Part shown: one piece after another, positions 1-55,028 of the stretch
Layout of the letters: every line of letters starts with the position of its first letter
Position numbering within the stretch: position 1 is the first letter of the stretch
Origin: Sphaerochaeta sp. Phil3
GTDB lineage: Bacteria > Spirochaetota > Spirochaetia > Sphaerochaetales > Sphaerochaetaceae
Direction: 5' to 3'
DNA length: 55,028 nucleotides
Assembly (NCBI GenBank): GCA_001940825.1
Contig: MSGT01000007.1
Span: 1 to 55,028 of the forward strand
Position numbers and translations under genes: made by a program
Notes under the pieces: model-generated
What the model was told of the DNA's origin: nothing
The model's database searches: none
What the model saw: the letters and a program-made list of their open reading frames with translations, nothing else

Positions 1-53
1 AACTTTCCGTGAAGAACCAAAAAAGAAGAAAAAACAGCAGGGTTGAAACATCC

Positions 54-290
54 TTAGTCATCCAACACCAACACCTGCGGCAAACGGCAGGAGGCGGCAT
101 GGGAAGCAACAGCGTCAGCAATCATCTCCCCTACTTCCTTTGAAAGCACCACAGCGCCAAGGGAGGCATCAAGAAGGGCCTCTTCGAACGCCGCTCTGGC
201 CTGCTCGTCGTTGGATACGGCGACAGCTTCTGCTCCAAAAAGAGCAAAACCCTTGTAGGTTTCTTCGTTTGCTATGATGCGGTATCTCAT
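54..290 (-). CDS. V-type ATP synthase subunit F-like protein
   Basis: A 78-residue protein that resembles V/A-type ATPase subunit F, the small central-stalk subunit involved in coupling and regulating rotation. The N-terminus MRYRIIANEETYKGFALFGA has the family pattern of a short beta strand followed by an E/D-T-x-x-GF-x-L-x-G segment. The middle (residues 28-62) has the usual EEA helix, a hydrophobic strand ending in LSKEV, and a further helix. It stops at LPQVLVLDD, where family members usually continue for another 15-25 residues, so it is slightly short. It begins 17 bp after the usher stop and so may be transcribed with the pilus genes. More V-ATPase genes could lie off the left edge, but only 53 bases remain there. 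The family call is by pattern only; operon membership is inferred. Confidence 0.65.
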   Translation of the reverse strand: MRYRIIANEETYKGFALFGAEAVAVSNDEQARAAFEEALLDASLGAVVLSKEVGEMIADAVASHAASCRLPQVLVLDD

Positions 291-307
291 GTGAATGATA
301 CTAGCAC

Positions 308-3235
308 TTACAAGGCAAAAATCATATCCCAGAATTGGTCTTCAGTGACAAAACCATCCACTTCCATCGTCAATACACCATCGTAGTTGTTGGCAATATC
401 TGGAGGAAGGTAAGTTTCAGGAGCCACTGAGGATAGTGGTGCGGCAGTGTCAAAGACAAGGTCCTTGAATAGAAGAACCATTGCGGAATCCTCCACTTCA
501 GGAACATCGAACACAACAGCGTAGCGCCCGCCCTCCACGTTCAAGTCAAACATGTAGCGTCCTGGTGCAAGCTCGCTTATAATGAAGCGGCCGTCATCGT
601 CAGTGAATACGTATGCAATGTCCATTGGAGTCCTTACGACCTCCGCGTAATCTGAGTTTGGGGATTCTTCGAGCGACAACTCATACACTGGAGAGAAGTA
701 TGAAGAGTAAGGCTTTCCATCAACGACAAGGACTCCAGTTGCAGTTGCAAGGGCCTCGTATGAAATCGATGCAACGAACCCCTGCATTGCATAAGGGGTC
801 ATTCTATATAGGGAGGCGTTCGATGCTATCAAATCGCCCTGTGTTATGGAAACGAACACATTATTGGGAACATATAATGAAAGACCGGTGTATAGGAAAT
901 TGCCAAACGTATTGGAAAGCGTGCGAGAATTGGAGTTCAACGCCTGCGATGCCACAACACCAATGTCCTTTGCCTTGGACTGTGGTGACACAATGAGGAA
1001 CGGCCCGCTAATGTTGCTTGCCATTGCAAAATGACCATCGGCAAAAGCAAATGAAGTTTCGGCAGAAAGAGAAGTGCTGAACGAGTTGTAATGGTTGGAG
1101 ACCTGTTCCCTAAGCGCAAGGGATGCCAAGCCACCACGATATGTCCACGAAGCGTTAAGACTATGACCAAGGAGGTCATTGAAGTTGAACCCGTTTGCAG
1201 ACAGACCAAAGCTCGAACGTCCTTCGCTATGGGAGATACCAACATTGAGAGAAGGCGTTCTATTCGCCCCAAACGAAGACGAAGCGTTCATATTGGTTTT
1301 ATTTCCAAACGACTTGGTCAAGATCAACGTTGCATTTGCAGAGAACGAAGAATCGATGCTTGCAGATACGGAAAGCTTGAAACCATCAGACAACGGCAAT
1401 GACATGGAAAGCGAACCATTTGCACTGAATGCACCTCCAGAAGCCCCCCATGCATACGATGTAGAAAGTCCCGTTCCAATGGAGAGTTCACCAATCTTGA
1501 AGGAGTAGCCAGAGCGCATCGAAACATTGGACGAACGCATACCAAAGTAAAAAGACAGCGAAAGAGACAACGGCTTCCAGGAAGGATTGAAGAAAGACTG
1601 CGATATGCTGCCAGAAAGCTGTGCATCCAAAACAGAGCTGTCGGCGAACGTCAGAATTCCAGAAAGATTCAACCTCGTTGTCCCAATGTTTGTTGCAAGC
1701 AATGACGAAACGCTACCCTTTGCCGTCATTGACTGTACACCACTGGAACTTTGAGTTGAAACCGAAATATGATGGCTTTGCGTGTAGACATGAGAGAACC
1801 CAATGGACTGCTCCCAGAATAGCCCAAGTCCAGATGTCTCCTTCCCGACAGGGACTGCCAGCCCAAAGCGCCAGGTGTCATCCCCCTTTGCAAGAAGGGC
1901 TGTATCATAGTCTTGACTGAACTTCAATGTTTTATCACGACTTGTATCATCCCCCATAGAAAGAGGATGAATCACAACTGTTACATCGTTCTCGCCCTGT
2001 GTGAATATGAAATCCCTTAGAAGGTACATCCCAAACAAATGGTTCTCTCTGTATACTGACCTTCCGTTTATGAAGACCTCAACGGTGGAGTCCTCTTCAA
2101 GCTCTATCGTTCTGGAATATTGATGCTGCATTGCAGACTGCGTACCAAACGAGTAGCTCTTCTCAAGCGTCACACCAAAGGATTGGCCAGAACCAAAGCC
2201 GTATGACCCAACCCCTCCGAATGAAAGCCTCAATGATTCATCAGGGAAATCCCTGTAACCATAGATGTTGCCAAATGAGAATGAAATACCTGACCATTTG
2301 TCATAAGATACCGAGACAGGAAAATTGAACGTGGTATTGAATATGGAAAAGGTATTTGAAGCGCTCAAAGAAGCACCATATGAACCAAAAACGAAGTTCC
2401 TATCATGCTGAGCGTTAGCAACGAGATTCACGTTGCTTACAAAGGAGAACGAAGCGGGCTTGAGATCAACCGAACCTATTACACTGTAGCTGCTCAGCTT
2501 TGACCTTGAAGAAGAACCTCTTATGGATATGATTCCAGTAGGCATGTTTCCAATGGAGAACCCTAGATTGAGTTCAAGGTTGTTCGAATCAAAGCTTGCA
2601 CTCTGCGTATGTGAAACCAAGTATTCAAATGAATAGTCGCTATCAGAGTCTTTAACGAATTCAGACAACCCTTCCTCTGTAAGGAAAGAAGACAGGATTG
2701 CATCAAGTTCCGCTTTGTTGAACGAAGTCACCCCATCCTCAATGAGAGTCTCAACATCGCCAGCAAAGAATTCATTGACGAAGACGCGAGAATAGTACAA
2801 ACCATTGGGAAGAAAAATGTCATCGTCACTGAATACGAACTGAGACCAGTCAATTTCCTCGTACTGGCTTACATACTCCTCCGTTTCAGGCTCAACTATG
2901 ACCTCCAAAGTCGGTTCAAGCTCAACCATGTCATAGACCTTGCCGGCTGGTTGGATAACAGCAGAAGGTAATACAGCAGGTTCATCCATGGCTTCAGGCT
3001 CTAAAACTGGCACAAGTTCTTCATCAAGGGGTTCAGTTGATTCACTGGGTTCTTCAATGAGGATATCTTCTACAGGTTCTTCGACCGGTTCAACAACAGG
3101 CTGCTCGTCGACAACCATCTGTGGACCATAGCCTGCCTCTATGCTGCACTGCCTGTACATTGCTATACAGCATAGAACAAGAACAAAGAGGCATACTATT
3201 GATATAGAATTGCGAACAGGTCTCCTAGTCGTCAT
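308..3235 (-). CDS. Fimbrial usher (outer membrane pilus assembly platform)
   Basis: This 975-residue protein resembles FimD/PapC-type ushers, which form the outer membrane channel that polymerises chaperone-delivered pilins. Residues 9-27 are a hydrophobic segment followed by Cys, either a signal peptide or an N-terminal anchor. Residues about 38-130 are rich in Glu, Pro and Val, like a TonB-type spacer, which is unusual for an usher. An usher N-domain-like stretch follows (DWSQFVF to VNEFFAG). Next comes a long Ser/Gly/aromatic-rich region with alternating residues, as in a beta-barrel. The segment near residue 395 (STVEVFINGRSVYREN, then LLRDFIFTQGENDV) is the clearest usher signature. Near the C-terminus, TDDDGRFIISELAPGRY resembles the usher CTD. 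The chaperone gene ends 50 bp upstream and the pilin lies beyond it. An AGAG Shine-Dalgarno precedes the ATG. Confidence 0.85.
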   Translation of the reverse strand: MTTRRPVRNSISIVCLFVLVLCCIAMYRQCSIEAGYGPQMVVDEQPVVEPVEEPVEDILIEEPSESTEPLDEELVPVLEPEAMDEPAVLPSAVIQPAGKVYDMVELEPTLEVIVEPETEEYVSQYEEIDWSQFVFSDDDIFLPNGLYYSRVFVNEFFAGDVETLIEDGVTSFNKAELDAILSSFLTEEGLSEFVKDSDSDYSFEYLVSHTQSASFDSNNLELNLGFSIGNMPTGIISIRGSSSRSKLSSYSVIGSVDLKPASFSFVSNVNLVANAQHDRNFVFGSYGASLSASNTFSIFNTTFNFPVSVSYDKWSGISFSFGNIYGYRDFPDESLRLSFGGVGSYGFGSGQSFGVTLEKSYSFGTQSAMQHQYSRTIELEEDSTVEVFINGRSVYRENHLFGMYLLRDFIFTQGENDVTVVIHPLSMGDDTSRDKTLKFSQDYDTALLAKGDDTWRFGLAVPVGKETSGLGLFWEQSIGFSHVYTQSHHISVSTQSSSGVQSMTAKGSVSSLLATNIGTTRLNLSGILTFADSSVLDAQLSGSISQSFFNPSWKPLSLSLSFYFGMRSSNVSMRSGYSFKIGELSIGTGLSTSYAWGASGGAFSANGSLSMSLPLSDGFKLSVSASIDSSFSANATLILTKSFGNKTNMNASSSFGANRTPSLNVGISHSEGRSSFGLSANGFNFNDLLGHSLNASWTYRGGLASLALREQVSNHYNSFSTSLSAETSFAFADGHFAMASNISGPFLIVSPQSKAKDIGVVASQALNSNSRTLSNTFGNFLYTGLSLYVPNNVFVSITQGDLIASNASLYRMTPYAMQGFVASISYEALATATGVLVVDGKPYSSYFSPVYELSLEESPNSDYAEVVRTPMDIAYVFTDDDGRFIISELAPGRYMFDLNVEGGRYAVVFDVPEVEDSAMVLLFKDLVFDTAAPLSSVAPETYLPPDIANNYDGVLTMEVDGFVTEDQFWDMIFAL

Positions 3236-3285
3236 AGACTCTCCAAAGAACAGTGCACAATAGCAGGTCTAAACACAGCTCGTTA

Positions 3286-4035
3286 TCATTCCTCGTAGCT
3301 CAGGCTTCCCCTGTAGCTTCCGCCTTCCACGAAGCCAATGCCATCTGGCCAAGGAATGGACTTCGTTATCGTCTTCTTGGCAAGGATGTTAGCTCCATCA
3401 ATATCAACAAGGTCATCAGAACCCGATACGACGACGCTCAAACCTCTTGCATCATGGACTGTGAGTTTTGCACCTGAAAGGATCTGATGCACGTTGCCAT
3501 CATTTCTAATGGTCACATCCATGATCTGATTCCCGTTTTCATCCACTCTAGCAGCTATGGAATCTATTCCAACGGAGACGTTTTCCCTTGAAGGAGACAC
3601 ATAAAGGCTCGTAACATAGACATAGAGAAAGTTGAACATTGCTCCACTCTGATCTTTTGATGTAGTCGTTGAGTACGGAATCTGCTCTGCAATGAGTCTA
3701 TAGGCTTTCTCTGTTGTCACGACGCTTGGACCTCTGTAACGTACACGAACAACGTATGCGGATTGAGCACGAACTATCACCTGCGAAGGTGTCACAAGGA
3801 ATTCATTAGATGAAACCTGACCCCTAACCTCATTACCAAGCTCGTCCATGTCTCTTTCCACTACGCTTATCCTCACGGCAATGTCTTCATCCGAGTCGTT
3901 CACAATGGTGTATGTCTTCTGAGTGTCCACTCCGCTTGTTCCAAATGTCTGCTCAAAGGGAGAGAACTGGAACGCACCAACTGTGAATACCGATAATATT
4001 GCAATAGCCAGCGTAAAAAGCATTTTCTTAATCAT
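3286..4035 (-). CDS. Periplasmic pilus chaperone (PapD-like, archaic type)
   Basis: This 249-residue secreted protein fits the periplasmic chaperones that hold pilins in a folding-competent state and hand them to the usher. It has an N-terminal signal peptide (MIKKMLFTLAIAILSVFTVGAF) whose likely cleavage is just before QFSPFEQ. The first Ig-like domain carries the usual pattern: F-x-P near the start, then YTIVNDSDEDIAVRISVVER, the segment FLVTPSQVIVRAQ, and VVRVRYRG in the G1-strand region. The second domain ends in YRGSLSYEE. The length matches the family. It lies between the pilin gene upstream and the usher gene downstream. AAGGA lies 10 bases before the ATG; a second Met at residue 5 could also serve. 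The assignment to the archaic (sigma) branch is an inference from the N-domain pattern. Confidence 0.85.
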   Translation of the reverse strand: MIKKMLFTLAIAILSVFTVGAFQFSPFEQTFGTSGVDTQKTYTIVNDSDEDIAVRISVVERDMDELGNEVRGQVSSNEFLVTPSQVIVRAQSAYVVRVRYRGPSVVTTEKAYRLIAEQIPYSTTTSKDQSGAMFNFLYVYVTSLYVSPSRENVSVGIDSIAARVDENGNQIMDVTIRNDGNVHQILSGAKLTVHDARGLSVVVSGSDDLVDIDGANILAKKTITKSIPWPDGIGFVEGGSYRGSLSYEE

Positions 4036-4072
4036 TTTAAATAATCCTTACATCAAACCCATAGATGACACA

Positions 4073-4098
4073 AAAGTCACCCACTTAGGGGTGACTTT
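4073..4098 (-). terminator. Intra-operon stem-loop between pilin and chaperone
   Basis: A perfect 10-bp inverted repeat (AAAGTCACCC / GGGTGACTTT) with a 6-base loop lies between the pilin stop and the chaperone start. On the transcribed strand it is followed only by TTTTGTG, so termination would be partial. A stem in this place would allow more pilin mRNA than chaperone/usher mRNA, either by partial termination or by blocking 3' decay. The structure is seen; its role is inferred. Confidence 0.6.
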
Positions 4099-4120
4099 GA
4101 AAACTACCACAAGATGGAAA

Positions 4121-4693
4121 TTATGTTGTGGTGTAGGACATTACAACCGTTGACTCGTAATCACCAGGTGCCAAATCCTCGTTCATTGGCCATGTGAACG
4201 TCCAAGAAGCAAGAGAGGCAAGACCTTCATGTGCAACCCTTGGTCCATCATACTGAATCATCAAGTTAACAACAGATGAAGCGGCACTTTCGGCTGGATC
4301 AGTAGTTGCATCGGTAACACTAATGTTATTGACGCCACTAAGAACTGTCCTTTCACCAATTGTAGGAATCTTCGTCTTCTGTTCAGCTAACTCTGGATTT
4401 GTATTTACAAAAGGCTTGGCCTCGATGCTTAGAGTCACTACACCCTTGAACCTTGCATCAGTTGATTGAAGTATAGAGACCTTGAGGTTGACATCATTTG
4501 CCGCTGGGGGTTCAACGGTTATGCTTTCCACTGAACTACCAACTACTTGCTTGGTCACTGTAGAACCATATTCGCCTTGCATAGTAAAAACCGGATTGCT
4601 TTCACTAATGCTAGTAGTCAGTTTAAGCGTTGCAGCAAAACATGCACCAACGGTGGCCATCAAAACAAAACAAATTAGAAGTGCTCTCTTCAT
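4121..4693 (-). CDS. Fimbrial subunit-like secreted protein (probable pilin)
   Basis: This 190-residue protein begins with a signal peptide (MKRALLICFVLMATVGACFA) followed by ATLKLTTSISES. I placed the start at 4693 and not at the ATG 39 bases upstream because AAGGAGATCC sits about 8 bases before this ATG. The mature part is rich in Thr, Ser and Val, and ends in LAPGDYESTVVMSYTTT. That ending matches the terminal PGxYxxxVxxxYT strand seen in archaic chaperone-usher subunits. It is the first gene of the three-gene pilus operon, with the chaperone and usher downstream, so it is most likely the major subunit. The function rests mainly on this context. A hairpin follows the gene, and a palindrome lies about 65 bp upstream of the start. 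Confidence 0.65.
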   Translation of the reverse strand: MKRALLICFVLMATVGACFAATLKLTTSISESNPVFTMQGEYGSTVTKQVVGSSVESITVEPPAANDVNLKVSILQSTDARFKGVVTLSIEAKPFVNTNPELAEQKTKIPTIGERTVLSGVNNISVTDATTDPAESAASSVVNLMIQYDGPRVAHEGLASLASWTFTWPMNEDLAPGDYESTVVMSYTTT

Positions 4694-4757
4694 ATTCCTT
4701 GGATCTCCTTTCACCCTATTGGGCTTAGGCAAAGTACATGATTATCCTAGAGTACTC

Positions 4758-4773
4758 TGTTGTAGATACAACA
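4758..4773. promoter_or_regulatory. Perfect palindrome upstream of the pilin gene
   Basis: TGTTGTA-GA-TACAACA is a perfect 7+2+7 palindrome upstream of the pilin start. It overlaps a plausible -35 region (TTGTAT, read on the minus strand), with a GATAAT -10-like box about 19 bases further on. It could be the operator of the pilus operon. It differs from the AATGTAAA repeat next to the neighbouring Crp/Fnr gene, so a different regulator would be expected. Confidence 0.4.
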
Positions 4774-4815
4774 TTTTGCTTTTTTGCTTTGTTTTCCAAA
4801 AAAATTTCCTGGTTT

Positions 4816-5481
4816 TTACAAATCAGCCTTAGGATGCACTGTGATGCGGTTCATATTGTATGTTATTAGCCCATCTTTTTGCATCTTAGAAAGCTCGTTG
4901 CATAAAGCGGAACGTTCCACATTAAGGTAATCGGCAAGCTGTTGACGTGAATAATGAAGGTCAAAAGTGTAGCTTCCGTTCCCTTTGATTAATTCTGAAA
5001 AATAAGATATTAGACGTTCCCTTATGGTCTTTGGACTCGAATGAACGATTTTTCTCAAGAGCTGCAGACTACGGGAAACCGATACGAATACAAGGTTCTT
5101 AACCATCTTGTTATGGCATTCACAAGCCTTCTCGCATGGAGAGAGCAATCTGCCGGCATCGATGAACATCACATGGGAATCCTCAAGTGCCTTTATCGTC
5201 TGGATCAATGGACTTTTGGCTCCACAAGCGTACTCCTCTCCAAATGATCCACCAACCTTGACCTTTCTGAGTATATGGTTGGTACCAATGGCATCGACGA
5301 ACTCCATGACGACGCAACCTGACAGCAATATCCCCACCTTTGAGATTGAAAAGCCTTCTGAGAAAAGGGTCTCATCCTTTTTGTAGAACGCATCATGGGC
5401 ATTAAGGCACACAAGCATTTTCTGTATGTCTTCGTCAGCTATACCACTGAAAAGCTGTGTATTCGATAGACCAAATTCCAC
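4816..5481 (-). CDS. Crp/Fnr family transcriptional regulator
   Basis: A 221-residue regulator with the two-domain Crp/Fnr layout. Residues 1-120 are a cyclic-nucleotide-binding-like beta roll (LFSGIADEDI, later SEGFSISKVGILLSGCVVMEF and GGSFGEEYACG). A long dimerisation helix follows, and then a C-terminal winged helix with the recognition segment SRQQLADYLNVERSALCNEL. Before the dimer helix, SPCEKACECHNKM carries clustered Cys/His, a pattern I recall from a large anaerobe subgroup; a metal or redox role is possible but unproven. The start is GTG, supported by GGGAGG eight bases upstream. It is divergent from a rubredoxin gene, with a palindromic AATGTAAA operator between them. This suggests autoregulation and control of an oxygen- or nitrosative-stress response. 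Confidence 0.9.
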   Translation of the reverse strand: MEFGLSNTQLFSGIADEDIQKMLVCLNAHDAFYKKDETLFSEGFSISKVGILLSGCVVMEFVDAIGTNHILRKVKVGGSFGEEYACGAKSPLIQTIKALEDSHVMFIDAGRLLSPCEKACECHNKMVKNLVFVSVSRSLQLLRKIVHSSPKTIRERLISYFSELIKGNGSYTFDLHYSRQQLADYLNVERSALCNELSKMQKDGLITYNMNRITVHPKADL

Positions 5482-5528
5482 AGAAGAACCTCCCTTTCAT
5501 CGTTTTCGTTCAAAAACAAGGTAAATTC

Positions 5529-5566
5529 AATGTAAAATCTTTACATTTTTCAAACACAAATGTAAA
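5529..5566. promoter_or_regulatory. Candidate Crp/Fnr operator, one palindrome plus a half-site
   Basis: AATGTAAA (5529-5536), a 3-base spacer and TTTACATT (5540-5547) form a perfect palindrome. A further AATGTAAA lies at 5559-5566, exactly 30 bp from the first, so on the same helix face. The array lies between the divergent regulator and rubredoxin genes. A possible -10 box (TATACT, 5606-5611) for the rubredoxin gene puts the half-site near -47 and the palindrome near -72, positions suited to activation. The binding protein is inferred from adjacency. Confidence 0.6.
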
Positions 5567-5653
5567 AAGTTGGTAGAACAACGTGTTTTTGTTCTTGCCA
5601 TGCTTTATACTAATACAAAAAGTAGGAATGTCAACAACATGAAGGTATTGCAT

Positions 5654-5836
5654 ATGAAACACATCTGCAATGTTTGCGGTTGGGAGTACAGAGAAGAAAG
5701 AGGATACCCATTCGCAAACATAAAACCAAATACTTCGTGGACTGAGGTTCCTGAGGATTTTTATTGCCCTCTGTGCGGTGCATCAAAGGACAAGTTTAGG
5801 GGTGATACAGACAGTCAATCCCAGAATCCTCAATGA
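5654..5836 (+). CDS. Rubredoxin
   Basis: A 60-residue iron protein with both Cys knuckles of rubredoxin: CNVCGW near the N-terminus and CPLCGASKD near the C-terminus. The two pairs bind one Fe in the family and pass single electrons, often to oxygen- or NO-reducing enzymes in anaerobes. The linker NTSWTEVPEDFYCP matches the family's FxxLPxDWxCP pattern. I chose the ATG at 5654 because the protein then begins MKHICNVCGW, as rubredoxins usually do, and GAAGG lies eight bases before it; an ATG at 5639 would add MKVLH. The C-terminal tail (GDTDSQSQNPQ) is a short extension. The gene is divergent from the Crp/Fnr gene and probably under its control. Confidence 0.9.
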   Translation: MKHICNVCGWEYREERGYPFANIKPNTSWTEVPEDFYCPLCGASKDKFRGDTDSQSQNPQ

Positions 5837-5886
5837 TTTCCAAGTCCCTTAGAGTGTATAGGGATGGTGTGGAATCCTTGAATACC

Positions 5887-5896
5887 GGGGGGGGGG
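5887..5896 (+). repeat. Homopolymeric G10 tract
   Basis: Ten consecutive G residues lie in the convergent gap between the rubredoxin and DUF1846 genes. Such tracts are prone to slipped-strand length change. In Treponema pallidum, poly-G tracts near promoters vary gene expression, but here both flanking genes point towards the tract, so a promoter effect is not obvious. Confidence 0.9.
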
Positions 5897-5916
5897 TAAT
5901 TCGAACAGGCAAATTA

Positions 5917-5937
5917 GCTTTTACATCACCTAAAAGC
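5917..5937. terminator. Possible terminator hairpin in convergent gap
   Basis: GCTTTTA / TAAAAGC forms a 7-bp stem with a 7-base loop between two convergent genes. No strong T-run follows on either strand (CCCTTTTG on the plus strand), so it is a weak candidate for ending the rubredoxin or DUF1846 transcript. Confidence 0.3.
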
Positions 5938-5951
5938 CCTTTTGACCCTAG

Positions 5952-5971
5952 TTATGCACAGGTTATACACA
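5952..5971 (+). promoter_or_regulatory. Two adjacent DnaA boxes
   Basis: TTATGCACA (5952-5960) and TTATACACA (5963-5971) both fit the DnaA box consensus TTATNCACA. They lie two bases apart in the same orientation, in the gap 3' of both neighbouring genes. No dnaA, dnaN or gidA gene and no long AT-rich unwinding region is nearby, so this looks more like a DnaA-binding or titration site than an origin. Confidence 0.55.
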
Positions 5972-5996
5972 GTTGGCGTACGCAAAAACAAAAGAA

Positions 5997-7511
5997 CTAG
6001 AAGTTTCTCATATTCGAAGAAGGGAACTTTGGCTCGCTTGTAACGTTGATTCCAAGCTTCCTAAGACCTGAGGAATCGCCTGCCGATGGAATATGGCTCA
6101 TGTGTGATTCGCAACCCCTCAATAGAGGAAGCTCGTCCAAAGCCTTCTTGGCATCATCGTTTATGGCGGCGCTCATTGCAAGGCAAATCAAGGTCTCATC
6201 AAGATTCAGGCTCACCCCGCGACCTCGCAGGACATCACGTTTCATAGCGGTGACGGAGTCCACAATCTGGTGGGGAATTAGCTCAACACTCTTGTTTATG
6301 CCCGCCAGAACCTTGAGGGAGTTCAGGACCAAGGCACTGGAAGCGTGCATGAAGGATGAGTTGTGGCCTGTCACAAAGCGTCCATCGTTCAATTGGATTG
6401 AGGCGGCGCATGTTATGCCGTCCTTGCCCTTGCCTCTTGCAATGGCATTTTCAAGCGCAGCCATTGCAACAGGTACAGTGTAGCGGTCCTCACACTTGAG
6501 ATCCACGCGCTCCATTATGGAAAGGCAGCGTCCAACGGTCTCCTTTGTTCCAATTCCCTGGGCGTATTCGCATGCTGCACGGTAGTAACGCCTTATTATC
6601 TCCTGCTTTGCAGCCTCTCGCACAACCTCATCGTCTATGATGCCAAAACCAAGGCGGTTCACACCCATGTCGGTTGGAGAGTTGTAGTCAAGGGAACCCC
6701 CTGTGATTTTGTTGAGGATTCTCTTCAAAAGAGGGAAAGCCTCCATGTCGCGGTTGTAGTTCACGGCGATCTCTCCCGTGGATGAGACATAGAAGTGGTC
6801 TATTTGGTTGTAGTCGCCAATATCTGCTGTGGCGGCCTCGTATGCAATGTTCACGGGATGGTCTATTGGAAGATTCCAGATTGGGAAGGACTCGAACTTG
6901 GCATAGCCGCTCTTGCGACCAGCCTTGAAGTCGTGGTACATCTGGGAAAGACAGGTTGCAAGCTTGCCGCTTCCAGGACCTGGAGCGGTCACTACAACAA
7001 CGGGCTTGTCAGTTGGGATGTACGGGTTTGCACCATAGCCTTCGTCGCTTACGACCATGTCCACGTTCTCAGGGTAGCCCATTATCTCCTTGTGGAAGTA
7101 GACGAGCACTCCACGGCGCTGGAGCATATCCGCAAAGGTGGCCACGCTGGCTTCTCCATGGTAGCGCGTTATGACGACTTTGTTGGCCTTTATGCCCCAA
7201 GCGGCGAAGTCATCTATCATCTTGAAGACATCAGTATCGTAGGAGATTCCAAAGTCAGACCTCATCTTACGATGCTCTATATCGCCGGCATGGATGCATA
7301 TTATTACGTCAAGCTTGTCTTTGAAGGAATGAAACACCTTCATCTTATCGTTTATATCAAAGCCAGGAAGGACCCTTGCGGCATGGTAGTCGAAAAGCAG
7401 CTTGCCTCCGCATTCGACATACAGCTTGCCATCCACCTTCTTCATCCGCTCAAGGATGTACTCGTTCTGCTCCCTCAAATACCTGTCATTGTCAAAACCT
7501 ATCTTCCCCAT
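5997..7511 (-). CDS. DUF1846 family protein
   Basis: This 504-residue cytoplasmic protein matches the DUF1846 family in length and layout. It begins IGFDNDRYLREQNEYILERM and has the family's conserved stretches near GGKLLFDYHAARVLPGF, then VVVTAPGPGSGKLATCLSQM with a phosphate-loop-like Gly-Ser-Gly-Lys, and later NRLGFGIIDD. Structures exist for family members, but the biochemical role is not settled, and I do not assign one. The start overlaps the end of the DJ-1-like gene by 13 bp and AAGGAG lies 8 bases before the ATG, so the two genes are probably co-translated. Pairing with a DJ-1-type protein could hint at metabolite or protein repair, but that is only inference. The gene ends facing a convergent rubredoxin gene. 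Confidence 0.9.
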   Translation of the reverse strand: MGKIGFDNDRYLREQNEYILERMKKVDGKLYVECGGKLLFDYHAARVLPGFDINDKMKVFHSFKDKLDVIICIHAGDIEHRKMRSDFGISYDTDVFKMIDDFAAWGIKANKVVITRYHGEASVATFADMLQRRGVLVYFHKEIMGYPENVDMVVSDEGYGANPYIPTDKPVVVVTAPGPGSGKLATCLSQMYHDFKAGRKSGYAKFESFPIWNLPIDHPVNIAYEAATADIGDYNQIDHFYVSSTGEIAVNYNRDMEAFPLLKRILNKITGGSLDYNSPTDMGVNRLGFGIIDDEVVREAAKQEIIRRYYRAACEYAQGIGTKETVGRCLSIMERVDLKCEDRYTVPVAMAALENAIARGKGKDGITCAASIQLNDGRFVTGHNSSFMHASSALVLNSLKVLAGINKSVELIPHQIVDSVTAMKRDVLRGRGVSLNLDETLICLAMSAAINDDAKKALDELPLLRGCESHMSHIPSAGDSSGLRKLGINVTSEPKFPSSNMRNF

Positions 7512-8059
7512 ACCATGGACTCCTTCAAACCCTTCACTACATCGTCACCGCACAACGCACGGGCAATCTCAAAAGCAAAATCGAACGCACATCCAGGACC
7601 TGCAGCCGTCACGACATTCCCATTGCGCACGCAGGATGCACCCTTTTCAAAACCGATATCCTCGTCTCCAGTCTCCATGCCGGGATAGCACACAGCCCTT
7701 TTGCCAGCAAGGACACCAAGCGGAGCAAGCACAACGGCGGGGCTTGCGCAAATGGCGCACACAAGGGAATGGGCCTTGAATGCAGAGAGGATGAGATCGT
7801 TGACGGCGGCGTTTTGGTGGAGGTTGACGGCTCCTGGCATCCCACCGGGAAGGACGACCGCACACACGTCACAAGCCAGGACGGACGAAACTTCGCAGTC
7901 GCACCGTATGACCATGCCATGTGCGCCGGTTACATCAAGCGAACCAACACCCGCAACAGCGACATCAAGATCTGCACGGCGCAGGACATCGATTGGAGTT
8001 ATAGCCTCGATCTCCTCGAAACCGTTGGCCAGAACGACCACAACCTTCCCTTTCTTCAT
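7499..8059 (-). CDS. DJ-1/PfpI family protein
   Basis: A 186-residue protein of the DJ-1/YajL/ThiJ branch, a family of small cytosolic proteins linked to deglycase, glyoxalase or redox-protective activity. The N-terminus KVVVVLANGFEEIEAITPID carries the conserved Glu of the active site. The nucleophile elbow is CAICASPAVVLAPLG, with the reactive Cys after AI. The segment YPGMET and the AAGPGCAFDFAFEIA helix are also typical. I placed the start at the Met in MKKGKVVVV because AGGGAGC lies 6 bases upstream; an in-frame ATG 24 bases earlier is less well supported. The gene overlaps the downstream DUF1846 gene. Its exact substrate cannot be told from sequence. Confidence 0.88.
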   Translation of the reverse strand: MKKGKVVVVLANGFEEIEAITPIDVLRRADLDVAVAGVGSLDVTGAHGMVIRCDCEVSSVLACDVCAVVLPGGMPGAVNLHQNAAVNDLILSAFKAHSLVCAICASPAVVLAPLGVLAGKRAVCYPGMETGDEDIGFEKGASCVRNGNVVTAAGPGCAFDFAFEIARALCGDDVVKGLKESMVWGR

Positions 8060-8105
8060 AACAAGCTCCCTAACAAAACGCATGAAAAACCATGAATTGG
8101 CATAG

Positions 8106-8142
8106 AAAAAGGGACCGTCACAGAAGATTCTGAAACAGTCCC
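8106..8142 (-). terminator. Rho-independent terminator of asnS
   Basis: On the minus strand, 12 bases after the asnS stop, GGGAC...GTCCC starts a long stem of about 15 pairs (with one mismatch and a few G-T pairs) and a very short loop. Five T residues follow. Confidence 0.8.
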
Positions 8143-8154
8143 CATTGTAGATAC

Positions 8155-9537
8155 TTAGAAGTCAGCCTGTTTGGCTGCCCTTGGATAAGGAATTACATCC
8201 CTTATGTTCTGCATTCCAGTGACGTACTGGACGGCCCTTTCAAAGCCAAGTCCAAAGCCCGAGTGTGGAACCGTACCATACTTTCTAAGGTCAAGGTACC
8301 ACCAGTAGTCCTCTTCCCTAAGACCCAGCTCAGCCATTCTTGCTTTGAGGACATCATAGCGGTATTCCCTTTCGCTACCACCAATTATCTCACCAAGCCT
8401 TGGAGCAAGGACGTCCATTGCACGCACCGTCTTGCCATCGTCGTTGAGCTTCATATAGAAGCTCTTTATCTCCTTTGGATAGTCGGTGACAATCACAGGT
8501 CTGTGGCATACCTCCTCTGTGAGAAACCTCTCGTGCTCGGTCTGCAGGTCGCAGCCCCAGAAAGGCTTGAACTCGAACTTGTCACCGTGCTTCTCAAGCT
8601 CCTTGACGGCCTCTGTGTACGTCATGTGTGCAAATGGAGTCTCCACAACATGCACTATGGTGTCCTTTACACCTGGCTCAATGAACTTGGAGAAGAACTC
8701 CATGTCCTCATCGCACTCTTCAAGGACGTACTTGAATACATACTTGAGAAAGCTCTCGGCAATCTCCATGTCGCCTTCGAGCGTACAGAATGACATTTCA
8801 GGCTCAACCATCCAGAACTCAGCCAAGTGCCTCTTGGTGTTGGAGTTCTCCGCCCTGAAAGTAGGTCCAAACGTATAGATGTTCCTAAGGGCCGTGGCAT
8901 AGGTCTCACCCTCGAGCTGCCCGCTCACAGTAAGGCTCGTGTGCTTTCCAAAGAAGTCCTTGGAGTAGTCTATGCGGCCATCCTCAAGGCGTGGAGGATT
9001 TGCCAGATCCAGTGTGGTGACTTGGAACAGCTGGCCGGCGCCTTCGCAGTCGCTTGCTGTGATAAGAGGTGTGTTCACATAGTAGAAGTCGTTCTCCTGG
9101 AAGAACTTGTGCACAGCAAACGCCATCTTGCTGCGAACCCTTGCAACTGCACCAATGGTATTGGTCCTGGCCCTTAGGTGCGCAATGTCCCTAAGGTATT
9201 CAAGGGTGTGTCTCTTCTTCTGCAGAGGATAGTCCGCAGGGGCGTCTCCAATCACTTCTATGGATGTAGCCTTGAGCTCCACTGCCTGGTCGCCGCCTTC
9301 CGATGCAACGATCTGGCCTTCGCACTCGACGGAGCATCCAGTAGAGATGGAATTGAGGAGATTATTATCGAATACAGCCTTGTCCGCTACGACCTGAAGC
9401 CCCTTGAGGCATGTTCCGTCGTTGACTTCTATGAAACAGACATTCTTGCTGTCTCTTTTCGTTCTGACCCAACCACTGGCTTTGACCAATGCCGGTCCCG
9501 GCTGCATAGTCTTCAATTCCTTGATAACAGTCTGCAT
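8155..9537 (-). CDS. asnS: Asparaginyl-tRNA synthetase
   Basis: A 460-residue class IIb aminoacyl-tRNA synthetase that charges tRNA-Asn. The N-terminal OB fold (VKASGWVRTKRDSKNVCFIE, residues about 18-40) binds the anticodon. The catalytic core has motif 2 around FGPTFRAENSNTKRHLAEFW and motif 3 in GFGLGFERAVQYVTGMQNIR. The family's EPEMSF segment and the ending IPYPRAAKQADF fit AsnRS and not AspRS. Length is typical. The start is set at 9537 because AAGGAG lies 8 bases before this ATG; an in-frame extension of 14 codons has no such signal. It lies 87 bp after the WalJ-like gene and ends in a strong terminator. Confidence 0.97.
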   Translation of the reverse strand: MQTVIKELKTMQPGPALVKASGWVRTKRDSKNVCFIEVNDGTCLKGLQVVADKAVFDNNLLNSISTGCSVECEGQIVASEGGDQAVELKATSIEVIGDAPADYPLQKKRHTLEYLRDIAHLRARTNTIGAVARVRSKMAFAVHKFFQENDFYYVNTPLITASDCEGAGQLFQVTTLDLANPPRLEDGRIDYSKDFFGKHTSLTVSGQLEGETYATALRNIYTFGPTFRAENSNTKRHLAEFWMVEPEMSFCTLEGDMEIAESFLKYVFKYVLEECDEDMEFFSKFIEPGVKDTIVHVVETPFAHMTYTEAVKELEKHGDKFEFKPFWGCDLQTEHERFLTEEVCHRPVIVTDYPKEIKSFYMKLNDDGKTVRAMDVLAPRLGEIIGGSEREYRYDVLKARMAELGLREEDYWWYLDLRKYGTVPHSGFGLGFERAVQYVTGMQNIRDVIPYPRAAKQADF

Positions 9538-9624
9538 GATAATCTCCTTAAGCGCAAATATTACTGACCTGCAACACAATAATCAAGACGATGATCGAGG
9601 CGACAGGAGGAAGCTGAAGGCCGT

Positions 9625-10401
9625 TCAGGCAAGTTCTCCGCTGTATTGAAGCCCTCTTTCGCACACATGGGCGTTGAAACCAGCCATGCAGTCCCTGACC
9701 AAAGACGGTTCGTTGTTGTTCTGCGAAAGGTGCACAAGATAGACGGGCTTTCCGGAACCCTCGAAACCGCATTCGCACAGAAACCTGCGGGCCTGTTCGT
9801 TGGAAAGGTGTCCACGCTCCCCTGCAATCCTTCGCTGCAGATACAGTGGATACGGCCCGCGGCGAAGCATCTCCTCGTCGTAGTTGGACTCAAGGAACAG
9901 GACATCCGCCCTGCCTGCAGCCTCCAGCATAGAGGGAGAATAGACTCCTGTGTCAGTCACAACTACGAACGTCTTTGAATCGCATCTTATTTCGTAGCCT
10001 ACACTTCCTGCACTGTCATGGCTCGTATAGAAGGCAGAGACCTCGAACCCGCCAATGTCGTCCCCCACTTTGAAAGGGACTCCTTCCTCAAAAACGAAAC
10101 AGCTTTCCTCTGGAAGGTTCATGGCCCTATACTCCACTGCAGCGTACTTGATGCATTTCGAGCTTACGTAGACAGGAAGCCCGGTCTTCCTTGCAAAGAC
10201 CCCTGCTCCCCTGTTGTGGTCAGGATGGAGGTGGGTGAGCAGAAGCGCCTTCACTGTGGCTATGTCAAGGCCTGCGTTCCCAGCCCTCATGGAGAGCTGT
10301 CTATACGAAAAGCCTGCATCTACAAGCAAGGACTGTCCACCATACGAGAACATATAGGAGTTTCCGCAGCTTCCGCTGCCAAGAACGCTGAATACGACCA
10401 A
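9625..10401 (-). CDS. MBL-fold metallohydrolase, WalJ/YycJ-like
   Basis: A 258-residue metallo-beta-lactamase-fold hydrolase. The metal site THLHPDHNRG follows a typical N-terminal SVLGSGSCGNSYM, and later come TDTGVYS and HLSQNNNEP. The stretch YDEEMLRRGPYPLYLQRRI with ERGHLSN is characteristic of the YycJ/WalJ group, cytoplasmic enzymes implicated in DNA processing (5'-exonuclease activity in some). The longest frame begins with GTG at 10410, but that GTG sits inside AGAGGTGA, a good Shine-Dalgarno sequence. I therefore prefer the TTG at 10401, six bases beyond it, which also gives the usual short N-terminus. The tRNA terminator ends about 20 bp upstream, so the gene probably has its own promoter inside that region or relies on read-through. 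Confidence 0.85.
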   Translation of the reverse strand: MVVFSVLGSGSCGNSYMFSYGGQSLLVDAGFSYRQLSMRAGNAGLDIATVKALLLTHLHPDHNRGAGVFARKTGLPVYVSSKCIKYAAVEYRAMNLPEESCFVFEEGVPFKVGDDIGGFEVSAFYTSHDSAGSVGYEIRCDSKTFVVVTDTGVYSPSMLEAAGRADVLFLESNYDEEMLRRGPYPLYLQRRIAGERGHLSNEQARRFLCECGFEGSGKPVYLVHLSQNNNEPSLVRDCMAGFNAHVCERGLQYSGELA

Positions 10402-10421
10402 GGGCGTCACCTCTTTAGACG

Positions 10422-10453
10422 AAAAAATCCTTGGAGCCGGAACTCCAAGGATT
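10422..10453 (-). terminator. Terminator of the tRNA transcript
   Basis: A perfect 11-bp stem (AATCCTTGGAG / CTCCAAGGATT, loop of 6) starts a few bases after the tRNA and is followed by a run of T residues on the minus strand. It is a textbook intrinsic terminator. Confidence 0.9.
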
Positions 10454-10459
10454 CTAATT

Positions 10460-10532
10460 TAGCGGCGAAGGGCCACGATCCCCTGACCGATCGGATATGA
10501 GCCGATTGCTCTACCAACTGAGCTACGCCGCC
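10460..10532 (-). tRNA. tRNA with CAT anticodon (elongator Met most likely)
   Basis: The minus strand folds into a complete cloverleaf of 73 bases without an encoded CCA. Acceptor GGCGGCG pairs with CGCCGCT (G1 with U, wobble). The D arm is GCTC-AGTTGGTAGA-GC. The anticodon arm is ATCGG-CTCATAT-CCGAT, giving anticodon CAT. The T arm is AGGGG-ATCGTGG-CCCTT. The discriminator base is A. A CAT anticodon can read Met, or Ile if modified to lysidine; the G-C rich acceptor and similarity to other bacterial tRNA-Met favour Met. The T loop is unusual: A54 and U58 replace the normal T54 and A58. It has its own promoter and terminator. Confidence 0.9.
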
Positions 10533-10543
10533 AAGCCTTTAAC

Positions 10544-10572
10544 TTTATAGAACATTTGCAAAAAAAAGACAA
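10544..10572 (-). promoter_or_regulatory. Promoter of the tRNA gene
   Basis: TTGTCT (10567-10572) and TATAAA (10544-10549) are 17 bases apart on the minus strand. The -10 box ends 11 bases before the mature 5' end of the tRNA. Confidence 0.75.
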
Positions 10573-10591
10573 TACCCCAAGGCCCAAAGAT

Positions 10592-11128
10592 TCACAACTT
10601 CTTCGCTGCCACTATAAACCAGGAGGCTCCCTCTCCTTCAATGTCCACAAGACTCACAAGCTCCACCACGAAGCACAAGCAATCGTCCCCGGACCTCACG
10701 TTTATGGAAACGCTTCCGTCTCCATTCTCAAGCGCCTGAGACATAAGGAACCCTTTCAAAGGAAGGTTGTCTGAAAGCCAAGTCCCAAGCACTGTAGACA
10801 CATCGCTGCGGGAGGCTTCAAGAACGAAGCTCTCCATCCACTCGTATCCGTACTCACCGGTAGACAATGCCCTTGACAAAAAGGAATGGGCCTCAGAGGC
10901 ATCGGGCTGAACTATGACTCCAATACGCGAATCGACGGGAAGCAGACCAAGGCCATCTCGTCTATGGGACGGAAGCTCCGTGCGGATGTCCGCGAAGCAG
11001 GCCATGCCAAGGAGGAGGACGGCGATTGCAAGAAGGGCCCTTTTCGCCCTGTTGGAAGACGTTTTCACGAATCTGTTCACACGTGCATTTTCCAACAAAA
11101 GGCGTTCGTTCACAAGAGGGCTTTGCAA
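10592..11128 (-). CDS. Hypothetical protein with one N-terminal membrane segment
   Basis: I do not recognise this 178-residue protein. It has a basic N-terminus (VNRFVKTSSNRAKR), a single hydrophobic segment at about residues 31-46 (ALLAIAVLLLGMACFAD), and then a soluble part of about 130 residues. The layout fits a signal anchor or a long signal peptide exporting a periplasmic domain. The frame opens with TTG at 11128 and no clear ATG replaces it. The ttcA-like gene on the plus strand begins only 24 bp away, divergently. The tRNA lies downstream on the same strand with its own promoter. No function is suggested. Confidence 0.6.
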   Translation of the reverse strand: MQSPLVNERLLLENARVNRFVKTSSNRAKRALLAIAVLLLGMACFADIRTELPSHRRDGLGLLPVDSRIGVIVQPDASEAHSFLSRALSTGEYGYEWMESFVLEASRSDVSTVLGTWLSDNLPLKGFLMSQALENGDGSVSINVRSGDDCLCFVVELVSLVDIEGEGASWFIVAAKKL

Positions 11129-11152
11129 ATATCATCCCGCTCATTATCATTC

Positions 11153-12028
11153 ATGCTCATAAAGGACATAGAAAAAAGAATGAAGGACGAAATCAAAAGC
11201 CCGTACGACAGCGCCAAGCTTTCGTACAAGAACATTCTGGACGGGAACATGCAGCCGTGGGTCATGAGGTTCATAAAGGCTGTTGGCAAAGGGATAAACG
11301 ACTTTGATATGATTCGGGACGGAGAGGACATTCTGCTTGGGGTTTCGGGTGGGAAAGACTCCCTGGCCCTTGCCATGGCTCTTTCCATAAGGCGAAGATG
11401 GCTTCCAATAGACTATAAGCTCCACGCCATCATGATAAACTGGATAGAGCATCCAATAGACGAGGCATATAGGCCACGGCTTGAGCAGTATTTCAAGGAC
11501 TTGGACATAGACTTCGAGATACACGACGAATACCAGTTCCCGCAAAGCTTCAAGGGGGACTTCAACTGCTATCTGTGTTCGCGCAACCGCAGGCGAATCC
11601 TGTTCGAGATGGCCCAGCAACGTGGTTTCAGGCAAATAGCCTTGGGTCACCACCTGGATGACCTTGTGGAGACGACCATGATGAACCTTTTCTTCAGGGG
11701 CAATTTTGCAACCATGAACCCAATCCAGGAGTTCTTCGACGGCAAGCTCTACGTCATACGTCCTATGATTGAGATCCATGAGCAGACCATCATACGCCTT
11801 GCACAGACCTATGACTTTCCTGTCATAAAGCCCGTGTGTCCATACGACCAGACCAACATAAGGGCCAAACTCAAGCCCATCGTCAAGGAGATATGCCATA
11901 TGGACAAGTTCGCCCGCGAGCATGTGTTCGATGCCCACAAGCTGGACTGCCGCATAGAGCGTTTGGAACAGGACACGTCCGGGATTGGCCCCAAACCCGA
12001 ATCAAAGACTGAATCCAAGACGGATTAG
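11153..12028 (+). CDS. ttcA: TtcA-like tRNA 2-thiocytidine synthetase (PP-loop ATPase)
   Basis: A 291-residue enzyme of the TtcA group, which activates tRNA by adenylation and inserts sulfur at cytidine 32. The PP-loop signature SGGKDSLALAMAL lies near residues 65-77. The paired Cys in CYLCSRNRRRILFE bind an iron-sulfur cluster in TtcA proteins, and GHHLDDLVETTMMN follows as in the family. Toward the C-terminus is VCPYDQTNIRAKLKPIV. The frame is open much further upstream, but that part overlaps the divergent gene and looks like a shadow. I chose the first Met in MLIKDIEKRMKDEIK; an ATG 27 bases later is possible, and neither has a strong Shine-Dalgarno. The Lys/Glu/Pro tail is nonconserved. 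Confidence 0.88.
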   Translation: MLIKDIEKRMKDEIKSPYDSAKLSYKNILDGNMQPWVMRFIKAVGKGINDFDMIRDGEDILLGVSGGKDSLALAMALSIRRRWLPIDYKLHAIMINWIEHPIDEAYRPRLEQYFKDLDIDFEIHDEYQFPQSFKGDFNCYLCSRNRRRILFEMAQQRGFRQIALGHHLDDLVETTMMNLFFRGNFATMNPIQEFFDGKLYVIRPMIEIHEQTIIRLAQTYDFPVIKPVCPYDQTNIRAKLKPIVKEICHMDKFAREHVFDAHKLDCRIERLEQDTSGIGPKPESKTESKTD

Positions 12029-12090
12029 CTTAGCTAAATAGACTAGAAAAACCGCTCCATTAGCATTATTATATGAGGAGACGGGGAGAT

Positions 12091-12106
12091 CGTGCCAAAC
12101 GGCATG
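12091..12106 (+). other. 5' leader hairpin of the FecR-porin mRNA
   Basis: CGTGCC-AAAC-GGCATG can form a 6-bp stem in the leader, 28 bases before the ATG and just before AGAAGGAG. I see no known riboswitch class here. It may only stabilise the leader. Confidence 0.3.
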
Positions 12107-12134
12107 GGAAAAGGACAACCCAGAAGGAGTTTGT

Positions 12135-14747
12135 ATGAATAGGATGAAAGGAAGTTCAAGAGCCAAGAGAATCATTGCTGCAGTCGTCATGGTCGCAGTC
12201 GCATTTGGTTTCGTGTTCGCTTCTCCATTGAACTTGGAAGGCCCTCTTGGAAACGCTAGGGTATACGACAGGTCGTTCAAATCAGTCGCAAATCCAACCA
12301 CAGCCGACGAAGGCTGGATAGTAAGGACCTTCGACAACGAAGTTCTTCTTGCCAACGAAAGCATGGTCATGAACGTTGGTTCAGGTTCGCTCGTGCAAAT
12401 CCTCAATCTTACCAACGCCCCTGAGGTCTACCTCCTTGACGGATGGGTCGCAGTGGGGCTTGCATCAGGCAGCGCACAGGTCAGAACCCCATCCACGCTC
12501 TACAGCGCACAGCAGGGCACTACCCTCGTGGTCACATCCACATCCCAGACCGAGAACGCCTACATCCACACAGGATACGCACAGGCCACGGACGCAATCA
12601 CATCAACAAAAACCGATGTCCTTGCAGGCTCCTATGTGAACGCAACCGCTGCAGGCTTTTTGGAAATAGCACCAACGGACGAAACCGTTGCAAGGGCTCA
12701 GCTCCCTGCAGTGGAGGTTCCACAGGTAGAAGTCTCACAGTCAGAAGTCCCACAGGCATCCGAGGAGCCTGTTGTAGAGGAACCAGTCCAAGGGCCAACC
12801 GTTGAGCCTGAAGCAGAGCCGGTTGTAGAAGAACCTGCCAAGCAGGAGGAAGCCGCTCAGCCTGATGCAGAGCTCACACCTGCATTTGAAATCAAGCCTC
12901 TTGAGAAGACGCTCAGCTACGCAGGCTATGAAGCCACTATAACGGCATACATTGGCAAGGCATATGTGAAATATCCATCGTTCGTGACGGCTCAGGAGAT
13001 CTATACAGCCGCAGCTGCAGCCCTTGCAGCATACCCTGCAGACCTCCAGAACGTAACGATAAGAGTCGTCGAAGACGGACTTGCAGAGATAACATACCCT
13101 GAAGCCTACGGCGAAAGGGAGTTCGACTATGCAATCATGCTTCTTGAAAAGGAGCTTCCATACTACATAGCATCGCTCTTCGCGCCAAAGGCACCTGAAG
13201 CACCTGTTCAGCCACAGGTCGAAGTGGAGGAGGAGCCGGCAAAGGTTCCTGCAGCACCTGTAGAGCCAACGGTTGAAATAGTCCTGAAGCAGTCGGTCCA
13301 GGACGTTGAAGTCGTAGCAGAACCTCAGGCACCTGCTATGGAGGCAGCCCCTGCAGTCGAAGGTACAGAGGAATCGGTCCAGACTGAAACGGTTTCAGAG
13401 CCAGTCGAAGCCCCGGTTGCGCAGGCCCCTGCACGGGAGAAGGCTTCCAATGTGAAGCTTGGTGCTAGGATTGCAGTCGAGTATGGACTTCCGTTCGAGG
13501 ACAACCAGTACAAGGGACTCGTGCAGGACGAGTATTTCAGACTTGGTTTCTTCATGAACAACGTCAACATCGCCGTAGACCCATACATCACGATTGGAGA
13601 CTTCACGTTGGGTCTTCACCTTGCAATCAACACGGCTGATGTCAAGTCCTCGTTCACATTCGACACCGCAAATGGCGTTGCAGGCTACGTTGCAAGCGTC
13701 GCCAAGTACGTTGGAAGGATCAACTATGAGAACGATGCCGTCAAGCTGGCGATAGACCGCAACCATGAGTTCACGTTCGCAAGCCCGGTTGCAGCCAGCT
13801 TCGACAGAGACTTCGACACCACGGCAAGGCTTGCCGCTTCATTCGACGGAAGGTTTGGAATCGTTGGAATCACAGCCTTCATGGATGACCTTGAGATGAC
13901 GAACAAGCTCAACGGCAAGAAGCAGTTCGCAGGTCTTAGGCTTGCACTCGATGCCGGTCCTGTGGAGTTTGGAATCTCTGCCGCCGCCGATATCCGCAAT
14001 GTGGACATCCTTGAAAAGCAGTACGGTGCAGAGCTCTACCCTGCCGTAGACGTCAACGTTCCGTTCTCCATTGGGAACACGAACATTGACATAGTCCTTG
14101 GAGGTGCAACGAACATCACTCTTGGAGAGACTGTTGATTTCAACACCCTCTCATATCTTGCAAAGCTCAACGTAAAGGTCTCGCATGACCTCTACTACAT
14201 TGGTATCGGTGCTGCATACAACAAGGGCGACCACCTGAACGGTACGGTCAACAACTCTCTTGTCACAGTCACAAAGCCTTTCAATGGTGAAAGCATAGAT
14301 GCACTTCTAAGTGCAGGACTCAACTGGGGACCTGTCGCAATCGATGCTTCAGCCAACGTTCCATTTGCACTCAACAAGGAGAACGGAGGGCTTCTGGCAT
14401 ACAACGAAGTACTTACGAGAAGAGGAAATACACCCACAATCACAGCTGACACCATCAAGCTCAAGGCAAAGCTTTCGTTTGGAGGCTTCGCTCTTGACGG
14501 CGGCATCATGTTCGACGGCTTCTGCGGTAGGATTGCAAAGCTCTCAAAGGCAATCGTGGGCGGACAGGACAAGATGGATGCAATAAGAGGACTGCAGGAT
14601 CCAGAGATCGCAACGTACTTCGTTGGAATGAGCTATGGCATCGGCGGCTTCGAAGCGCATGTGAAGGGCAACTACATGCCGGTTGTAAACGAAAGCGTCA
14701 ACACCAGGACATTGGTCCTTTCCGTAGGCGGTTCGTTCACTTTCTAA
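12135..14747 (+). CDS. FecR-domain outer membrane beta-barrel protein
   Basis: An 870-residue exported protein. Residues 11-30 are a signal peptide (RIIAAVVMVAVAFGFVFASP). Residues about 60-165 resemble a FecR domain: a VGSGSLVQI strand and LLDGWVAVGLASGSAQVRTP, followed by QGTTLVVT. Two Glu/Pro/Ala/Val-rich spacers (about 190-255 and 352-440) flank a small domain (about 262-350) with repeated Tyr/Ala. From about 445 to the end the sequence alternates polar and hydrophobic residues in long strands and ends in SVGGSFTF, with a C-terminal Phe as in Gram-negative outer membrane barrels. It is probably a porin-like protein with periplasmic domains that bind peptidoglycan or a partner, an inference. 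The ATG has AGAAGGAG upstream; mutL follows after 18 bp. Confidence 0.75.
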   Translation: MNRMKGSSRAKRIIAAVVMVAVAFGFVFASPLNLEGPLGNARVYDRSFKSVANPTTADEGWIVRTFDNEVLLANESMVMNVGSGSLVQILNLTNAPEVYLLDGWVAVGLASGSAQVRTPSTLYSAQQGTTLVVTSTSQTENAYIHTGYAQATDAITSTKTDVLAGSYVNATAAGFLEIAPTDETVARAQLPAVEVPQVEVSQSEVPQASEEPVVEEPVQGPTVEPEAEPVVEEPAKQEEAAQPDAELTPAFEIKPLEKTLSYAGYEATITAYIGKAYVKYPSFVTAQEIYTAAAAALAAYPADLQNVTIRVVEDGLAEITYPEAYGEREFDYAIMLLEKELPYYIASLFAPKAPEAPVQPQVEVEEEPAKVPAAPVEPTVEIVLKQSVQDVEVVAEPQAPAMEAAPAVEGTEESVQTETVSEPVEAPVAQAPAREKASNVKLGARIAVEYGLPFEDNQYKGLVQDEYFRLGFFMNNVNIAVDPYITIGDFTLGLHLAINTADVKSSFTFDTANGVAGYVASVAKYVGRINYENDAVKLAIDRNHEFTFASPVAASFDRDFDTTARLAASFDGRFGIVGITAFMDDLEMTNKLNGKKQFAGLRLALDAGPVEFGISAAADIRNVDILEKQYGAELYPAVDVNVPFSIGNTNIDIVLGGATNITLGETVDFNTLSYLAKLNVKVSHDLYYIGIGAAYNKGDHLNGTVNNSLVTVTKPFNGESIDALLSAGLNWGPVAIDASANVPFALNKENGGLLAYNEVLTRRGNTPTITADTIKLKAKLSFGGFALDGGIMFDGFCGRIAKLSKAIVGGQDKMDAIRGLQDPEIATYFVGMSYGIGGFEAHVKGNYMPVVNESVNTRTLVLSVGGSFTF

Positions 14748-14765
14748 AACATTCAGACATCGAAA

Positions 14766-16658
14766 ATGATAAGACAACTAGATCCAATTGTCGCATCTCG
14801 AATAGCAGCGGGGGAGGTAGTCGAAAGACCCTCCTCCGTTCTTCGTGAACTCATAGACAACTCCATTGATGCAGGAGCGTCCAAGATAAGCGTATATGTA
14901 GACCAAGGAGGAATCAGAAGCCTTACGGTCGTTGACAACGGCTGTGGAATGGCAAAGGAGGACCTGCCGCTAGCCTGCATAAGCCATGCAACAAGCAAGA
15001 TAAGCACGCTCGACGATCTGTTCAACCTCCGAACCCTTGGATTCAGAGGAGAAGCCCTAAGCAGCATAGCCGCATGCTCCCTGCTTACGATAGACTCCAA
15101 CGGAAATAGGATAATAGTCGACAACGGACACCAAAGCGACATACTGTCAGGTAGCGTCTCACAGGGGACATCAGTAAGGATGGAGAACCTCTTTGAGATG
15201 ATACCCGCCAGGAAACTGTTCCTCCGCCGCCCTCAAACAGAGGCCACCGAATGCCGCAAGGTGTTCCTCGAAAAGGCTCTTGGCTTCGAAAAAGTCGAGT
15301 TCCTGTTCTTCGTCGATGGCGAACTCAAGATACACTTGGCAGGTGCCCCAAAGCAAAAGAGATGCGTGGATGTCATGTCAATGGACAGGTCCTTTCAGCC
15401 TGCACAGATCCTTGAAATGGACTACACCTGCGACAATGCTAGTCTCTACGCAGTGGCAAGTGACCCATCCTGTTACAAGAGGGACAGGACACAGGTCAGA
15501 ATCTTTGTAAATGGAAGGGTCATAGACAGCTTTGCCTTGGTTCAGGCGGTGACCAATGCCTACTCCGCAGCACTCCCGGGCGGAGCGTTTCCGTTCTTCT
15601 ATCTCTTCATAGAAGACAATCCATCGCTTGTAGACTTCAACATCCACCCCGCAAAGCGGGAGTGCAAGATACGCAACCAAAGTCAGATCTATGGATGTGT
15701 CACTGCTATGATACGCAACGCCCTCCTTCATGGAGTGTTCAGCAACGGCAGTGCATCGTTGGACGAACAGCCGGAACCCCCTACCCTTTTGGATTCCAAC
15801 GATTTGGCTTCCAACAAGTTCTCTTCCACTCGGGTAGAATCCAGAACAAAAGCCTCTTTCGTAAAGGAGGAGTCTCCCTTCAAATACGGTGAGGTTCCAA
15901 GTTCATCTAAGGTGTCACATCATACGCCACCAAAAACAACAGCGGCAACGAGACCGGAGTCCAAGCCGTTCAATCCTTCGTGGTTCGAGAATGCAAGGGC
16001 CATAATGGATGCCTCAAGACAGGCGCAGAGACAGAAAGAAGACGGCCCAAAGGAATCGGGCTATGGAAAGGCCTTGTCGTCCTGTGAAACGTTGGGCAAA
16101 AAGCAGGCCACCCAGCAGTCAAATTACAAATACATTGGCCAACTCTTCGATACGTTCCTTCTTGTAGAACTTGGCGACCGTCTTCTGTTCATAGACCAGC
16201 ACGCCGCACACGAACGCATCCTCTATGACGAAATCGTAGCCCAGAAGGATGTCCAACGCCTAATCGTGCCGTACCAGTTCGAGACGGACCGCTCTGCAGA
16301 CGACTTCCTACTTGAAAACAGCATCATCTATGCCGATTTTGGCGTGGAACTCACCCGAGTGGAACCCATGCTGTGGGAGATGTCAACGATTCCCGCCGTG
16401 TGCCGAAAGAACGAGGCGGACATAGCTACGTATATACAGAACACCACGGGCGATGTGGACAGCGCGCGAAAAGGCCTCTTTGCAATCATGGCATGCCATG
16501 CGGCCATAAAGGCTGGGGATCCACTTGACAGCGTGACGGCGAAAGCCCTTGTTGACAAAGCCTTCAAGCTCGATGCAATGGTATGCCCCCATGGACGTAG
16601 CTTCACCTTTGAGATGTCAAAGGAAGAGCTCTACAGGAAAGTTGGAAGAATAGTCTAA
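14766..16658 (+). CDS. mutL: DNA mismatch repair protein MutL
   Basis: A 630-residue MutL, the ATPase and endonuclease that links MutS mismatch recognition to strand removal. The GHKL ATPase domain has ELIDNSIDAGA, VDNGCGM and GFRGEALSSIAA (residues about 28-100). A Ser/Pro/Lys-rich linker covers about 330-450. The C-terminal dimer domain has the metal-binding endonuclease motif IDQHAAHERILYDE, in which the last acidic residue of the DQHAx2Ex4E pattern is Asp. It also has ACHAAIKAGDP and the Zn-site CPHGRSFTF. It is thus likely a nicking MutL, as in bacteria that lack MutH. The gene follows the FecR-porin by 18 bp without a visible terminator between them. Length is normal for the family. Confidence 0.97.
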   Translation: MIRQLDPIVASRIAAGEVVERPSSVLRELIDNSIDAGASKISVYVDQGGIRSLTVVDNGCGMAKEDLPLACISHATSKISTLDDLFNLRTLGFRGEALSSIAACSLLTIDSNGNRIIVDNGHQSDILSGSVSQGTSVRMENLFEMIPARKLFLRRPQTEATECRKVFLEKALGFEKVEFLFFVDGELKIHLAGAPKQKRCVDVMSMDRSFQPAQILEMDYTCDNASLYAVASDPSCYKRDRTQVRIFVNGRVIDSFALVQAVTNAYSAALPGGAFPFFYLFIEDNPSLVDFNIHPAKRECKIRNQSQIYGCVTAMIRNALLHGVFSNGSASLDEQPEPPTLLDSNDLASNKFSSTRVESRTKASFVKEESPFKYGEVPSSSKVSHHTPPKTTAATRPESKPFNPSWFENARAIMDASRQAQRQKEDGPKESGYGKALSSCETLGKKQATQQSNYKYIGQLFDTFLLVELGDRLLFIDQHAAHERILYDEIVAQKDVQRLIVPYQFETDRSADDFLLENSIIYADFGVELTRVEPMLWEMSTIPAVCRKNEADIATYIQNTTGDVDSARKGLFAIMACHAAIKAGDPLDSVTAKALVDKAFKLDAMVCPHGRSFTFEMSKEELYRKVGRIV

Positions 16659-16699
16659 GAATAGTTCTATTGGAAGTCCTTAGAGCCGCTTCCCTATTG

Positions 16700-17503
16700 T
16701 TATTTCAAGTATTCCTTGATGAGAGCATCGATGTACTTCGTTTCCAAAGGAGTCTTTGAGGTTTCGAATGTGACTATGAAGTTCTTGCCTTGCAAGTATC
16801 CTGCATTGGCATAGTCCTGCAGCTTCCTTACGTTGTCGATGCAGTAGGAGGGACTATCCATCATACCTAGGTGCTCCCAGAAGTACGCCTTCCTCGTCCT
16901 TTTGTTGAGGACGAAGAAATCAGGATGGAGCACATCCATTTGGTTCAGGGAGATGGGGACTTCGTAGTGATAAGGAATTCCTTCGTAGAACAGTCTGTCT
17001 GCTATTATGACTTCGCTCTTTGAACGGACATGTTCGTTTTTCTTTGTATAGAAAGGACTTTCGTTTGAAACTGGCTTCTTGCGGTATTTTAGAGAACTCC
17101 ATTCCTTTACATACTCTTCATCAAGAGAGTCTATGGTTCTTATGAAGGGCCTTGCTTCCTTTGGAATTCTATCAAGTACCTTTGAAAGCTCCTGCATTGC
17201 ATCTGCGCTGTCCAGGGTTTTCAAGCATTTCTCCACTGCCTTGCGGCGTTTTTCCACTTCCTTCAGAATCTTTGCATCATAACCTTTCTGTGCAAGGGCC
17301 GTTACTGTTGATATCTTGTCTTTGCCGAGGTACTGAGAGGCGAGTCGATTCCTCTCATATTGTACATAGAAACGAGAACCTCCGTTTATATGCTTTACAG
17401 TAAGATTCCCATCCAATGCTTGAGACAAGGACTTCTTCAACCTGTTTTCAAGTTCAGAGAGCTCACTTAGGTTCCGCCTTAGTTCATTGTACAAGTTCTC
17501 CAT
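16700..17503 (-). CDS. PD-(D/E)XK nuclease-like hypothetical protein
   Basis: A 267-residue protein with a Leu/Lys/Glu-rich helical N-terminal half (likely coiled coil, residues about 1-120) and a C-terminal nuclease-like half. Candidate restriction-like catalytic residues are Glu in VRSKSEVIIADRL, Asp in LHPDFFVL about 30 residues later, and Glu in FWEHLGMMD 14 residues after that. This order suits PD-(D/E)XK folds of phage or mobile-element nucleases. The frame opens with TTG, but the ATG two codons later (17503) is the better start. It lies between mutL and the integrase, head to head with the latter, and could be the first accessory gene. The fold is inferred from motif spacing alone. Confidence 0.6.
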   Translation of the reverse strand: MENLYNELRRNLSELSELENRLKKSLSQALDGNLTVKHINGGSRFYVQYERNRLASQYLGKDKISTVTALAQKGYDAKILKEVEKRRKAVEKCLKTLDSADAMQELSKVLDRIPKEARPFIRTIDSLDEEYVKEWSSLKYRKKPVSNESPFYTKKNEHVRSKSEVIIADRLFYEGIPYHYEVPISLNQMDVLHPDFFVLNKRTRKAYFWEHLGMMDSPSYCIDNVRKLQDYANAGYLQGKNFIVTFETSKTPLETKYIDALIKEYLK

Positions 17504-17843
17504 AGTCAATTTTAATCTAGAAAACCGAAAATCGTCAAATCAAGATTAAAGCTTAATCTTTACCGAATCTTTTCTACAAAACCGCACAAAACTACTAAAT
17601 CCATCGAAAAACGCCATTTGAGAGCACTCAAATGATGTTTTTCCCTTCCGATTTCAGTTTCGCAAAAAACAACAAAAAAGGGAAATGTACCAAAAAACGT
17701 ACCAAAACCCATATAAAAAAAAGGACTTTCATATAGAAAAAAGGACACGGAATACAGCGTTGCTTAATCGGAAAAAGCCCTTGAACATCCTTGTATACGC
17801 AAGGAATCGCCTTGACTTTAGTTTTTCAAACGGAGGTAAGAAC
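17504..17843. other. Intergenic region with inverted repeats before the integrase
   Basis: This 340-base gap has no gene. It holds AGATTAA-AGC-TTAATCT (17542-17558) and CATTTGAG-AGCA-CTCAAATG (17615-17634), followed by a T5 run, and two copies of GTACCAAAA. The region is A-rich. The repeats could be integrase arm sites, operators or a stop signal for plus-strand transcription. No direct repeat of an attachment core was found by eye. Confidence 0.4.
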
Positions 17844-19229
17844 ATGAAGGAGAATCCGCTCTACTCGCTTGTACCAAAGAAACCAGGCAAAGGTTTCAGC
17901 TACAGACTAAAAATCGCTGCCGGAGGCAACAGAGGAGGATTGAAAAGCGTCGACAAAATCGCCGGAATCCTTGGTTACGAAGTTCCAGTCGTCAAGAGGA
18001 AGGATGCAGCGAACATCCTTGACGAATGGTTCGCCCTTGCAGACGAAAAAGCCGGACAAGAAACAAATCCGAACCTATACGAATATGCCAAGAAGGTTCT
18101 AACAAAGGATTCGCCTCTCTACGCAAGATTGGATGCTAGAAGAAAGAAAACAAAGAAAGACCCTATAAGCCTTCGTTATAGAAAAAGCTGTCTGCATGAG
18201 ATTGAAAGGTATAAGAAGATACTCTCGTGCTATCGTCTCAACGGTTTCAAGGCGAAGGACCTTGACAACCTAATATACAGACTGATTGAGGACGATGACT
18301 GCAGTGTAGTATCGATAAATCTTCTTCATCAGGCCCTACGTAAAGTTTATGACTATGCAATATCCCAAGGAATCACCGAAACAAACCCCGCAAGAATGAT
18401 AAAATTCCTCACTCCCCCTGAGGCGGAAAGGGAAATTCTGAATCCAGTGGAGATGATGAAGCTCATATCCAAAATCGATGATACGAACAGAATAGATTGG
18501 ATTGAAAAGCTAGTCTATATTACGACAGTCTATTCTGGAATAAGAAGAGGAGAATTGCTTTCCCTTCGAGTCTGCGATATACATCCGACGAAAGATGACC
18601 AAGGCAACGACTCCGAAGATGTCTATGTGATAGAAGTCAAAAGGAACTGGGACTATGAAAGACGAAGGTTCAAGTCTCCAAAAAGTGGAAAACCACGAAA
18701 TATATATGTGTGGAGAGATTTGGGAGAATTGTTGAAATTTCATTTCGAAGAGTTCGGATTGAGAGACCAAGACCTTGCCTTTCCTCTGGGAAAGAAAAAA
18801 AACGAAGTAAACTACACCGCAATGGTCTTTTCTAAGCATTTACGCGATAGACTCAAGGAGCTTGTCGGAATCGACAGGGAGGAGCAGAAAAGAAGAGGCA
18901 TCTCCTTCCACTCCTTACGACATTACTATGATACTGCGATGCAGAACAATGCAATGGACAACGAAGTAAGAAAGGACATAATGGAAGCGGTCGGCCACGA
19001 ATCCATAAGGGTCGACAACATGTACATACATGAATCAATGTTCTCAAAAAAACTAAGACTCGCAAAAATCAGCGGTTCCCTTTTCAACCTAAAGGATTTC
19101 TTCCCCAACGGCCTTCCAGAACACCTTCTGGACGAAAGGGAGAAAAAGGTCAGACTTTTGAAACGCAACAAGCATCAGATGCTGCTTCCGAACTCAGAGG
19201 AGAGGAACCCTTCGTCAGTGAACGTGTAG
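17844..19229 (+). CDS. Tyrosine recombinase / integrase
   Basis: A 461-residue site-specific recombinase of the phage-integrase family. The N-terminal part (about 1-170) suits arm-binding and core-binding domains. The C-terminal catalytic domain has the first Arg in YSGIRRGELLSL, the HxxR pair in SFHSLRHYYD, the second His in AVGHESIRV and the nucleophile Tyr in DNMYIHESMF. All catalytic residues I can check are present, so it may be active. I set the start at 17844 because GGAGGTAAGAAC precedes that ATG; 53 upstream codons have no signal. The last 55 bases overlap a convergent gene. It marks the start of a mobile module; the far end of that element was not found. Confidence 0.9.
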   Translation: MKENPLYSLVPKKPGKGFSYRLKIAAGGNRGGLKSVDKIAGILGYEVPVVKRKDAANILDEWFALADEKAGQETNPNLYEYAKKVLTKDSPLYARLDARRKKTKKDPISLRYRKSCLHEIERYKKILSCYRLNGFKAKDLDNLIYRLIEDDDCSVVSINLLHQALRKVYDYAISQGITETNPARMIKFLTPPEAEREILNPVEMMKLISKIDDTNRIDWIEKLVYITTVYSGIRRGELLSLRVCDIHPTKDDQGNDSEDVYVIEVKRNWDYERRRFKSPKSGKPRNIYVWRDLGELLKFHFEEFGLRDQDLAFPLGKKKNEVNYTAMVFSKHLRDRLKELVGIDREEQKRRGISFHSLRHYYDTAMQNNAMDNEVRKDIMEAVGHESIRVDNMYIHESMFSKKLRLAKISGSLFNLKDFFPNGLPEHLLDEREKKVRLLKRNKHQMLLPNSEERNPSSVNV

Positions 19230-19489
19230 CTCTTCCCTTCTGCGGTCCTTAGTGTGTGTCCTATAAGTTCACCGTCTATATAGCTGATGCACTTTCCATC
19301 GTACTGCGCCATGAACTGGAGGTTGTTCGTCGCTCTGCGGCAGAAGACCTCCAGATTCTTCGATATAAGGTCCCTGTTGTTCAGAAGGAAACGTTGGAAC
19401 GCATCCGTGAAGTGCCAGGAATCCACTTCGGCTTCGTAGTATCGATGGGAAGGGCCCTTTTCAAGGACCACAAGGCGATAGACGTACAT
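19175..19489 (-). CDS. Small hypothetical protein
   Basis: I do not recognise this 104-residue protein. It has no membrane segment or signal peptide and is mixed alpha/beta in character (MYVYRLVVLEKGPSHRYYEA at the N-terminus, SYTFTDEGFLSSEFGSSI at the end). AGGGGG lies 5 bases before the ATG, which supports translation. It is the last gene of a minus-strand set with the helicase and the 27-residue membrane peptide. Its 3' end overlaps the convergent integrase end by 55 bases, and such overlap could allow antisense interference between the two transcripts. Phage or plasmid origin is likely from the context. Confidence 0.6.
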   Translation of the reverse strand: MYVYRLVVLEKGPSHRYYEAEVDSWHFTDAFQRFLLNNRDLISKNLEVFCRRATNNLQFMAQYDGKCISYIDGELIGHTLRTAEGKSYTFTDEGFLSSEFGSSI

Positions 19490-19534
19490 ACAGAACCCCC
19501 TGATGGGATTCTACTGACATCCCCCTCGCCTTTT

Positions 19535-20974
19535 CTAGTCCCTTCCTCCAATCATGTGAGAGCTCTTCCTGATGACGGCTTCCCCTTCAACCTCTCCGAA
19601 GAGCGTCGGCTGCGCCTCGATCGAATAGTCCTTCGGAAGCTCCTTGGCGACCATCGAAAGCCCTGCATACCTTGCGTAGTCCTTGAGGAACCTCTTGTCC
19701 CCATAGTCCTCCTTGGAGTCGAGGGCCTCCTTGATCCGCTCGTCTATGGTCCCTGCGGCGCTTATGTTGTAGTAGATGCACGGAAGAATCTGTCCGTTGC
19801 GGTGTATCCTGCCACGGGCCTGGGCATACAGTTCATAGGAATCGGGAAGCGAGAAGAAGACCCCAAGCCTTGCTTTCTGCAGATTCAGACCATATCCCCC
19901 GCTCTGCCACTGGACGATGCACACGCAGTCGTCGTGCTTCGCGTAGTTGCTGTTCTCCAGGTCTTCGAGGTCGTGCCTCTGGCCGTTCTGTACGGCGTAT
20001 GGCTTGTCGAGCTTCCTGCAGAGCTCGATGATGCGCTTCGCATCCTCTTGGAACTGATGGAAGACCACCACACTCTCATCCGTACTCTGAAGAAGGTCCG
20101 ACAAGGCGTCGAGCTTTTCGCCGTTGTACGATGAGGCGATCCTTCTGAGCGCCATCCTGACGGTGGGTACGTCCTTTGCGACGAACCTTTCCCCTTCGAC
20201 TTCGACCTCCCCCTTCTCGTCGAAGCGTCTGTATTCGGTGGGCATCCCCACCTGTATCGTCATGTCCGTCGTCTCAGGGAGGTCTATGCACTCCTCCGTT
20301 CTAAGGCGGTGCATCCCATGGTCCGCAAGGTCCTCCATCAGTATATCCAGGTTCCTGTAGGGGTTCTTCTTGTTGAGGATGTCCTGGAACCTTCCGCCTG
20401 AAAGCCTTATGGAAACCATGTTGCAGAAGGATTCGAGGTATGCAGCCCTCTTCATGGGTCTGCCCAGCATCAGAAGATGCGTCCACATGTCCTCCCACTT
20501 TCCTCCGCAAGGAGTCCCCGAGAGGAGGGCCAGATGCCTGCTTTTGAAGGCAAGGTCCACCGCCGCGCGGGTGCGCTTGGCCGAGTAGTGCTTCACGAAG
20601 GAGCTCTCGTCCAGAACCACCGTACAATCTTTGAAGTTCGCTATCCAATCGCGGTTCGAGAGCTTGTCGTAGTTTATCACATACCATCCCGGAACGATTT
20701 CCGGTCCGGCCTTTGCATATTTGGGTTTCGTAAGGTCAGTGACAGGGGTGTCTTCGTCGCCCTTCTCCACCAGCCTTTCACGAAGGAATGACGTCCACAT
20801 GCCCACAAGGGACTTGGGGCAGACGATGAGCTTCACGTCGTCGTTCCACGCCTCAGATAGAAAATAGGACGCCGCTGTCTTGCCGGTTCCCAACCCCCAC
20901 CAGAGCAGAACCTTGTCCTGCCCTTTCTCCAAAACATCCTCCACCAGCTTTTCCTGATGCGCCAAAGGTTTCAT
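19535..20974 (-). CDS. SNF2-type DNA helicase/ATPase, mobile-element type
   Basis: A 479-residue superfamily 2 ATPase. Motif I is LLWWGLGTGKTAASYFL, motif II is VVLDESSFVKH (DESS in place of DEAH), motif III is LALLSGTPCGG, and the second RecA domain has VVVFHQFQEDAKR, a motif V-like VQWQSGGYGLNLQKA and motif VI QARGRIHRNGQ. Such compact SNF2-like enzymes are common in phages and integrative elements, where they remodel or translocate on DNA. I set the start at the Met in MKPLAHQEKL because GGAGGGG lies four bases upstream; the open frame runs further but lacks a signal. Its ATG overlaps the TGA of the 27-residue membrane peptide, so translation is coupled. The substrate is unknown. Confidence 0.85.
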   Translation of the reverse strand: MKPLAHQEKLVEDVLEKGQDKVLLWWGLGTGKTAASYFLSEAWNDDVKLIVCPKSLVGMWTSFLRERLVEKGDEDTPVTDLTKPKYAKAGPEIVPGWYVINYDKLSNRDWIANFKDCTVVLDESSFVKHYSAKRTRAAVDLAFKSRHLALLSGTPCGGKWEDMWTHLLMLGRPMKRAAYLESFCNMVSIRLSGGRFQDILNKKNPYRNLDILMEDLADHGMHRLRTEECIDLPETTDMTIQVGMPTEYRRFDEKGEVEVEGERFVAKDVPTVRMALRRIASSYNGEKLDALSDLLQSTDESVVVFHQFQEDAKRIIELCRKLDKPYAVQNGQRHDLEDLENSNYAKHDDCVCIVQWQSGGYGLNLQKARLGVFFSLPDSYELYAQARGRIHRNGQILPCIYYNISAAGTIDERIKEALDSKEDYGDKRFLKDYARYAGLSMVAKELPKDYSIEAQPTLFGEVEGEAVIRKSSHMIGGRD

Positions 20975-21054
20975 CTGCCCCTCCATTTCAGATAGAGCCA
21001 GAAGGCTCCGAACAGCATGAGGGCAGTAGCTGCAAACGACAATGCGAACGCCAT
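20971..21054 (-). CDS. 27-residue membrane peptide coupled to the helicase gene
   Basis: A tiny frame encodes MAFALSFAATALMLFGAFWL followed by YLKWRGR, one transmembrane helix with a positively charged end. AAGGAGG lies four bases before its ATG, one of the strongest ribosome sites in the window. Its TGA overlaps the helicase ATG (ATGA). It may be a coupling leader or a small membrane partner. I recognise no family. Confidence 0.6.
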   Translation of the reverse strand: MAFALSFAATALMLFGAFWLYLKWRGR

Positions 21055-21161
21055 ACCGCCTCCTTCCTTTGATTCTATCCCCAAGGCGGATTGCGACCAA
21101 ACCCAGGGACTGGAAACTCAGAGGTACAACCGATTAGAATCCCATGGAGGAGAAAAAGAAA

Positions 21162-21545
21162 ATGGAATACCGAAACGACGAAGACCAGAAAAAGAAGGAT
21201 GCAGAGCTTACAGCCATTCTGCTTGCGACCCAACAGACTCCGGGGGTGATGGTTGGAAAAGACCTCGTGTTCCTGTCTGAGGCAGCGATAGAGGAATGCT
21301 ACAACTACTACCTGTTCGAGGCGCTTGCAAGGAACATGCCGCAGGCCCTCAGGTTCCTGGGCATCGAAACCGACGACCCGATTGCACTTCAACGACTTGC
21401 GGACAAGGTGTTCGAAAGCATTCTGTTCGATGTCGCATGCAAAATGGGTGCGAAGAGCCTTGTACCGCTGGTGAGCGAAGCCGTGCAGAGAGGAATCGAG
21501 GGAATCGACCCCGAACCGAAGTTCACATTGGTGAACAATGATTGA
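21162..21545 (+). CDS. Hypothetical protein of the integrase module
   Basis: I do not recognise this 127-residue acidic, mostly helical protein. It starts MEYRNDEDQKKKDAELTAIL and has no signal peptide or membrane segment. The start at 21162 is preferred to the ATG 18 bases upstream because GGAGGAG lies 8 bases before it and overlaps the earlier ATG. A strong C-TTCG-G hairpin begins in its stop codon region. It runs opposite to the helicase set and may be a phage-type regulatory or structural accessory protein; there is no evidence to choose. Confidence 0.6.
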   Translation: MEYRNDEDQKKKDAELTAILLATQQTPGVMVGKDLVFLSEAAIEECYNYYLFEALARNMPQALRFLGIETDDPIALQRLADKVFESILFDVACKMGAKSLVPLVSEAVQRGIEGIDPEPKFTLVNND

Positions 21546-21570
21546 AGGACGGCCTTCGGGCCGTCCTTCT
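21545..21570. terminator. Bidirectional hairpin between convergent genes
   Basis: AAGGACGGCC-TTCG-GGCCGTCCTT is a perfect 10-bp stem closed by a C(TTCG)G tetraloop. It lies exactly between the plus-strand 127-residue gene and the end of the large minus-strand lipoprotein gene. The T-tract is short on both strands, but the stem is very stable. Confidence 0.8.
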
Positions 21571-24500
21571 ACCAGTACCCCACCCTTATCCTCAGGTCTC
21601 TGTAGTAGACGTTTCTGCTTGAGCCGTTCGTGTTCAACGCCCCCGATGTGGCGGCGATCCTCGTCGAACCGTTGGAGGCCGACACCGTGCTGCCTCCGAG
21701 GTTCAGCGAGGTCGGGTTCGATACCGTCGTGGTGCTTGCCGTATCTATGTCCTTGAGGGACACGTAGCTTCCGTTTGTCGTGTGCGAGGCGGCTATGGAC
21801 GCCACAGAGAAGGTGTTTGATTTGTAGTACTGGGTCACACCGCTTGTCCAGGATGAACCTGCACTCATGGGACAATTCACCCTTGTGGTTCCATTTATGA
21901 CAATCGAAGGGTTGGACGTTCCAAGCGAGGAACCAGGAGAACTTAGTCCGTATACGGTTTTTCCTGTAGAAATCAGATTCAATCCATTGGAGAATACTTT
22001 TGTCCACTGAAGGGTTCCATAGCAGTGGGCTGTCACCTTTGCTTTTACACCTACAGTTGTCCCTCCCCATGTTTTTGATTTCGAACAGCTCCAACTGAAC
22101 GAATTGCCAGGTTGCAAAGTAACTGTATCTGAGCCTTCGGTTGTTCCGTATGTCCCAGCCTCGGATCCATTGCATTTGATTGTCATATTGCTACGCGCAT
22201 AGTCCGTACCGCCCCATGCCCACCAGCCTATCTGGTTTCCTCTGGCTCTGTAGTAGACTGGCACAGCAGGAAAATTCGATGGAAGGGTGTAGGAACCAGA
22301 GGTTCCATCGACATAGTTGGATCCAGATGAAGTGGTACCTTTTATCTTGTCATCAACATTGTCAGCCACAGCGGCCCAATAAACCATCGAACCTATGCTT
22401 ATGCCATTGTATGTACCAGAGGCCGAAACGATGGTCGGCATTGTTCCCGATGAGTTCGTGACCCAAGAGCTTCCGTAGGAACTCAATAGATTATACACGT
22501 CCTTCCACCTGAAAGCCATCTGGCTCGTGCTCGGGTTCCCTCCCGTATATTCGTACCAGTGGTTGGGGACGTTGTAGAAGGAGTCTGTGTCGGCCGATGA
22601 CAAGGACGAGCTGACATGGAAGTCCGTGAGCTTCGTGCAGTTGTAGAACACCTTTGATCCGATGCTCGTTATCGTGTCGGGCATCCAGCAAGCAATGAGG
22701 TTGGTGTCACCCGAAAGCGTATTGGAGTTCAGCGTAGTCCTGCTTGGAGAGAAGGCGCAGTATTTGAGGGAGCTTCCGCTTCCCGCCGCCGATTCAGCCG
22801 AGTATATCGGTTCGAGCCACACCTTATGGTCCGTCGAGTTCGTGTATGCAAAGTCCACCGCACTCTGGGAGGAACTCCTTTCGTATGGTTTGAATCCAGT
22901 GATCACCTGCCCGCTAGGTATCGCTTTGGACGTATTGGAGCTTTCCGCCGCTGCCGTGAAGGATATGGAAGAACCCTTTGCGACGAACACGAAGCCTGCG
23001 GATGCACCGATCGTGACGTTCTTCGTAGCGGAGGTTCCTACTCCGGAAGGCAGCGTTCTATTTGACGTAGCCTTTATCACCATCGTGCCGACTTCGTAGC
23101 CTACAGTTAGGATTCCGCCGTTGGTTATCTTGTCGTAGTTGGAGTCCAGAGCCGTCTGAATCGACCAGGTTGCGCCTCTTTGGCTTTCATGGGTGGTCGC
23201 ATTGGCGTACTTCACCTTGAAGGACGAGACGTCCCTTATGTCGAGCTTGTCAGCGCCTTCTATGGAGAAGCCCGTGCTGTCTCCGTGACAGGTGTACACG
23301 ATCTTGTTCCTCTTCGCATAGGAAGCCGAGGAATCGTTCGTTTTGGACGAACCGTAGTAGTTGGCATCGTAGACCGCAAACGTCCTTGTACCTGGTTTCT
23401 GAGGCGTTACGGAGACGTTCTTCGTTCCAGTCGTCATATTCGAAGAAGAACTTCCATTGGTTCCTCCGCTGGAAAGCTCGACGCACTCGACCTTTAAGTC
23501 CGAAACCGCATCAGAACCATTGTCGCTCCATATCCCGTTCGTCCTCTTTCCGTTGGTGGTAGGGATCTGGACGGCGGTGTATTCGAACACCATCGTCGGG
23601 TTGTTCGCCGAATTGGAGGAGTTCTTGTAGTACCCGGTCGTCTGCGGGGTTATCGTATAGGTCGCAGTACGCCCCGAGTAGGATATGGAGGCGCTTGAAT
23701 TGAGGTTCGTAGGAGAAAAGTTGGTGTTCGTCGTGTTTTGGTCCATCGAAAGCTCGTAGCTCACCCAAGCTGCATAGAGCGTGTGGTTCCCTGCCGTGTG
23801 GACATACGTATCCTGTGTCGTCCGTGCTCCGGAATACCCGTACCCTTCGCTTCTGACGTTGCTCTGGAACCATCCTACGAACTTGTATCCAGTCCTTGTC
23901 GGAACCGGAAGCGTTCCGTACTTCAAATGGTACGTCACCGTCTTGCTTGAAGTCGGAGTCGTTCCTCCCTGTGGATCGAACGTGACGGTATAGTCGTTCG
24001 GCGTCCAAGCGGCGAACAGTTCCTCGGGAGTCGGGGTATCGACCTTCGTGTCCGCAGTCACCAGCTTGCTCTTGTCCTTGGACTTTGCTGCAGTCTCCGT
24101 CCTATACCATCCTTCGAAGGCATATCCCGTCCTCGTAGGCGTCGGAAGGGCCTTTGCATAGTCAGCATAGTCGTTCTTCACGTCGTTGGTCATGACGGAC
24201 CTGCCGAACGTTCCTGTATATCGTACAATATAGGAATCTATGGTCCTTGTGGATGTGCTCTCCGCATCATAGAGGGTCGGAGGTGTGTACTCGACGCTCT
24301 TGAACGTCACGTTCTTCTCCTTTCCTATCCAGCGTGCGTAGAGTTGTATCATCGCTCCGTTGGAGCTCTGGGCCGGAACCTTTGTGGTTTCTAGAATCTT
24401 CTGCCCGCTGCATGCAGCATCGTAGTACCAGCCGACGAAATAGTGGTGGTCGAGGCTCCATGCACTCGTGTTGAGGTCCGGCAGAACGGCATCGGAGCCC

Positions 24501-27043
24501 ATCCAACTTGACGAAGCCTTGTCCGTGGCAGTGCGCCAGGTCGTCCTGAATGTGAAGCCATACTTCACGAACCTCAATGATATCGAGGCTATCGAACCTA
24601 TGGAGGAGCCGTTCTTCTTCAGGTACGGATCCCCGGAAGGCAGGTTGGAGTCGAATGCAACCGTGTATATGTGGCTTCTGAAATGGGCGTAGAGGACATG
24701 CCCCTTCTTGGATCGTACTATGGTCGAATCGACGACAGGGGTCAGAGACGACTGCTTCTCCTCGTCGAAGTAGGTGAAGCCGTTCTTCGTGGTCCTTGGT
24801 TCGTCCTCGAAATACCACCCAAGGAAGGTCCTTCCTGCAATGCTGGAGGTCGGAAGGCTCTTCTGCACGTCGTCCTCCTGCTCCTCTGCAGCGATCCTTC
24901 CATAGTTCTCAAGATACCTTACAGGCCTGTATGTCTCCGTAGCTGTGGCTATGTTGTCGTATATGTCCCTCCCCGCATTGAAGATTATCGTCACAAGACC
25001 CTTCTTCCATTGGGCATAGACGGTCTGGTCTTCGCGTTTCGTGTTGACGGTCCTTTCCGTGATCCTCGCAGCGCCTGATATGTCGGCTTTGTCGTACCAG
25101 CCGATGAACCCATAGCCGGATCTGGTGGGGATCGGGAAGGGATATCCATCCAGTGTCATGCCCATCTGGGCGTTGTAGCTTACAAGTCTGTATTTCGGGT
25201 CCTCAATCGGACTTATCGAACTGCCGTTCCTCTGCGTTATCTGCGGGAACTCTATCGCATCGTCGTCCCCGTCCTTCGTTCCTTGGTTGGCATCGAAATG
25301 CAGTCTGTACGCCCAGTACGTCACCGTGCAGCCTGCGCCCCACGGCTCACCTGACAGGTCTCCGTTGGTACGGTCTATGAAGAGATCGTAGAGGGCCGAT
25401 GTCCCGGAGAAGGCCTGTGCACCTATTGCGTTGCAGTCCGTTATGGACGAATATCTGTCGCCTCCATCGGTTCCTATCGAGCCTGGCACATGGAAAGTGC
25501 CTTCGAGCCCGCTGCAGTCCTTGAACGCCTTCGATCCTATTCTCCTTATGGTCTGTGGAAGTTCGACAGTTTTGAGGGAGGAGCATCCCTCGAACGCCGA
25601 TTCTCCGACCTCCGTGGTGTTCGAAAGGGATATGTCGACGAGTCCAGTGCAGTCCTTGAAGGTCGATGCAGGTATCAGAGAAGTTCCGATAGAGGTCTTG
25701 AGAAGGCTTGAGCAGCCTTCGAATGCCCCTGTTCCGAGAGTTGCCGACGATGGAATCTCCACACTGCCTATGGACGAGCCGGCGAAGGCGCCGTCCCCGA
25801 TCGAGACTCCAGGGTGCATGGTGGGTGGCTCTGGAAGACCGCTTCCTTTGAATGCATCCTTCGATATCGTTCTAAGAGGGGATGTCACCACATCCCATAT
25901 CCTCGTGTTCTGGAACGACCCTTCTCCGACGGATGAGACGTCAGGGGCGTATATGGCTTCCAGAGACGTGTCTCCGAAAACGCCTGAACCGATCGCCGTA
26001 GGGGAGCTTGAGAAACCGGAGGAGAATGCTATGTACTTCAGGTCGGCGTGACCCCCGACCGTCGATGTCCCGGAGAAGATGTCGCTCTGCTTGGCTTCGA
26101 TTGGTATCAGATATATGACATCGGACGTGGAGTTCGAGAAAGGAAAGGCCACATCACCTTCCGCACCGAGTGCATGGAAACCGGTGACGACCGTCCCGTC
26201 CTTGATTCTGAGCTGTGCGGCTGCATCTGTGAACTTCAACGTCTGTCCTGGGTCCACGACGGCGAACGAAGCGGCCCCGGATATGGAGAACTCGCCGGAA
26301 AGGCGCGTTGTTCCACCTTCGAAGACATAGGTGTCCAGAACCTCTCCTGAGAACACCTCTTCTCCGTTGTATAGTTTTATGGAAAGCTTGTACGCCCCCG
26401 TCTGCATCGGGATGTCGGATGCCGTGTATCTTGTATAGCCATCGTCTCTGTGTTCGAATGAGAAGTTCCTCCTTAGGCTTCCCGTGGAGTCCAGGAGGGT
26501 CGTCCATGCCGTTTCGTTCGGTCTTTGGTATTCGACGAGAAGCCTCGGCTCTGCGAGCGTCATTGAGAGGAACTCCAAAGAAAGAAGTCCAGTCCCCTGG
26601 GTGTACTCGGAAAGCGCAACGACGACCTTGTTGGTCTTGGCCTCGGAGATGTACTGCTGGGACGAACCCTTGTATATGACATCCCCGTTCTTCGTACAGG
26701 CACTCACAGTGAACTCCCACAACCCTTGGGTGTGAAGCCCCAAGGATACGCCTGTCGGAGCTGTTCCTTCCCCCTTTGCAACCGTGAGTCCTGAGAACTC
26801 TCCAACGACCTCGAACTCCTTCTGGGTTGCGCTTATGATCTTCGAAGCGATCGAGAAATGCGTTATCTCCCTGTCGTGGTCCGAGGATATGGACTTTGCA
26901 GGGGATACATCCAGAGAGACTTCAAGGGCTTTGAGCTGTTCGACCTTCGGCACCTGGACCTCATTGTCGCATGAAGACAGCGAAACCGCGACGAGCGCGG
27001 CAAAAGAAAGAACCTTCACCAAAACCTTTGGAATCCTCTTCAT
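21569..27043 (-). CDS. Large BspA-like LRR / InlB B-repeat surface lipoprotein
   Basis: An 1824-residue lipoprotein. The signal peptide ends in VAVSLSSC (lipidated Cys near residue 25). Residues about 30-270 are beta-rich. Residues about 330-570 hold BspA-type leucine-rich repeats (ASTFKDCTGLVDISLSNTTE and similar). From about 575 to 1095 there are five InlB B-repeat (Listeria-Bacteroides) units, each with a GYxFxGWY core and an ending such as TLYAAW. A second short LRR patch follows at about 1425-1490, and the end is RDLRIRVGYW. Such proteins mediate adhesion or matrix binding in oral treponemes and Bacteroides, so a surface adhesin role is likely. It is the third gene after an outer-membrane-type protein and a 53-residue protein. 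GGAGG lies 7 bases before the ATG. Part of it is duplicated at 27972-28330. Confidence 0.85.
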   Translation of the reverse strand: MKRIPKVLVKVLSFAALVAVSLSSCDNEVQVPKVEQLKALEVSLDVSPAKSISSDHDREITHFSIASKIISATQKEFEVVGEFSGLTVAKGEGTAPTGVSLGLHTQGLWEFTVSACTKNGDVIYKGSSQQYISEAKTNKVVVALSEYTQGTGLLSLEFLSMTLAEPRLLVEYQRPNETAWTTLLDSTGSLRRNFSFEHRDDGYTRYTASDIPMQTGAYKLSIKLYNGEEVFSGEVLDTYVFEGGTTRLSGEFSISGAASFAVVDPGQTLKFTDAAAQLRIKDGTVVTGFHALGAEGDVAFPFSNSTSDVIYLIPIEAKQSDIFSGTSTVGGHADLKYIAFSSGFSSSPTAIGSGVFGDTSLEAIYAPDVSSVGEGSFQNTRIWDVVTSPLRTISKDAFKGSGLPEPPTMHPGVSIGDGAFAGSSIGSVEIPSSATLGTGAFEGCSSLLKTSIGTSLIPASTFKDCTGLVDISLSNTTEVGESAFEGCSSLKTVELPQTIRRIGSKAFKDCSGLEGTFHVPGSIGTDGGDRYSSITDCNAIGAQAFSGTSALYDLFIDRTNGDLSGEPWGAGCTVTYWAYRLHFDANQGTKDGDDDAIEFPQITQRNGSSISPIEDPKYRLVSYNAQMGMTLDGYPFPIPTRSGYGFIGWYDKADISGAARITERTVNTKREDQTVYAQWKKGLVTIIFNAGRDIYDNIATATETYRPVRYLENYGRIAAEEQEDDVQKSLPTSSIAGRTFLGWYFEDEPRTTKNGFTYFDEEKQSSLTPVVDSTIVRSKKGHVLYAHFRSHIYTVAFDSNLPSGDPYLKKNGSSIGSIASISLRFVKYGFTFRTTWRTATDKASSSWMGSDAVLPDLNTSAWSLDHHYFVGWYYDAACSGQKILETTKVPAQSSNGAMIQLYARWIGKEKNVTFKSVEYTPPTLYDAESTSTRTIDSYIVRYTGTFGRSVMTNDVKNDYADYAKALPTPTRTGYAFEGWYRTETAAKSKDKSKLVTADTKVDTPTPEELFAAWTPNDYTVTFDPQGGTTPTSSKTVTYHLKYGTLPVPTRTGYKFVGWFQSNVRSEGYGYSGARTTQDTYVHTAGNHTLYAAWVSYELSMDQNTTNTNFSPTNLNSSASISYSGRTATYTITPQTTGYYKNSSNSANNPTMVFEYTAVQIPTTNGKRTNGIWSDNGSDAVSDLKVECVELSSGGTNGSSSSNMTTGTKNVSVTPQKPGTRTFAVYDANYYGSSKTNDSSASYAKRNKIVYTCHGDSTGFSIEGADKLDIRDVSSFKVKYANATTHESQRGATWSIQTALDSNYDKITNGGILTVGYEVGTMVIKATSNRTLPSGVGTSATKNVTIGASAGFVFVAKGSSISFTAAAESSNTSKAIPSGQVITGFKPYERSSSQSAVDFAYTNSTDHKVWLEPIYSAESAAGSGSSLKYCAFSPSRTTLNSNTLSGDTNLIACWMPDTITSIGSKVFYNCTKLTDFHVSSSLSSADTDSFYNVPNHWYEYTGGNPSTSQMAFRWKDVYNLLSSYGSSWVTNSSGTMPTIVSASGTYNGISIGSMVYWAAVADNVDDKIKGTTSSGSNYVDGTSGSYTLPSNFPAVPVYYRARGNQIGWWAWGGTDYARSNMTIKCNGSEAGTYGTTEGSDTVTLQPGNSFSWSCSKSKTWGGTTVGVKAKVTAHCYGTLQWTKVFSNGLNLISTGKTVYGLSSPGSSLGTSNPSIVINGTTRVNCPMSAGSSWTSGVTQYYKSNTFSVASIAASHTTNGSYVSLKDIDTASTTTVSNPTSLNLGGSTVSASNGSTRIAATSGALNTNGSSRNVYYRDLRIRVGYW
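22515..22576 (-). repeat. 62-bp inverted repeat, copy in the LRR lipoprotein gene
   Basis: On the minus strand this segment encodes YNVPNHWYEYTGGNPSTSQM. It is identical in all 62 positions to 27987-28048 on the plus strand, while sequence on both sides differs. The copies are inverted and enclose most of the lipoprotein gene, its promoter and two upstream genes. Confidence 0.95.
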
Positions 27044-27085
27044 GGAAAGACCTCCGAAAAAACAGTATCTATGGAAAACAGCGAA

Positions 27086-27103
27086 GGCCGCCCTCAGGCG
27101 GCC
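27086..27103 (-). terminator. Hairpin between small gene and LRR lipoprotein gene
   Basis: GGCCGCC-TGAG-GGCGGCC forms a 7-bp GC stem just after the stop of the 53-residue gene and 43 bases before the lipoprotein start. No T-run follows, so it is probably an attenuator or mRNA-stability stem, not a full stop. Confidence 0.5.
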
Positions 27104-27110
27104 GTGTGCG

Positions 27111-27272
27111 TCACTTCTTTCCGACGACTTCGACGGAAACGGGCTTCTCGCTGCCTGAAGCCTCGACGCTGACGTTCATGTCCTTCAGCGCGCTGGAGAC
27201 GAACATCTCTATGATCTCCTTCTTCAGGTCCTTCGCCGTCGTGACCTTCACGTTGAACGTATATGTAGCCAT
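27111..27272 (-). CDS. 53-residue hypothetical protein
   Basis: A small frame encodes MATYTFNVKVTTAKDLKKEI and ends in KPVSVEVVGKK. It has no signal peptide or membrane segment, so it should stay in the cytoplasm although both neighbours are exported. AAGGAGG sits seven bases before its ATG, and only 11 bases separate it from the end of the upstream outer-membrane-type gene. Composition and codon use look like a real gene. I recognise no family. Confidence 0.65.
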   Translation of the reverse strand: MATYTFNVKVTTAKDLKKEIIEMFVSSALKDMNVSVEASGSEKPVSVEVVGKK

Positions 27273-27283
27273 GCAAAACCTCC

Positions 27284-27814
27284 TTAGATGTTGATTCCAA
27301 GTCCGATTCCGAACTGTGCATCGAGGGATGCCGTTCCGAAATTGAATACCTGCTCCAGCTTCGGATCCTTTGGAATCGGAAGGATTTCGAAAAGCTCCAA
27401 CGTCACAGGTCCGATGTCCAAGCCTCCGGAAAGACGCCAGAAGAGATTGTCTTCGTATTCGTTTTCATGGAATCTCATCTGACATCCGAATGCGACTCCT
27501 ACCTCCAGGCATTTGAGCACTTTGGCATCGAAGCCTGCGTAGAGTCTGGCCAAAGGCTGTGCCTCTCCGTCCTTCACGGAAGCGCCTCCCTCTATGCCTA
27601 TGCCGATCCCCGACTGCATGAACCTCACCTGTCCGAATGCTTCGAAGTCGTCTCCGATCTCCTCGAAGAGCGTCATTACATGGTCGCCTTCGATCCTTCC
27701 TGCAATCGTGTTCCAAGTAGGTCCTGCGACCGCGCTTGCTCCTATGCGTACGGTTGCGAAAGCCGAACATGCGACGAAGACCGCCAATGCAATGAAGACA
27801 ATCGTTCTCTTCAT
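27284..27814 (-). CDS. Small outer-membrane beta-barrel-like protein
   Basis: A 176-residue exported protein with signal peptide MKRTIVFIALAVFVACSAFA. The mature part has alternating hydrophobic residues and Gly, ending in LDAQFGIGLGINI, as in small outer membrane barrels. I placed the start at the Met in MKRTIVF (27814), since this gives a clean signal peptide; eight codons upstream are also open. A promoter of the shared TTGG/GCCTT/TACAAT type ends about 55 bases upstream, leaving a normal leader. It is the first gene of the set leading to the LRR lipoprotein. The gene at 28548-29063 encodes a similar-sized protein, possibly a distant paralogue. Specific function is unknown. Confidence 0.65.
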   Translation of the reverse strand: MKRTIVFIALAVFVACSAFATVRIGASAVAGPTWNTIAGRIEGDHVMTLFEEIGDDFEAFGQVRFMQSGIGIGIEGGASVKDGEAQPLARLYAGFDAKVLKCLEVGVAFGCQMRFHENEYEDNLFWRLSGGLDIGPVTLELFEILPIPKDPKLEQVFNFGTASLDAQFGIGLGINI

Positions 27815-27868
27815 CCTTACAATCCTCTCTGATAACAATGGATTTGCGCCTCTTGGGCGTATACCCGG

Positions 27869-27897
27869 ATTGTAGCTTCAAGGCATTTTCCAACCAA
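27869..27897 (-). promoter_or_regulatory. Promoter of the OMP / LRR lipoprotein operon
   Basis: TTGGTT (27892-27897) and TACAAT (27869-27874) are 17 bases apart, with AATGCCTTGAAGC just before the -10 box. It shares the AYGCCTT spacer motif with other promoters in the window. Confidence 0.6.
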
Positions 27898-27971
27898 ATT
27901 CTTTCGAGGGAATCGGATTCCAGTGGAGGTCGGACTACCATCAAGAAAAAGAAAAGGGCTGAGGGGAGACC

Positions 27972-28330
27972 TCATCAGATTCCTTTTACAACGTCCCCAA
28001 CCACTGGTACGAATATACGGGAGGGAACCCGAGCACGAGCCAGATGGCCTTCAGGTGGGCGGAGGTATACAAGGTGCTGTACGATTCACTGACTGCAACG
28101 ACCGACGGACAGGGCATAGAAGTGTCTGGAAACGTCAATGGAACTTCCATCGCACGTCTTTGGAAAAGCGGTGAATTGGGGAAAACAACGATTTCGGACG
28201 CTCCAGCAACACTATGCGGGCCTCCAACGGCTCCACAAGCCTCATATTCACATCCGGATCCCTCAGCGTCAACGGAGCTTCAAGGAATCCTTACATACGG
28301 GACCTGAAGGTCAGAGTCGGCTACTGGTAG
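27972..28330 (+). pseudogene. Broken 3' copy of the LRR lipoprotein gene (possible donor cassette)
   Basis: This plus-strand segment has no start codon of its own but encodes the end of a paralogue of the 1824-residue lipoprotein. One frame reads DSFYNVPNHWYEYTGGNPST, then the divergent MAFRWAEVYKVLYDSLTATT, and stays open to 28307. A shift of frame near 28175-28190 then gives RASNGSTSLIFTSGSL and ends in IRDLKVRVGYW with a stop at 28330, matching RDLRIRVGYW in the intact gene. The first 62 bases of the match (27987-28048) are identical; the rest has diverged. It is either a relic or a recombination cassette. After inversion across the repeats it would give an in-frame alternative C-terminus. 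Confidence 0.75.
27987..28048 (+). repeat. 62-bp inverted repeat, copy in the broken cassette
   Basis: Identical, in opposite orientation, to 22515-22576. The reading frame is the same in both copies, so an exchange here keeps the lipoprotein frame open into the cassette. Confidence 0.95.
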
Positions 28331-28455
28331 GCTGGTGGAAAGACACTACCCTTCCCTTCGAACGACAGACTTATCCTTGGAGACTGTCATCTTTTCTTCT
28401 ATGTTAAAGCATCTCAAGACCATTGTTCCGAAGCTCGACTCAGGAAGTCACGAAG

Positions 28456-28496
28456 AAAAAAAACAAACCACCATTCTCTTTCCAAAAGAATGGTGG
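28456..28496 (-). terminator. Terminator of the 171-residue OMP-like gene
   Basis: CCACCATTCT / AGAATGGTGG makes a 10-bp stem on the minus strand, 52 bases after the gene end, followed by TTTG and eight T residues. Confidence 0.85.
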
Positions 28497-28547
28497 CGTC
28501 ACATACAAAGACGTTTGAACGAGGGATGGGTCATGCTTTTTGTGTGG

Positions 28548-29063
28548 CTATATCCTCCAGGAAAGCACGATGGAGTTCGAAAGCGTCCACACTTCCCTTC
28601 CCTCCAAAGTCGCAAGGTCCAGAATCGAACAGAACCCGAACGCCAGGTTTCTGGTGGGTGCTGCAAGGATCTTTCCCTCCAAGCCCAAAGCCGGAACGAA
28701 AGCCTTCTCCTTCGGTCTGGATTTGAATCCGCTGCACAGCGAAACGCTTGTCTGGATCCTCCTTCCGAAAGCCAGTCCCACCTTGGCGTAGACGGACGCA
28801 TCCGCATCGAAGGCTACGATTCCCGAGCCCCCATCGAAAGCGAAGGAATCCACATCGACGCCGAACCCGACGATGGCGTTCGCCTCCCTTTGGCTGAAGC
28901 AGAAAGAAAGACCGACCCCCTTGTCGGAAAGCGTGGATGCACCGTCGGAAGCGGCGGTGTATTGTATGGATACGGGCGAAAGGCCGACTTCGAGTCTGCT
29001 CTCGGCGGCGAATACGGAGAAGAAGCAAAATGCAGCAAGAAATATAGAAACCGTTCTCTTCAT
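28548..29063 (-). CDS. Small exported outer-membrane-type protein
   Basis: A 171-residue protein with signal peptide MKRTVSIFLAAFCFFSVFAA followed by ESRLEVGLSP. The mature part alternates hydrophobic and polar residues with many Gly, Ala and Ser and ends in SNSIVLSWRI, as expected of a small barrel. I took the Met in MKRTVSIF (29063) as the start; twelve upstream codons are open but precede the -10 box. There is no Shine-Dalgarno, and the -10 box TAGAAT lies seven bases upstream of the ATG, so translation from a leaderless or near-leaderless mRNA is likely. It ends in a strong terminator. Function is unknown; a distant relation to the 27284-27814 protein is possible. Confidence 0.65.
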   Translation of the reverse strand: MKRTVSIFLAAFCFFSVFAAESRLEVGLSPVSIQYTAASDGASTLSDKGVGLSFCFSQREANAIVGFGVDVDSFAFDGGSGIVAFDADASVYAKVGLAFGRRIQTSVSLCSGFKSRPKEKAFVPALGLEGKILAAPTRNLAFGFCSILDLATLEGREVWTLSNSIVLSWRI

Positions 29064-29070
29064 GCCTTGG

Positions 29071-29099
29071 ATTCTATGACGAAGGCATTCTATCTCCAA
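29071..29099 (-). promoter_or_regulatory. Promoter of the 171-residue OMP-like gene
   Basis: TTGGAG (29094-29099) and TAGAAT (29071-29076) are 17 bases apart, with AATGCCTTCGTCA in the spacer. The -10 box ends seven bases before the ATG. Confidence 0.6.
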
Positions 29100-29140
29100 A
29101 TCCGACGGTTCTACACCTGAGGATTTGAACTACTCCTGGG

Positions 29141-29596
29141 TCATTCTTTTTCGTCCTTCAGATACGAAAGCCATTCCTCGTCCTCGGACGGGTCGTACCA
29201 CTCTTTGGGAAGGGCCTTCACCACATTGTCGAAGTATGCGAAGTTCTGAGGCGGTGACGAGAGACCGAAGAACGACAGGTCCAAAGGCCTTTCGAAATGC
29301 TGCGGGTCCTTGAGCCTGTAGGCATACGCTTTGGAACGCCTTCTGTAGTATTCGTCGTAGAAGTCCTTGTCCACGCAGCCTCCTCTCTTGGTGGCCTTCC
29401 AAACCTCAGATGGGGTTCCCGACACGATTCCGTCCACAAGGACCCTTCCGACCACCTTGGAGACGGGAGCCGTCTCGTAGATGTAGATTCCACCTATCGG
29501 AGAGACTGGAACGGACTTTCTGTATTCGAACGTCTTCTCTCCGGAGAAGATCATTTCGCACCATTTGGGATTCACTGCAAGCACTATGTCCTTCAT
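29141..29596 (-). CDS. ASCH/PUA-like domain protein
   Basis: A 151-residue cytoplasmic protein that fits the ASCH superfamily, a PUA-like beta-barrel thought to bind RNA or modified nucleotides. The signature is VLAVNPKWCEMIFSGEKTFE at the N-terminus, followed by YRKSVP, then YIYETAPVSKVVGRVLVDGI. The C-terminal half has PQHFERPLDLSFFGLSSPPQ, a stretch seen in phage-borne members of this family as far as I recall. It has no Shine-Dalgarno; the -10 box TATAAT lies six bases before the ATG, suggesting leaderless mRNA. It lies among surface-protein genes but is soluble, so it may be mobile-element cargo. Function is not known. Confidence 0.75.
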   Translation of the reverse strand: MKDIVLAVNPKWCEMIFSGEKTFEYRKSVPVSPIGGIYIYETAPVSKVVGRVLVDGIVSGTPSEVWKATKRGGCVDKDFYDEYYRRRSKAYAYRLKDPQHFERPLDLSFFGLSSPPQNFAYFDNVVKALPKEWYDPSEDEEWLSYLKDEKE

Positions 29597-29602
29597 GTCT
29601 GC

Positions 29603-29633
29603 ATTATAGCACGAAGGCGTTTTCTCCGGCCAA
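29603..29633 (-). promoter_or_regulatory. Promoter of the ASCH-domain gene
   Basis: TTGGCC (29628-29633) and a perfect TATAAT (29603-29608) are 19 bases apart, with AACGCCTTCGTGC in the spacer. The -10 box ends six bases before the start codon. Confidence 0.65.
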
Positions 29634-29657
29634 AGGAAAGGCCTCCCGAAGGAGGCC
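29632..29657 (-). terminator. Terminator of the CxxC-repeat lipoprotein gene
   Basis: GGCCTCC-TTCG-GGAGGCC is a 7-bp GC stem with a C(TTCG)G tetraloop, followed on the minus strand by TTTCCTTT. It lies 20 bases after the lipoprotein stop and abuts the next promoter. Confidence 0.8.
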
Positions 29658-29677
29658 CGAAATGGCTTTTCGTCGTA

Positions 29678-31666
29678 CTATTCCGACTTCGCAGGTTCAT
29701 AGACGATTTCGAAGGAGGCCACATCGTCCATGTAGACGCTTTTCTCTTCGATGAGCGTATCCACGGGGATGTCAGTTATCAGGATCTCGCCGTCCTTCGT
29801 CGGATGCACGGCGGGGAAGCTTCCGTTGTCCTTGGTAATGAAATTCTCCTGTCCGCAGATCCTCCAGCAGTCGTATCCTTCAGGAGGCTCTGGAAGAGCG
29901 AATCCCGTTTCGTTCTGTGCATAGACGTCGACGCTGTTCGTACTCGTTCCCTCGTTGTGGATCCAACGCATTTCGTACCATCTTGCGGTTCCACATACGG
30001 TGCAGTCGTCATCCTCTCCGTATTCATGTTCGTACAGGACCCTGAAGGCATCGTGTACGGCCGGGTCGCAGTCCGTCTCCTTGTAGTGCAGCGACATCTC
30101 CACGCAACCGTATTCATTCAGGCGCTCCCATGACGTGGCTCCGTCCTTGTATGAATGGACATGGCTCTGCTGCGTCTTCTGTCTGAACGTCAAAGGCTCA
30201 CCGGAATCGGAGACGTAGAGGGAGACCGTCTTTGCCGACACATCCTCGGATTCGAACTTCATGACGTTCTTCTCTGATTCTCCATCGATCCATGTGCATA
30301 TGAGTCCGAACACATCCTCTTCGATGGGATTCCCTTCCCCGTCGCAACCTGTGGTTTTTCTGAGAGTCCCGACTTCATATGATTCGTAGGAATCCTCTTT
30401 GCAGAATCCCTGGAAGGACTGGCCCAACGTGACGGTTCCATCGACGAACGAAGCACTCATCCTAACCTGTATGCCTTTATAGAGGAGCGGACCGCTCTCC
30501 CAATAGCCTGTGATCGGCCTGTAGAGGTCTCTGCCTTCTTCGGACATCCTCCCATTGCAGTCCAAGCAGTATTCGTATTCCTTGACGGCCGTGAACCATC
30601 CAGGTTCGCCTTCGTGTCTGTACTCCGTTGCACCTCTGTGGTTCGAAGGGACGATCGCAAGGGTCTTGTTCTGTTCATACCCGCAGACGGAGCATGATAT
30701 GTTCTGGAGGCCTGTGGATATGCACGTAGGTTCGACGGTCACTTCACCATCGACGAAGCTATGCTCAAGCATATCGATGTTCTTCTCGTCCAGCAGAGCA
30801 TCGCATACGCTGCATCTTCTTTCGGCATGGCCCATCTCGGTGCAGGAGGCTTCCTTCGTGGTCGTCCACGCACCCGACGTGTGCTCCTTCATCGGAATCG
30901 TTTCATGTACGGCTCTGTCGCATCTTGAGCACTGGCCGTATCTGGAACCCTCCGACGTACAGGTGGAGTCTATCGTCTCGACCTTTCCTGTAAAGCTGTG
31001 TCCAAGGGGTTCGACGTCCCTTTGTTCGGTCTGATGGCATCTGGAGCATTCCCACGTTTCGCATCCCTTCGTTTCGCAACTTGGTTCGAGGGTCCTTTCC
31101 TTTACCTCCCAGACATGTCCGAGGGCAGGTATCGTTTCGCTGTGCAGCACTTCGCCACAGTTGGTGCACTTTATCTCCGTCCTGCCCTTCTCCGTGCATG
31201 TGGACGGCGTGGTTTCGTCCGAGCCCGCCTGATGCTCCGTCTTCGGAATCACCTCGACCTTCTCTTCGCGGCATCTACGGCATATGCGCAGGAGACTTCC
31301 GATGGAGACGCATGTCGCCTTCTCCGTTATGGAGCCATCGTCCCAGTCGTGTCCGAGTGCGGGCTTCTCGTCCTTGGAGAGCACTTCGTTGCAGACTTCG
31401 CATCTGACGAAAGTTCCACCCTTCTCGGTGCATGTAGGCTCGATAGTTTCACGGGAGCCCTCCTTGTGTCCGAGCATCTGGATGACTTCAACCTCGGTCT
31501 TCCCACACACCGTACAGGTGCGGGTCTTCGCACCGATGGCCGTGCATGTAGGCTTGGCGGTGACAACCCCTTCGTCGAAGGAGCAGACGTGGACCTCCTG
31601 CTCGCAGGAGCAGAGGGCGAAAACGGTCGAAACGACCAGCAGGATGTAAAGCAATGTCCTCTTCAT
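29678..31666 (-). CDS. Lipoprotein with tandem CxxC repeats
   Basis: A 662-residue lipoprotein. The signal peptide MKRTLLYILLVVSTVFALCS ends at a lipidated Cys (LCSC). Residues about 25-350 hold eight to nine repeats of about 36-40 residues with the pattern PTCTE-x-G then C-x-x-C and finally a GH pair (ALGHDWDDG, ALGHVWEVK). The spacing of Cys and His suggests metal-binding or disulfide-linked units; similar repeats are found in surface proteins of gut bacteria. The C-terminal part (about 370-662) has lone CxxC pairs and no recognised domain. The start Met (31666) lies 6 bases after the -10 box TACGAT, with no Shine-Dalgarno. A surface adhesin or metal-binding role is only an inference. Confidence 0.75.
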   Translation of the reverse strand: MKRTLLYILLVVSTVFALCSCEQEVHVCSFDEGVVTAKPTCTAIGAKTRTCTVCGKTEVEVIQMLGHKEGSRETIEPTCTEKGGTFVRCEVCNEVLSKDEKPALGHDWDDGSITEKATCVSIGSLLRICRRCREEKVEVIPKTEHQAGSDETTPSTCTEKGRTEIKCTNCGEVLHSETIPALGHVWEVKERTLEPSCETKGCETWECSRCHQTEQRDVEPLGHSFTGKVETIDSTCTSEGSRYGQCSRCDRAVHETIPMKEHTSGAWTTTKEASCTEMGHAERRCSVCDALLDEKNIDMLEHSFVDGEVTVEPTCISTGLQNISCSVCGYEQNKTLAIVPSNHRGATEYRHEGEPGWFTAVKEYEYCLDCNGRMSEEGRDLYRPITGYWESGPLLYKGIQVRMSASFVDGTVTLGQSFQGFCKEDSYESYEVGTLRKTTGCDGEGNPIEEDVFGLICTWIDGESEKNVMKFESEDVSAKTVSLYVSDSGEPLTFRQKTQQSHVHSYKDGATSWERLNEYGCVEMSLHYKETDCDPAVHDAFRVLYEHEYGEDDDCTVCGTARWYEMRWIHNEGTSTNSVDVYAQNETGFALPEPPEGYDCWRICGQENFITKDNGSFPAVHPTKDGEILITDIPVDTLIEEKSVYMDDVASFEIVYEPAKSE

Positions 31667-31672
31667 GATCCA

Positions 31673-31701
31673 ATCGTACGGCAAAGGCGTATTTCAACCA
31701 A
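31673..31701 (-). promoter_or_regulatory. Promoter of the CxxC-repeat lipoprotein gene
   Basis: TTGGTT (31696-31701) and TACGAT (31673-31678) are 17 bases apart with TACGCCTTTGCCG in the spacer. The -10 box is six bases from the ATG. Confidence 0.55.
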
Positions 31702-31730
31702 ATGCAGAAGGGAATGGATTGGAAAAAAAA

Positions 31731-32168
31731 CTACACTTCCGACTGTTCTCTATGGTTGTTGCAAATCAAACACGAGCAAGATTTCAGAAGGTTTTCATAG
31801 ACCAGTTGGTCCTGGAAGACGTTCTCCAAGCCATAGCCGGAGATTTTCCTGGGGGTGAGGGTGCGGTAGGCTTCGAACACTTCGGAGAGGAATCCGATGT
31901 CGTCGTACTCGGGATAGTTCCATTCGCTGGTGGGAAGATGGCTTTCCAGGCCGTTCTCTCTGCAGAACGTCTCGTAGAGATACCAGCTGGGGTAGACCCA
32001 CATCTCGTCGCACCACAAGGCCTCGTACAGTTCGCTTCCATGCACGGTCTCAAGGGCCTCCATCGGGGGCAGGCCGTTCATCGTCACGAGGTCGGATACA
32101 AGATCGAAGACCGCACCTGCAATCCAACGTGCATGGACAATCCTCTCACCAGCCTCTTTCGTAAGCAT
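31731..32168 (-). CDS. Hypothetical protein downstream of the PARG-like gene
   Basis: I do not recognise this 145-residue protein. It is soluble and acidic, rich in Trp and Tyr, with an N-terminal helical part (MLTKEAGERIVHARWIAGAV) and a Tyr-rich middle (EMWVYPSWYLYETFCRENGL). The C-terminus has a Cys/His group, SCSCLICNNHREQ, which could bind metal. It starts 15 bases after the stop of the PARG-like gene and so is probably in the same transcript. It may be a partner or target-linked protein of the ADP-ribose cluster; nothing in the sequence proves it. Confidence 0.6.
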   Translation of the reverse strand: MLTKEAGERIVHARWIAGAVFDLVSDLVTMNGLPPMEALETVHGSELYEALWCDEMWVYPSWYLYETFCRENGLESHLPTSEWNYPEYDDIGFLSEVFEAYRTLTPRKISGYGLENVFQDQLVYENLLKSCSCLICNNHREQSEV

Positions 32169-32183
32169 TTCAATTACCCTCTT

Positions 32184-33026
32184 CTATCTGAGAAGCCCCG
32201 TGTCCTTCGTCTGGGCTTTGTTCTGCTGAACCTTCAGCCTTCTGTCTGCGAACACCGCATCGAACGCCTCGAAGTTCGTCCTGTCCCATTCCGCGCAGTA
32301 GACTGCGAACTCCACGTTCCTGAACGAGAAGTCTTTGAGGGCGGCCTTGGCGCTGGATGCGACCATCGAAGGGTCGTTTCCGAATACTCCGCAGCCGAAT
32401 GCTCCGAGCACGACGTTGTCCGCCCCATTTGCCTTTGCTACGGAAAGGATGGTCTTGAATCTATCCTCAAAGACCTTCGGAAGGTTGGAGACATCCTCTC
32501 TTCTTCCCTCCATCGCACCTCTGTTGGGGGCGGAGCAGGAGATCACATCCACCTTCCACCACTGCCTTCTCTGCAGTACGTCCATGTATCTGTCGTCGTT
32601 TCTGAATACAACGATGTCCGGCGTGTATATCACCCTGTCCGAGTACACCGGATCGTTCTGGCGACGGTGGAAGCCGTAGAAGTCGTACCATACCCCCTTG
32701 TCGCAGAGACAAGGATAAAGCGTCGAAGCCCTGCAGAGGGACTCCTCCTGTGCGCTTGAACCTCCTTCGACCCCACCGCCGGGATTGCGTGCGGATGCGA
32801 AGTTGAGCACCGCGGTCTTTCCCGTCGTGTAGTATGATGCAGCTTCGAAGGACTTCCTCTTCGTGACCTTCACAACCGTCTCGAAGTCCTTCCCTTCGAC
32901 CACGGGAGGTGCTGCATACACCTTCTGGTGGGATATCGAGTTCCTCACCGCTTCCATCAGTTCAGGATCCGAGAGATACATCTCCCTTGTCCTTTCGAAT
33001 ATCACTACATTGTCCTGTCTTGCCAT
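32184..33026 (-). CDS. Microbial-type PARG (TIGR02452 macrodomain) ADP-ribose hydrolase
   Basis: A 280-residue protein matching the bacterial PARG/TIGR02452 family, macrodomain enzymes that remove ADP-ribose from proteins or cleave its polymers. The core is VLNFASARNPGGGVEGGSSA followed by QEESLCR, giving the GGG (residues 83-85) and QEE (93-95) signature with its catalytic Glu pair. Later come SDRVIYTPDIVVFRND, the macrodomain strand VISCSAPNRGAM and GAFGCGVFGNDP, as in the family. Upstream on the same strand are a 68-residue protein and a DUF3990 ADP-ribosyltransferase-like protein. Together they suggest writing and erasing of ADP-ribose in one cluster. AGGAG precedes the ATG. Whether it acts on protein, DNA or RNA modification is open. 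Confidence 0.88.
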   Translation of the reverse strand: MARQDNVVIFERTREMYLSDPELMEAVRNSISHQKVYAAPPVVEGKDFETVVKVTKRKSFEAASYYTTGKTAVLNFASARNPGGGVEGGSSAQEESLCRASTLYPCLCDKGVWYDFYGFHRRQNDPVYSDRVIYTPDIVVFRNDDRYMDVLQRRQWWKVDVISCSAPNRGAMEGRREDVSNLPKVFEDRFKTILSVAKANGADNVVLGAFGCGVFGNDPSMVASSAKAALKDFSFRNVEFAVYCAEWDRTNFEAFDAVFADRRLKVQQNKAQTKDTGLLR

Positions 33027-33057
33027 TTCTTTCTCCTGAATCGTTTCAAAGGACTTT

Positions 33058-33264
33058 CTATCTATGTCCTTTCCATTTCTCGATGAAATCGAAGGATGGG
33101 ATCGCTATCTCCAAATAGGATTCCATCTCCTTCGACGAAGCTCCGAATCGTCCCTCTCTATTCCACAGGTCCATCAGTTTGCGTCTATACCTTGCCCAGA
33201 ACACGTCCGCCCTTGTGTAGCCGAGCCTCCGCCTTGCATTCTCCAAGGCGGTTATAAAATCCAT
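33058..33264 (-). CDS. Small hypothetical protein between PARG-like and DUF3990 genes
   Basis: I do not recognise this 68-residue protein. It is basic, mostly helical, and rich in Arg and Trp (RRRLGYTRADVFWARYRRKL), with no signal or membrane segment. GGGAG lies nine bases before its ATG, next to a hairpin. It is placed between the DUF3990 and PARG-like genes and all three run the same way. Small proteins often accompany DUF3990 genes and may act as adaptors or antitoxins; that role here is inference from position. Confidence 0.55.
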   Translation of the reverse strand: MDFITALENARRRLGYTRADVFWARYRRKLMDLWNREGRFGASSKEMESYLEIAIPSFDFIEKWKGHR

Positions 33265-33273
33265 GCGGGAATA

Positions 33274-33293
33274 CTCCCGTCTTCAGGCGGGGG
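33274..33293. repeat. Hairpin resembling an IS200/IS605 right-end element
   Basis: CTCCCGTC-TTCA-GGCGGGGG forms an 8-bp stem (one G-T pair), flanked by GGGAATA and ATGAAAGC. Similar hairpins occur at the right ends of IS200/IS605 elements, as I recall. There is no transposase nearby, so it is at most a relic, or a plain mRNA hairpin before the 68-residue gene. Confidence 0.35.
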
Positions 33294-33305
33294 ATGAAAG
33301 CATGG

Positions 33306-33686
33306 CTATACGTTCTTCTGGTTTTCGATGTACTTCATTATCGCTCCATCCGCTACAGGGCCGACAACAATGTCAAAAGGAAGGCTTTTTCCTTCCATAC
33401 GTCCCATCAGAACAGCCTTGAGCCAAAACTCATCTGGTCTATCGAAGATGCGTATTCTAAGTCCGTTTATGTTGGTAAAAGAGTATTCGCTTACTGCAAA
33501 TGTCGGCCAATTGGCTTCCATGGCCTTCTTCCGTCCCCATTCCTTGGCCTGCCAATGGTTTCCTGTCACATAGAACGCTCTTCCCAAGTCGGAAAAAGGG
33601 TTTTCTTTTTCGACCTTGGGATACCCGACCGACTCAAGGGCTCCATGGTAGAAAGTGTTTTCCAACAAGGTCTGACGTATATCCAT
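33306..33686 (-). CDS. DUF3990 family, ADP-ribosyltransferase-like protein
   Basis: A 126-residue protein that fits DUF3990, a family with an ADP-ribosyltransferase-like fold. The pattern is an N-terminal FYHGALESVGYP (as in H-G of the NAD site), then FSDLGRAFYVTGNHWQAKEW (the family's DFGxGFYxTxxxxQAxxWA), and later a NGLRIRIF and DEFWLKAVLM pair of strands. The C-terminus has FDIVVGPVADGAIM. I put the start at the Met in MDIRQTL; a frame extending 12 codons upstream overlaps the -10 box. TATAAT is six bases from this ATG and there is no Shine-Dalgarno, so it is probably leaderless. Next to the PARG-like gene it may form a modification and reversal pair. Activity is not proven. Confidence 0.72.
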   Translation of the reverse strand: MDIRQTLLENTFYHGALESVGYPKVEKENPFSDLGRAFYVTGNHWQAKEWGRKKAMEANWPTFAVSEYSFTNINGLRIRIFDRPDEFWLKAVLMGRMEGKSLPFDIVVGPVADGAIMKYIENQKNV

Positions 33687-33692
33687 ATTCTC

Positions 33693-33722
33693 ATTATAGC
33701 ATGCTTGCATGATTTCGGCCAA
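33693..33722 (-). promoter_or_regulatory. Promoter of the DUF3990 gene
   Basis: TTGGCC (33717-33722) and a perfect TATAAT (33693-33698) are 18 bases apart. The -10 box ends six bases before the start. The -35 box and TGC before the -10 match the ASCH promoter, but the GCCTT motif in the spacer is missing. Confidence 0.6.
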
Positions 33723-33830
33723 AATCTACGCTCGGGCAGAAGCTTCATAGCCTTGCAGGACGGAGGAGTCCTCTTCGAATGTCTTTGGCTGCAGACCGCA
33801 GAGGAATACGTCCTGTTCAAGGCGGACTTT

Positions 33831-34307
33831 CTACTTGGCAACAAGGAACGTAGCAACATCCCCGTCTATGTCGCACACGAAACGATGGCCCTCTATCTTC
33901 TCATCGACAGAAACCTTGAGGCTGAGACCTTCGGAAACTCCTGTCGAAGGAACTTTTGGAACCAGACTCTCGATTTCGAACATCCTTGCGACCACCTTGC
34001 TTCTGATTTGGTCGTCCAGCCCGTCCAGCATCTTCTTTACGGATTCCGAAACCTCGATCCTAACACTGGAACCGCCTTCATACCCGAAAGCCTTCGCTAT
34101 GCTCTCAAGGGAATACGTTCTCTCCCTTCCGGCCTTCACCGCCTCGCGTGCAATGATCAGGTCGAAGGACTCCTCCAATTTCCCCAGATATTCATCAATC
34201 AGCATGTTGTAGATGAACGAAGAGCTCTTTCCCGTCCTTTCCGCCAAAACATCGATTCTAGTCTTGTTCTCCTGGCTTGTTCTGAATGTAACGATATTCG
34301 TAGGCAT
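33831..34307 (-). CDS. RHH DNA-binding protein with RelE-like C-terminal domain
   Basis: A 158-residue protein with two parts. Residues 1-45 (NIVTFRTSQENKTRIDVLAE, then RTGKSSSFIYNMLIDEYL) fit a ribbon-helix-helix DNA-binding antitoxin domain. Residues about 80-158 (VRIEVSESVKKMLDGLDDQI through the final strand VATFLVAK) resemble the RelE/ParE toxin fold pattern of an N-terminal strand, two helices and a sheet. If correct, antitoxin and toxin are on one chain. The start (34307) has AAGGAGACC 6 bases upstream; 54 further upstream codons are only an open frame. The upstream region has a strong promoter with nested palindromes, typical of self-repressed toxin-antitoxin operons. The RelE-like part is a pattern inference. 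Confidence 0.65.
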   Translation of the reverse strand: MPTNIVTFRTSQENKTRIDVLAERTGKSSSFIYNMLIDEYLGKLEESFDLIIAREAVKAGRERTYSLESIAKAFGYEGGSSVRIEVSESVKKMLDGLDDQIRSKVVARMFEIESLVPKVPSTGVSEGLSLKVSVDEKIEGHRFVCDIDGDVATFLVAK

Positions 34308-34320
34308 GTAGGTCTCCTTC

Positions 34321-34409
34321 CGTATGCGACTCAGTAGTGAATACAAAGCGCATACAACTGTATACAAATGTATGCAAAGAATATAGTATTGGGTCTGAGT
34401 CGATGTCAA
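34321..34409 (-). promoter_or_regulatory. Promoter and nested operators of the RHH gene
   Basis: TTGACA (34404-34409) and TATATT (34380-34385) are 18 bases apart on the minus strand. Downstream lie GCATACA (34350-34356) and TGTATGC (34369-34375) in inverted order, with GTATAC between. An outer inverted repeat CGACTCAG (34327-34334) / CTGAGTCG (34395-34402) encloses the -10 box. The array suits binding of an RHH dimer of dimers and self-repression. Confidence 0.75.
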
Positions 34410-34714
34410 GTCGAAGTGGTTCATTCGTTGATGCTCTTTGGGACAGAGGTCTGAATCATCACCAAACAATGGCCCAACAACGGAACAACACAGAAGAAAA
34501 TCTCAAATCAATGCTTTTTGGGCCATACAAGCACCATTTTCAAAGAAATTTCTTACACGCCTGGATCTTCTCCGGACCTTCTCCGAAACGTCTCTGCGGA
34601 AGGATGTTTTTCCAATGCCATCAGAGAAAGGAATTGCATTCCCTGTTATGGTAGGGTTTTCGTGTTTTTGCTGAAGTCTTCATCGTATTTGAGTTGAGGG
34701 ATTCCAAGAAAATC
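34410..34714. other. Intergenic region without a recognised gene
   Basis: Between the RHH promoter and the restriction enzyme gene I see no convincing gene. An inverted repeat ATGGCCCAA (34469-34477) / TTGGGCCAT (34518-34526) lies in it, 40 bases apart; it could form a long-loop hairpin downstream of the restriction enzyme gene. Confidence 0.4.
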
Positions 34715-35656
34715 CTACGTCTCCTCCAAGAGCATCTCCAAAGACTCAATCGTGGACTGAATGCGTTTCCTCCATACAGAAGGAAAACCTTTCCTTCTCC
34801 TCTCCATGGAGACCAAGGCTTTCGCAATGTCCTCTTTGGAAGACCGTTCAGTGAACAGTTTCAAGAAGTCTATCCACCATCTCGCCTCTATTCCCAAAAG
34901 CTCCATGTTCAGCATGTCGTCGACCCATTCGTCCATAAGGCCATCGATTCTGGCAATCCTACCGAAATTTCCGCCCCTATCATCCGAAACGCTGTCCGAA
35001 TAGGATTCTCCTGGCAAGGGATAAGGATGGCAGTTTTCGGGATGTCTGACGGTTCTCTTTCCGTTGCTCCCGCAGTTGATCCAATATGCCGTCCTCAGAT
35101 CGGCTATATATTTCGCCTGCTTCAGAAAAGGAGGCATCAGATACGGCGATCCCGAAACGACATTCGTCAAAGCCCATGGAAAGACAGCCATTATATCCCA
35201 TTCGCTGGTGGCGCCGGAACTGGCTCTGAACCGGAACGAAGGCTCCTTCTCCTTCGACATCAGAAACCACCCTTTGAGTTCTATGCCTATCAAAGGCTCT
35301 GCGCCGTCGCCCTTCTCCAACCTGACGTCAGGATAGCTTTCAGCGTGTCTTCTGAACACACAGTCCTTATAAAGGCCTTCCTTATCCCAAACGCTTCTCA
35401 TGGAGTTCAGAGCTTCTGTCGTTTGGTTCTCTATCGCACCTCCCAAAAGGGAGTTCATTGAAAAGAGATCGGTCGAATCAAGGCCTTCGATGTAGATTTT
35501 GGAAGAGAACGACGAGGGTACTGCCCTCAACGCATCCATTACCCCTCTTCGCAAAGCAAAACGATGGTCTTTTTCGTCGAGCTCATATTCCTTGACTGCA
35601 CCGAGAGCTTCCTTCCTTGGAGTGCAGACGTTTTCAGGTCTTCCGTCATTCACCAT
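34715..35656 (-). CDS. Probable type II restriction endonuclease
   Basis: A 313-residue protein encoded directly after a DNA methyltransferase. Its start overlaps the methyltransferase stop by 11 bases, so the two are coupled. A candidate PD-(D/E)XK active site is SYPDVRLEKG followed, 13 residues on, by IGIELKGWF, giving P-D ... E-x-K. The C-terminal part is helical and basic (MERRRKGFPSVWRKRIQSTI). The frame is open upstream to 35827, but the Met in MVNDGRPENV fits the operon overlap. I cannot tell the recognition site or the exact subfamily. The function rests on the motif and on the methyltransferase partner. Confidence 0.75.
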   Translation of the reverse strand: MVNDGRPENVCTPRKEALGAVKEYELDEKDHRFALRRGVMDALRAVPSSFSSKIYIEGLDSTDLFSMNSLLGGAIENQTTEALNSMRSVWDKEGLYKDCVFRRHAESYPDVRLEKGDGAEPLIGIELKGWFLMSKEKEPSFRFRASSGATSEWDIMAVFPWALTNVVSGSPYLMPPFLKQAKYIADLRTAYWINCGSNGKRTVRHPENCHPYPLPGESYSDSVSDDRGGNFGRIARIDGLMDEWVDDMLNMELLGIEARWWIDFLKLFTERSSKEDIAKALVSMERRRKGFPSVWRKRIQSTIESLEMLLEET

Positions 35657-36677
35657 TCCTATCGTCCCCCTTCGCAGCATCCCGGAGTCTATCCTCTGCG
35701 ATCGATGCGAAAAGATCATCGACCTCCGCTGTATACGGAATCCTTCCGAGAAGAATCGAAGAGACAGAGGCGGAGGCCAGACCTCCGAAAGGCTCCCAAA
35801 CGACATCACCTTCATTGGAAGCGGCATTGACTTGTATGGACATCAGATCCAAAGGCTTCTGGTTCAGATGGGCGCATGAGAACCTTGTCGGTCTATGCAT
35901 ACGAGGAGCGCTTCGTTCCATAGTGCCCTTGAATCTTTCGGAATCGGCGAGAGGAGGTCTCGACCATACGTTGGTGATTCCATTTCTATGGTTCCAGACA
36001 GCCCTGAGGCCGTCCCATTCGGCCGCTGTGACAGGAGACCTTCCGTCCAACGAAAAATAAGGTCGATCCGAAGCAGGTCCGTTCGTTCTGCAGTATTCCG
36101 CCATCGCCTGTACGCACTCCCCTGGGGGCCAGTACCATAACCAATCCTTTGTAAGGTACTTCCTTGTCGCTGCGCTTTTTACACCACAGGCTTCGTTCGC
36201 TTTGCAAAGAGGGATTCCACTCCTCTCCCATTCATAACGAAGCCATTCCTTCGCTCCCAAAGCCCTTCCGTCTTCAGTGTTCAACAAAAGTCTACGCCGA
36301 TACAAAGCGGAGACCTCCGTTACGACCGGAAGCTGTCTGATTGTCTTGCCATTGACGTTTCCAGCAACATGCGCCAACCCTTTGTCCCATATCGCCAACT
36401 GAACGAAATCCCATCCATGGGAAACGAGCAGAGGATGCATTGTAGCCCATCCTTCCTCCGTATTCCAAAACCAAAGCGATGTCGAGGGCTTGGCTTTTTT
36501 CGACCACTCCAACAGATGGGGCAGATACCACTCCCCAAGGGACGAAACATCCACCGTATCGCCTCTGAAACCTCGAACTCCATAGGCCCCGTCGGATATT
36601 ATTAAATCGGGAGAAGGCCAATTCTGATATGCTTCGAGTACGTTTCCATGGAATATTTCGTATTTTTTTTCGTCCAT
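35646..36677 (-). CDS. DNA methyltransferase of a type II R-M system
   Basis: A 343-residue site-specific DNA methyltransferase, beta-class order. The catalytic motif IV is IISDGAYGV, where the usual D/N/S-PPY is replaced by SDGAYG. Then come WYLPHLLEWSKKAKP and LWFWNTEEGWATMHP. Near the C-terminus, HLNQKPLDLMSIQ and VWEPFGGLASAS form motif I, which binds S-adenosylmethionine. It should methylate adenine N6 or cytosine N4 to protect host DNA. I chose the Met in MDEKKYEIF (36677); a much longer frame upstream is not coherent. TACAAT lies eight bases before the ATG with no Shine-Dalgarno. The restriction gene follows with overlap. Confidence 0.88.
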   Translation of the reverse strand: MDEKKYEIFHGNVLEAYQNWPSPDLIISDGAYGVRGFRGDTVDVSSLGEWYLPHLLEWSKKAKPSTSLWFWNTEEGWATMHPLLVSHGWDFVQLAIWDKGLAHVAGNVNGKTIRQLPVVTEVSALYRRRLLLNTEDGRALGAKEWLRYEWERSGIPLCKANEACGVKSAATRKYLTKDWLWYWPPGECVQAMAEYCRTNGPASDRPYFSLDGRSPVTAAEWDGLRAVWNHRNGITNVWSRPPLADSERFKGTMERSAPRMHRPTRFSCAHLNQKPLDLMSIQVNAASNEGDVVWEPFGGLASASVSSILLGRIPYTAEVDDLFASIAEDRLRDAAKGDDRNGE

Positions 36678-36914
36678 TTGTGGTGATTGTACCATGAAAA
36701 AATGCATTTCGGCTACATTGGTTTCGAAATTTCGATTCAGTCGATTCTTTTCCAAAGAGAGGGCAAACCTGTATGGAGATTTTTCCTTTCCACCAGAGAA
36801 TCGACGTTTAGGGGTCTTGCAAATCCCCACCCGTTGGGTTAACATCCACCTGTCGGATTGGGGCGGGCCGCATGCGCGGCATGGTCTCCAAACGAAAGAA
36901 TACGCGAAAGGAGA

Positions 36915-36938
36915 AGCCTTTTCTAAAAAGGCTAACAT
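36915..36938 (+). promoter_or_regulatory. Palindrome and -10 box before the small lipoprotein gene
   Basis: AGCCTTTT-CTA-AAAAGGCT (36915-36933) is a perfect 8+3+8 palindrome. It runs into TAACAT (36933-36938), a -10-like box six bases before the ATG. An operator overlapping the promoter, or a leader hairpin, are both possible. Confidence 0.4.
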
Positions 36939-36944
36939 GCTACC

Positions 36945-37571
36945 ATGAAAAGAATTGCGATATTGCTGCTCGCAGTGCTTGCGCTCTGCGTCCTGGCTTC
37001 CTGCAACCATACACCTAATACACCGGAGCTTCCTCCTCAGGACTCCAAGACGGAGGTCTACAACTATACCAATGGAATAGGACGACTCGGAACCCTCATA
37101 TCCCAGAATAAGGAAGGACAGAGCAAGATGGTTCTTGATATGCAAAACGATAGAACAACCGTCGAACTCAAGGAATGGGTCTGGGACGCCGAGCAGAACA
37201 AGCTTTCCGACAAACCCTTCGTCTACAAGGGGAGGCTCACCGAGAAATTCTACGACAGGTTTGTGGAAGAGACGTCCATAAGGATAGAGAAGACAAGGAC
37301 CCAGTGCTTTGAACTCGACTTCAGATCCATCGAGGCTCCTGAAGGCACATCCGACGACATCGTGGCCGCCTATAGGAAGAACCTTGAGGAGTATTCCGGA
37401 ATGTTCGATGTTGAGTACGTCTCCGGATACAGGATTGACAACAGAGGATGGGCGAAGAACGGAGGATATGAAAGATATTGGGGGTCTGGAACGGTGGTGG
37501 ACTTCACCATGACGCTCAGCGAGGACGCTCCCAAGAACTCCATGCTCATCGGGACTTGGATCCTGAAGTAG
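36945..37571 (+). CDS. Small exported lipoprotein
   Basis: A 208-residue lipoprotein with signal peptide MKRIAILLLAVLALCVLASC, lipidated at the Cys near residue 20, followed by a Pro/Thr-rich stretch (NHTPNTPELPPQ). The mature part is mostly beta, with many Asp, Glu and Lys (VYNYTNGIGRLGTLISQNKE), and ends in SMLIGTWILK. I recognise no domain. It is on the opposite strand to the neighbours and is followed by a strong terminator. A -10-like box is six bases from the ATG. A surface or periplasmic role is likely; nothing more specific is supported. Confidence 0.75.
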   Translation: MKRIAILLLAVLALCVLASCNHTPNTPELPPQDSKTEVYNYTNGIGRLGTLISQNKEGQSKMVLDMQNDRTTVELKEWVWDAEQNKLSDKPFVYKGRLTEKFYDRFVEETSIRIEKTRTQCFELDFRSIEAPEGTSDDIVAAYRKNLEEYSGMFDVEYVSGYRIDNRGWAKNGGYERYWGSGTVVDFTMTLSEDAPKNSMLIGTWILK

Positions 37572-37590
37572 ACCAAACAACCGAAATGCA

Positions 37591-37619
37591 GAGGGTCGGC
37601 GATCGCCGGCCCTCTTTTT
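37591..37619 (+). terminator. Rho-independent terminator
   Basis: GAGGGTCGGC-GATC-GCCGGCCCTC is a 10-bp stem (one G-T pair) followed by five T residues, 20 bases after the stop of the small lipoprotein gene. It also sits just beyond the stop of the giant minus-strand gene, and the stem could act on both strands. Confidence 0.9.
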
Positions 37620-37621
37620 CG

Positions 37622-40600
37622 TCATTCCCCGAACGGCCAGACGTATATCTTTGCGCCTCTTGCGTTCTCTTTGTTGTCGTGCCAGTGGTTGCCGTGCGCG
37701 TTCACATCCCTGTAGAGCACAAGCGTCGCGCTTCTGTCAGAGCCGCTTCTGAAGAGGTAGTCCATGGCAAGGTCGAACTGGGACGTATTGTGGGAGCCCA
37801 GCTTGGCTCCATACGAGAACGAAGGTTCGTATCCAAGCTTGGGTATGGTCGCTATCCTGTTCCCATCCGCATCGAGGTAGCAGTTCAGGTCGTACTCTCC
37901 GTTGAACCATGCGTATTCGTCGGTCACGAAGCTTCCTATGTCAAGCATCGCGACCCTCTCATCCGCCGCGGGGACGGTGAAGTGGACCTTCATCGATATC
38001 GCCCATGCATCGTAGCTGGTGGAGGCTGCGAACCCCGCCTTGTAGCATATCTTGTTGCTCGAAAGGTTCACCTTTGGGTACAGTCCGCTCCATTCCTGGG
38101 CGAAGTCCTTGGAAAGGCCCGAGTACCTGTTCATCCCTCCGTCGTACATGAGAGTTATACTGTGTCCGTCGATCACAAGCGAGTTCGTGTATGTGAAAAG
38201 ATGCGTCGTCCTTGTAGCCGTGTAGCATTCGTAGGAGACCTTTCCGGTTCCATTGCACTTGGCGCAGTCGTGGAACGTGAGCACTACGGTCCCTTCGTGG
38301 TCGACTACCGTGGTCCCTTCGCACACAGGACAAGTCTTGGGTGTTTCGAGGACCTGCTTCGAGCCTTTGCAGTCAGGGCAGGGCTTCTCGTACTCCATCT
38401 GCTTCGCGCCGTTGCATTCGCGGCATGGAGCCTGGACGTACCTCTTGCCCGAACACGTCTCGCAGGGGGTCTTCCCATCTGCTTGGAATCCGGTGGCGTT
38501 GCAATCGGAGCAGTTGTTCATGTTGATGCCGTAGCCGTTGCACGTTCTGCATATGCTAAGCGCCATAACCTTTCCGGTGGCCTTGCACTTGGTGCAGTCC
38601 ACAAGCCCCTGGACCTTTCCGGTTCCGTCGCAGTGGGTGCAGCTCTCTGTGTCCACGTAGTCGAACCCGTCGCCGTTGCAAGTGGGGCATGTGCGTTGTT
38701 TTGTCACAGGTCCCTGGATGTCGGAGTACGTGTAGTACTTCGCACCGAACGATGGGTTGCGTGGCTCGGCTTCGTCCTGAGGTCTGCCTTCGACCTCGAC
38801 GGCCTCGTCGCTGGTCTCCCAATGGTAGGAGTTGTTTCCGGTTCCGAGTTTGTTCTTGGAAAGGTCGATCCTTGCGTTCGATGCGTTCCTGATCCCTATG
38901 TCCGCAACCGAAATTCCACAGTCCGATGCCTTGAGGTCCATGAGGGATACGTTCCGTCCGTCCGAGCCCTTGTTCACGTAGAGCGATGTGACGTTATAGT
39001 TTTCCGAGAAGTCGATACTTACCACACCTGCATTCCAGATCTCTACAGCTCCTGCAAGTCCTGCTTTCGTCATCGAGAACGACTTCACCTTCCAGGTGTT
39101 CCACTTCGTCCTTGCGTAGTTTCCAACCGAAGGGCTTTCCGAGAGGTCCAAAGACGAGACGTACACGCCTCCTGTGTTGAAGGTCGAAAGGTCCTTGCAC
39201 TGGGAGAAGTCGAGCGATGCCAGCCTCGTGTCGCCCAACGTGCCGCCGCAGTCCCCCGTGATGAGAAAGGACCTGATCGAGCCGCCTTTGAACGATATGT
39301 CGGTCGCCGTTGGATCGGAGAACGACCCCCCTGCGATCTCAAGCTCTCCGCCGAAGGTGTTGCCCGAGATCCTTGTGCCTATCGTGCAGCCTCTGAGCTG
39401 GACCTTTCCATCCCCATCCAAGCCAAGGGATGTCACGTTCCCCTTGAACGAATAGAGGCTTCCAGCCTTGCCCTTGACCCTGAGCTCTCCGTCCACGGTC
39501 TCGATCCTGCCGTCGAAGCCCACATCGTCCAAGGAGACGTCGCCGAGCGAGCCTGTAATGTCTCCGCTTCGGAATGAGAAGGCCCTTAGGGTCACATCGA
39601 CCTTTTTCGCGGTAGGAAGCTTCATTCCAGAAAGCCCGGAGTCCTCGCCTCTGCCCTTCACGTCAAGGCTTTCCAGATGCGTCATCGAAAGGTCCCCGTC
39701 CTTGAAGAGCTTTCCAAGGGCGCTTCCATCCTTGGCGTCGGGATCGGACAGCTTTGTCATGTCGACCGAGAGCCCAGTGACCCATGGAAGGTATGCAAGG
39801 TCCGCAAGGTCTATGGTCTCATAGCCCTTTCTCGTCCAGTCCCTGCCTTCAAGATACTTGGGCACATCCGCTATGTCCTTCGTCTCGAACATGTCCGTGG
39901 GCATGAGCGCACCGTCCACGCTTGGGATCGAGGTCAAGCCTATGCCTATGGTGATTCCACCTTTGCCCTTGAGGATCTCCCTGACCCTGTTCAGCCCCGT
40001 CGTGAGCCTCTGGCCCACATACACGCCGTTGGTGTCCAGAAACGTGGCGTACATGCGCCCCGTGTAGAGCGAATGTCCGTTCAGCGCCGCTCCGTTGGAG
40101 TCCGTGACCGCATGGTTCATGGAGAGCGCGTACCATCTGTCCTTCTGGGCGCGTGATATGCGCTCGGGGATGAGGCTTGAGACGTTGAGCGTCCTGACAT
40201 CAGGATATCCGCTGGCGGAGAGCGACGCCTGCACGAGGTTCATCAGCTCAGGGTCGATTCCGTACACGACGTACACGGGGACCCCTCCTGTGAGCTTGAC
40301 CTTCTGCACCGTCGTCGTGGTCTTTCCGTCCACGGATTTGGTCACGAGCACCACCTTTCCGTCCTTGTCCGTAAGCGGATATTCTATCGTGTACTGGAGG
40401 TACGCCTTGCCGTCGCCGCCACAGGGCCTTATCGTGGCCACGTTGTCGCCCTGGCCCACATCGCCGGTCCTGAGTATGGTGTCCCCGTTGGAGAACTCCA
40501 CTATCGAGGACCTGTCGCCGCTTCCCTTGGCCTCAAGGAGCTCCCATGTGACGGATATCCTGTCTATGACCTCTCCGGACTCGGTGTTCACGTAGTTTCC

Positions 40601-43600
40601 GTCCGCGCCCTTCCTCGCGACGCCTATGGGGTTGGCGTAGCTCTGGAGCACCGTTCTGTTGACCACATCGTTCAGTGCGTTGCGTCCGGTGGCCACGGTG
40701 ACCCCCGCGAACGAAAGGGATATCTCATCCTTTTCCTTTCCGTCCTTGTACCTGGAAGGCGTCGCATCGTCGTAGAGCACAACGGCCTCCATGCTCTGAA
40801 GGACCTTGGCCTGCGAGTCCCAGAGGACGTCCCATTGGGACTGCACCGCATCCCTTGTGTCGGCCGATACGTCGTCAAGGTCGAACTGGCCCGGCATGTA
40901 CGTGAACGCACCGTCCTTCCTGGTGTCCAGAAGCTCCCCCGAGTCGGTCTGGGGAAGGTTCCTCACCAGTCGGAAGCTTGCGGGCGAATAGTGGATGGTG
41001 AACTCCTTGGAGAAGTTTATCTGCGGATTGTAGATCCTCATCCTCACATCCCCGTATGAGACCGTATAGTCGCTTCCGGAGGCCCCTATGCCGTTGTCGT
41101 CGTACTCGGAGTAGATGCGTCCCGTGGGGATGAAGCGGAAGGCCCGCACATCGTCTCCGATGCCGGTTCTGTCCACCGTCCCTATGACCTGGCTCGTACC
41201 CTCAAGCATGTTGTCCACGACCTCGACCGAAAAGTCGTAGCCGTAGTCGGGGGCCGGAGCATAGGTGATGTAGTACGCATCTATGTTGCCTCCACCACCG
41301 GATACATCCGTGGTGTCGAAGCAGTAGATGTCCGCAGCGCCCTCGGTGGCGGGGCTTGCATCCACGCTGACGTTCCTGTAGATCGGATCCGACTTGACGC
41401 CGCTCGTGACGTTCTTGTTGGTCTGGATCTGTCCTACGGACGTGAAGGTAAGGCTCTTCACCAGCGTCTGGATGTCGATTTCGTATGTGCAGCTTATGCT
41501 CTGGTCGGAGGTGCTGCGTGCCGTGACGAAGATCGTGCGATGGTCGTTCTCCGCATACTGGCCGAAGCTCTTGGCCGTCAGCATCAGCTGCGACACGTCT
41601 CCGTCGCTCTCACTTGAATACACGACCCACTCGGAAAGCACGTTGTCAGGGACCGCGGTTCCGTCCTGATACACTCCCCTGACCTCCCATCTTATCCCCT
41701 TCTCATGGGTGCTGGTGGGGTTGAAGGATGGTATCATCGTTAGCGATGCGCCTTCATAGAGCTTTATCTTCTCGATGTTGGTCACCAGCGTCTCGCTGAC
41801 GGTGCTTCCATGGTTCTCCCTTATGACCGTACCGGTGTAGATGTTGCGGATCCTTCCGCCTATCTCAAGTGCGAGGTAGCTGGCCTTCACATCCATCATC
41901 TCCGCATCGTATCCGGAGTCGGCGTCCCATTTCACATCGTCCCTGAGCCTCACGACGATCCTCAGTGTCTCGTCGGAGATCGCATCGGAGTTGAGTCTGA
42001 AGAAGAACGATGTACCTCCGTTGTCCACGCTCAGGGCTCCGGCTTCGTCGCCGGTCCTTGTGGCAATGCCCATCGGAGTCGCTATGAGCCTTATGTTTCC
42101 GTTTCCAGTCAGATACGCATCTCTGTCGGCCTTGAGAGCCTTGTACGTCACGCCTTCGATCTGCTTCTTCGCGTGGCTTGCGTCCACATAGTAGGCTCTG
42201 CCGTTGGAGAAGATGATGTCATGCCAGTCGTCGGTCGTCGTGTTCTCCCTGTACTGCCAGGTCTCCTTCTCGTAGTTGTAGTAGCGGCTGTGGTCGGCCG
42301 TCTCGTGGAACGTCCCCGAGCCGTCGTACCAACCCCAGACGCCGTTCTTCTCATAGAGCGACTTCGCCTCTCCGTCTACGGTGCATACAGGGACGGAGCT
42401 GGCATAGACAAGGCCGGAGTCTTCGCCTACTATCCTGCACTCAACCCAGTCCCAATGCGTAAAAGGGGACACGACGCTCCCCTCCTCGGAGGAGGCCGTT
42501 GCGAGCATGTCGAAGCTTATCCTTCCGTTCTCAAGCGAGGACGGGTCTATGGACCTGTCGCTTCCCGTCGAGAACGTATAGATGGCCTTCGAGACCGTGA
42601 CGGTTATGTTCACGATGCTGTAGTAGGCCGATATCGTCTCGCCTGTCGGATTGCCGTCCTTGTCGTAGACCTTGAACGTGTCCTGACCCGAAAGCCTTAC
42701 GTAGAGGCCTGCCTCCGCCGCCTGTTCGAGCGCCACATGGTCGCTCGTCGTCTTGCCGTAGAGCACCCTGAGCCTCTGGGTGTCGCTTCCGGTGGTCCCC
42801 GCAAGACCCGTGACCGTGGCTGTGTCACCGCCTACGGACACCTTGACGAATGCATTGGTGTATGTTCCGTCGGCGTCGATGAGGTGCGCAGCAGTCGTTC
42901 CCGCGACCTTTTCGTCCATCGCGAAGAACACCTTCCTTGCCAGTGCGTTCTCAGGCGTGAACACCGCAGTGACCTGCGCACTTGAGTTCTTCGCCACGGA
43001 GAGGACCTGACCAGTGGTGGTCGAAAGACCCTTCACGTCGCCCGCTATGCTTATCGTGCTTGTGTACGAGAGTTGCGGATTCTGTTCGCAGAGAACCTGG
43101 AGTCTGTAGAGGCCCGCCTTCTTCGGGACGTAGTACATCGTCTTTCCGTTGAAGTAGGCGTCTATGTTCTCCTTTTCGTTGCGTATCGCCGTATCCAGAT
43201 CCCATCTTGGCTTCCCGTCATCGTCCGTCTCGGTATAGGTCGCACCTACAGGATAGAAATACCACTGAACCGTTCCTGCAGTCTCCTTGCCCATCTGGTC
43301 GTACAGTGTCGCCGTGATGGTCTGCTCTTCGTCGAAAGGAGGCTGGAGGTCAACCTTATCCTCGCTCAGTCTGATGGAGAGAGGATAGGTATTGCCCTCG
43401 GGGAGCCTTCTTATCGTTACGGAGATGTCCGTAGAGCTCTGCCCGTCACGGGTGGAGACCCTTACGGTCGCCCTGCGTGGGAAGGTTTCGAGGATTCTGT
43501 TGAACTTCCTGCTCGTGTAGTCGGAAAGCCCGAGTCCAATGAAGTCGTCCGTCGAAAGCCCCAACGACTCCATGGAGGCCGTAAGCTCGCGGTTCGTCGT

Positions 43601-46600
43601 CTCGTTCGTCACGAGTATCCTTGAGCCCAGGACGAGATCGGACGACTCGACCACTCCGTTCTCGTTCGCATTGGCTATCTTCAGGGCTTCCTTCATCTCC
43701 TCGCCCGTGGCGAGTATCCTGCTGTTCTCTATGAGGTATCCGTCCGCCGTGTACTCGGAGAGTATCTGCACCGAGAAGCCTGCGTTGTACGCCGGATTGT
43801 CGAGCGACATCGAGACCGATGCACTGCCGCCGGTGTAGAGCACGATCGAGCTTGAGCTTGGAGTCAGGTTGTTGCTGTCGCCGCCTATTGTGACGTACAT
43901 CTCGCTTGAATAGTCCTGTCCGTCCTTCTGGAGCGTAGCCCTGACCCTGAACTCGCCTTTGGCTACAGGGACGATCGTGATGTCGTTGTTCTGAAGCCCT
44001 TCGGAGTAGGTCGCGACCACTTTGGAGACCTTCCCTGTTCCGGAGCAGTTGGTGCATGGAGAACCGTTCGCTTCGCCTGCGCCGTTGCAGTTCTGGCAGA
44101 GCACCTGGACCATTATCTGGGACGGGGACTGTACATCCTCCCACTGGCCGTCGACGCTCACCTGTACGGTATAGTTGATCTCGGCATCGGATGCGGTGGT
44201 TCCGTCCATGTAGTATGCGCTGGCCTTGAAGCTCTGCGACGCATACGGGAAGCCAAGTGTGACGAACGGACTTGGGAAGGCGATCTGTCTGATGCCACCA
44301 GTGCCCCATGAAGCGTCGTGGACCGTTATGTGGGTCCTGCAGGAGACGACGTTGCCGTTCACGTCCGTAGCCGTGTACGTAAGGTCCTCCTCCCCTATGC
44401 TCTCGGCGCTCACAAGCACGCTGTCGACCGTCTGCTCGGAAAGCCCTATGGCCTTCGGAAGCGCAACGCTGTCGCCGGACTGAATCCAGCTGTGGTCTAT
44501 GACCTTCGCCGTCGCTGGGTCCCTTGAGACCGTAACGATCGTCGATGAGCCCTTCACGAGGTGCATGTAGCTTGACTGGAACATCGCACCGGATATCGCG
44601 CCGCCTACGTCCAGCATCGTCCTGGCAGAGACTCTGAAAGGCGTTTCGGCAGGACCTTCCTCAGGGCCGTAGGCCTCTGCGAAGTATATGCCCGCCCTAC
44701 CCGGCACTATCCTGAGCATTCTGCTGTCGGATCCTATGACGGAGAAGTCGGATACATCCGTGAAAGAGGCGTCGTAGACCTTCAGTTCCGAGAACGAATC
44801 GAACTTCTGGTTCTTGTAGATGTACTTGCCATCCTCCCAGCAAAGGAGCTCAACGCCCCTTTCGTCGAGCAGGCTCCATTTCGATATCGGATCCTCGGTG
44901 TCCTTCCTGGAAGTGTCCACAAGTGTCGCCTTTATGTAGGATGCGTCCGAACCCTGGGAGAGTGAGAGCGTTGTGCTGTCCATCTTCACTGCGGAGTATC
45001 TGTACTTGGCGTCGCTTGCGCCCTTGCCGACGATTTCTATCGAAACGCTGTCCGTCACAGCCTTGAAGCCTTCGAGCTCGGCGCTGAGGTTCAGAACGAA
45101 CCTTCCGCTTTTCTTGGCTCTGATGGTGAGGCTTCCACCGGACTTGGACACCATCTCCACGTATGGATCGGCAGCCGGTGTGGTTCCGTCCTCCTCCGTC
45201 TGGGTCCAGACATACCTGACACCCGTGACGGATGGGTTGACCACCGCCTTGAAGGTGGCGTATTCGCCTTCCTCCATCATCATCGTGGATTCGGAGATCA
45301 CCACGGACCTAAGCCCTTCGTCCTCGACCACGGAGAGGTCGGCCACCTCTATCTGAGCCTTTGCAACGGCCGTTCCATAGCTTGCGGTGATGTAGGCATA
45401 GCCCACGTTCTGGTTCGCATGGACCGTCGCAATACGTCCCTTGTAGGACTGCGAGAGCGTATTCGCTCCGATGAACGCCATGCCGATCGTGTTGCCTTCG
45501 AAGCTCCACTGGACGTTGGACGCATCGACCTCCTCTCCGTTCTTCCTGAGCGTCGCCGTGACGAGCGCATCCGTTGAAGGAGAGAGTCTGAGGTTCGTTC
45601 TATCCAGAGATATCGTGTACACGTCCTCGGTCTCCTGTTCAGGAGCGGGGACGGTCACGGACATCGTGGCCACCACGTTCCTTGAAGATATGGCCGAAGC
45701 CTGTATCGTCGCGCTTCCAGAGCCGACTGCGCTTATGGTGGCCCTGTCGCCTGTTCCGATCCTCGTGACCGTAGCCACAGCTGGGTCGGATGTGCTCCAT
45801 TCAAGCCCCTTTGCAGAGTCCGCAAGCCCGTTCGGCTGATACAGTGCACCTACAACCGTGCTTTCGCCCTTTTTGAGCATGAGCTTCGGCGTGGCCATCG
45901 CTATCGAGCTCGGTCCGGAGGCTGCGCTCTGCTTCTCTGCAACCGCAACCCTGAAACCGGCCTTGACCCCGCCTGCATATGCATTGACGTAAGTCGAACC
46001 TGCATCCATAGGCTCCACCTTGACCCTGCCGCCTCCGAGGTCGATGACATTGACGATCCTGTCGTCGTCGGCCTTCCAGTAGTCGATCTCCCTGTCCATG
46101 AGCCCGCCGTCCGCGTCATAGACCTTCGCCGTGACGGTCGCGCTCCTTCCTGGAGTCTGGTCGATCGACACGGACGTGGCATCGAGCTTTATCACTGCAG
46201 CCTCGGAGGATCCCGAGACGGTCACTGCGATTTCGCTCGTCACGTTTCCGCTCGAAACCGTGACCGTGGCGGCTCCGATGCCCGTAGCCGTGAGGGTGAG
46301 CCTTCTGCCTGTGACGGATGCCTTGACGACGTTGGTGCGGTTGGAGGCCGCATATACGGCATCCGAGTTGTCCGCAGGGACCGTGGAGATGTTCATCTGG
46401 ACGATCTCGCCCTTCTTCATCTTCACGAGGTTCATGCCTGGGATTATCCTGACGAGACTTGGTGTCGGCTGCTGGGAATCCTCCGTGCCGACGGATACGA
46501 ACGCAGGGGCCTCGACCTCTCCGCTCTTCGCATAGATGGTGGCCATGCCCGCCTTGAGGCCCTTGGCAGTGACCTTGGAGCCCTTGGTCGTGAGCGAGGC

Positions 46601-49600
46601 CACCGAAGGGTCCGTGATTGAGAACGAAACGTCGGAGTAGACTTCGTTGCCCTTTCTGTCGAACATGCGCGCCGTGAAGTCCACCGTCCTTCCGACCTGT
46701 ATGTAGGCCGAACTTGGAACCAGCGATATACGGTTCACACCAAGGGTCTCGGTGTCGTTGACGTATACGAACGCCTCCGTGCTGTAGCTTCTGCCTCCGA
46801 CCTCCGTCGTGAAGCGGATGCTCGCCGCACCCGGTCTGTCCGCACGGACGGAGAACACCTTCTTGGAAGGCTCCGCCGTGACCGTTATGGAATCCACATC
46901 GCCGCCCTTGGAGGCCTCTGCGCCTCCGAACATGGAGCTTGGGGTTCCGTATACGGTTATCTTGAACGTCGATCCGACGGTGAGGTACACCTTGTCCGCC
47001 GAAAGCGACAGACCTCCGAAGCTGGAGGTGTCAACTATCTCTATCGAACAGTACGCCTTCACGTCTCCACATGTTGCCACGAGTCTGACGGTTCCCGTGC
47101 TTGAACCCTTGTTTATGCCTGTGGATGCACCTCTTGTGGAGGTGAGCGTTACACCTGTACCCTGGTTCTCCTCAAGGGACCAGAGTATCTGTGCGTTCTC
47201 GACCTTCCTGCCTTCGTAGTCGAATGCGGTCGCCGTTACGACTACATCCGCCTTTGAGGAGAGGTTGAGCACTATGGCCGTCCTGTCGAGGGAAATGCTG
47301 GTGACGCTCGGAAGGTCGTCCTTGCTTGCGACCGTCTTGACCTGGATCGTCTTCGACAGGCTCTTGCCGTTTTCGTCCTTGGCGATTGTGGTCGCCGTGG
47401 CTTCGACGTTCCTAGGGGTGACAGCAAGGGCCTTGAACTCTATGCCCTCGTCGTCCATTGTGCTTGAGACGTAGCCGGTGTCGTTCTTCAGCGTCCATAC
47501 GAGCCCTTTGAGGGAGTCCTCGTTCGGACGGTACGAGACGTTCACGCGCTTCGTGTCGCCGAGGACGATGTAGACCGGACTGGAGCTGTCCATCGCGATG
47601 GCTTCGAGCTTCGGATCCTCGGGGTCCGCAGGAAGCGTTCCGGTGTAGATGTCAACGGTCTTCGAGACTATGCTTCCATCCTTCGATGTTCGCTTTGCGG
47701 TGAGGGTCCCCCTGCCTGCATCCTTCGCCATCAGATATATCGTGTTGCCTTCGGTCCTTGAGACGACCGCTGCGTCTCCGAGACCAGAGACGTCCCACTC
47801 CACGTTCTCCTCCGAAAGGACGTTCCCTTTTCTGTCATAGACCTTTGCAATGAATGACGTAGGCATCTTCGCATCCTGCGAAAGCACTGCATTCGGTGGG
47901 GTTATCGAGATCGATCCTATGTCGTATGTGGATGGCTTTGGATCGTCCGGGGTCGCTGCTTCGTCGACAACGGTCACGACTACGGTGTCGCTCACCGTAG
48001 GCTGACCGTAGACATACGCCTTGACCGTAGCGCTCCCTGCCTTGTTGGCCGTCACGTTGCCGTAGATGTCCACGGACACCGCATCGCCCTGCTCGACGGA
48101 CCATCTTACGTCCGCCGAGACGTCGCTTGGAAGCGTCACCGCCCTGAACCTTCTCGTCGAACCCTTCTTCATGGTGATGGATTCGAACTCAAGCCTGAGC
48201 TCCGTGACCTTGCGCTCCGTCACTATCGTCTTGGAGTCGATGACCCTGACATAGAGCTGAGAGTAGACTTCGCCGTCGTTCTCCGCTGTAGCCCTAAGGT
48301 ATCCAGAACCCTCCGCGACGGGTCTGATGGAGACGGTCCTTCCCTTCGCATCGTTCTCGACGATGGAGATCGTCCCCGCCTGCTCCGCGGACAGGTCCTC
48401 CTTGAGGAACGTCCACTTTACAGGTTCGTCGGCATCGAACGTGTTGGCGACATAGATCTTCGCGTTGACGTCGGCCTTTGCGCCCGCTTCGTTGAGGTCA
48501 AGCGTAAGGCTGCTTCTGTCAAGGGTGAGCCCTGTTATCGTATTCGAGATGTCGTCCCTGACCCTTACTCTGATGGTGGAGCCCTTCTCCGTGGCTTTGT
48601 CCTTCACCAGGATGTTCGTGCTGCCCTGCTTCACACCTGTGACGTCGGCGGAAAGTCCTGTCGTGGCCTTGACTACGGCCGTATCCGTGTCCGCACTCTC
48701 CCATACAGGGGATATCTGCATCCCTGCTGGATAAGGGGATACGAAGACCTGTGCTTCGCTTCCGGTCTGTATCGTAAGCACGCTGGGCTGTACGCTCAGG
48801 TGGTCGAGGGCCTTGGAGTCCTCGCCTGGGACGATCCCCGTGTATACGGATGCACTTGCACTGAGGCTTCCGTAGTACGCCCTGATGTTCGTCCTTCCGC
48901 TGTCGAGCGCCGTAAGGGTTGCGGTGTTGCCGTCAACCTTCATCTCCGCGACGCCCTCCGTGTCCATGGCCCATGTGACGACGGCCCCTGCGATGGGGAA
49001 TCCATCGGTGGCTATCACGCTCGCCGTCACATCCTTGGACTTGCCGTCGGTCTGCGAAAGCTCGACGCTCTGGACCGAAAGCCGCACGAACGAGGCCTTC
49101 GTTTTCTCGACCGGATCGGAGAGGACCTGTATCTGCACGTCCTTGTGGACGTCGTACTTGTAGCTGTGCGCCGTGACCACGGCGTTGCCCTCCGCCACTG
49201 CGGAGACCGTTCCGTTGGAGTTGACCTTCGCTACGGTGTTGTCGCTTGTCGTCCATGATATGGAGGTCGAGACGTTCTCAGGCATGGGCGAAGCCGAAAC
49301 GGTGTACGACTCGCCTCTTCTGAGCACGAGCCTCTGGTCCGAAAGGATCAGATCCGCAAGCTCGGTCGCAGCGCCTGCGGCCACTATCTCGACGTAGCAC
49401 CTTGCACTCACATCCCCGGCCTTGGCCACGATGTATCCGGCTCCGACGCCCTTCTTCGTCATCAGAACCGAGCTTCCATAGCTGTCGCGCGGAGAGTACG
49501 AAAGCTGCGTCTCGTCGAGCCCTTCGAGGCTCCACTGGACGGATGTCGTCCTTGACACCTTTCCGTCCACGTAGACGGTGGCCTTGAGCTCCGTAAGGGA

Positions 49601-52600
49601 CTTTTCGTCCATCGCCAACGTTATATGGCTCTTGTCGAGCGAAAGGCCTGTGACCACATCGGCGGTGGTCTGCTGGACCTTCACCGTCATGTACGCCTTC
49701 GCCGCAGGGTTCTGCACGCTGACGGCGGTAAGTCTTGCAGACCCTTCCTTCAGAGCCGACACGAGGACCGTTCCGTCTCCGTTCGCCTGTATCCTTGCAA
49801 CCGATGCATCGTCTATTGTGTACGAGACCTTGTCTCCAAGACCTGCAGGTATCGTCGATGCCTTGACGGTCCTGTCTTCGCCTGCCTGCATGACTATGGA
49901 ATCCGATTCGAACACCACGCCCGTCGTCTGCTTCACAAGCGTCTGGGACTGGGCTCCCACGACCACGAGGACCGTGTTGGATACGTTTCTGTAGGTCGCC
50001 TTGATGCGTGTCCTTCCAGCCGAAAGAGGAGAGACCGTGGCTTTGTTTCCGTTTGTCTGAAGCCCCGCCACGGCTGGGTCCTCGATCTCCCAGACGACCT
50101 GGGCGTCGTCAAGCAGAGCGAACGACGAGTCGTATACGGAGGCTTCGACCTCCATGGTCTCGTCCATCCTCTCCTGTGAGAGATAGACTGCGTTCTTTGA
50201 GAATCTGATGGAGGATGCATAGGCTTCCTCCTGCGCAGGCATTGCATACACATACACCTGACATGAAAGCTCTGTCTTCTGTTCCATATAGGAAACGATG
50301 GCCTTTACGGTGCATCTACCTGCTTTCTTCGCCTCCAATACGCCGTTTCGGTCTATCGTTGCAACGCTCTCATCGGACACTGCATAGACCACATCGACAT
50401 CAAGACCCTCCGGTATGGTCTTCGTCTCGAACGTATAGGAAGATCCTTCTTCGATCGAGATCGACGTGGAGCTGAGCATCGCCCCCACCAGCTTCGTCTT
50501 CGCAACCTCGGTGGAGTCGATGACCTCAACGAGGAACGATGCGCTGTATGTCGGGTCGTCCACGCTCGTGGCCGTCACGTATCCGCTTCCCACAGCCTTC
50601 TTTGTGAGGGCGACCATGTTGTTGCCCATGTCCATGACGGCCGCTGCGTCCTTGGCTCCATCGGAGTATGTCCATGACACCTTTGAGTCGGATGCCTTTC
50701 CGTTCCTATAGACGGTCGCCTTGACGACCGTAAGGGAACGTTCGGCCATATCGAGGACTATCGAAGACTTGTCGAGCAGGACCGCGGTCACTTCGTCCTC
50801 GGCGACGCCTTCCTTGACCGTCACCTTCATGTCGGCCTTGATGTCTGGATGTTCGAGGGAGTATACGGTTATCGTGCCGGCTCCGGCCTTCACGCCCTTG
50901 AGCACGGCGCTTCTCCCATCCTCTGCGATTTGGATCTCGACGTTCGCGGGGGTCGATACCGCCCACGCAAGGTTGTCGTCGTTGGATGCAGGGACTGTCG
51001 TCGCCCTGACGGGTATAGTGGTGGACTGTCCGAGTTCGAGCACAAGGGGGCTTGGATAGACCATTATGCTTCTGAGCGTTTCGGTTTCGACGTAGGCTTC
51101 GCCGACGACTATCTTCAGCTGGGCCTCAACGCCATCCATCGATGCGGTCACGACGGCCGTGCCTGCGTTCCTTGGAGAGAACGAGAATCCGTTGTACGCC
51201 GTCGAGTACTCCAATGCGCCGCTGGGGTCTTCGACAGACCATACGACGCTTCTGTCGTCTATCGTGCGCCCGGTCGAGGAGGTAGTGACGGCCGTCACTT
51301 CGAAGACCTTGTCCATGTCCTCCTGGCTGAGCATCATCAACGTTTCGGAGAGCCTTATGCTCCTGGGCGTCTCCGATGCAGGGATGTTCTGTGAGACGAC
51401 GATGCGGCACGTGTCGCTCTTGCCGCCAGCCGTGACGGTTATGGTGGCCGTGCCTACACCGACGGCCCTGACCTTCCCGTTGGATACGGTCGCGACCTGT
51501 TCGTCGTCGCTCGACCATCTGACCTCCGTCTGTGCGAAGAGGGATGCAGGCTGTCCGCTTGCGGTGAGGGTCGTGGTTTCGCCCTTTGCAAGTTCGACGA
51601 CGCTTTCCGAGAGCATCACATAGCGGAGTTTCTGTGCCATCTGCGTCGTATCGACCATCTCCACCAGACATGATGCGGATGCATCCGGATTGTCCACGCT
51701 GGTAGCTGTGACGGTCGCAGCGCCCACCGTCCCTTTGTGGGCCACAAGCACAACCGAGCCGTTCTCCGTAAGCGAAACGAGGCTTTCGTCGGATACGCTC
51801 CAAACGACCTTTTCGCCGAGCGAGGCGATTCCGTTCCTGTACACGGTCGCCGATATCGTCTGAGGGGCCTTAGTCGCCAGATCGTACGAAAGGTACGACC
51901 TGTCCAGCTTTACGCCCGTTATGGCGGTGTCCACCTTGCCGGCCTTCTCGACGACCTTCACCTTGAGGGTCGAGGAGACCTTGCCGTCGGAGACGGTCAC
52001 GTTCGAGGTCCCCGCCTCCAGGGCGCGGATGGACAACTCCTGTGCATTCGTATCCAAGGAGACCTCAACGCAGTCGCTTGAAGCCTTGGCTGCGAATACA
52101 CCGCTGTATGCAGCCGGTACGGTCGCATACGAGACGGTCTTCTCCGTACCCTTCTCCAATGTGATGGAGTCGTATCCGAGAAATATGGATGCGTCTTCCT
52201 CCTCTGCAGGAGAGGAGCCGAGGACCACGTATACGGTGAACACTGCGCTCGCCTCGGGGTTCGACACGGACGTCGCCCTTATCGTCGCAGGGGCCTCGTA
52301 GCCCGTATAGTCCTTCGTGAGTATCGAGAATACGTTGGAGCGGCCTGCCGTGGACACGGCCTGTACGCCGGTCCCCATGACCGTCCAGTCGAACATCTCG
52401 TTGGCTACGGTCTTTCCATCGGCCCTGTAGGCCGTGGCCGTCAGTTGTATGGATTTTCTGAGTGCGCCTTCGATGAGGTGGGTCGTGCTTCCGCCTGCGG
52501 CCACGACCACATACGATACGCCTGTGTCCTCGACCTTCGCCTCTTCGACGACGTTGACCGCAACGTAGGCCTTCAGTCCGCTGTCGCTTTCGGCTCTGAC

Positions 52601-54913
52601 GATGGTCTTTCCCGCCTTGAGTGCGAACACCGTGGCTTCAAGACCGTTTCCCGTCACCTGTGCGACGGCGGAGTCGTCGATGGTCCAGGCGATGCTCTCA
52701 TCGAACTGTGCACCGAACGGAATGACGTTCAGGTTCACGTTCCGAGAGCTTCCCTTGGTCATGGTCACGGAGTCCGTCTCGGCTTTGAGCCTTACCTTGT
52801 CCTGAGCCACGATCGCGCCTGCACCGACCTCTATATGGAGTCTGGCTTCGCTCTTGGCCTCTTCGCTGTAGAAGAACCAGTCGCAGGAACCTGCGTTGAG
52901 GGGGTATATATAGAAGCCGCCGTTGGAGACGGACTCGATCCTCGCGACGCTTTCCGCTCCAGGCCCTGCCTTGAAGAGAACGTCAGTCTCGACGTCCTTT
53001 CCGTCTGAGTCCTTCGCCGCTGCGGATATGTAGTACGGATCGGAGTCCTGTGCGATCCTTATGTTGGACTCGGACAGTTCGATCGTCCTTATCGTCACAG
53101 GCTGGGAGACGTGCACGTTGGCCCTGACGGTCGCCATTGTCCTTCCATCCACCAGTATGTCGATGTTGGTGCTTCCTGAAAGTGCAAGGGCCTTCACATT
53201 GAGGCTGTAGCCCGATTCGGTCTTGGCTATGGATGCCTGGACGTTGTCGTTGCTGGTCCTTGCAATCGGCGCCGAGAACACCGCGCATGTCGGGAACGCA
53301 GTGAGGTCTATCGTAGTCTCCCCGCCCCCTGCGATGTTGACGGAGCTTGTGGAGGCTACAAGGGCCTTGAGCTCTCCATCCACCGTTATCGAGGCGCTTG
53401 AGGACACCTGTTCGTTGTCCTTGCTTCTGGCGGTGAGGACAGCCTTGCCCGGCTTCAAGGGCGTCACCAAGGCTCTGTTGGGATTCGATTCGTCGGTTTC
53501 GAGATGCAGCACGGAATCGTCTGAGACGCTCCAGAGGACGCTCTTCCCTTCGTCTATCGACGAGCTTCCATCATCGGCCCTTCTCCATACGGATGCGGAG
53601 ACTTCGGTCTGGGAGTATGGAGGATAGCAGACGATTGTGTTGTTTGAGAGGGTCACCTTCTGGATCCTGTCGGCCTCGCTTGTGGGGACCTTGACGTTCA
53701 CAACGATCTCCGTGCCGATGGAGGCGTCCACCTTGGACCACATCTTCACTTTGGAGACACCCTCGGACTTCGCTTCGAGCGTCATCCTGTACTTGTCATA
53801 GGAAACGACCTGCACGCTCGTGCCTTCGATCCCGAAGTCGAAGCCCCTTCTGTCTTCAAGCACATTCTCAGGGCTGTACGAGACGTCTATGGTCTCCTTG
53901 TCGCCCACCGCGAGGTTGTAGTAGGAAGACGACGTCGAAAGTCCTTCGATGTCGCCTGTGACCTTCACGGGGACGTCCGCCGTCACGGTCGTGCCATCGC
54001 TCGTATAGCTTGCATGGACGGTGAAGTCGCCGCCCTTCGTGGCGATGAGGGTGGCTATCCTTCCCGTGGTTGCGGTGAAGGACGCCTTGGTTTCGTCGGA
54101 GATGGAGAACTTCACCTCTCCGCCGTCCATGACGTTGCTGTTTCCGTCATACACCTTTGCCGTGAGGGTGAGGCTGTCGCCTACGTCGACGGAGGCCTGG
54201 CTGGGCTCCACGACGACGGCCCTTACAGGCAGCTTCTGGTCGGGCCCGGTCTCCTGCACGATCACCGTCACCTTGTCGCTGATGGCCTGGTTGTCCTTGC
54301 TTCTAGCCGTAATTACGGCAGTTCCTGCACGGCGCGCCGTCACGATGGCCCTTCCGTTGGGCTGCTCGGTCACCGTCACGACATCCCCGTTGTCTACGCT
54401 CCAGATGATGTCCGTCTGAGGCGTGGAGCTCGGAGTGAACGAGACCTTGAGGTCGAGGACCTCTCCGACTGGAAGCGTCCTCGAATCGAAGGCGCTTCTG
54501 TTGAGCTCGCAGATGTCCATCGATACAAGTGCGTCCTTTATCGTTATGACGCACTGGGCGGTCATCGAGACCTGCCCCTTGTACTTCACGCCCGCGGTGA
54601 CGACGTACGTCCCAGGTTTGAGGATCTGGAACGTAAGCACGCCCTTGGACGTGGAGACGACCTTGAAGGCCGTGGTGTCGCTTGGCATGTCGAGCCACGT
54701 TATGTCCGTGGACTCCTTGCCGTCTTTGGTCTTCGCCTTCGCCGTAAGCTGAAGGTTCTTGCCAAGTATCTCCCCTATGGTGTCGAACTCCATAAGGTCC
54801 TTGTCGAGGCTTATGTCTGTAGGCTCCTTGGATCCGAACATGTCCTGGTCGCATGAAACGACCGAAACGACCATGAGGACCGCGAACAATGCAACTGCAA
54901 TGCGTTTGGCCAT
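37622..54913 (-). CDS. Giant Ig-like repeat lipoprotein with DnaJ-type Cys motifs
   Basis: A single 5763-residue open frame. The signal peptide ends in VVSVVSC, so the protein is lipidated near residue 21. About 37 Ig-like units of the BIG_2 kind follow, up to roughly residue 3700, typically with a LSLDKSxxxLxxGE start and VxWSxxDxxVA in the middle. The first two CxxCxGxG motifs sit in one of the last of them (residues 3606-3627). A mixed beta-rich region (about 3700-4950) and an LRR-like stretch (about 5000-5390, e.g. SLDFSQCKDLSTF) follow. Ten more CxxCxGxG-like motifs lie at 5409-5557, and the last 200 residues are beta-rich, ending in IYVWPFGE. GGAGGG lies four bases before the ATG. The protein is probably a long surface fibre or adhesin, an inference from the repeats. 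Confidence 0.88.
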   Translation of the reverse strand: MAKRIAVALFAVLMVVSVVSCDQDMFGSKEPTDISLDKDLMEFDTIGEILGKNLQLTAKAKTKDGKESTDITWLDMPSDTTAFKVVSTSKGVLTFQILKPGTYVVTAGVKYKGQVSMTAQCVITIKDALVSMDICELNRSAFDSRTLPVGEVLDLKVSFTPSSTPQTDIIWSVDNGDVVTVTEQPNGRAIVTARRAGTAVITARSKDNQAISDKVTVIVQETGPDQKLPVRAVVVEPSQASVDVGDSLTLTAKVYDGNSNVMDGGEVKFSISDETKASFTATTGRIATLIATKGGDFTVHASYTSDGTTVTADVPVKVTGDIEGLSTSSSYYNLAVGDKETIDVSYSPENVLEDRRGFDFGIEGTSVQVVSYDKYRMTLEAKSEGVSKVKMWSKVDASIGTEIVVNVKVPTSEADRIQKVTLSNNTIVCYPPYSQTEVSASVWRRADDGSSSIDEGKSVLWSVSDDSVLHLETDESNPNRALVTPLKPGKAVLTARSKDNEQVSSSASITVDGELKALVASTSSVNIAGGGETTIDLTAFPTCAVFSAPIARTSNDNVQASIAKTESGYSLNVKALALSGSTNIDILVDGRTMATVRANVHVSQPVTIRTIELSESNIRIAQDSDPYYISAAAKDSDGKDVETDVLFKAGPGAESVARIESVSNGGFYIYPLNAGSCDWFFYSEEAKSEARLHIEVGAGAIVAQDKVRLKAETDSVTMTKGSSRNVNLNVIPFGAQFDESIAWTIDDSAVAQVTGNGLEATVFALKAGKTIVRAESDSGLKAYVAVNVVEEAKVEDTGVSYVVVAAGGSTTHLIEGALRKSIQLTATAYRADGKTVANEMFDWTVMGTGVQAVSTAGRSNVFSILTKDYTGYEAPATIRATSVSNPEASAVFTVYVVLGSSPAEEEDASIFLGYDSITLEKGTEKTVSYATVPAAYSGVFAAKASSDCVEVSLDTNAQELSIRALEAGTSNVTVSDGKVSSTLKVKVVEKAGKVDTAITGVKLDRSYLSYDLATKAPQTISATVYRNGIASLGEKVVWSVSDESLVSLTENGSVVLVAHKGTVGAATVTATSVDNPDASASCLVEMVDTTQMAQKLRYVMLSESVVELAKGETTTLTASGQPASLFAQTEVRWSSDDEQVATVSNGKVRAVGVGTATITVTAGGKSDTCRIVVSQNIPASETPRSIRLSETLMMLSQEDMDKVFEVTAVTTSSTGRTIDDRSVVWSVEDPSGALEYSTAYNGFSFSPRNAGTAVVTASMDGVEAQLKIVVGEAYVETETLRSIMVYPSPLVLELGQSTTIPVRATTVPASNDDNLAWAVSTPANVEIQIAEDGRSAVLKGVKAGAGTITVYSLEHPDIKADMKVTVKEGVAEDEVTAVLLDKSSIVLDMAERSLTVVKATVYRNGKASDSKVSWTYSDGAKDAAAVMDMGNNMVALTKKAVGSGYVTATSVDDPTYSASFLVEVIDSTEVAKTKLVGAMLSSTSISIEEGSSYTFETKTIPEGLDVDVVYAVSDESVATIDRNGVLEAKKAGRCTVKAIVSYMEQKTELSCQVYVYAMPAQEEAYASSIRFSKNAVYLSQERMDETMEVEASVYDSSFALLDDAQVVWEIEDPAVAGLQTNGNKATVSPLSAGRTRIKATYRNVSNTVLVVVGAQSQTLVKQTTGVVFESDSIVMQAGEDRTVKASTIPAGLGDKVSYTIDDASVARIQANGDGTVLVSALKEGSARLTAVSVQNPAAKAYMTVKVQQTTADVVTGLSLDKSHITLAMDEKSLTELKATVYVDGKVSRTTSVQWSLEGLDETQLSYSPRDSYGSSVLMTKKGVGAGYIVAKAGDVSARCYVEIVAAGAATELADLILSDQRLVLRRGESYTVSASPMPENVSTSISWTTSDNTVAKVNSNGTVSAVAEGNAVVTAHSYKYDVHKDVQIQVLSDPVEKTKASFVRLSVQSVELSQTDGKSKDVTASVIATDGFPIAGAVVTWAMDTEGVAEMKVDGNTATLTALDSGRTNIRAYYGSLSASASVYTGIVPGEDSKALDHLSVQPSVLTIQTGSEAQVFVSPYPAGMQISPVWESADTDTAVVKATTGLSADVTGVKQGSTNILVKDKATEKGSTIRVRVRDDISNTITGLTLDRSSLTLDLNEAGAKADVNAKIYVANTFDADEPVKWTFLKEDLSAEQAGTISIVENDAKGRTVSIRPVAEGSGYLRATAENDGEVYSQLYVRVIDSKTIVTERKVTELRLEFESITMKKGSTRRFRAVTLPSDVSADVRWSVEQGDAVSVDIYGNVTANKAGSATVKAYVYGQPTVSDTVVVTVVDEAATPDDPKPSTYDIGSISITPPNAVLSQDAKMPTSFIAKVYDRKGNVLSEENVEWDVSGLGDAAVVSRTEGNTIYLMAKDAGRGTLTAKRTSKDGSIVSKTVDIYTGTLPADPEDPKLEAIAMDSSSPVYIVLGDTKRVNVSYRPNEDSLKGLVWTLKNDTGYVSSTMDDEGIEFKALAVTPRNVEATATTIAKDENGKSLSKTIQVKTVASKDDLPSVTSISLDRTAIVLNLSSKADVVVTATAFDYEGRKVENAQILWSLEENQGTGVTLTSTRGASTGINKGSSTGTVRLVATCGDVKAYCSIEIVDTSSFGGLSLSADKVYLTVGSTFKITVYGTPSSMFGGAEASKGGDVDSITVTAEPSKKVFSVRADRPGAASIRFTTEVGGRSYSTEAFVYVNDTETLGVNRISLVPSSAYIQVGRTVDFTARMFDRKGNEVYSDVSFSITDPSVASLTTKGSKVTAKGLKAGMATIYAKSGEVEAPAFVSVGTEDSQQPTPSLVRIIPGMNLVKMKKGEIVQMNISTVPADNSDAVYAASNRTNVVKASVTGRRLTLTATGIGAATVTVSSGNVTSEIAVTVSGSSEAAVIKLDATSVSIDQTPGRSATVTAKVYDADGGLMDREIDYWKADDDRIVNVIDLGGGRVKVEPMDAGSTYVNAYAGGVKAGFRVAVAEKQSAASGPSSIAMATPKLMLKKGESTVVGALYQPNGLADSAKGLEWSTSDPAVATVTRIGTGDRATISAVGSGSATIQASAISSRNVVATMSVTVPAPEQETEDVYTISLDRTNLRLSPSTDALVTATLRKNGEEVDASNVQWSFEGNTIGMAFIGANTLSQSYKGRIATVHANQNVGYAYITASYGTAVAKAQIEVADLSVVEDEGLRSVVISESTMMMEEGEYATFKAVVNPSVTGVRYVWTQTEEDGTTPAADPYVEMVSKSGGSLTIRAKKSGRFVLNLSAELEGFKAVTDSVSIEIVGKGASDAKYRYSAVKMDSTTLSLSQGSDASYIKATLVDTSRKDTEDPISKWSLLDERGVELLCWEDGKYIYKNQKFDSFSELKVYDASFTDVSDFSVIGSDSRMLRIVPGRAGIYFAEAYGPEEGPAETPFRVSARTMLDVGGAISGAMFQSSYMHLVKGSSTIVTVSRDPATAKVIDHSWIQSGDSVALPKAIGLSEQTVDSVLVSAESIGEEDLTYTATDVNGNVVSCRTHITVHDASWGTGGIRQIAFPSPFVTLGFPYASQSFKASAYYMDGTTASDAEINYTVQVSVDGQWEDVQSPSQIMVQVLCQNCNGAGEANGSPCTNCSGTGKVSKVVATYSEGLQNNDITIVPVAKGEFRVRATLQKDGQDYSSEMYVTIGGDSNNLTPSSSSIVLYTGGSASVSMSLDNPAYNAGFSVQILSEYTADGYLIENSRILATGEEMKEALKIANANENGVVESSDLVLGSRILVTNETTNRELTASMESLGLSTDDFIGLGLSDYTSRKFNRILETFPRRATVRVSTRDGQSSTDISVTIRRLPEGNTYPLSIRLSEDKVDLQPPFDEEQTITATLYDQMGKETAGTVQWYFYPVGATYTETDDDGKPRWDLDTAIRNEKENIDAYFNGKTMYYVPKKAGLYRLQVLCEQNPQLSYTSTISIAGDVKGLSTTTGQVLSVAKNSSAQVTAVFTPENALARKVFFAMDEKVAGTTAAHLIDADGTYTNAFVKVSVGGDTATVTGLAGTTGSDTQRLRVLYGKTTSDHVALEQAAEAGLYVRLSGQDTFKVYDKDGNPTGETISAYYSIVNITVTVSKAIYTFSTGSDRSIDPSSLENGRISFDMLATASSEEGSVVSPFTHWDWVECRIVGEDSGLVYASSVPVCTVDGEAKSLYEKNGVWGWYDGSGTFHETADHSRYYNYEKETWQYRENTTTDDWHDIIFSNGRAYYVDASHAKKQIEGVTYKALKADRDAYLTGNGNIRLIATPMGIATRTGDEAGALSVDNGGTSFFFRLNSDAISDETLRIVVRLRDDVKWDADSGYDAEMMDVKASYLALEIGGRIRNIYTGTVIRENHGSTVSETLVTNIEKIKLYEGASLTMIPSFNPTSTHEKGIRWEVRGVYQDGTAVPDNVLSEWVVYSSESDGDVSQLMLTAKSFGQYAENDHRTIFVTARSTSDQSISCTYEIDIQTLVKSLTFTSVGQIQTNKNVTSGVKSDPIYRNVSVDASPATEGAADIYCFDTTDVSGGGGNIDAYYITYAPAPDYGYDFSVEVVDNMLEGTSQVIGTVDRTGIGDDVRAFRFIPTGRIYSEYDDNGIGASGSDYTVSYGDVRMRIYNPQINFSKEFTIHYSPASFRLVRNLPQTDSGELLDTRKDGAFTYMPGQFDLDDVSADTRDAVQSQWDVLWDSQAKVLQSMEAVVLYDDATPSRYKDGKEKDEISLSFAGVTVATGRNALNDVVNRTVLQSYANPIGVARKGADGNYVNTESGEVIDRISVTWELLEAKGSGDRSSIVEFSNGDTILRTGDVGQGDNVATIRPCGGDGKAYLQYTIEYPLTDKDGKVVLVTKSVDGKTTTTVQKVKLTGGVPVYVVYGIDPELMNLVQASLSASGYPDVRTLNVSSLIPERISRAQKDRWYALSMNHAVTDSNGAALNGHSLYTGRMYATFLDTNGVYVGQRLTTGLNRVREILKGKGGITIGIGLTSIPSVDGALMPTDMFETKDIADVPKYLEGRDWTRKGYETIDLADLAYLPWVTGLSVDMTKLSDPDAKDGSALGKLFKDGDLSMTHLESLDVKGRGEDSGLSGMKLPTAKKVDVTLRAFSFRSGDITGSLGDVSLDDVGFDGRIETVDGELRVKGKAGSLYSFKGNVTSLGLDGDGKVQLRGCTIGTRISGNTFGGELEIAGGSFSDPTATDISFKGGSIRSFLITGDCGGTLGDTRLASLDFSQCKDLSTFNTGGVYVSSLDLSESPSVGNYARTKWNTWKVKSFSMTKAGLAGAVEIWNAGVVSIDFSENYNVTSLYVNKGSDGRNVSLMDLKASDCGISVADIGIRNASNARIDLSKNKLGTGNNSYHWETSDEAVEVEGRPQDEAEPRNPSFGAKYYTYSDIQGPVTKQRTCPTCNGDGFDYVDTESCTHCDGTGKVQGLVDCTKCKATGKVMALSICRTCNGYGINMNNCSDCNATGFQADGKTPCETCSGKRYVQAPCRECNGAKQMEYEKPCPDCKGSKQVLETPKTCPVCEGTTVVDHEGTVVLTFHDCAKCNGTGKVSYECYTATRTTHLFTYTNSLVIDGHSITLMYDGGMNRYSGLSKDFAQEWSGLYPKVNLSSNKICYKAGFAASTSYDAWAISMKVHFTVPAADERVAMLDIGSFVTDEYAWFNGEYDLNCYLDADGNRIATIPKLGYEPSFSYGAKLGSHNTSQFDLAMDYLFRSGSDRSATLVLYRDVNAHGNHWHDNKENARGAKIYVWPFGE
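38243..38689 (-). other. Ten DnaJ-type CxxCxGxG-like motifs in the giant lipoprotein
   Basis: Residues about 5409-5557 read CPTCNGDG, CTHCDGTG, CTKCKATG, CRTCNGYG, CSDCNATG, CETCSGKR, CRECNGAK, CPDCKGSK, CPVCEGTT and CAKCNGTG. In DnaJ, four such motifs bind two Zn ions. Ten in a row outside the cytoplasm is unusual. Some have lost the second Gly. Confidence 0.9.
44033..44098 (-). other. Two CxxCxGxG motifs inside an Ig-like domain
   Basis: Residues 3606-3627 read CQNCNGAG, a short linker and CTNCSGTG, in a loop of an Ig-like unit that otherwise continues normally (SEGLQNNDITIVPVAKGEF afterwards). A pair of motifs is the minimum for one Zn site in DnaJ-like folds. Confidence 0.85.
46202..51937 (-). 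repeat. Five four-domain Ig-like superunits of about 1.13 kb
   Basis: Ig-like domains recur here in a fixed order of four subtypes. Type A starts such as ITGVKLDRSY, VTAVLLDKSS, VTGLSLDKSH, ITGLTLDRSS and VTSISLDRTA begin near 51937, 50803, 49669, 48550 and 47320, and the next unit starts near 46201. Spacings are 1134, 1134, 1119, 1230 and 1119 bases. The order is a sign of tandem amplification of a four-domain block. Confidence 0.7.
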
Positions 54914-54964
54914 ATACCCTCCGTCAATCCCGCTTTCTCTGCGGTTTTCGTCTTCTTTCGTACA

Positions 54965-54992
54965 ATTCTAGTTCCAAGGCGTTTTTTCCCAA
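54965..54992 (-). promoter_or_regulatory. Promoter of the giant lipoprotein gene
   Basis: TTGGGA (54987-54992) and TAGAAT (54965-54970) are 16 bases apart, with AACGCCTTGGAAC just before the -10 box. A leader of about 45 bases with GGAGGG follows. Confidence 0.55.
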
Positions 54993-55028
54993 AATGCAGG
55001 GTCGAAAAAAAAGGGGCTGTAACAAAAG

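Follow-up and report, generated by a model that had tools for sequence, protein, structure and literature searches.

Does the gene for a giant surface lipoprotein in Sphaerochaeta sp. Phil3 switch its C-terminal end by inversion, or does the start-less copy of its 3′ end on the opposite strand record past recombination? The window analyzed here, i.e., the whole stretch of 55,028 nucleotides, contains both sequences, which were originally predicted as a possible invertible or gene-conversion cassette or, failing this, as a decaying relic. We analyzed the shared sequences, the genes located around them, and the codon use of the two copies in the light of the data available on other systems.

The Intact Lipoprotein Gene

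The open reading frame of the lipoprotein gene is uninterrupted over 1824 aa. Its product matches the Pfam families LRR_5 (E 1e-38) and Flg_new (E 8e-26), and the whole protein, including its tail, matches solely models of the LRR and List_Bact_rpt/Flg_new types. The lipobox-like motif LSSC was read from the sequence close to the N-terminus. The structure predicted for the tail was without confidence (pLDDT 30) and was left out of the reasoning. The hairpin following the stop codon (Table 1) is probably the terminator of the gene. A second hairpin (27082–27096, minus strand), after which the DNA is T-rich, is located 5′ of the gene and may attenuate transcription into it.

Table 1. Positions of the features of the lipoprotein locus in the window.
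Feature	Positions	Strand	Remarks
Intact tyrosine integrase gene	17685–19229	+	3.3 kb from the left repeat; nearest recombinase; first gene of a region without match beside MutL in congeners
Hairpin AAGGACGGCC-CGAA-GGCCGTCCTT	21540–21568	−	Directly 3′ of the lipoprotein stop; read from sequence
Lipoprotein gene	21569–27043	−	BspA-type LRR/Listeria-Bacteroides-repeat surface lipoprotein
Low-GC3 segment	21824–22408	−	aa 1546–1740; no counterpart in the orphan
Exact 62-bp block, lipoprotein copy	22515–22576	−	Codons 1490–1510; within 97-nt arm 22491–22587
176-aa protein gene	27284–27814	−	N-terminus resembling a signal peptide; matches no family; located between the two repeats
Candidate promoter TTGGTT-17-TACAAT	27869–27897	−	For the genes inside the segment; read by eye
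Orphan tail	27976–28330	+	Block, ~110 nt, and C-terminal homolog
Exact 62-bp block, orphan copy	27987–28048	+	Head of the start-less tail; within 97-nt arm 27976–28072
C-terminal homolog in the orphan	28205 (about)–28330	+	Corresponds to the last ~40 codons of the lipoprotein gene

The Shared Block and the Start-less Tail

The predicted 62-bp identity, inverted and with an equal codon phase in the two copies, was found exactly at the positions given in Table 1. This block is the longest exact inverted match and lies within an inverted pair of 97-nt arms showing 92% complementarity; the 55-kb window yielded no other self-match at E<1e-3. The 2.36-Mb assembly carries only two copies of the block, both at the lipoprotein locus, and at the other LRR loci of the genome, the repeats are essentially limited to internal direct ones.

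Inward of position 27976, no significant similarity was detected between the intergenic DNA and the gene body. Since the homology starts abruptly at the block, the plus-strand copy has no start, in line with the original prediction: an in-frame TGA occurs at about 27960, just upstream of the orphan block, and the first ATG of this frame, at 28044, is inside the block. As in the orphan modules of other systems, the fragment thus lacks a start and begins at the conserved border of a variable tail. Outward of the block, the similarity is lost within 10–20 nt. The alignment between the 3′ end of the gene and the plus-strand copy consists of the 97-nt arm and a C-terminal patch with 62.5% amino acid identity; the ~110 nt in between do not resemble the intact tail significantly in a shuffle test, and the ~200-codon middle of the lipoprotein tail is missing from the orphan. 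The flanks had been described as diverged homologs, which applies to the edges of the block and to the C-terminus but not to the middle of the orphan, where homology is not detectable.

The later frameshift that had been noted in the orphan is also present: the C-terminal homolog is in a frame other than that of the block and stops at the TAG codon 28328–28330, while the frame of the block closes at 28307. The silent tail cannot be read in frame up to its conserved end, whereas that of an invertible cassette should be readable. Read in the block frame, the inverted gene would encode 1489 + 106 = 1595 aa, which agrees with the predicted length of about 1596 residues, and a fused product could be made, the orphan frame being open for 106 codons. 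Neither a hairpin just 3′ of the orphan tail nor a recognizable gene after it on the plus strand was seen.

No relative of either tail was identified in 393 genomes of the phylum, genome_contigs, viral contigs, phages, or plasmids. Two weak matches in the phylum (L062 and L063) contain stops and looked spurious. An array of further tail cassettes was rejected, since neither tail has another copy, and the block no third copy, elsewhere in the genome, which was covered by searches and by the inspection of individual stretches.

Genomic Context and the Possibility of Inversion

Inverted repeats bound a segment of the locus, as they do in invertible cassettes. Between them are located the lipoprotein body, a short ORF read from the sequence (about 27111–27272), the 176-aa protein gene, and a possible promoter. 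The 176-aa protein is present in this genome alone among the 37 genomes searched. The candidate promoter is weak and was not reported by a consensus scan. Since the body and the upstream genes lie inside the repeats and the tails outside them, inversion is anatomically possible, and an inversion cassette, too, would have a tail starting right at the block of recombination.

No recombinase gene was found between the repeats or adjoining them; its presence there is an expected but not an absolute feature of such cassettes, as master recombinases can work from elsewhere in the genome (PMC5903667). The nearest one encodes an intact integrase (Table 1); reading of its sequence showed the R, HxxR, H, and Y residues that tyrosine recombinases should possess. 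The congeners share the core genes as far as MutL (to 16658), and from the integrase onward (17685) no match was obtained in the flanks taken from eight congeners downstream of MutL. Region 17685–55028 begins with the integrase and also contains SNF2-type helicase, PARG-like, and methyltransferase genes. It possibly represents a mobile or defence island, which would be interrupted by the contig end at 55028. It also includes, at 37622–54913 on the minus strand, the gene for a predicted 5763-aa lipoprotein, next to that for a predicted DNA methyltransferase; this lipoprotein seems to consist mostly of Ig-like repeats and has a zinc-finger-like CxxCxG stretch close to its C-terminal end. The sole serine recombinase found in the genome (219 aa; L054, G000:C28) is encoded on another contig, near the contig end; no link between it and the lipoprotein locus was found, and it was rejected as the agent acting here. 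A few other tyrosine recombinases are encoded in the genome, including a pair on contig C67 which may be XerC and XerD, names that are inferred.

In a live inversion switch, a crossover at the blocks, mediated by a tyrosine recombinase or RecA, would flip a 5.4-kb segment carrying the promoter, the upstream genes, and the first ~1500 codons, so that the same body would be followed by the long tail in one orientation and by the orphan tail in the other. The in-phase inverted repeats, with the body inside and the tails outside, the restriction of the identity to a short block right at the start of the silent tail, the intact tyrosine integrase 3.3 kb away, and the precedent of Ureaplasma, in which the N-terminal region of UU172 and a spacer invert (PMC3047005), are all consistent with this process. 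On the other hand, the orphan has no middle and is out of frame with the conserved C-terminus, the integrase is at the edge of the island rather than at the repeats and the serine recombinase on a different contig, and neither an inner palindrome nor any symmetry of the kind found at recombinase sites was detected in the block. The assembly, which comprises 72 contigs, is 96% complete, and may be a population consensus, shows one orientation only. Given an out-of-frame silent tail, repeats without an adjoining recombinase, and a single orientation in the assembly, we consider a live switch unlikely, and the locus was not classed as an invertible cassette because it has neither an in-frame silent tail nor an adjacent recombinase. 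The geometry on which the original prediction was based thus holds, while the functional cassette deduced from it is not favored. It is rather unlikely, in particular, that this giant LRR/InlB-repeat lipoprotein carried on an integrase-borne island swaps its C-terminal tail by inverting the whole upstream transcription unit at the in-phase block, the orphan giving a shorter protein with a different end. If the block is an active joint, the locus would provide a compact example, amenable to easy testing, of how a giant BspA-type surface lipoprotein exchanges its tails.

Codon Drift and Probable Homogenization of the Block

A comparison of the individual codons of the two copies shows an uninterrupted run of 20 identical ones in the block, and both of its edges carry synonymous changes (GAC/GAT, TTC/TTT, and GCT/GCC). 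The C-terminal homolog shows a different pattern: its 37 codons include 10 identical ones, 14 with synonymous changes, and 13 with replacements, so that 14 of the 24 codons specifying the same residue (58%) have drifted. With this level of drift, the odds of 18 degenerate codons staying unchanged are ~1e-7, homology being allowed for. These odds, along with the fact that the window contains no other self-match at E<1e-3, rule out a chance repeat.

Since synonymous drift is nil in the block and strong outside it, the copies of the block appear to have been homogenized recently, through a conversion or a crossover postdating the divergence of the tails. Recent recombination at the block, which had been proposed on the basis of the perfect identity, is well supported. 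The silent and expressed copies are locally identical and have diverged flanks, as expected in the case of a gene-conversion donor. The codon pattern at the C-terminus indicates that the orphan homolog diverged under selection. The orphan tail would then have been selected as a coding sequence during most of its existence, its frame being broken only later.

These data also bear on the possibility that the related 3′ end was inserted by a one-off segmental duplication, without any exchange with the intact gene, the block being merely the best preserved part. The copy resembles pseudogene fragments in its truncation, frameshift, and lack of a start, but even drift would be expected in this case, and 20 consecutive codons are identical whereas most of the same-residue codons at the C-terminus have changed; we take this explanation to be quite improbable. 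That the block is conserved as a DNA or RNA sequence without any recombination, either as a protein-binding site or through the pairing of transcripts from opposite strands, is most improbable, since although the synonymous sites are frozen across these 62 bp only, the block has no inner symmetry, the search for copies of it beyond this genome yielded none, and nothing pointed to a transcript running across the orphan on the minus strand.

A Compositional Break and the Probable Origin of the Orphan Tail

The GC3 content of the lipoprotein gene is 0.67 in the body, 0.45 in the segment encoding aa 1546–1740 (Fisher p=1.4e-9), and 0.81 at the end, and the lowest value among 195-codon windows of the body is not below 0.59. 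The low-GC3 segment begins within ~30–50 codons of the block. Since the GC3 drops shortly past the block, the latter is near a boundary of the intact gene as well. The segment is probably a compositionally foreign tail acquired by the intact gene, in which the previous tail would have been replaced just past the block, although the unusual codon use might also be that of a native domain.

The explanation that we regard as probable is that the plus-strand copy is the orphan 3′ end of a related lipoprotein allele, and that the block is the joint of a recently homogenized tail exchange or conversion rather than part of a programmed switch; we favor an orphan tail scarred by recent recombination over a live inversion. 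The start-less 3′ end of an allele related to the intact gene would be located upstream, in inverted orientation, on a genomic island, and recombination would have exchanged or converted the tails at the block and homogenized it recently, the intact gene probably gaining the foreign segment directly past this joint. The orphan tail would have been coding for most of its history and would have lost its function; it is now frameshifted, shortened, and located in intergenic DNA. We favor the idea that it works like a leftover tail or a donor cassette: it might occasionally provide the intact gene with sequences, or undergo rare inversion by general recombination. The decaying relic mentioned as a fallback in the original prediction therefore fits better than the invertible cassette when it is combined with gene conversion or a past exchange. 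If the block is a scar, the locus would be the record of a tail replacement in which a conserved coding sequence served as the anchor, with a middle of foreign composition and a start-less remnant.

Comparison with Known Systems

In the MBA/UU172 system of Ureaplasma, the N-terminal coding region and a spacer invert between two partner sequences, giving alternate or chimeric surface-protein genes, and both states have been demonstrated by Southern blotting and sequencing (PMC3047005). The geometry of the lipoprotein locus likewise fits the inversion of an N-terminal part between two tails, but the second tail is frameshifted here, and the only state known is that present in the assembly. Inverted repeats of homologous genes also swap coding parts by inversion in the hsdS genes of type I restriction systems, as in the pneumococcal cod locus, involving PsrA (PMC7096588). 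The lipoprotein locus resembles them in having inverted repeats among homologous genes, whereas the cod locus contains a tyrosine recombinase gene and its inversions have been demonstrated, and the lipoprotein locus has a frameshifted silent tail and no adjacent recombinase.

The orphan CdiA-CT and Rhs-CT modules are start-less tail fragments beginning at a conserved border motif, and it has been proposed that they are reloaded by recombination (PMC3150448). The lipoprotein orphan is similar in that it lacks start signals and begins at a conserved motif bordering a variable tail. The CdiA-CT and Rhs-CT orphans are located downstream of the main gene and accompanied by an immunity gene, whereas the lipoprotein orphan is single and inverted and has no such gene. 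The combination of a toxin domain with a partner immunity gene that characterizes CDI/Rhs-type orphans does not occur at this locus: no toxin domain was recognized in the lipoprotein tails, and a conserved C-terminus is common to both of them. The geometry of the lipoprotein locus is that required for an inversion switch, but a start-less tail beginning at such a border is equally characteristic of the CdiA orphans.
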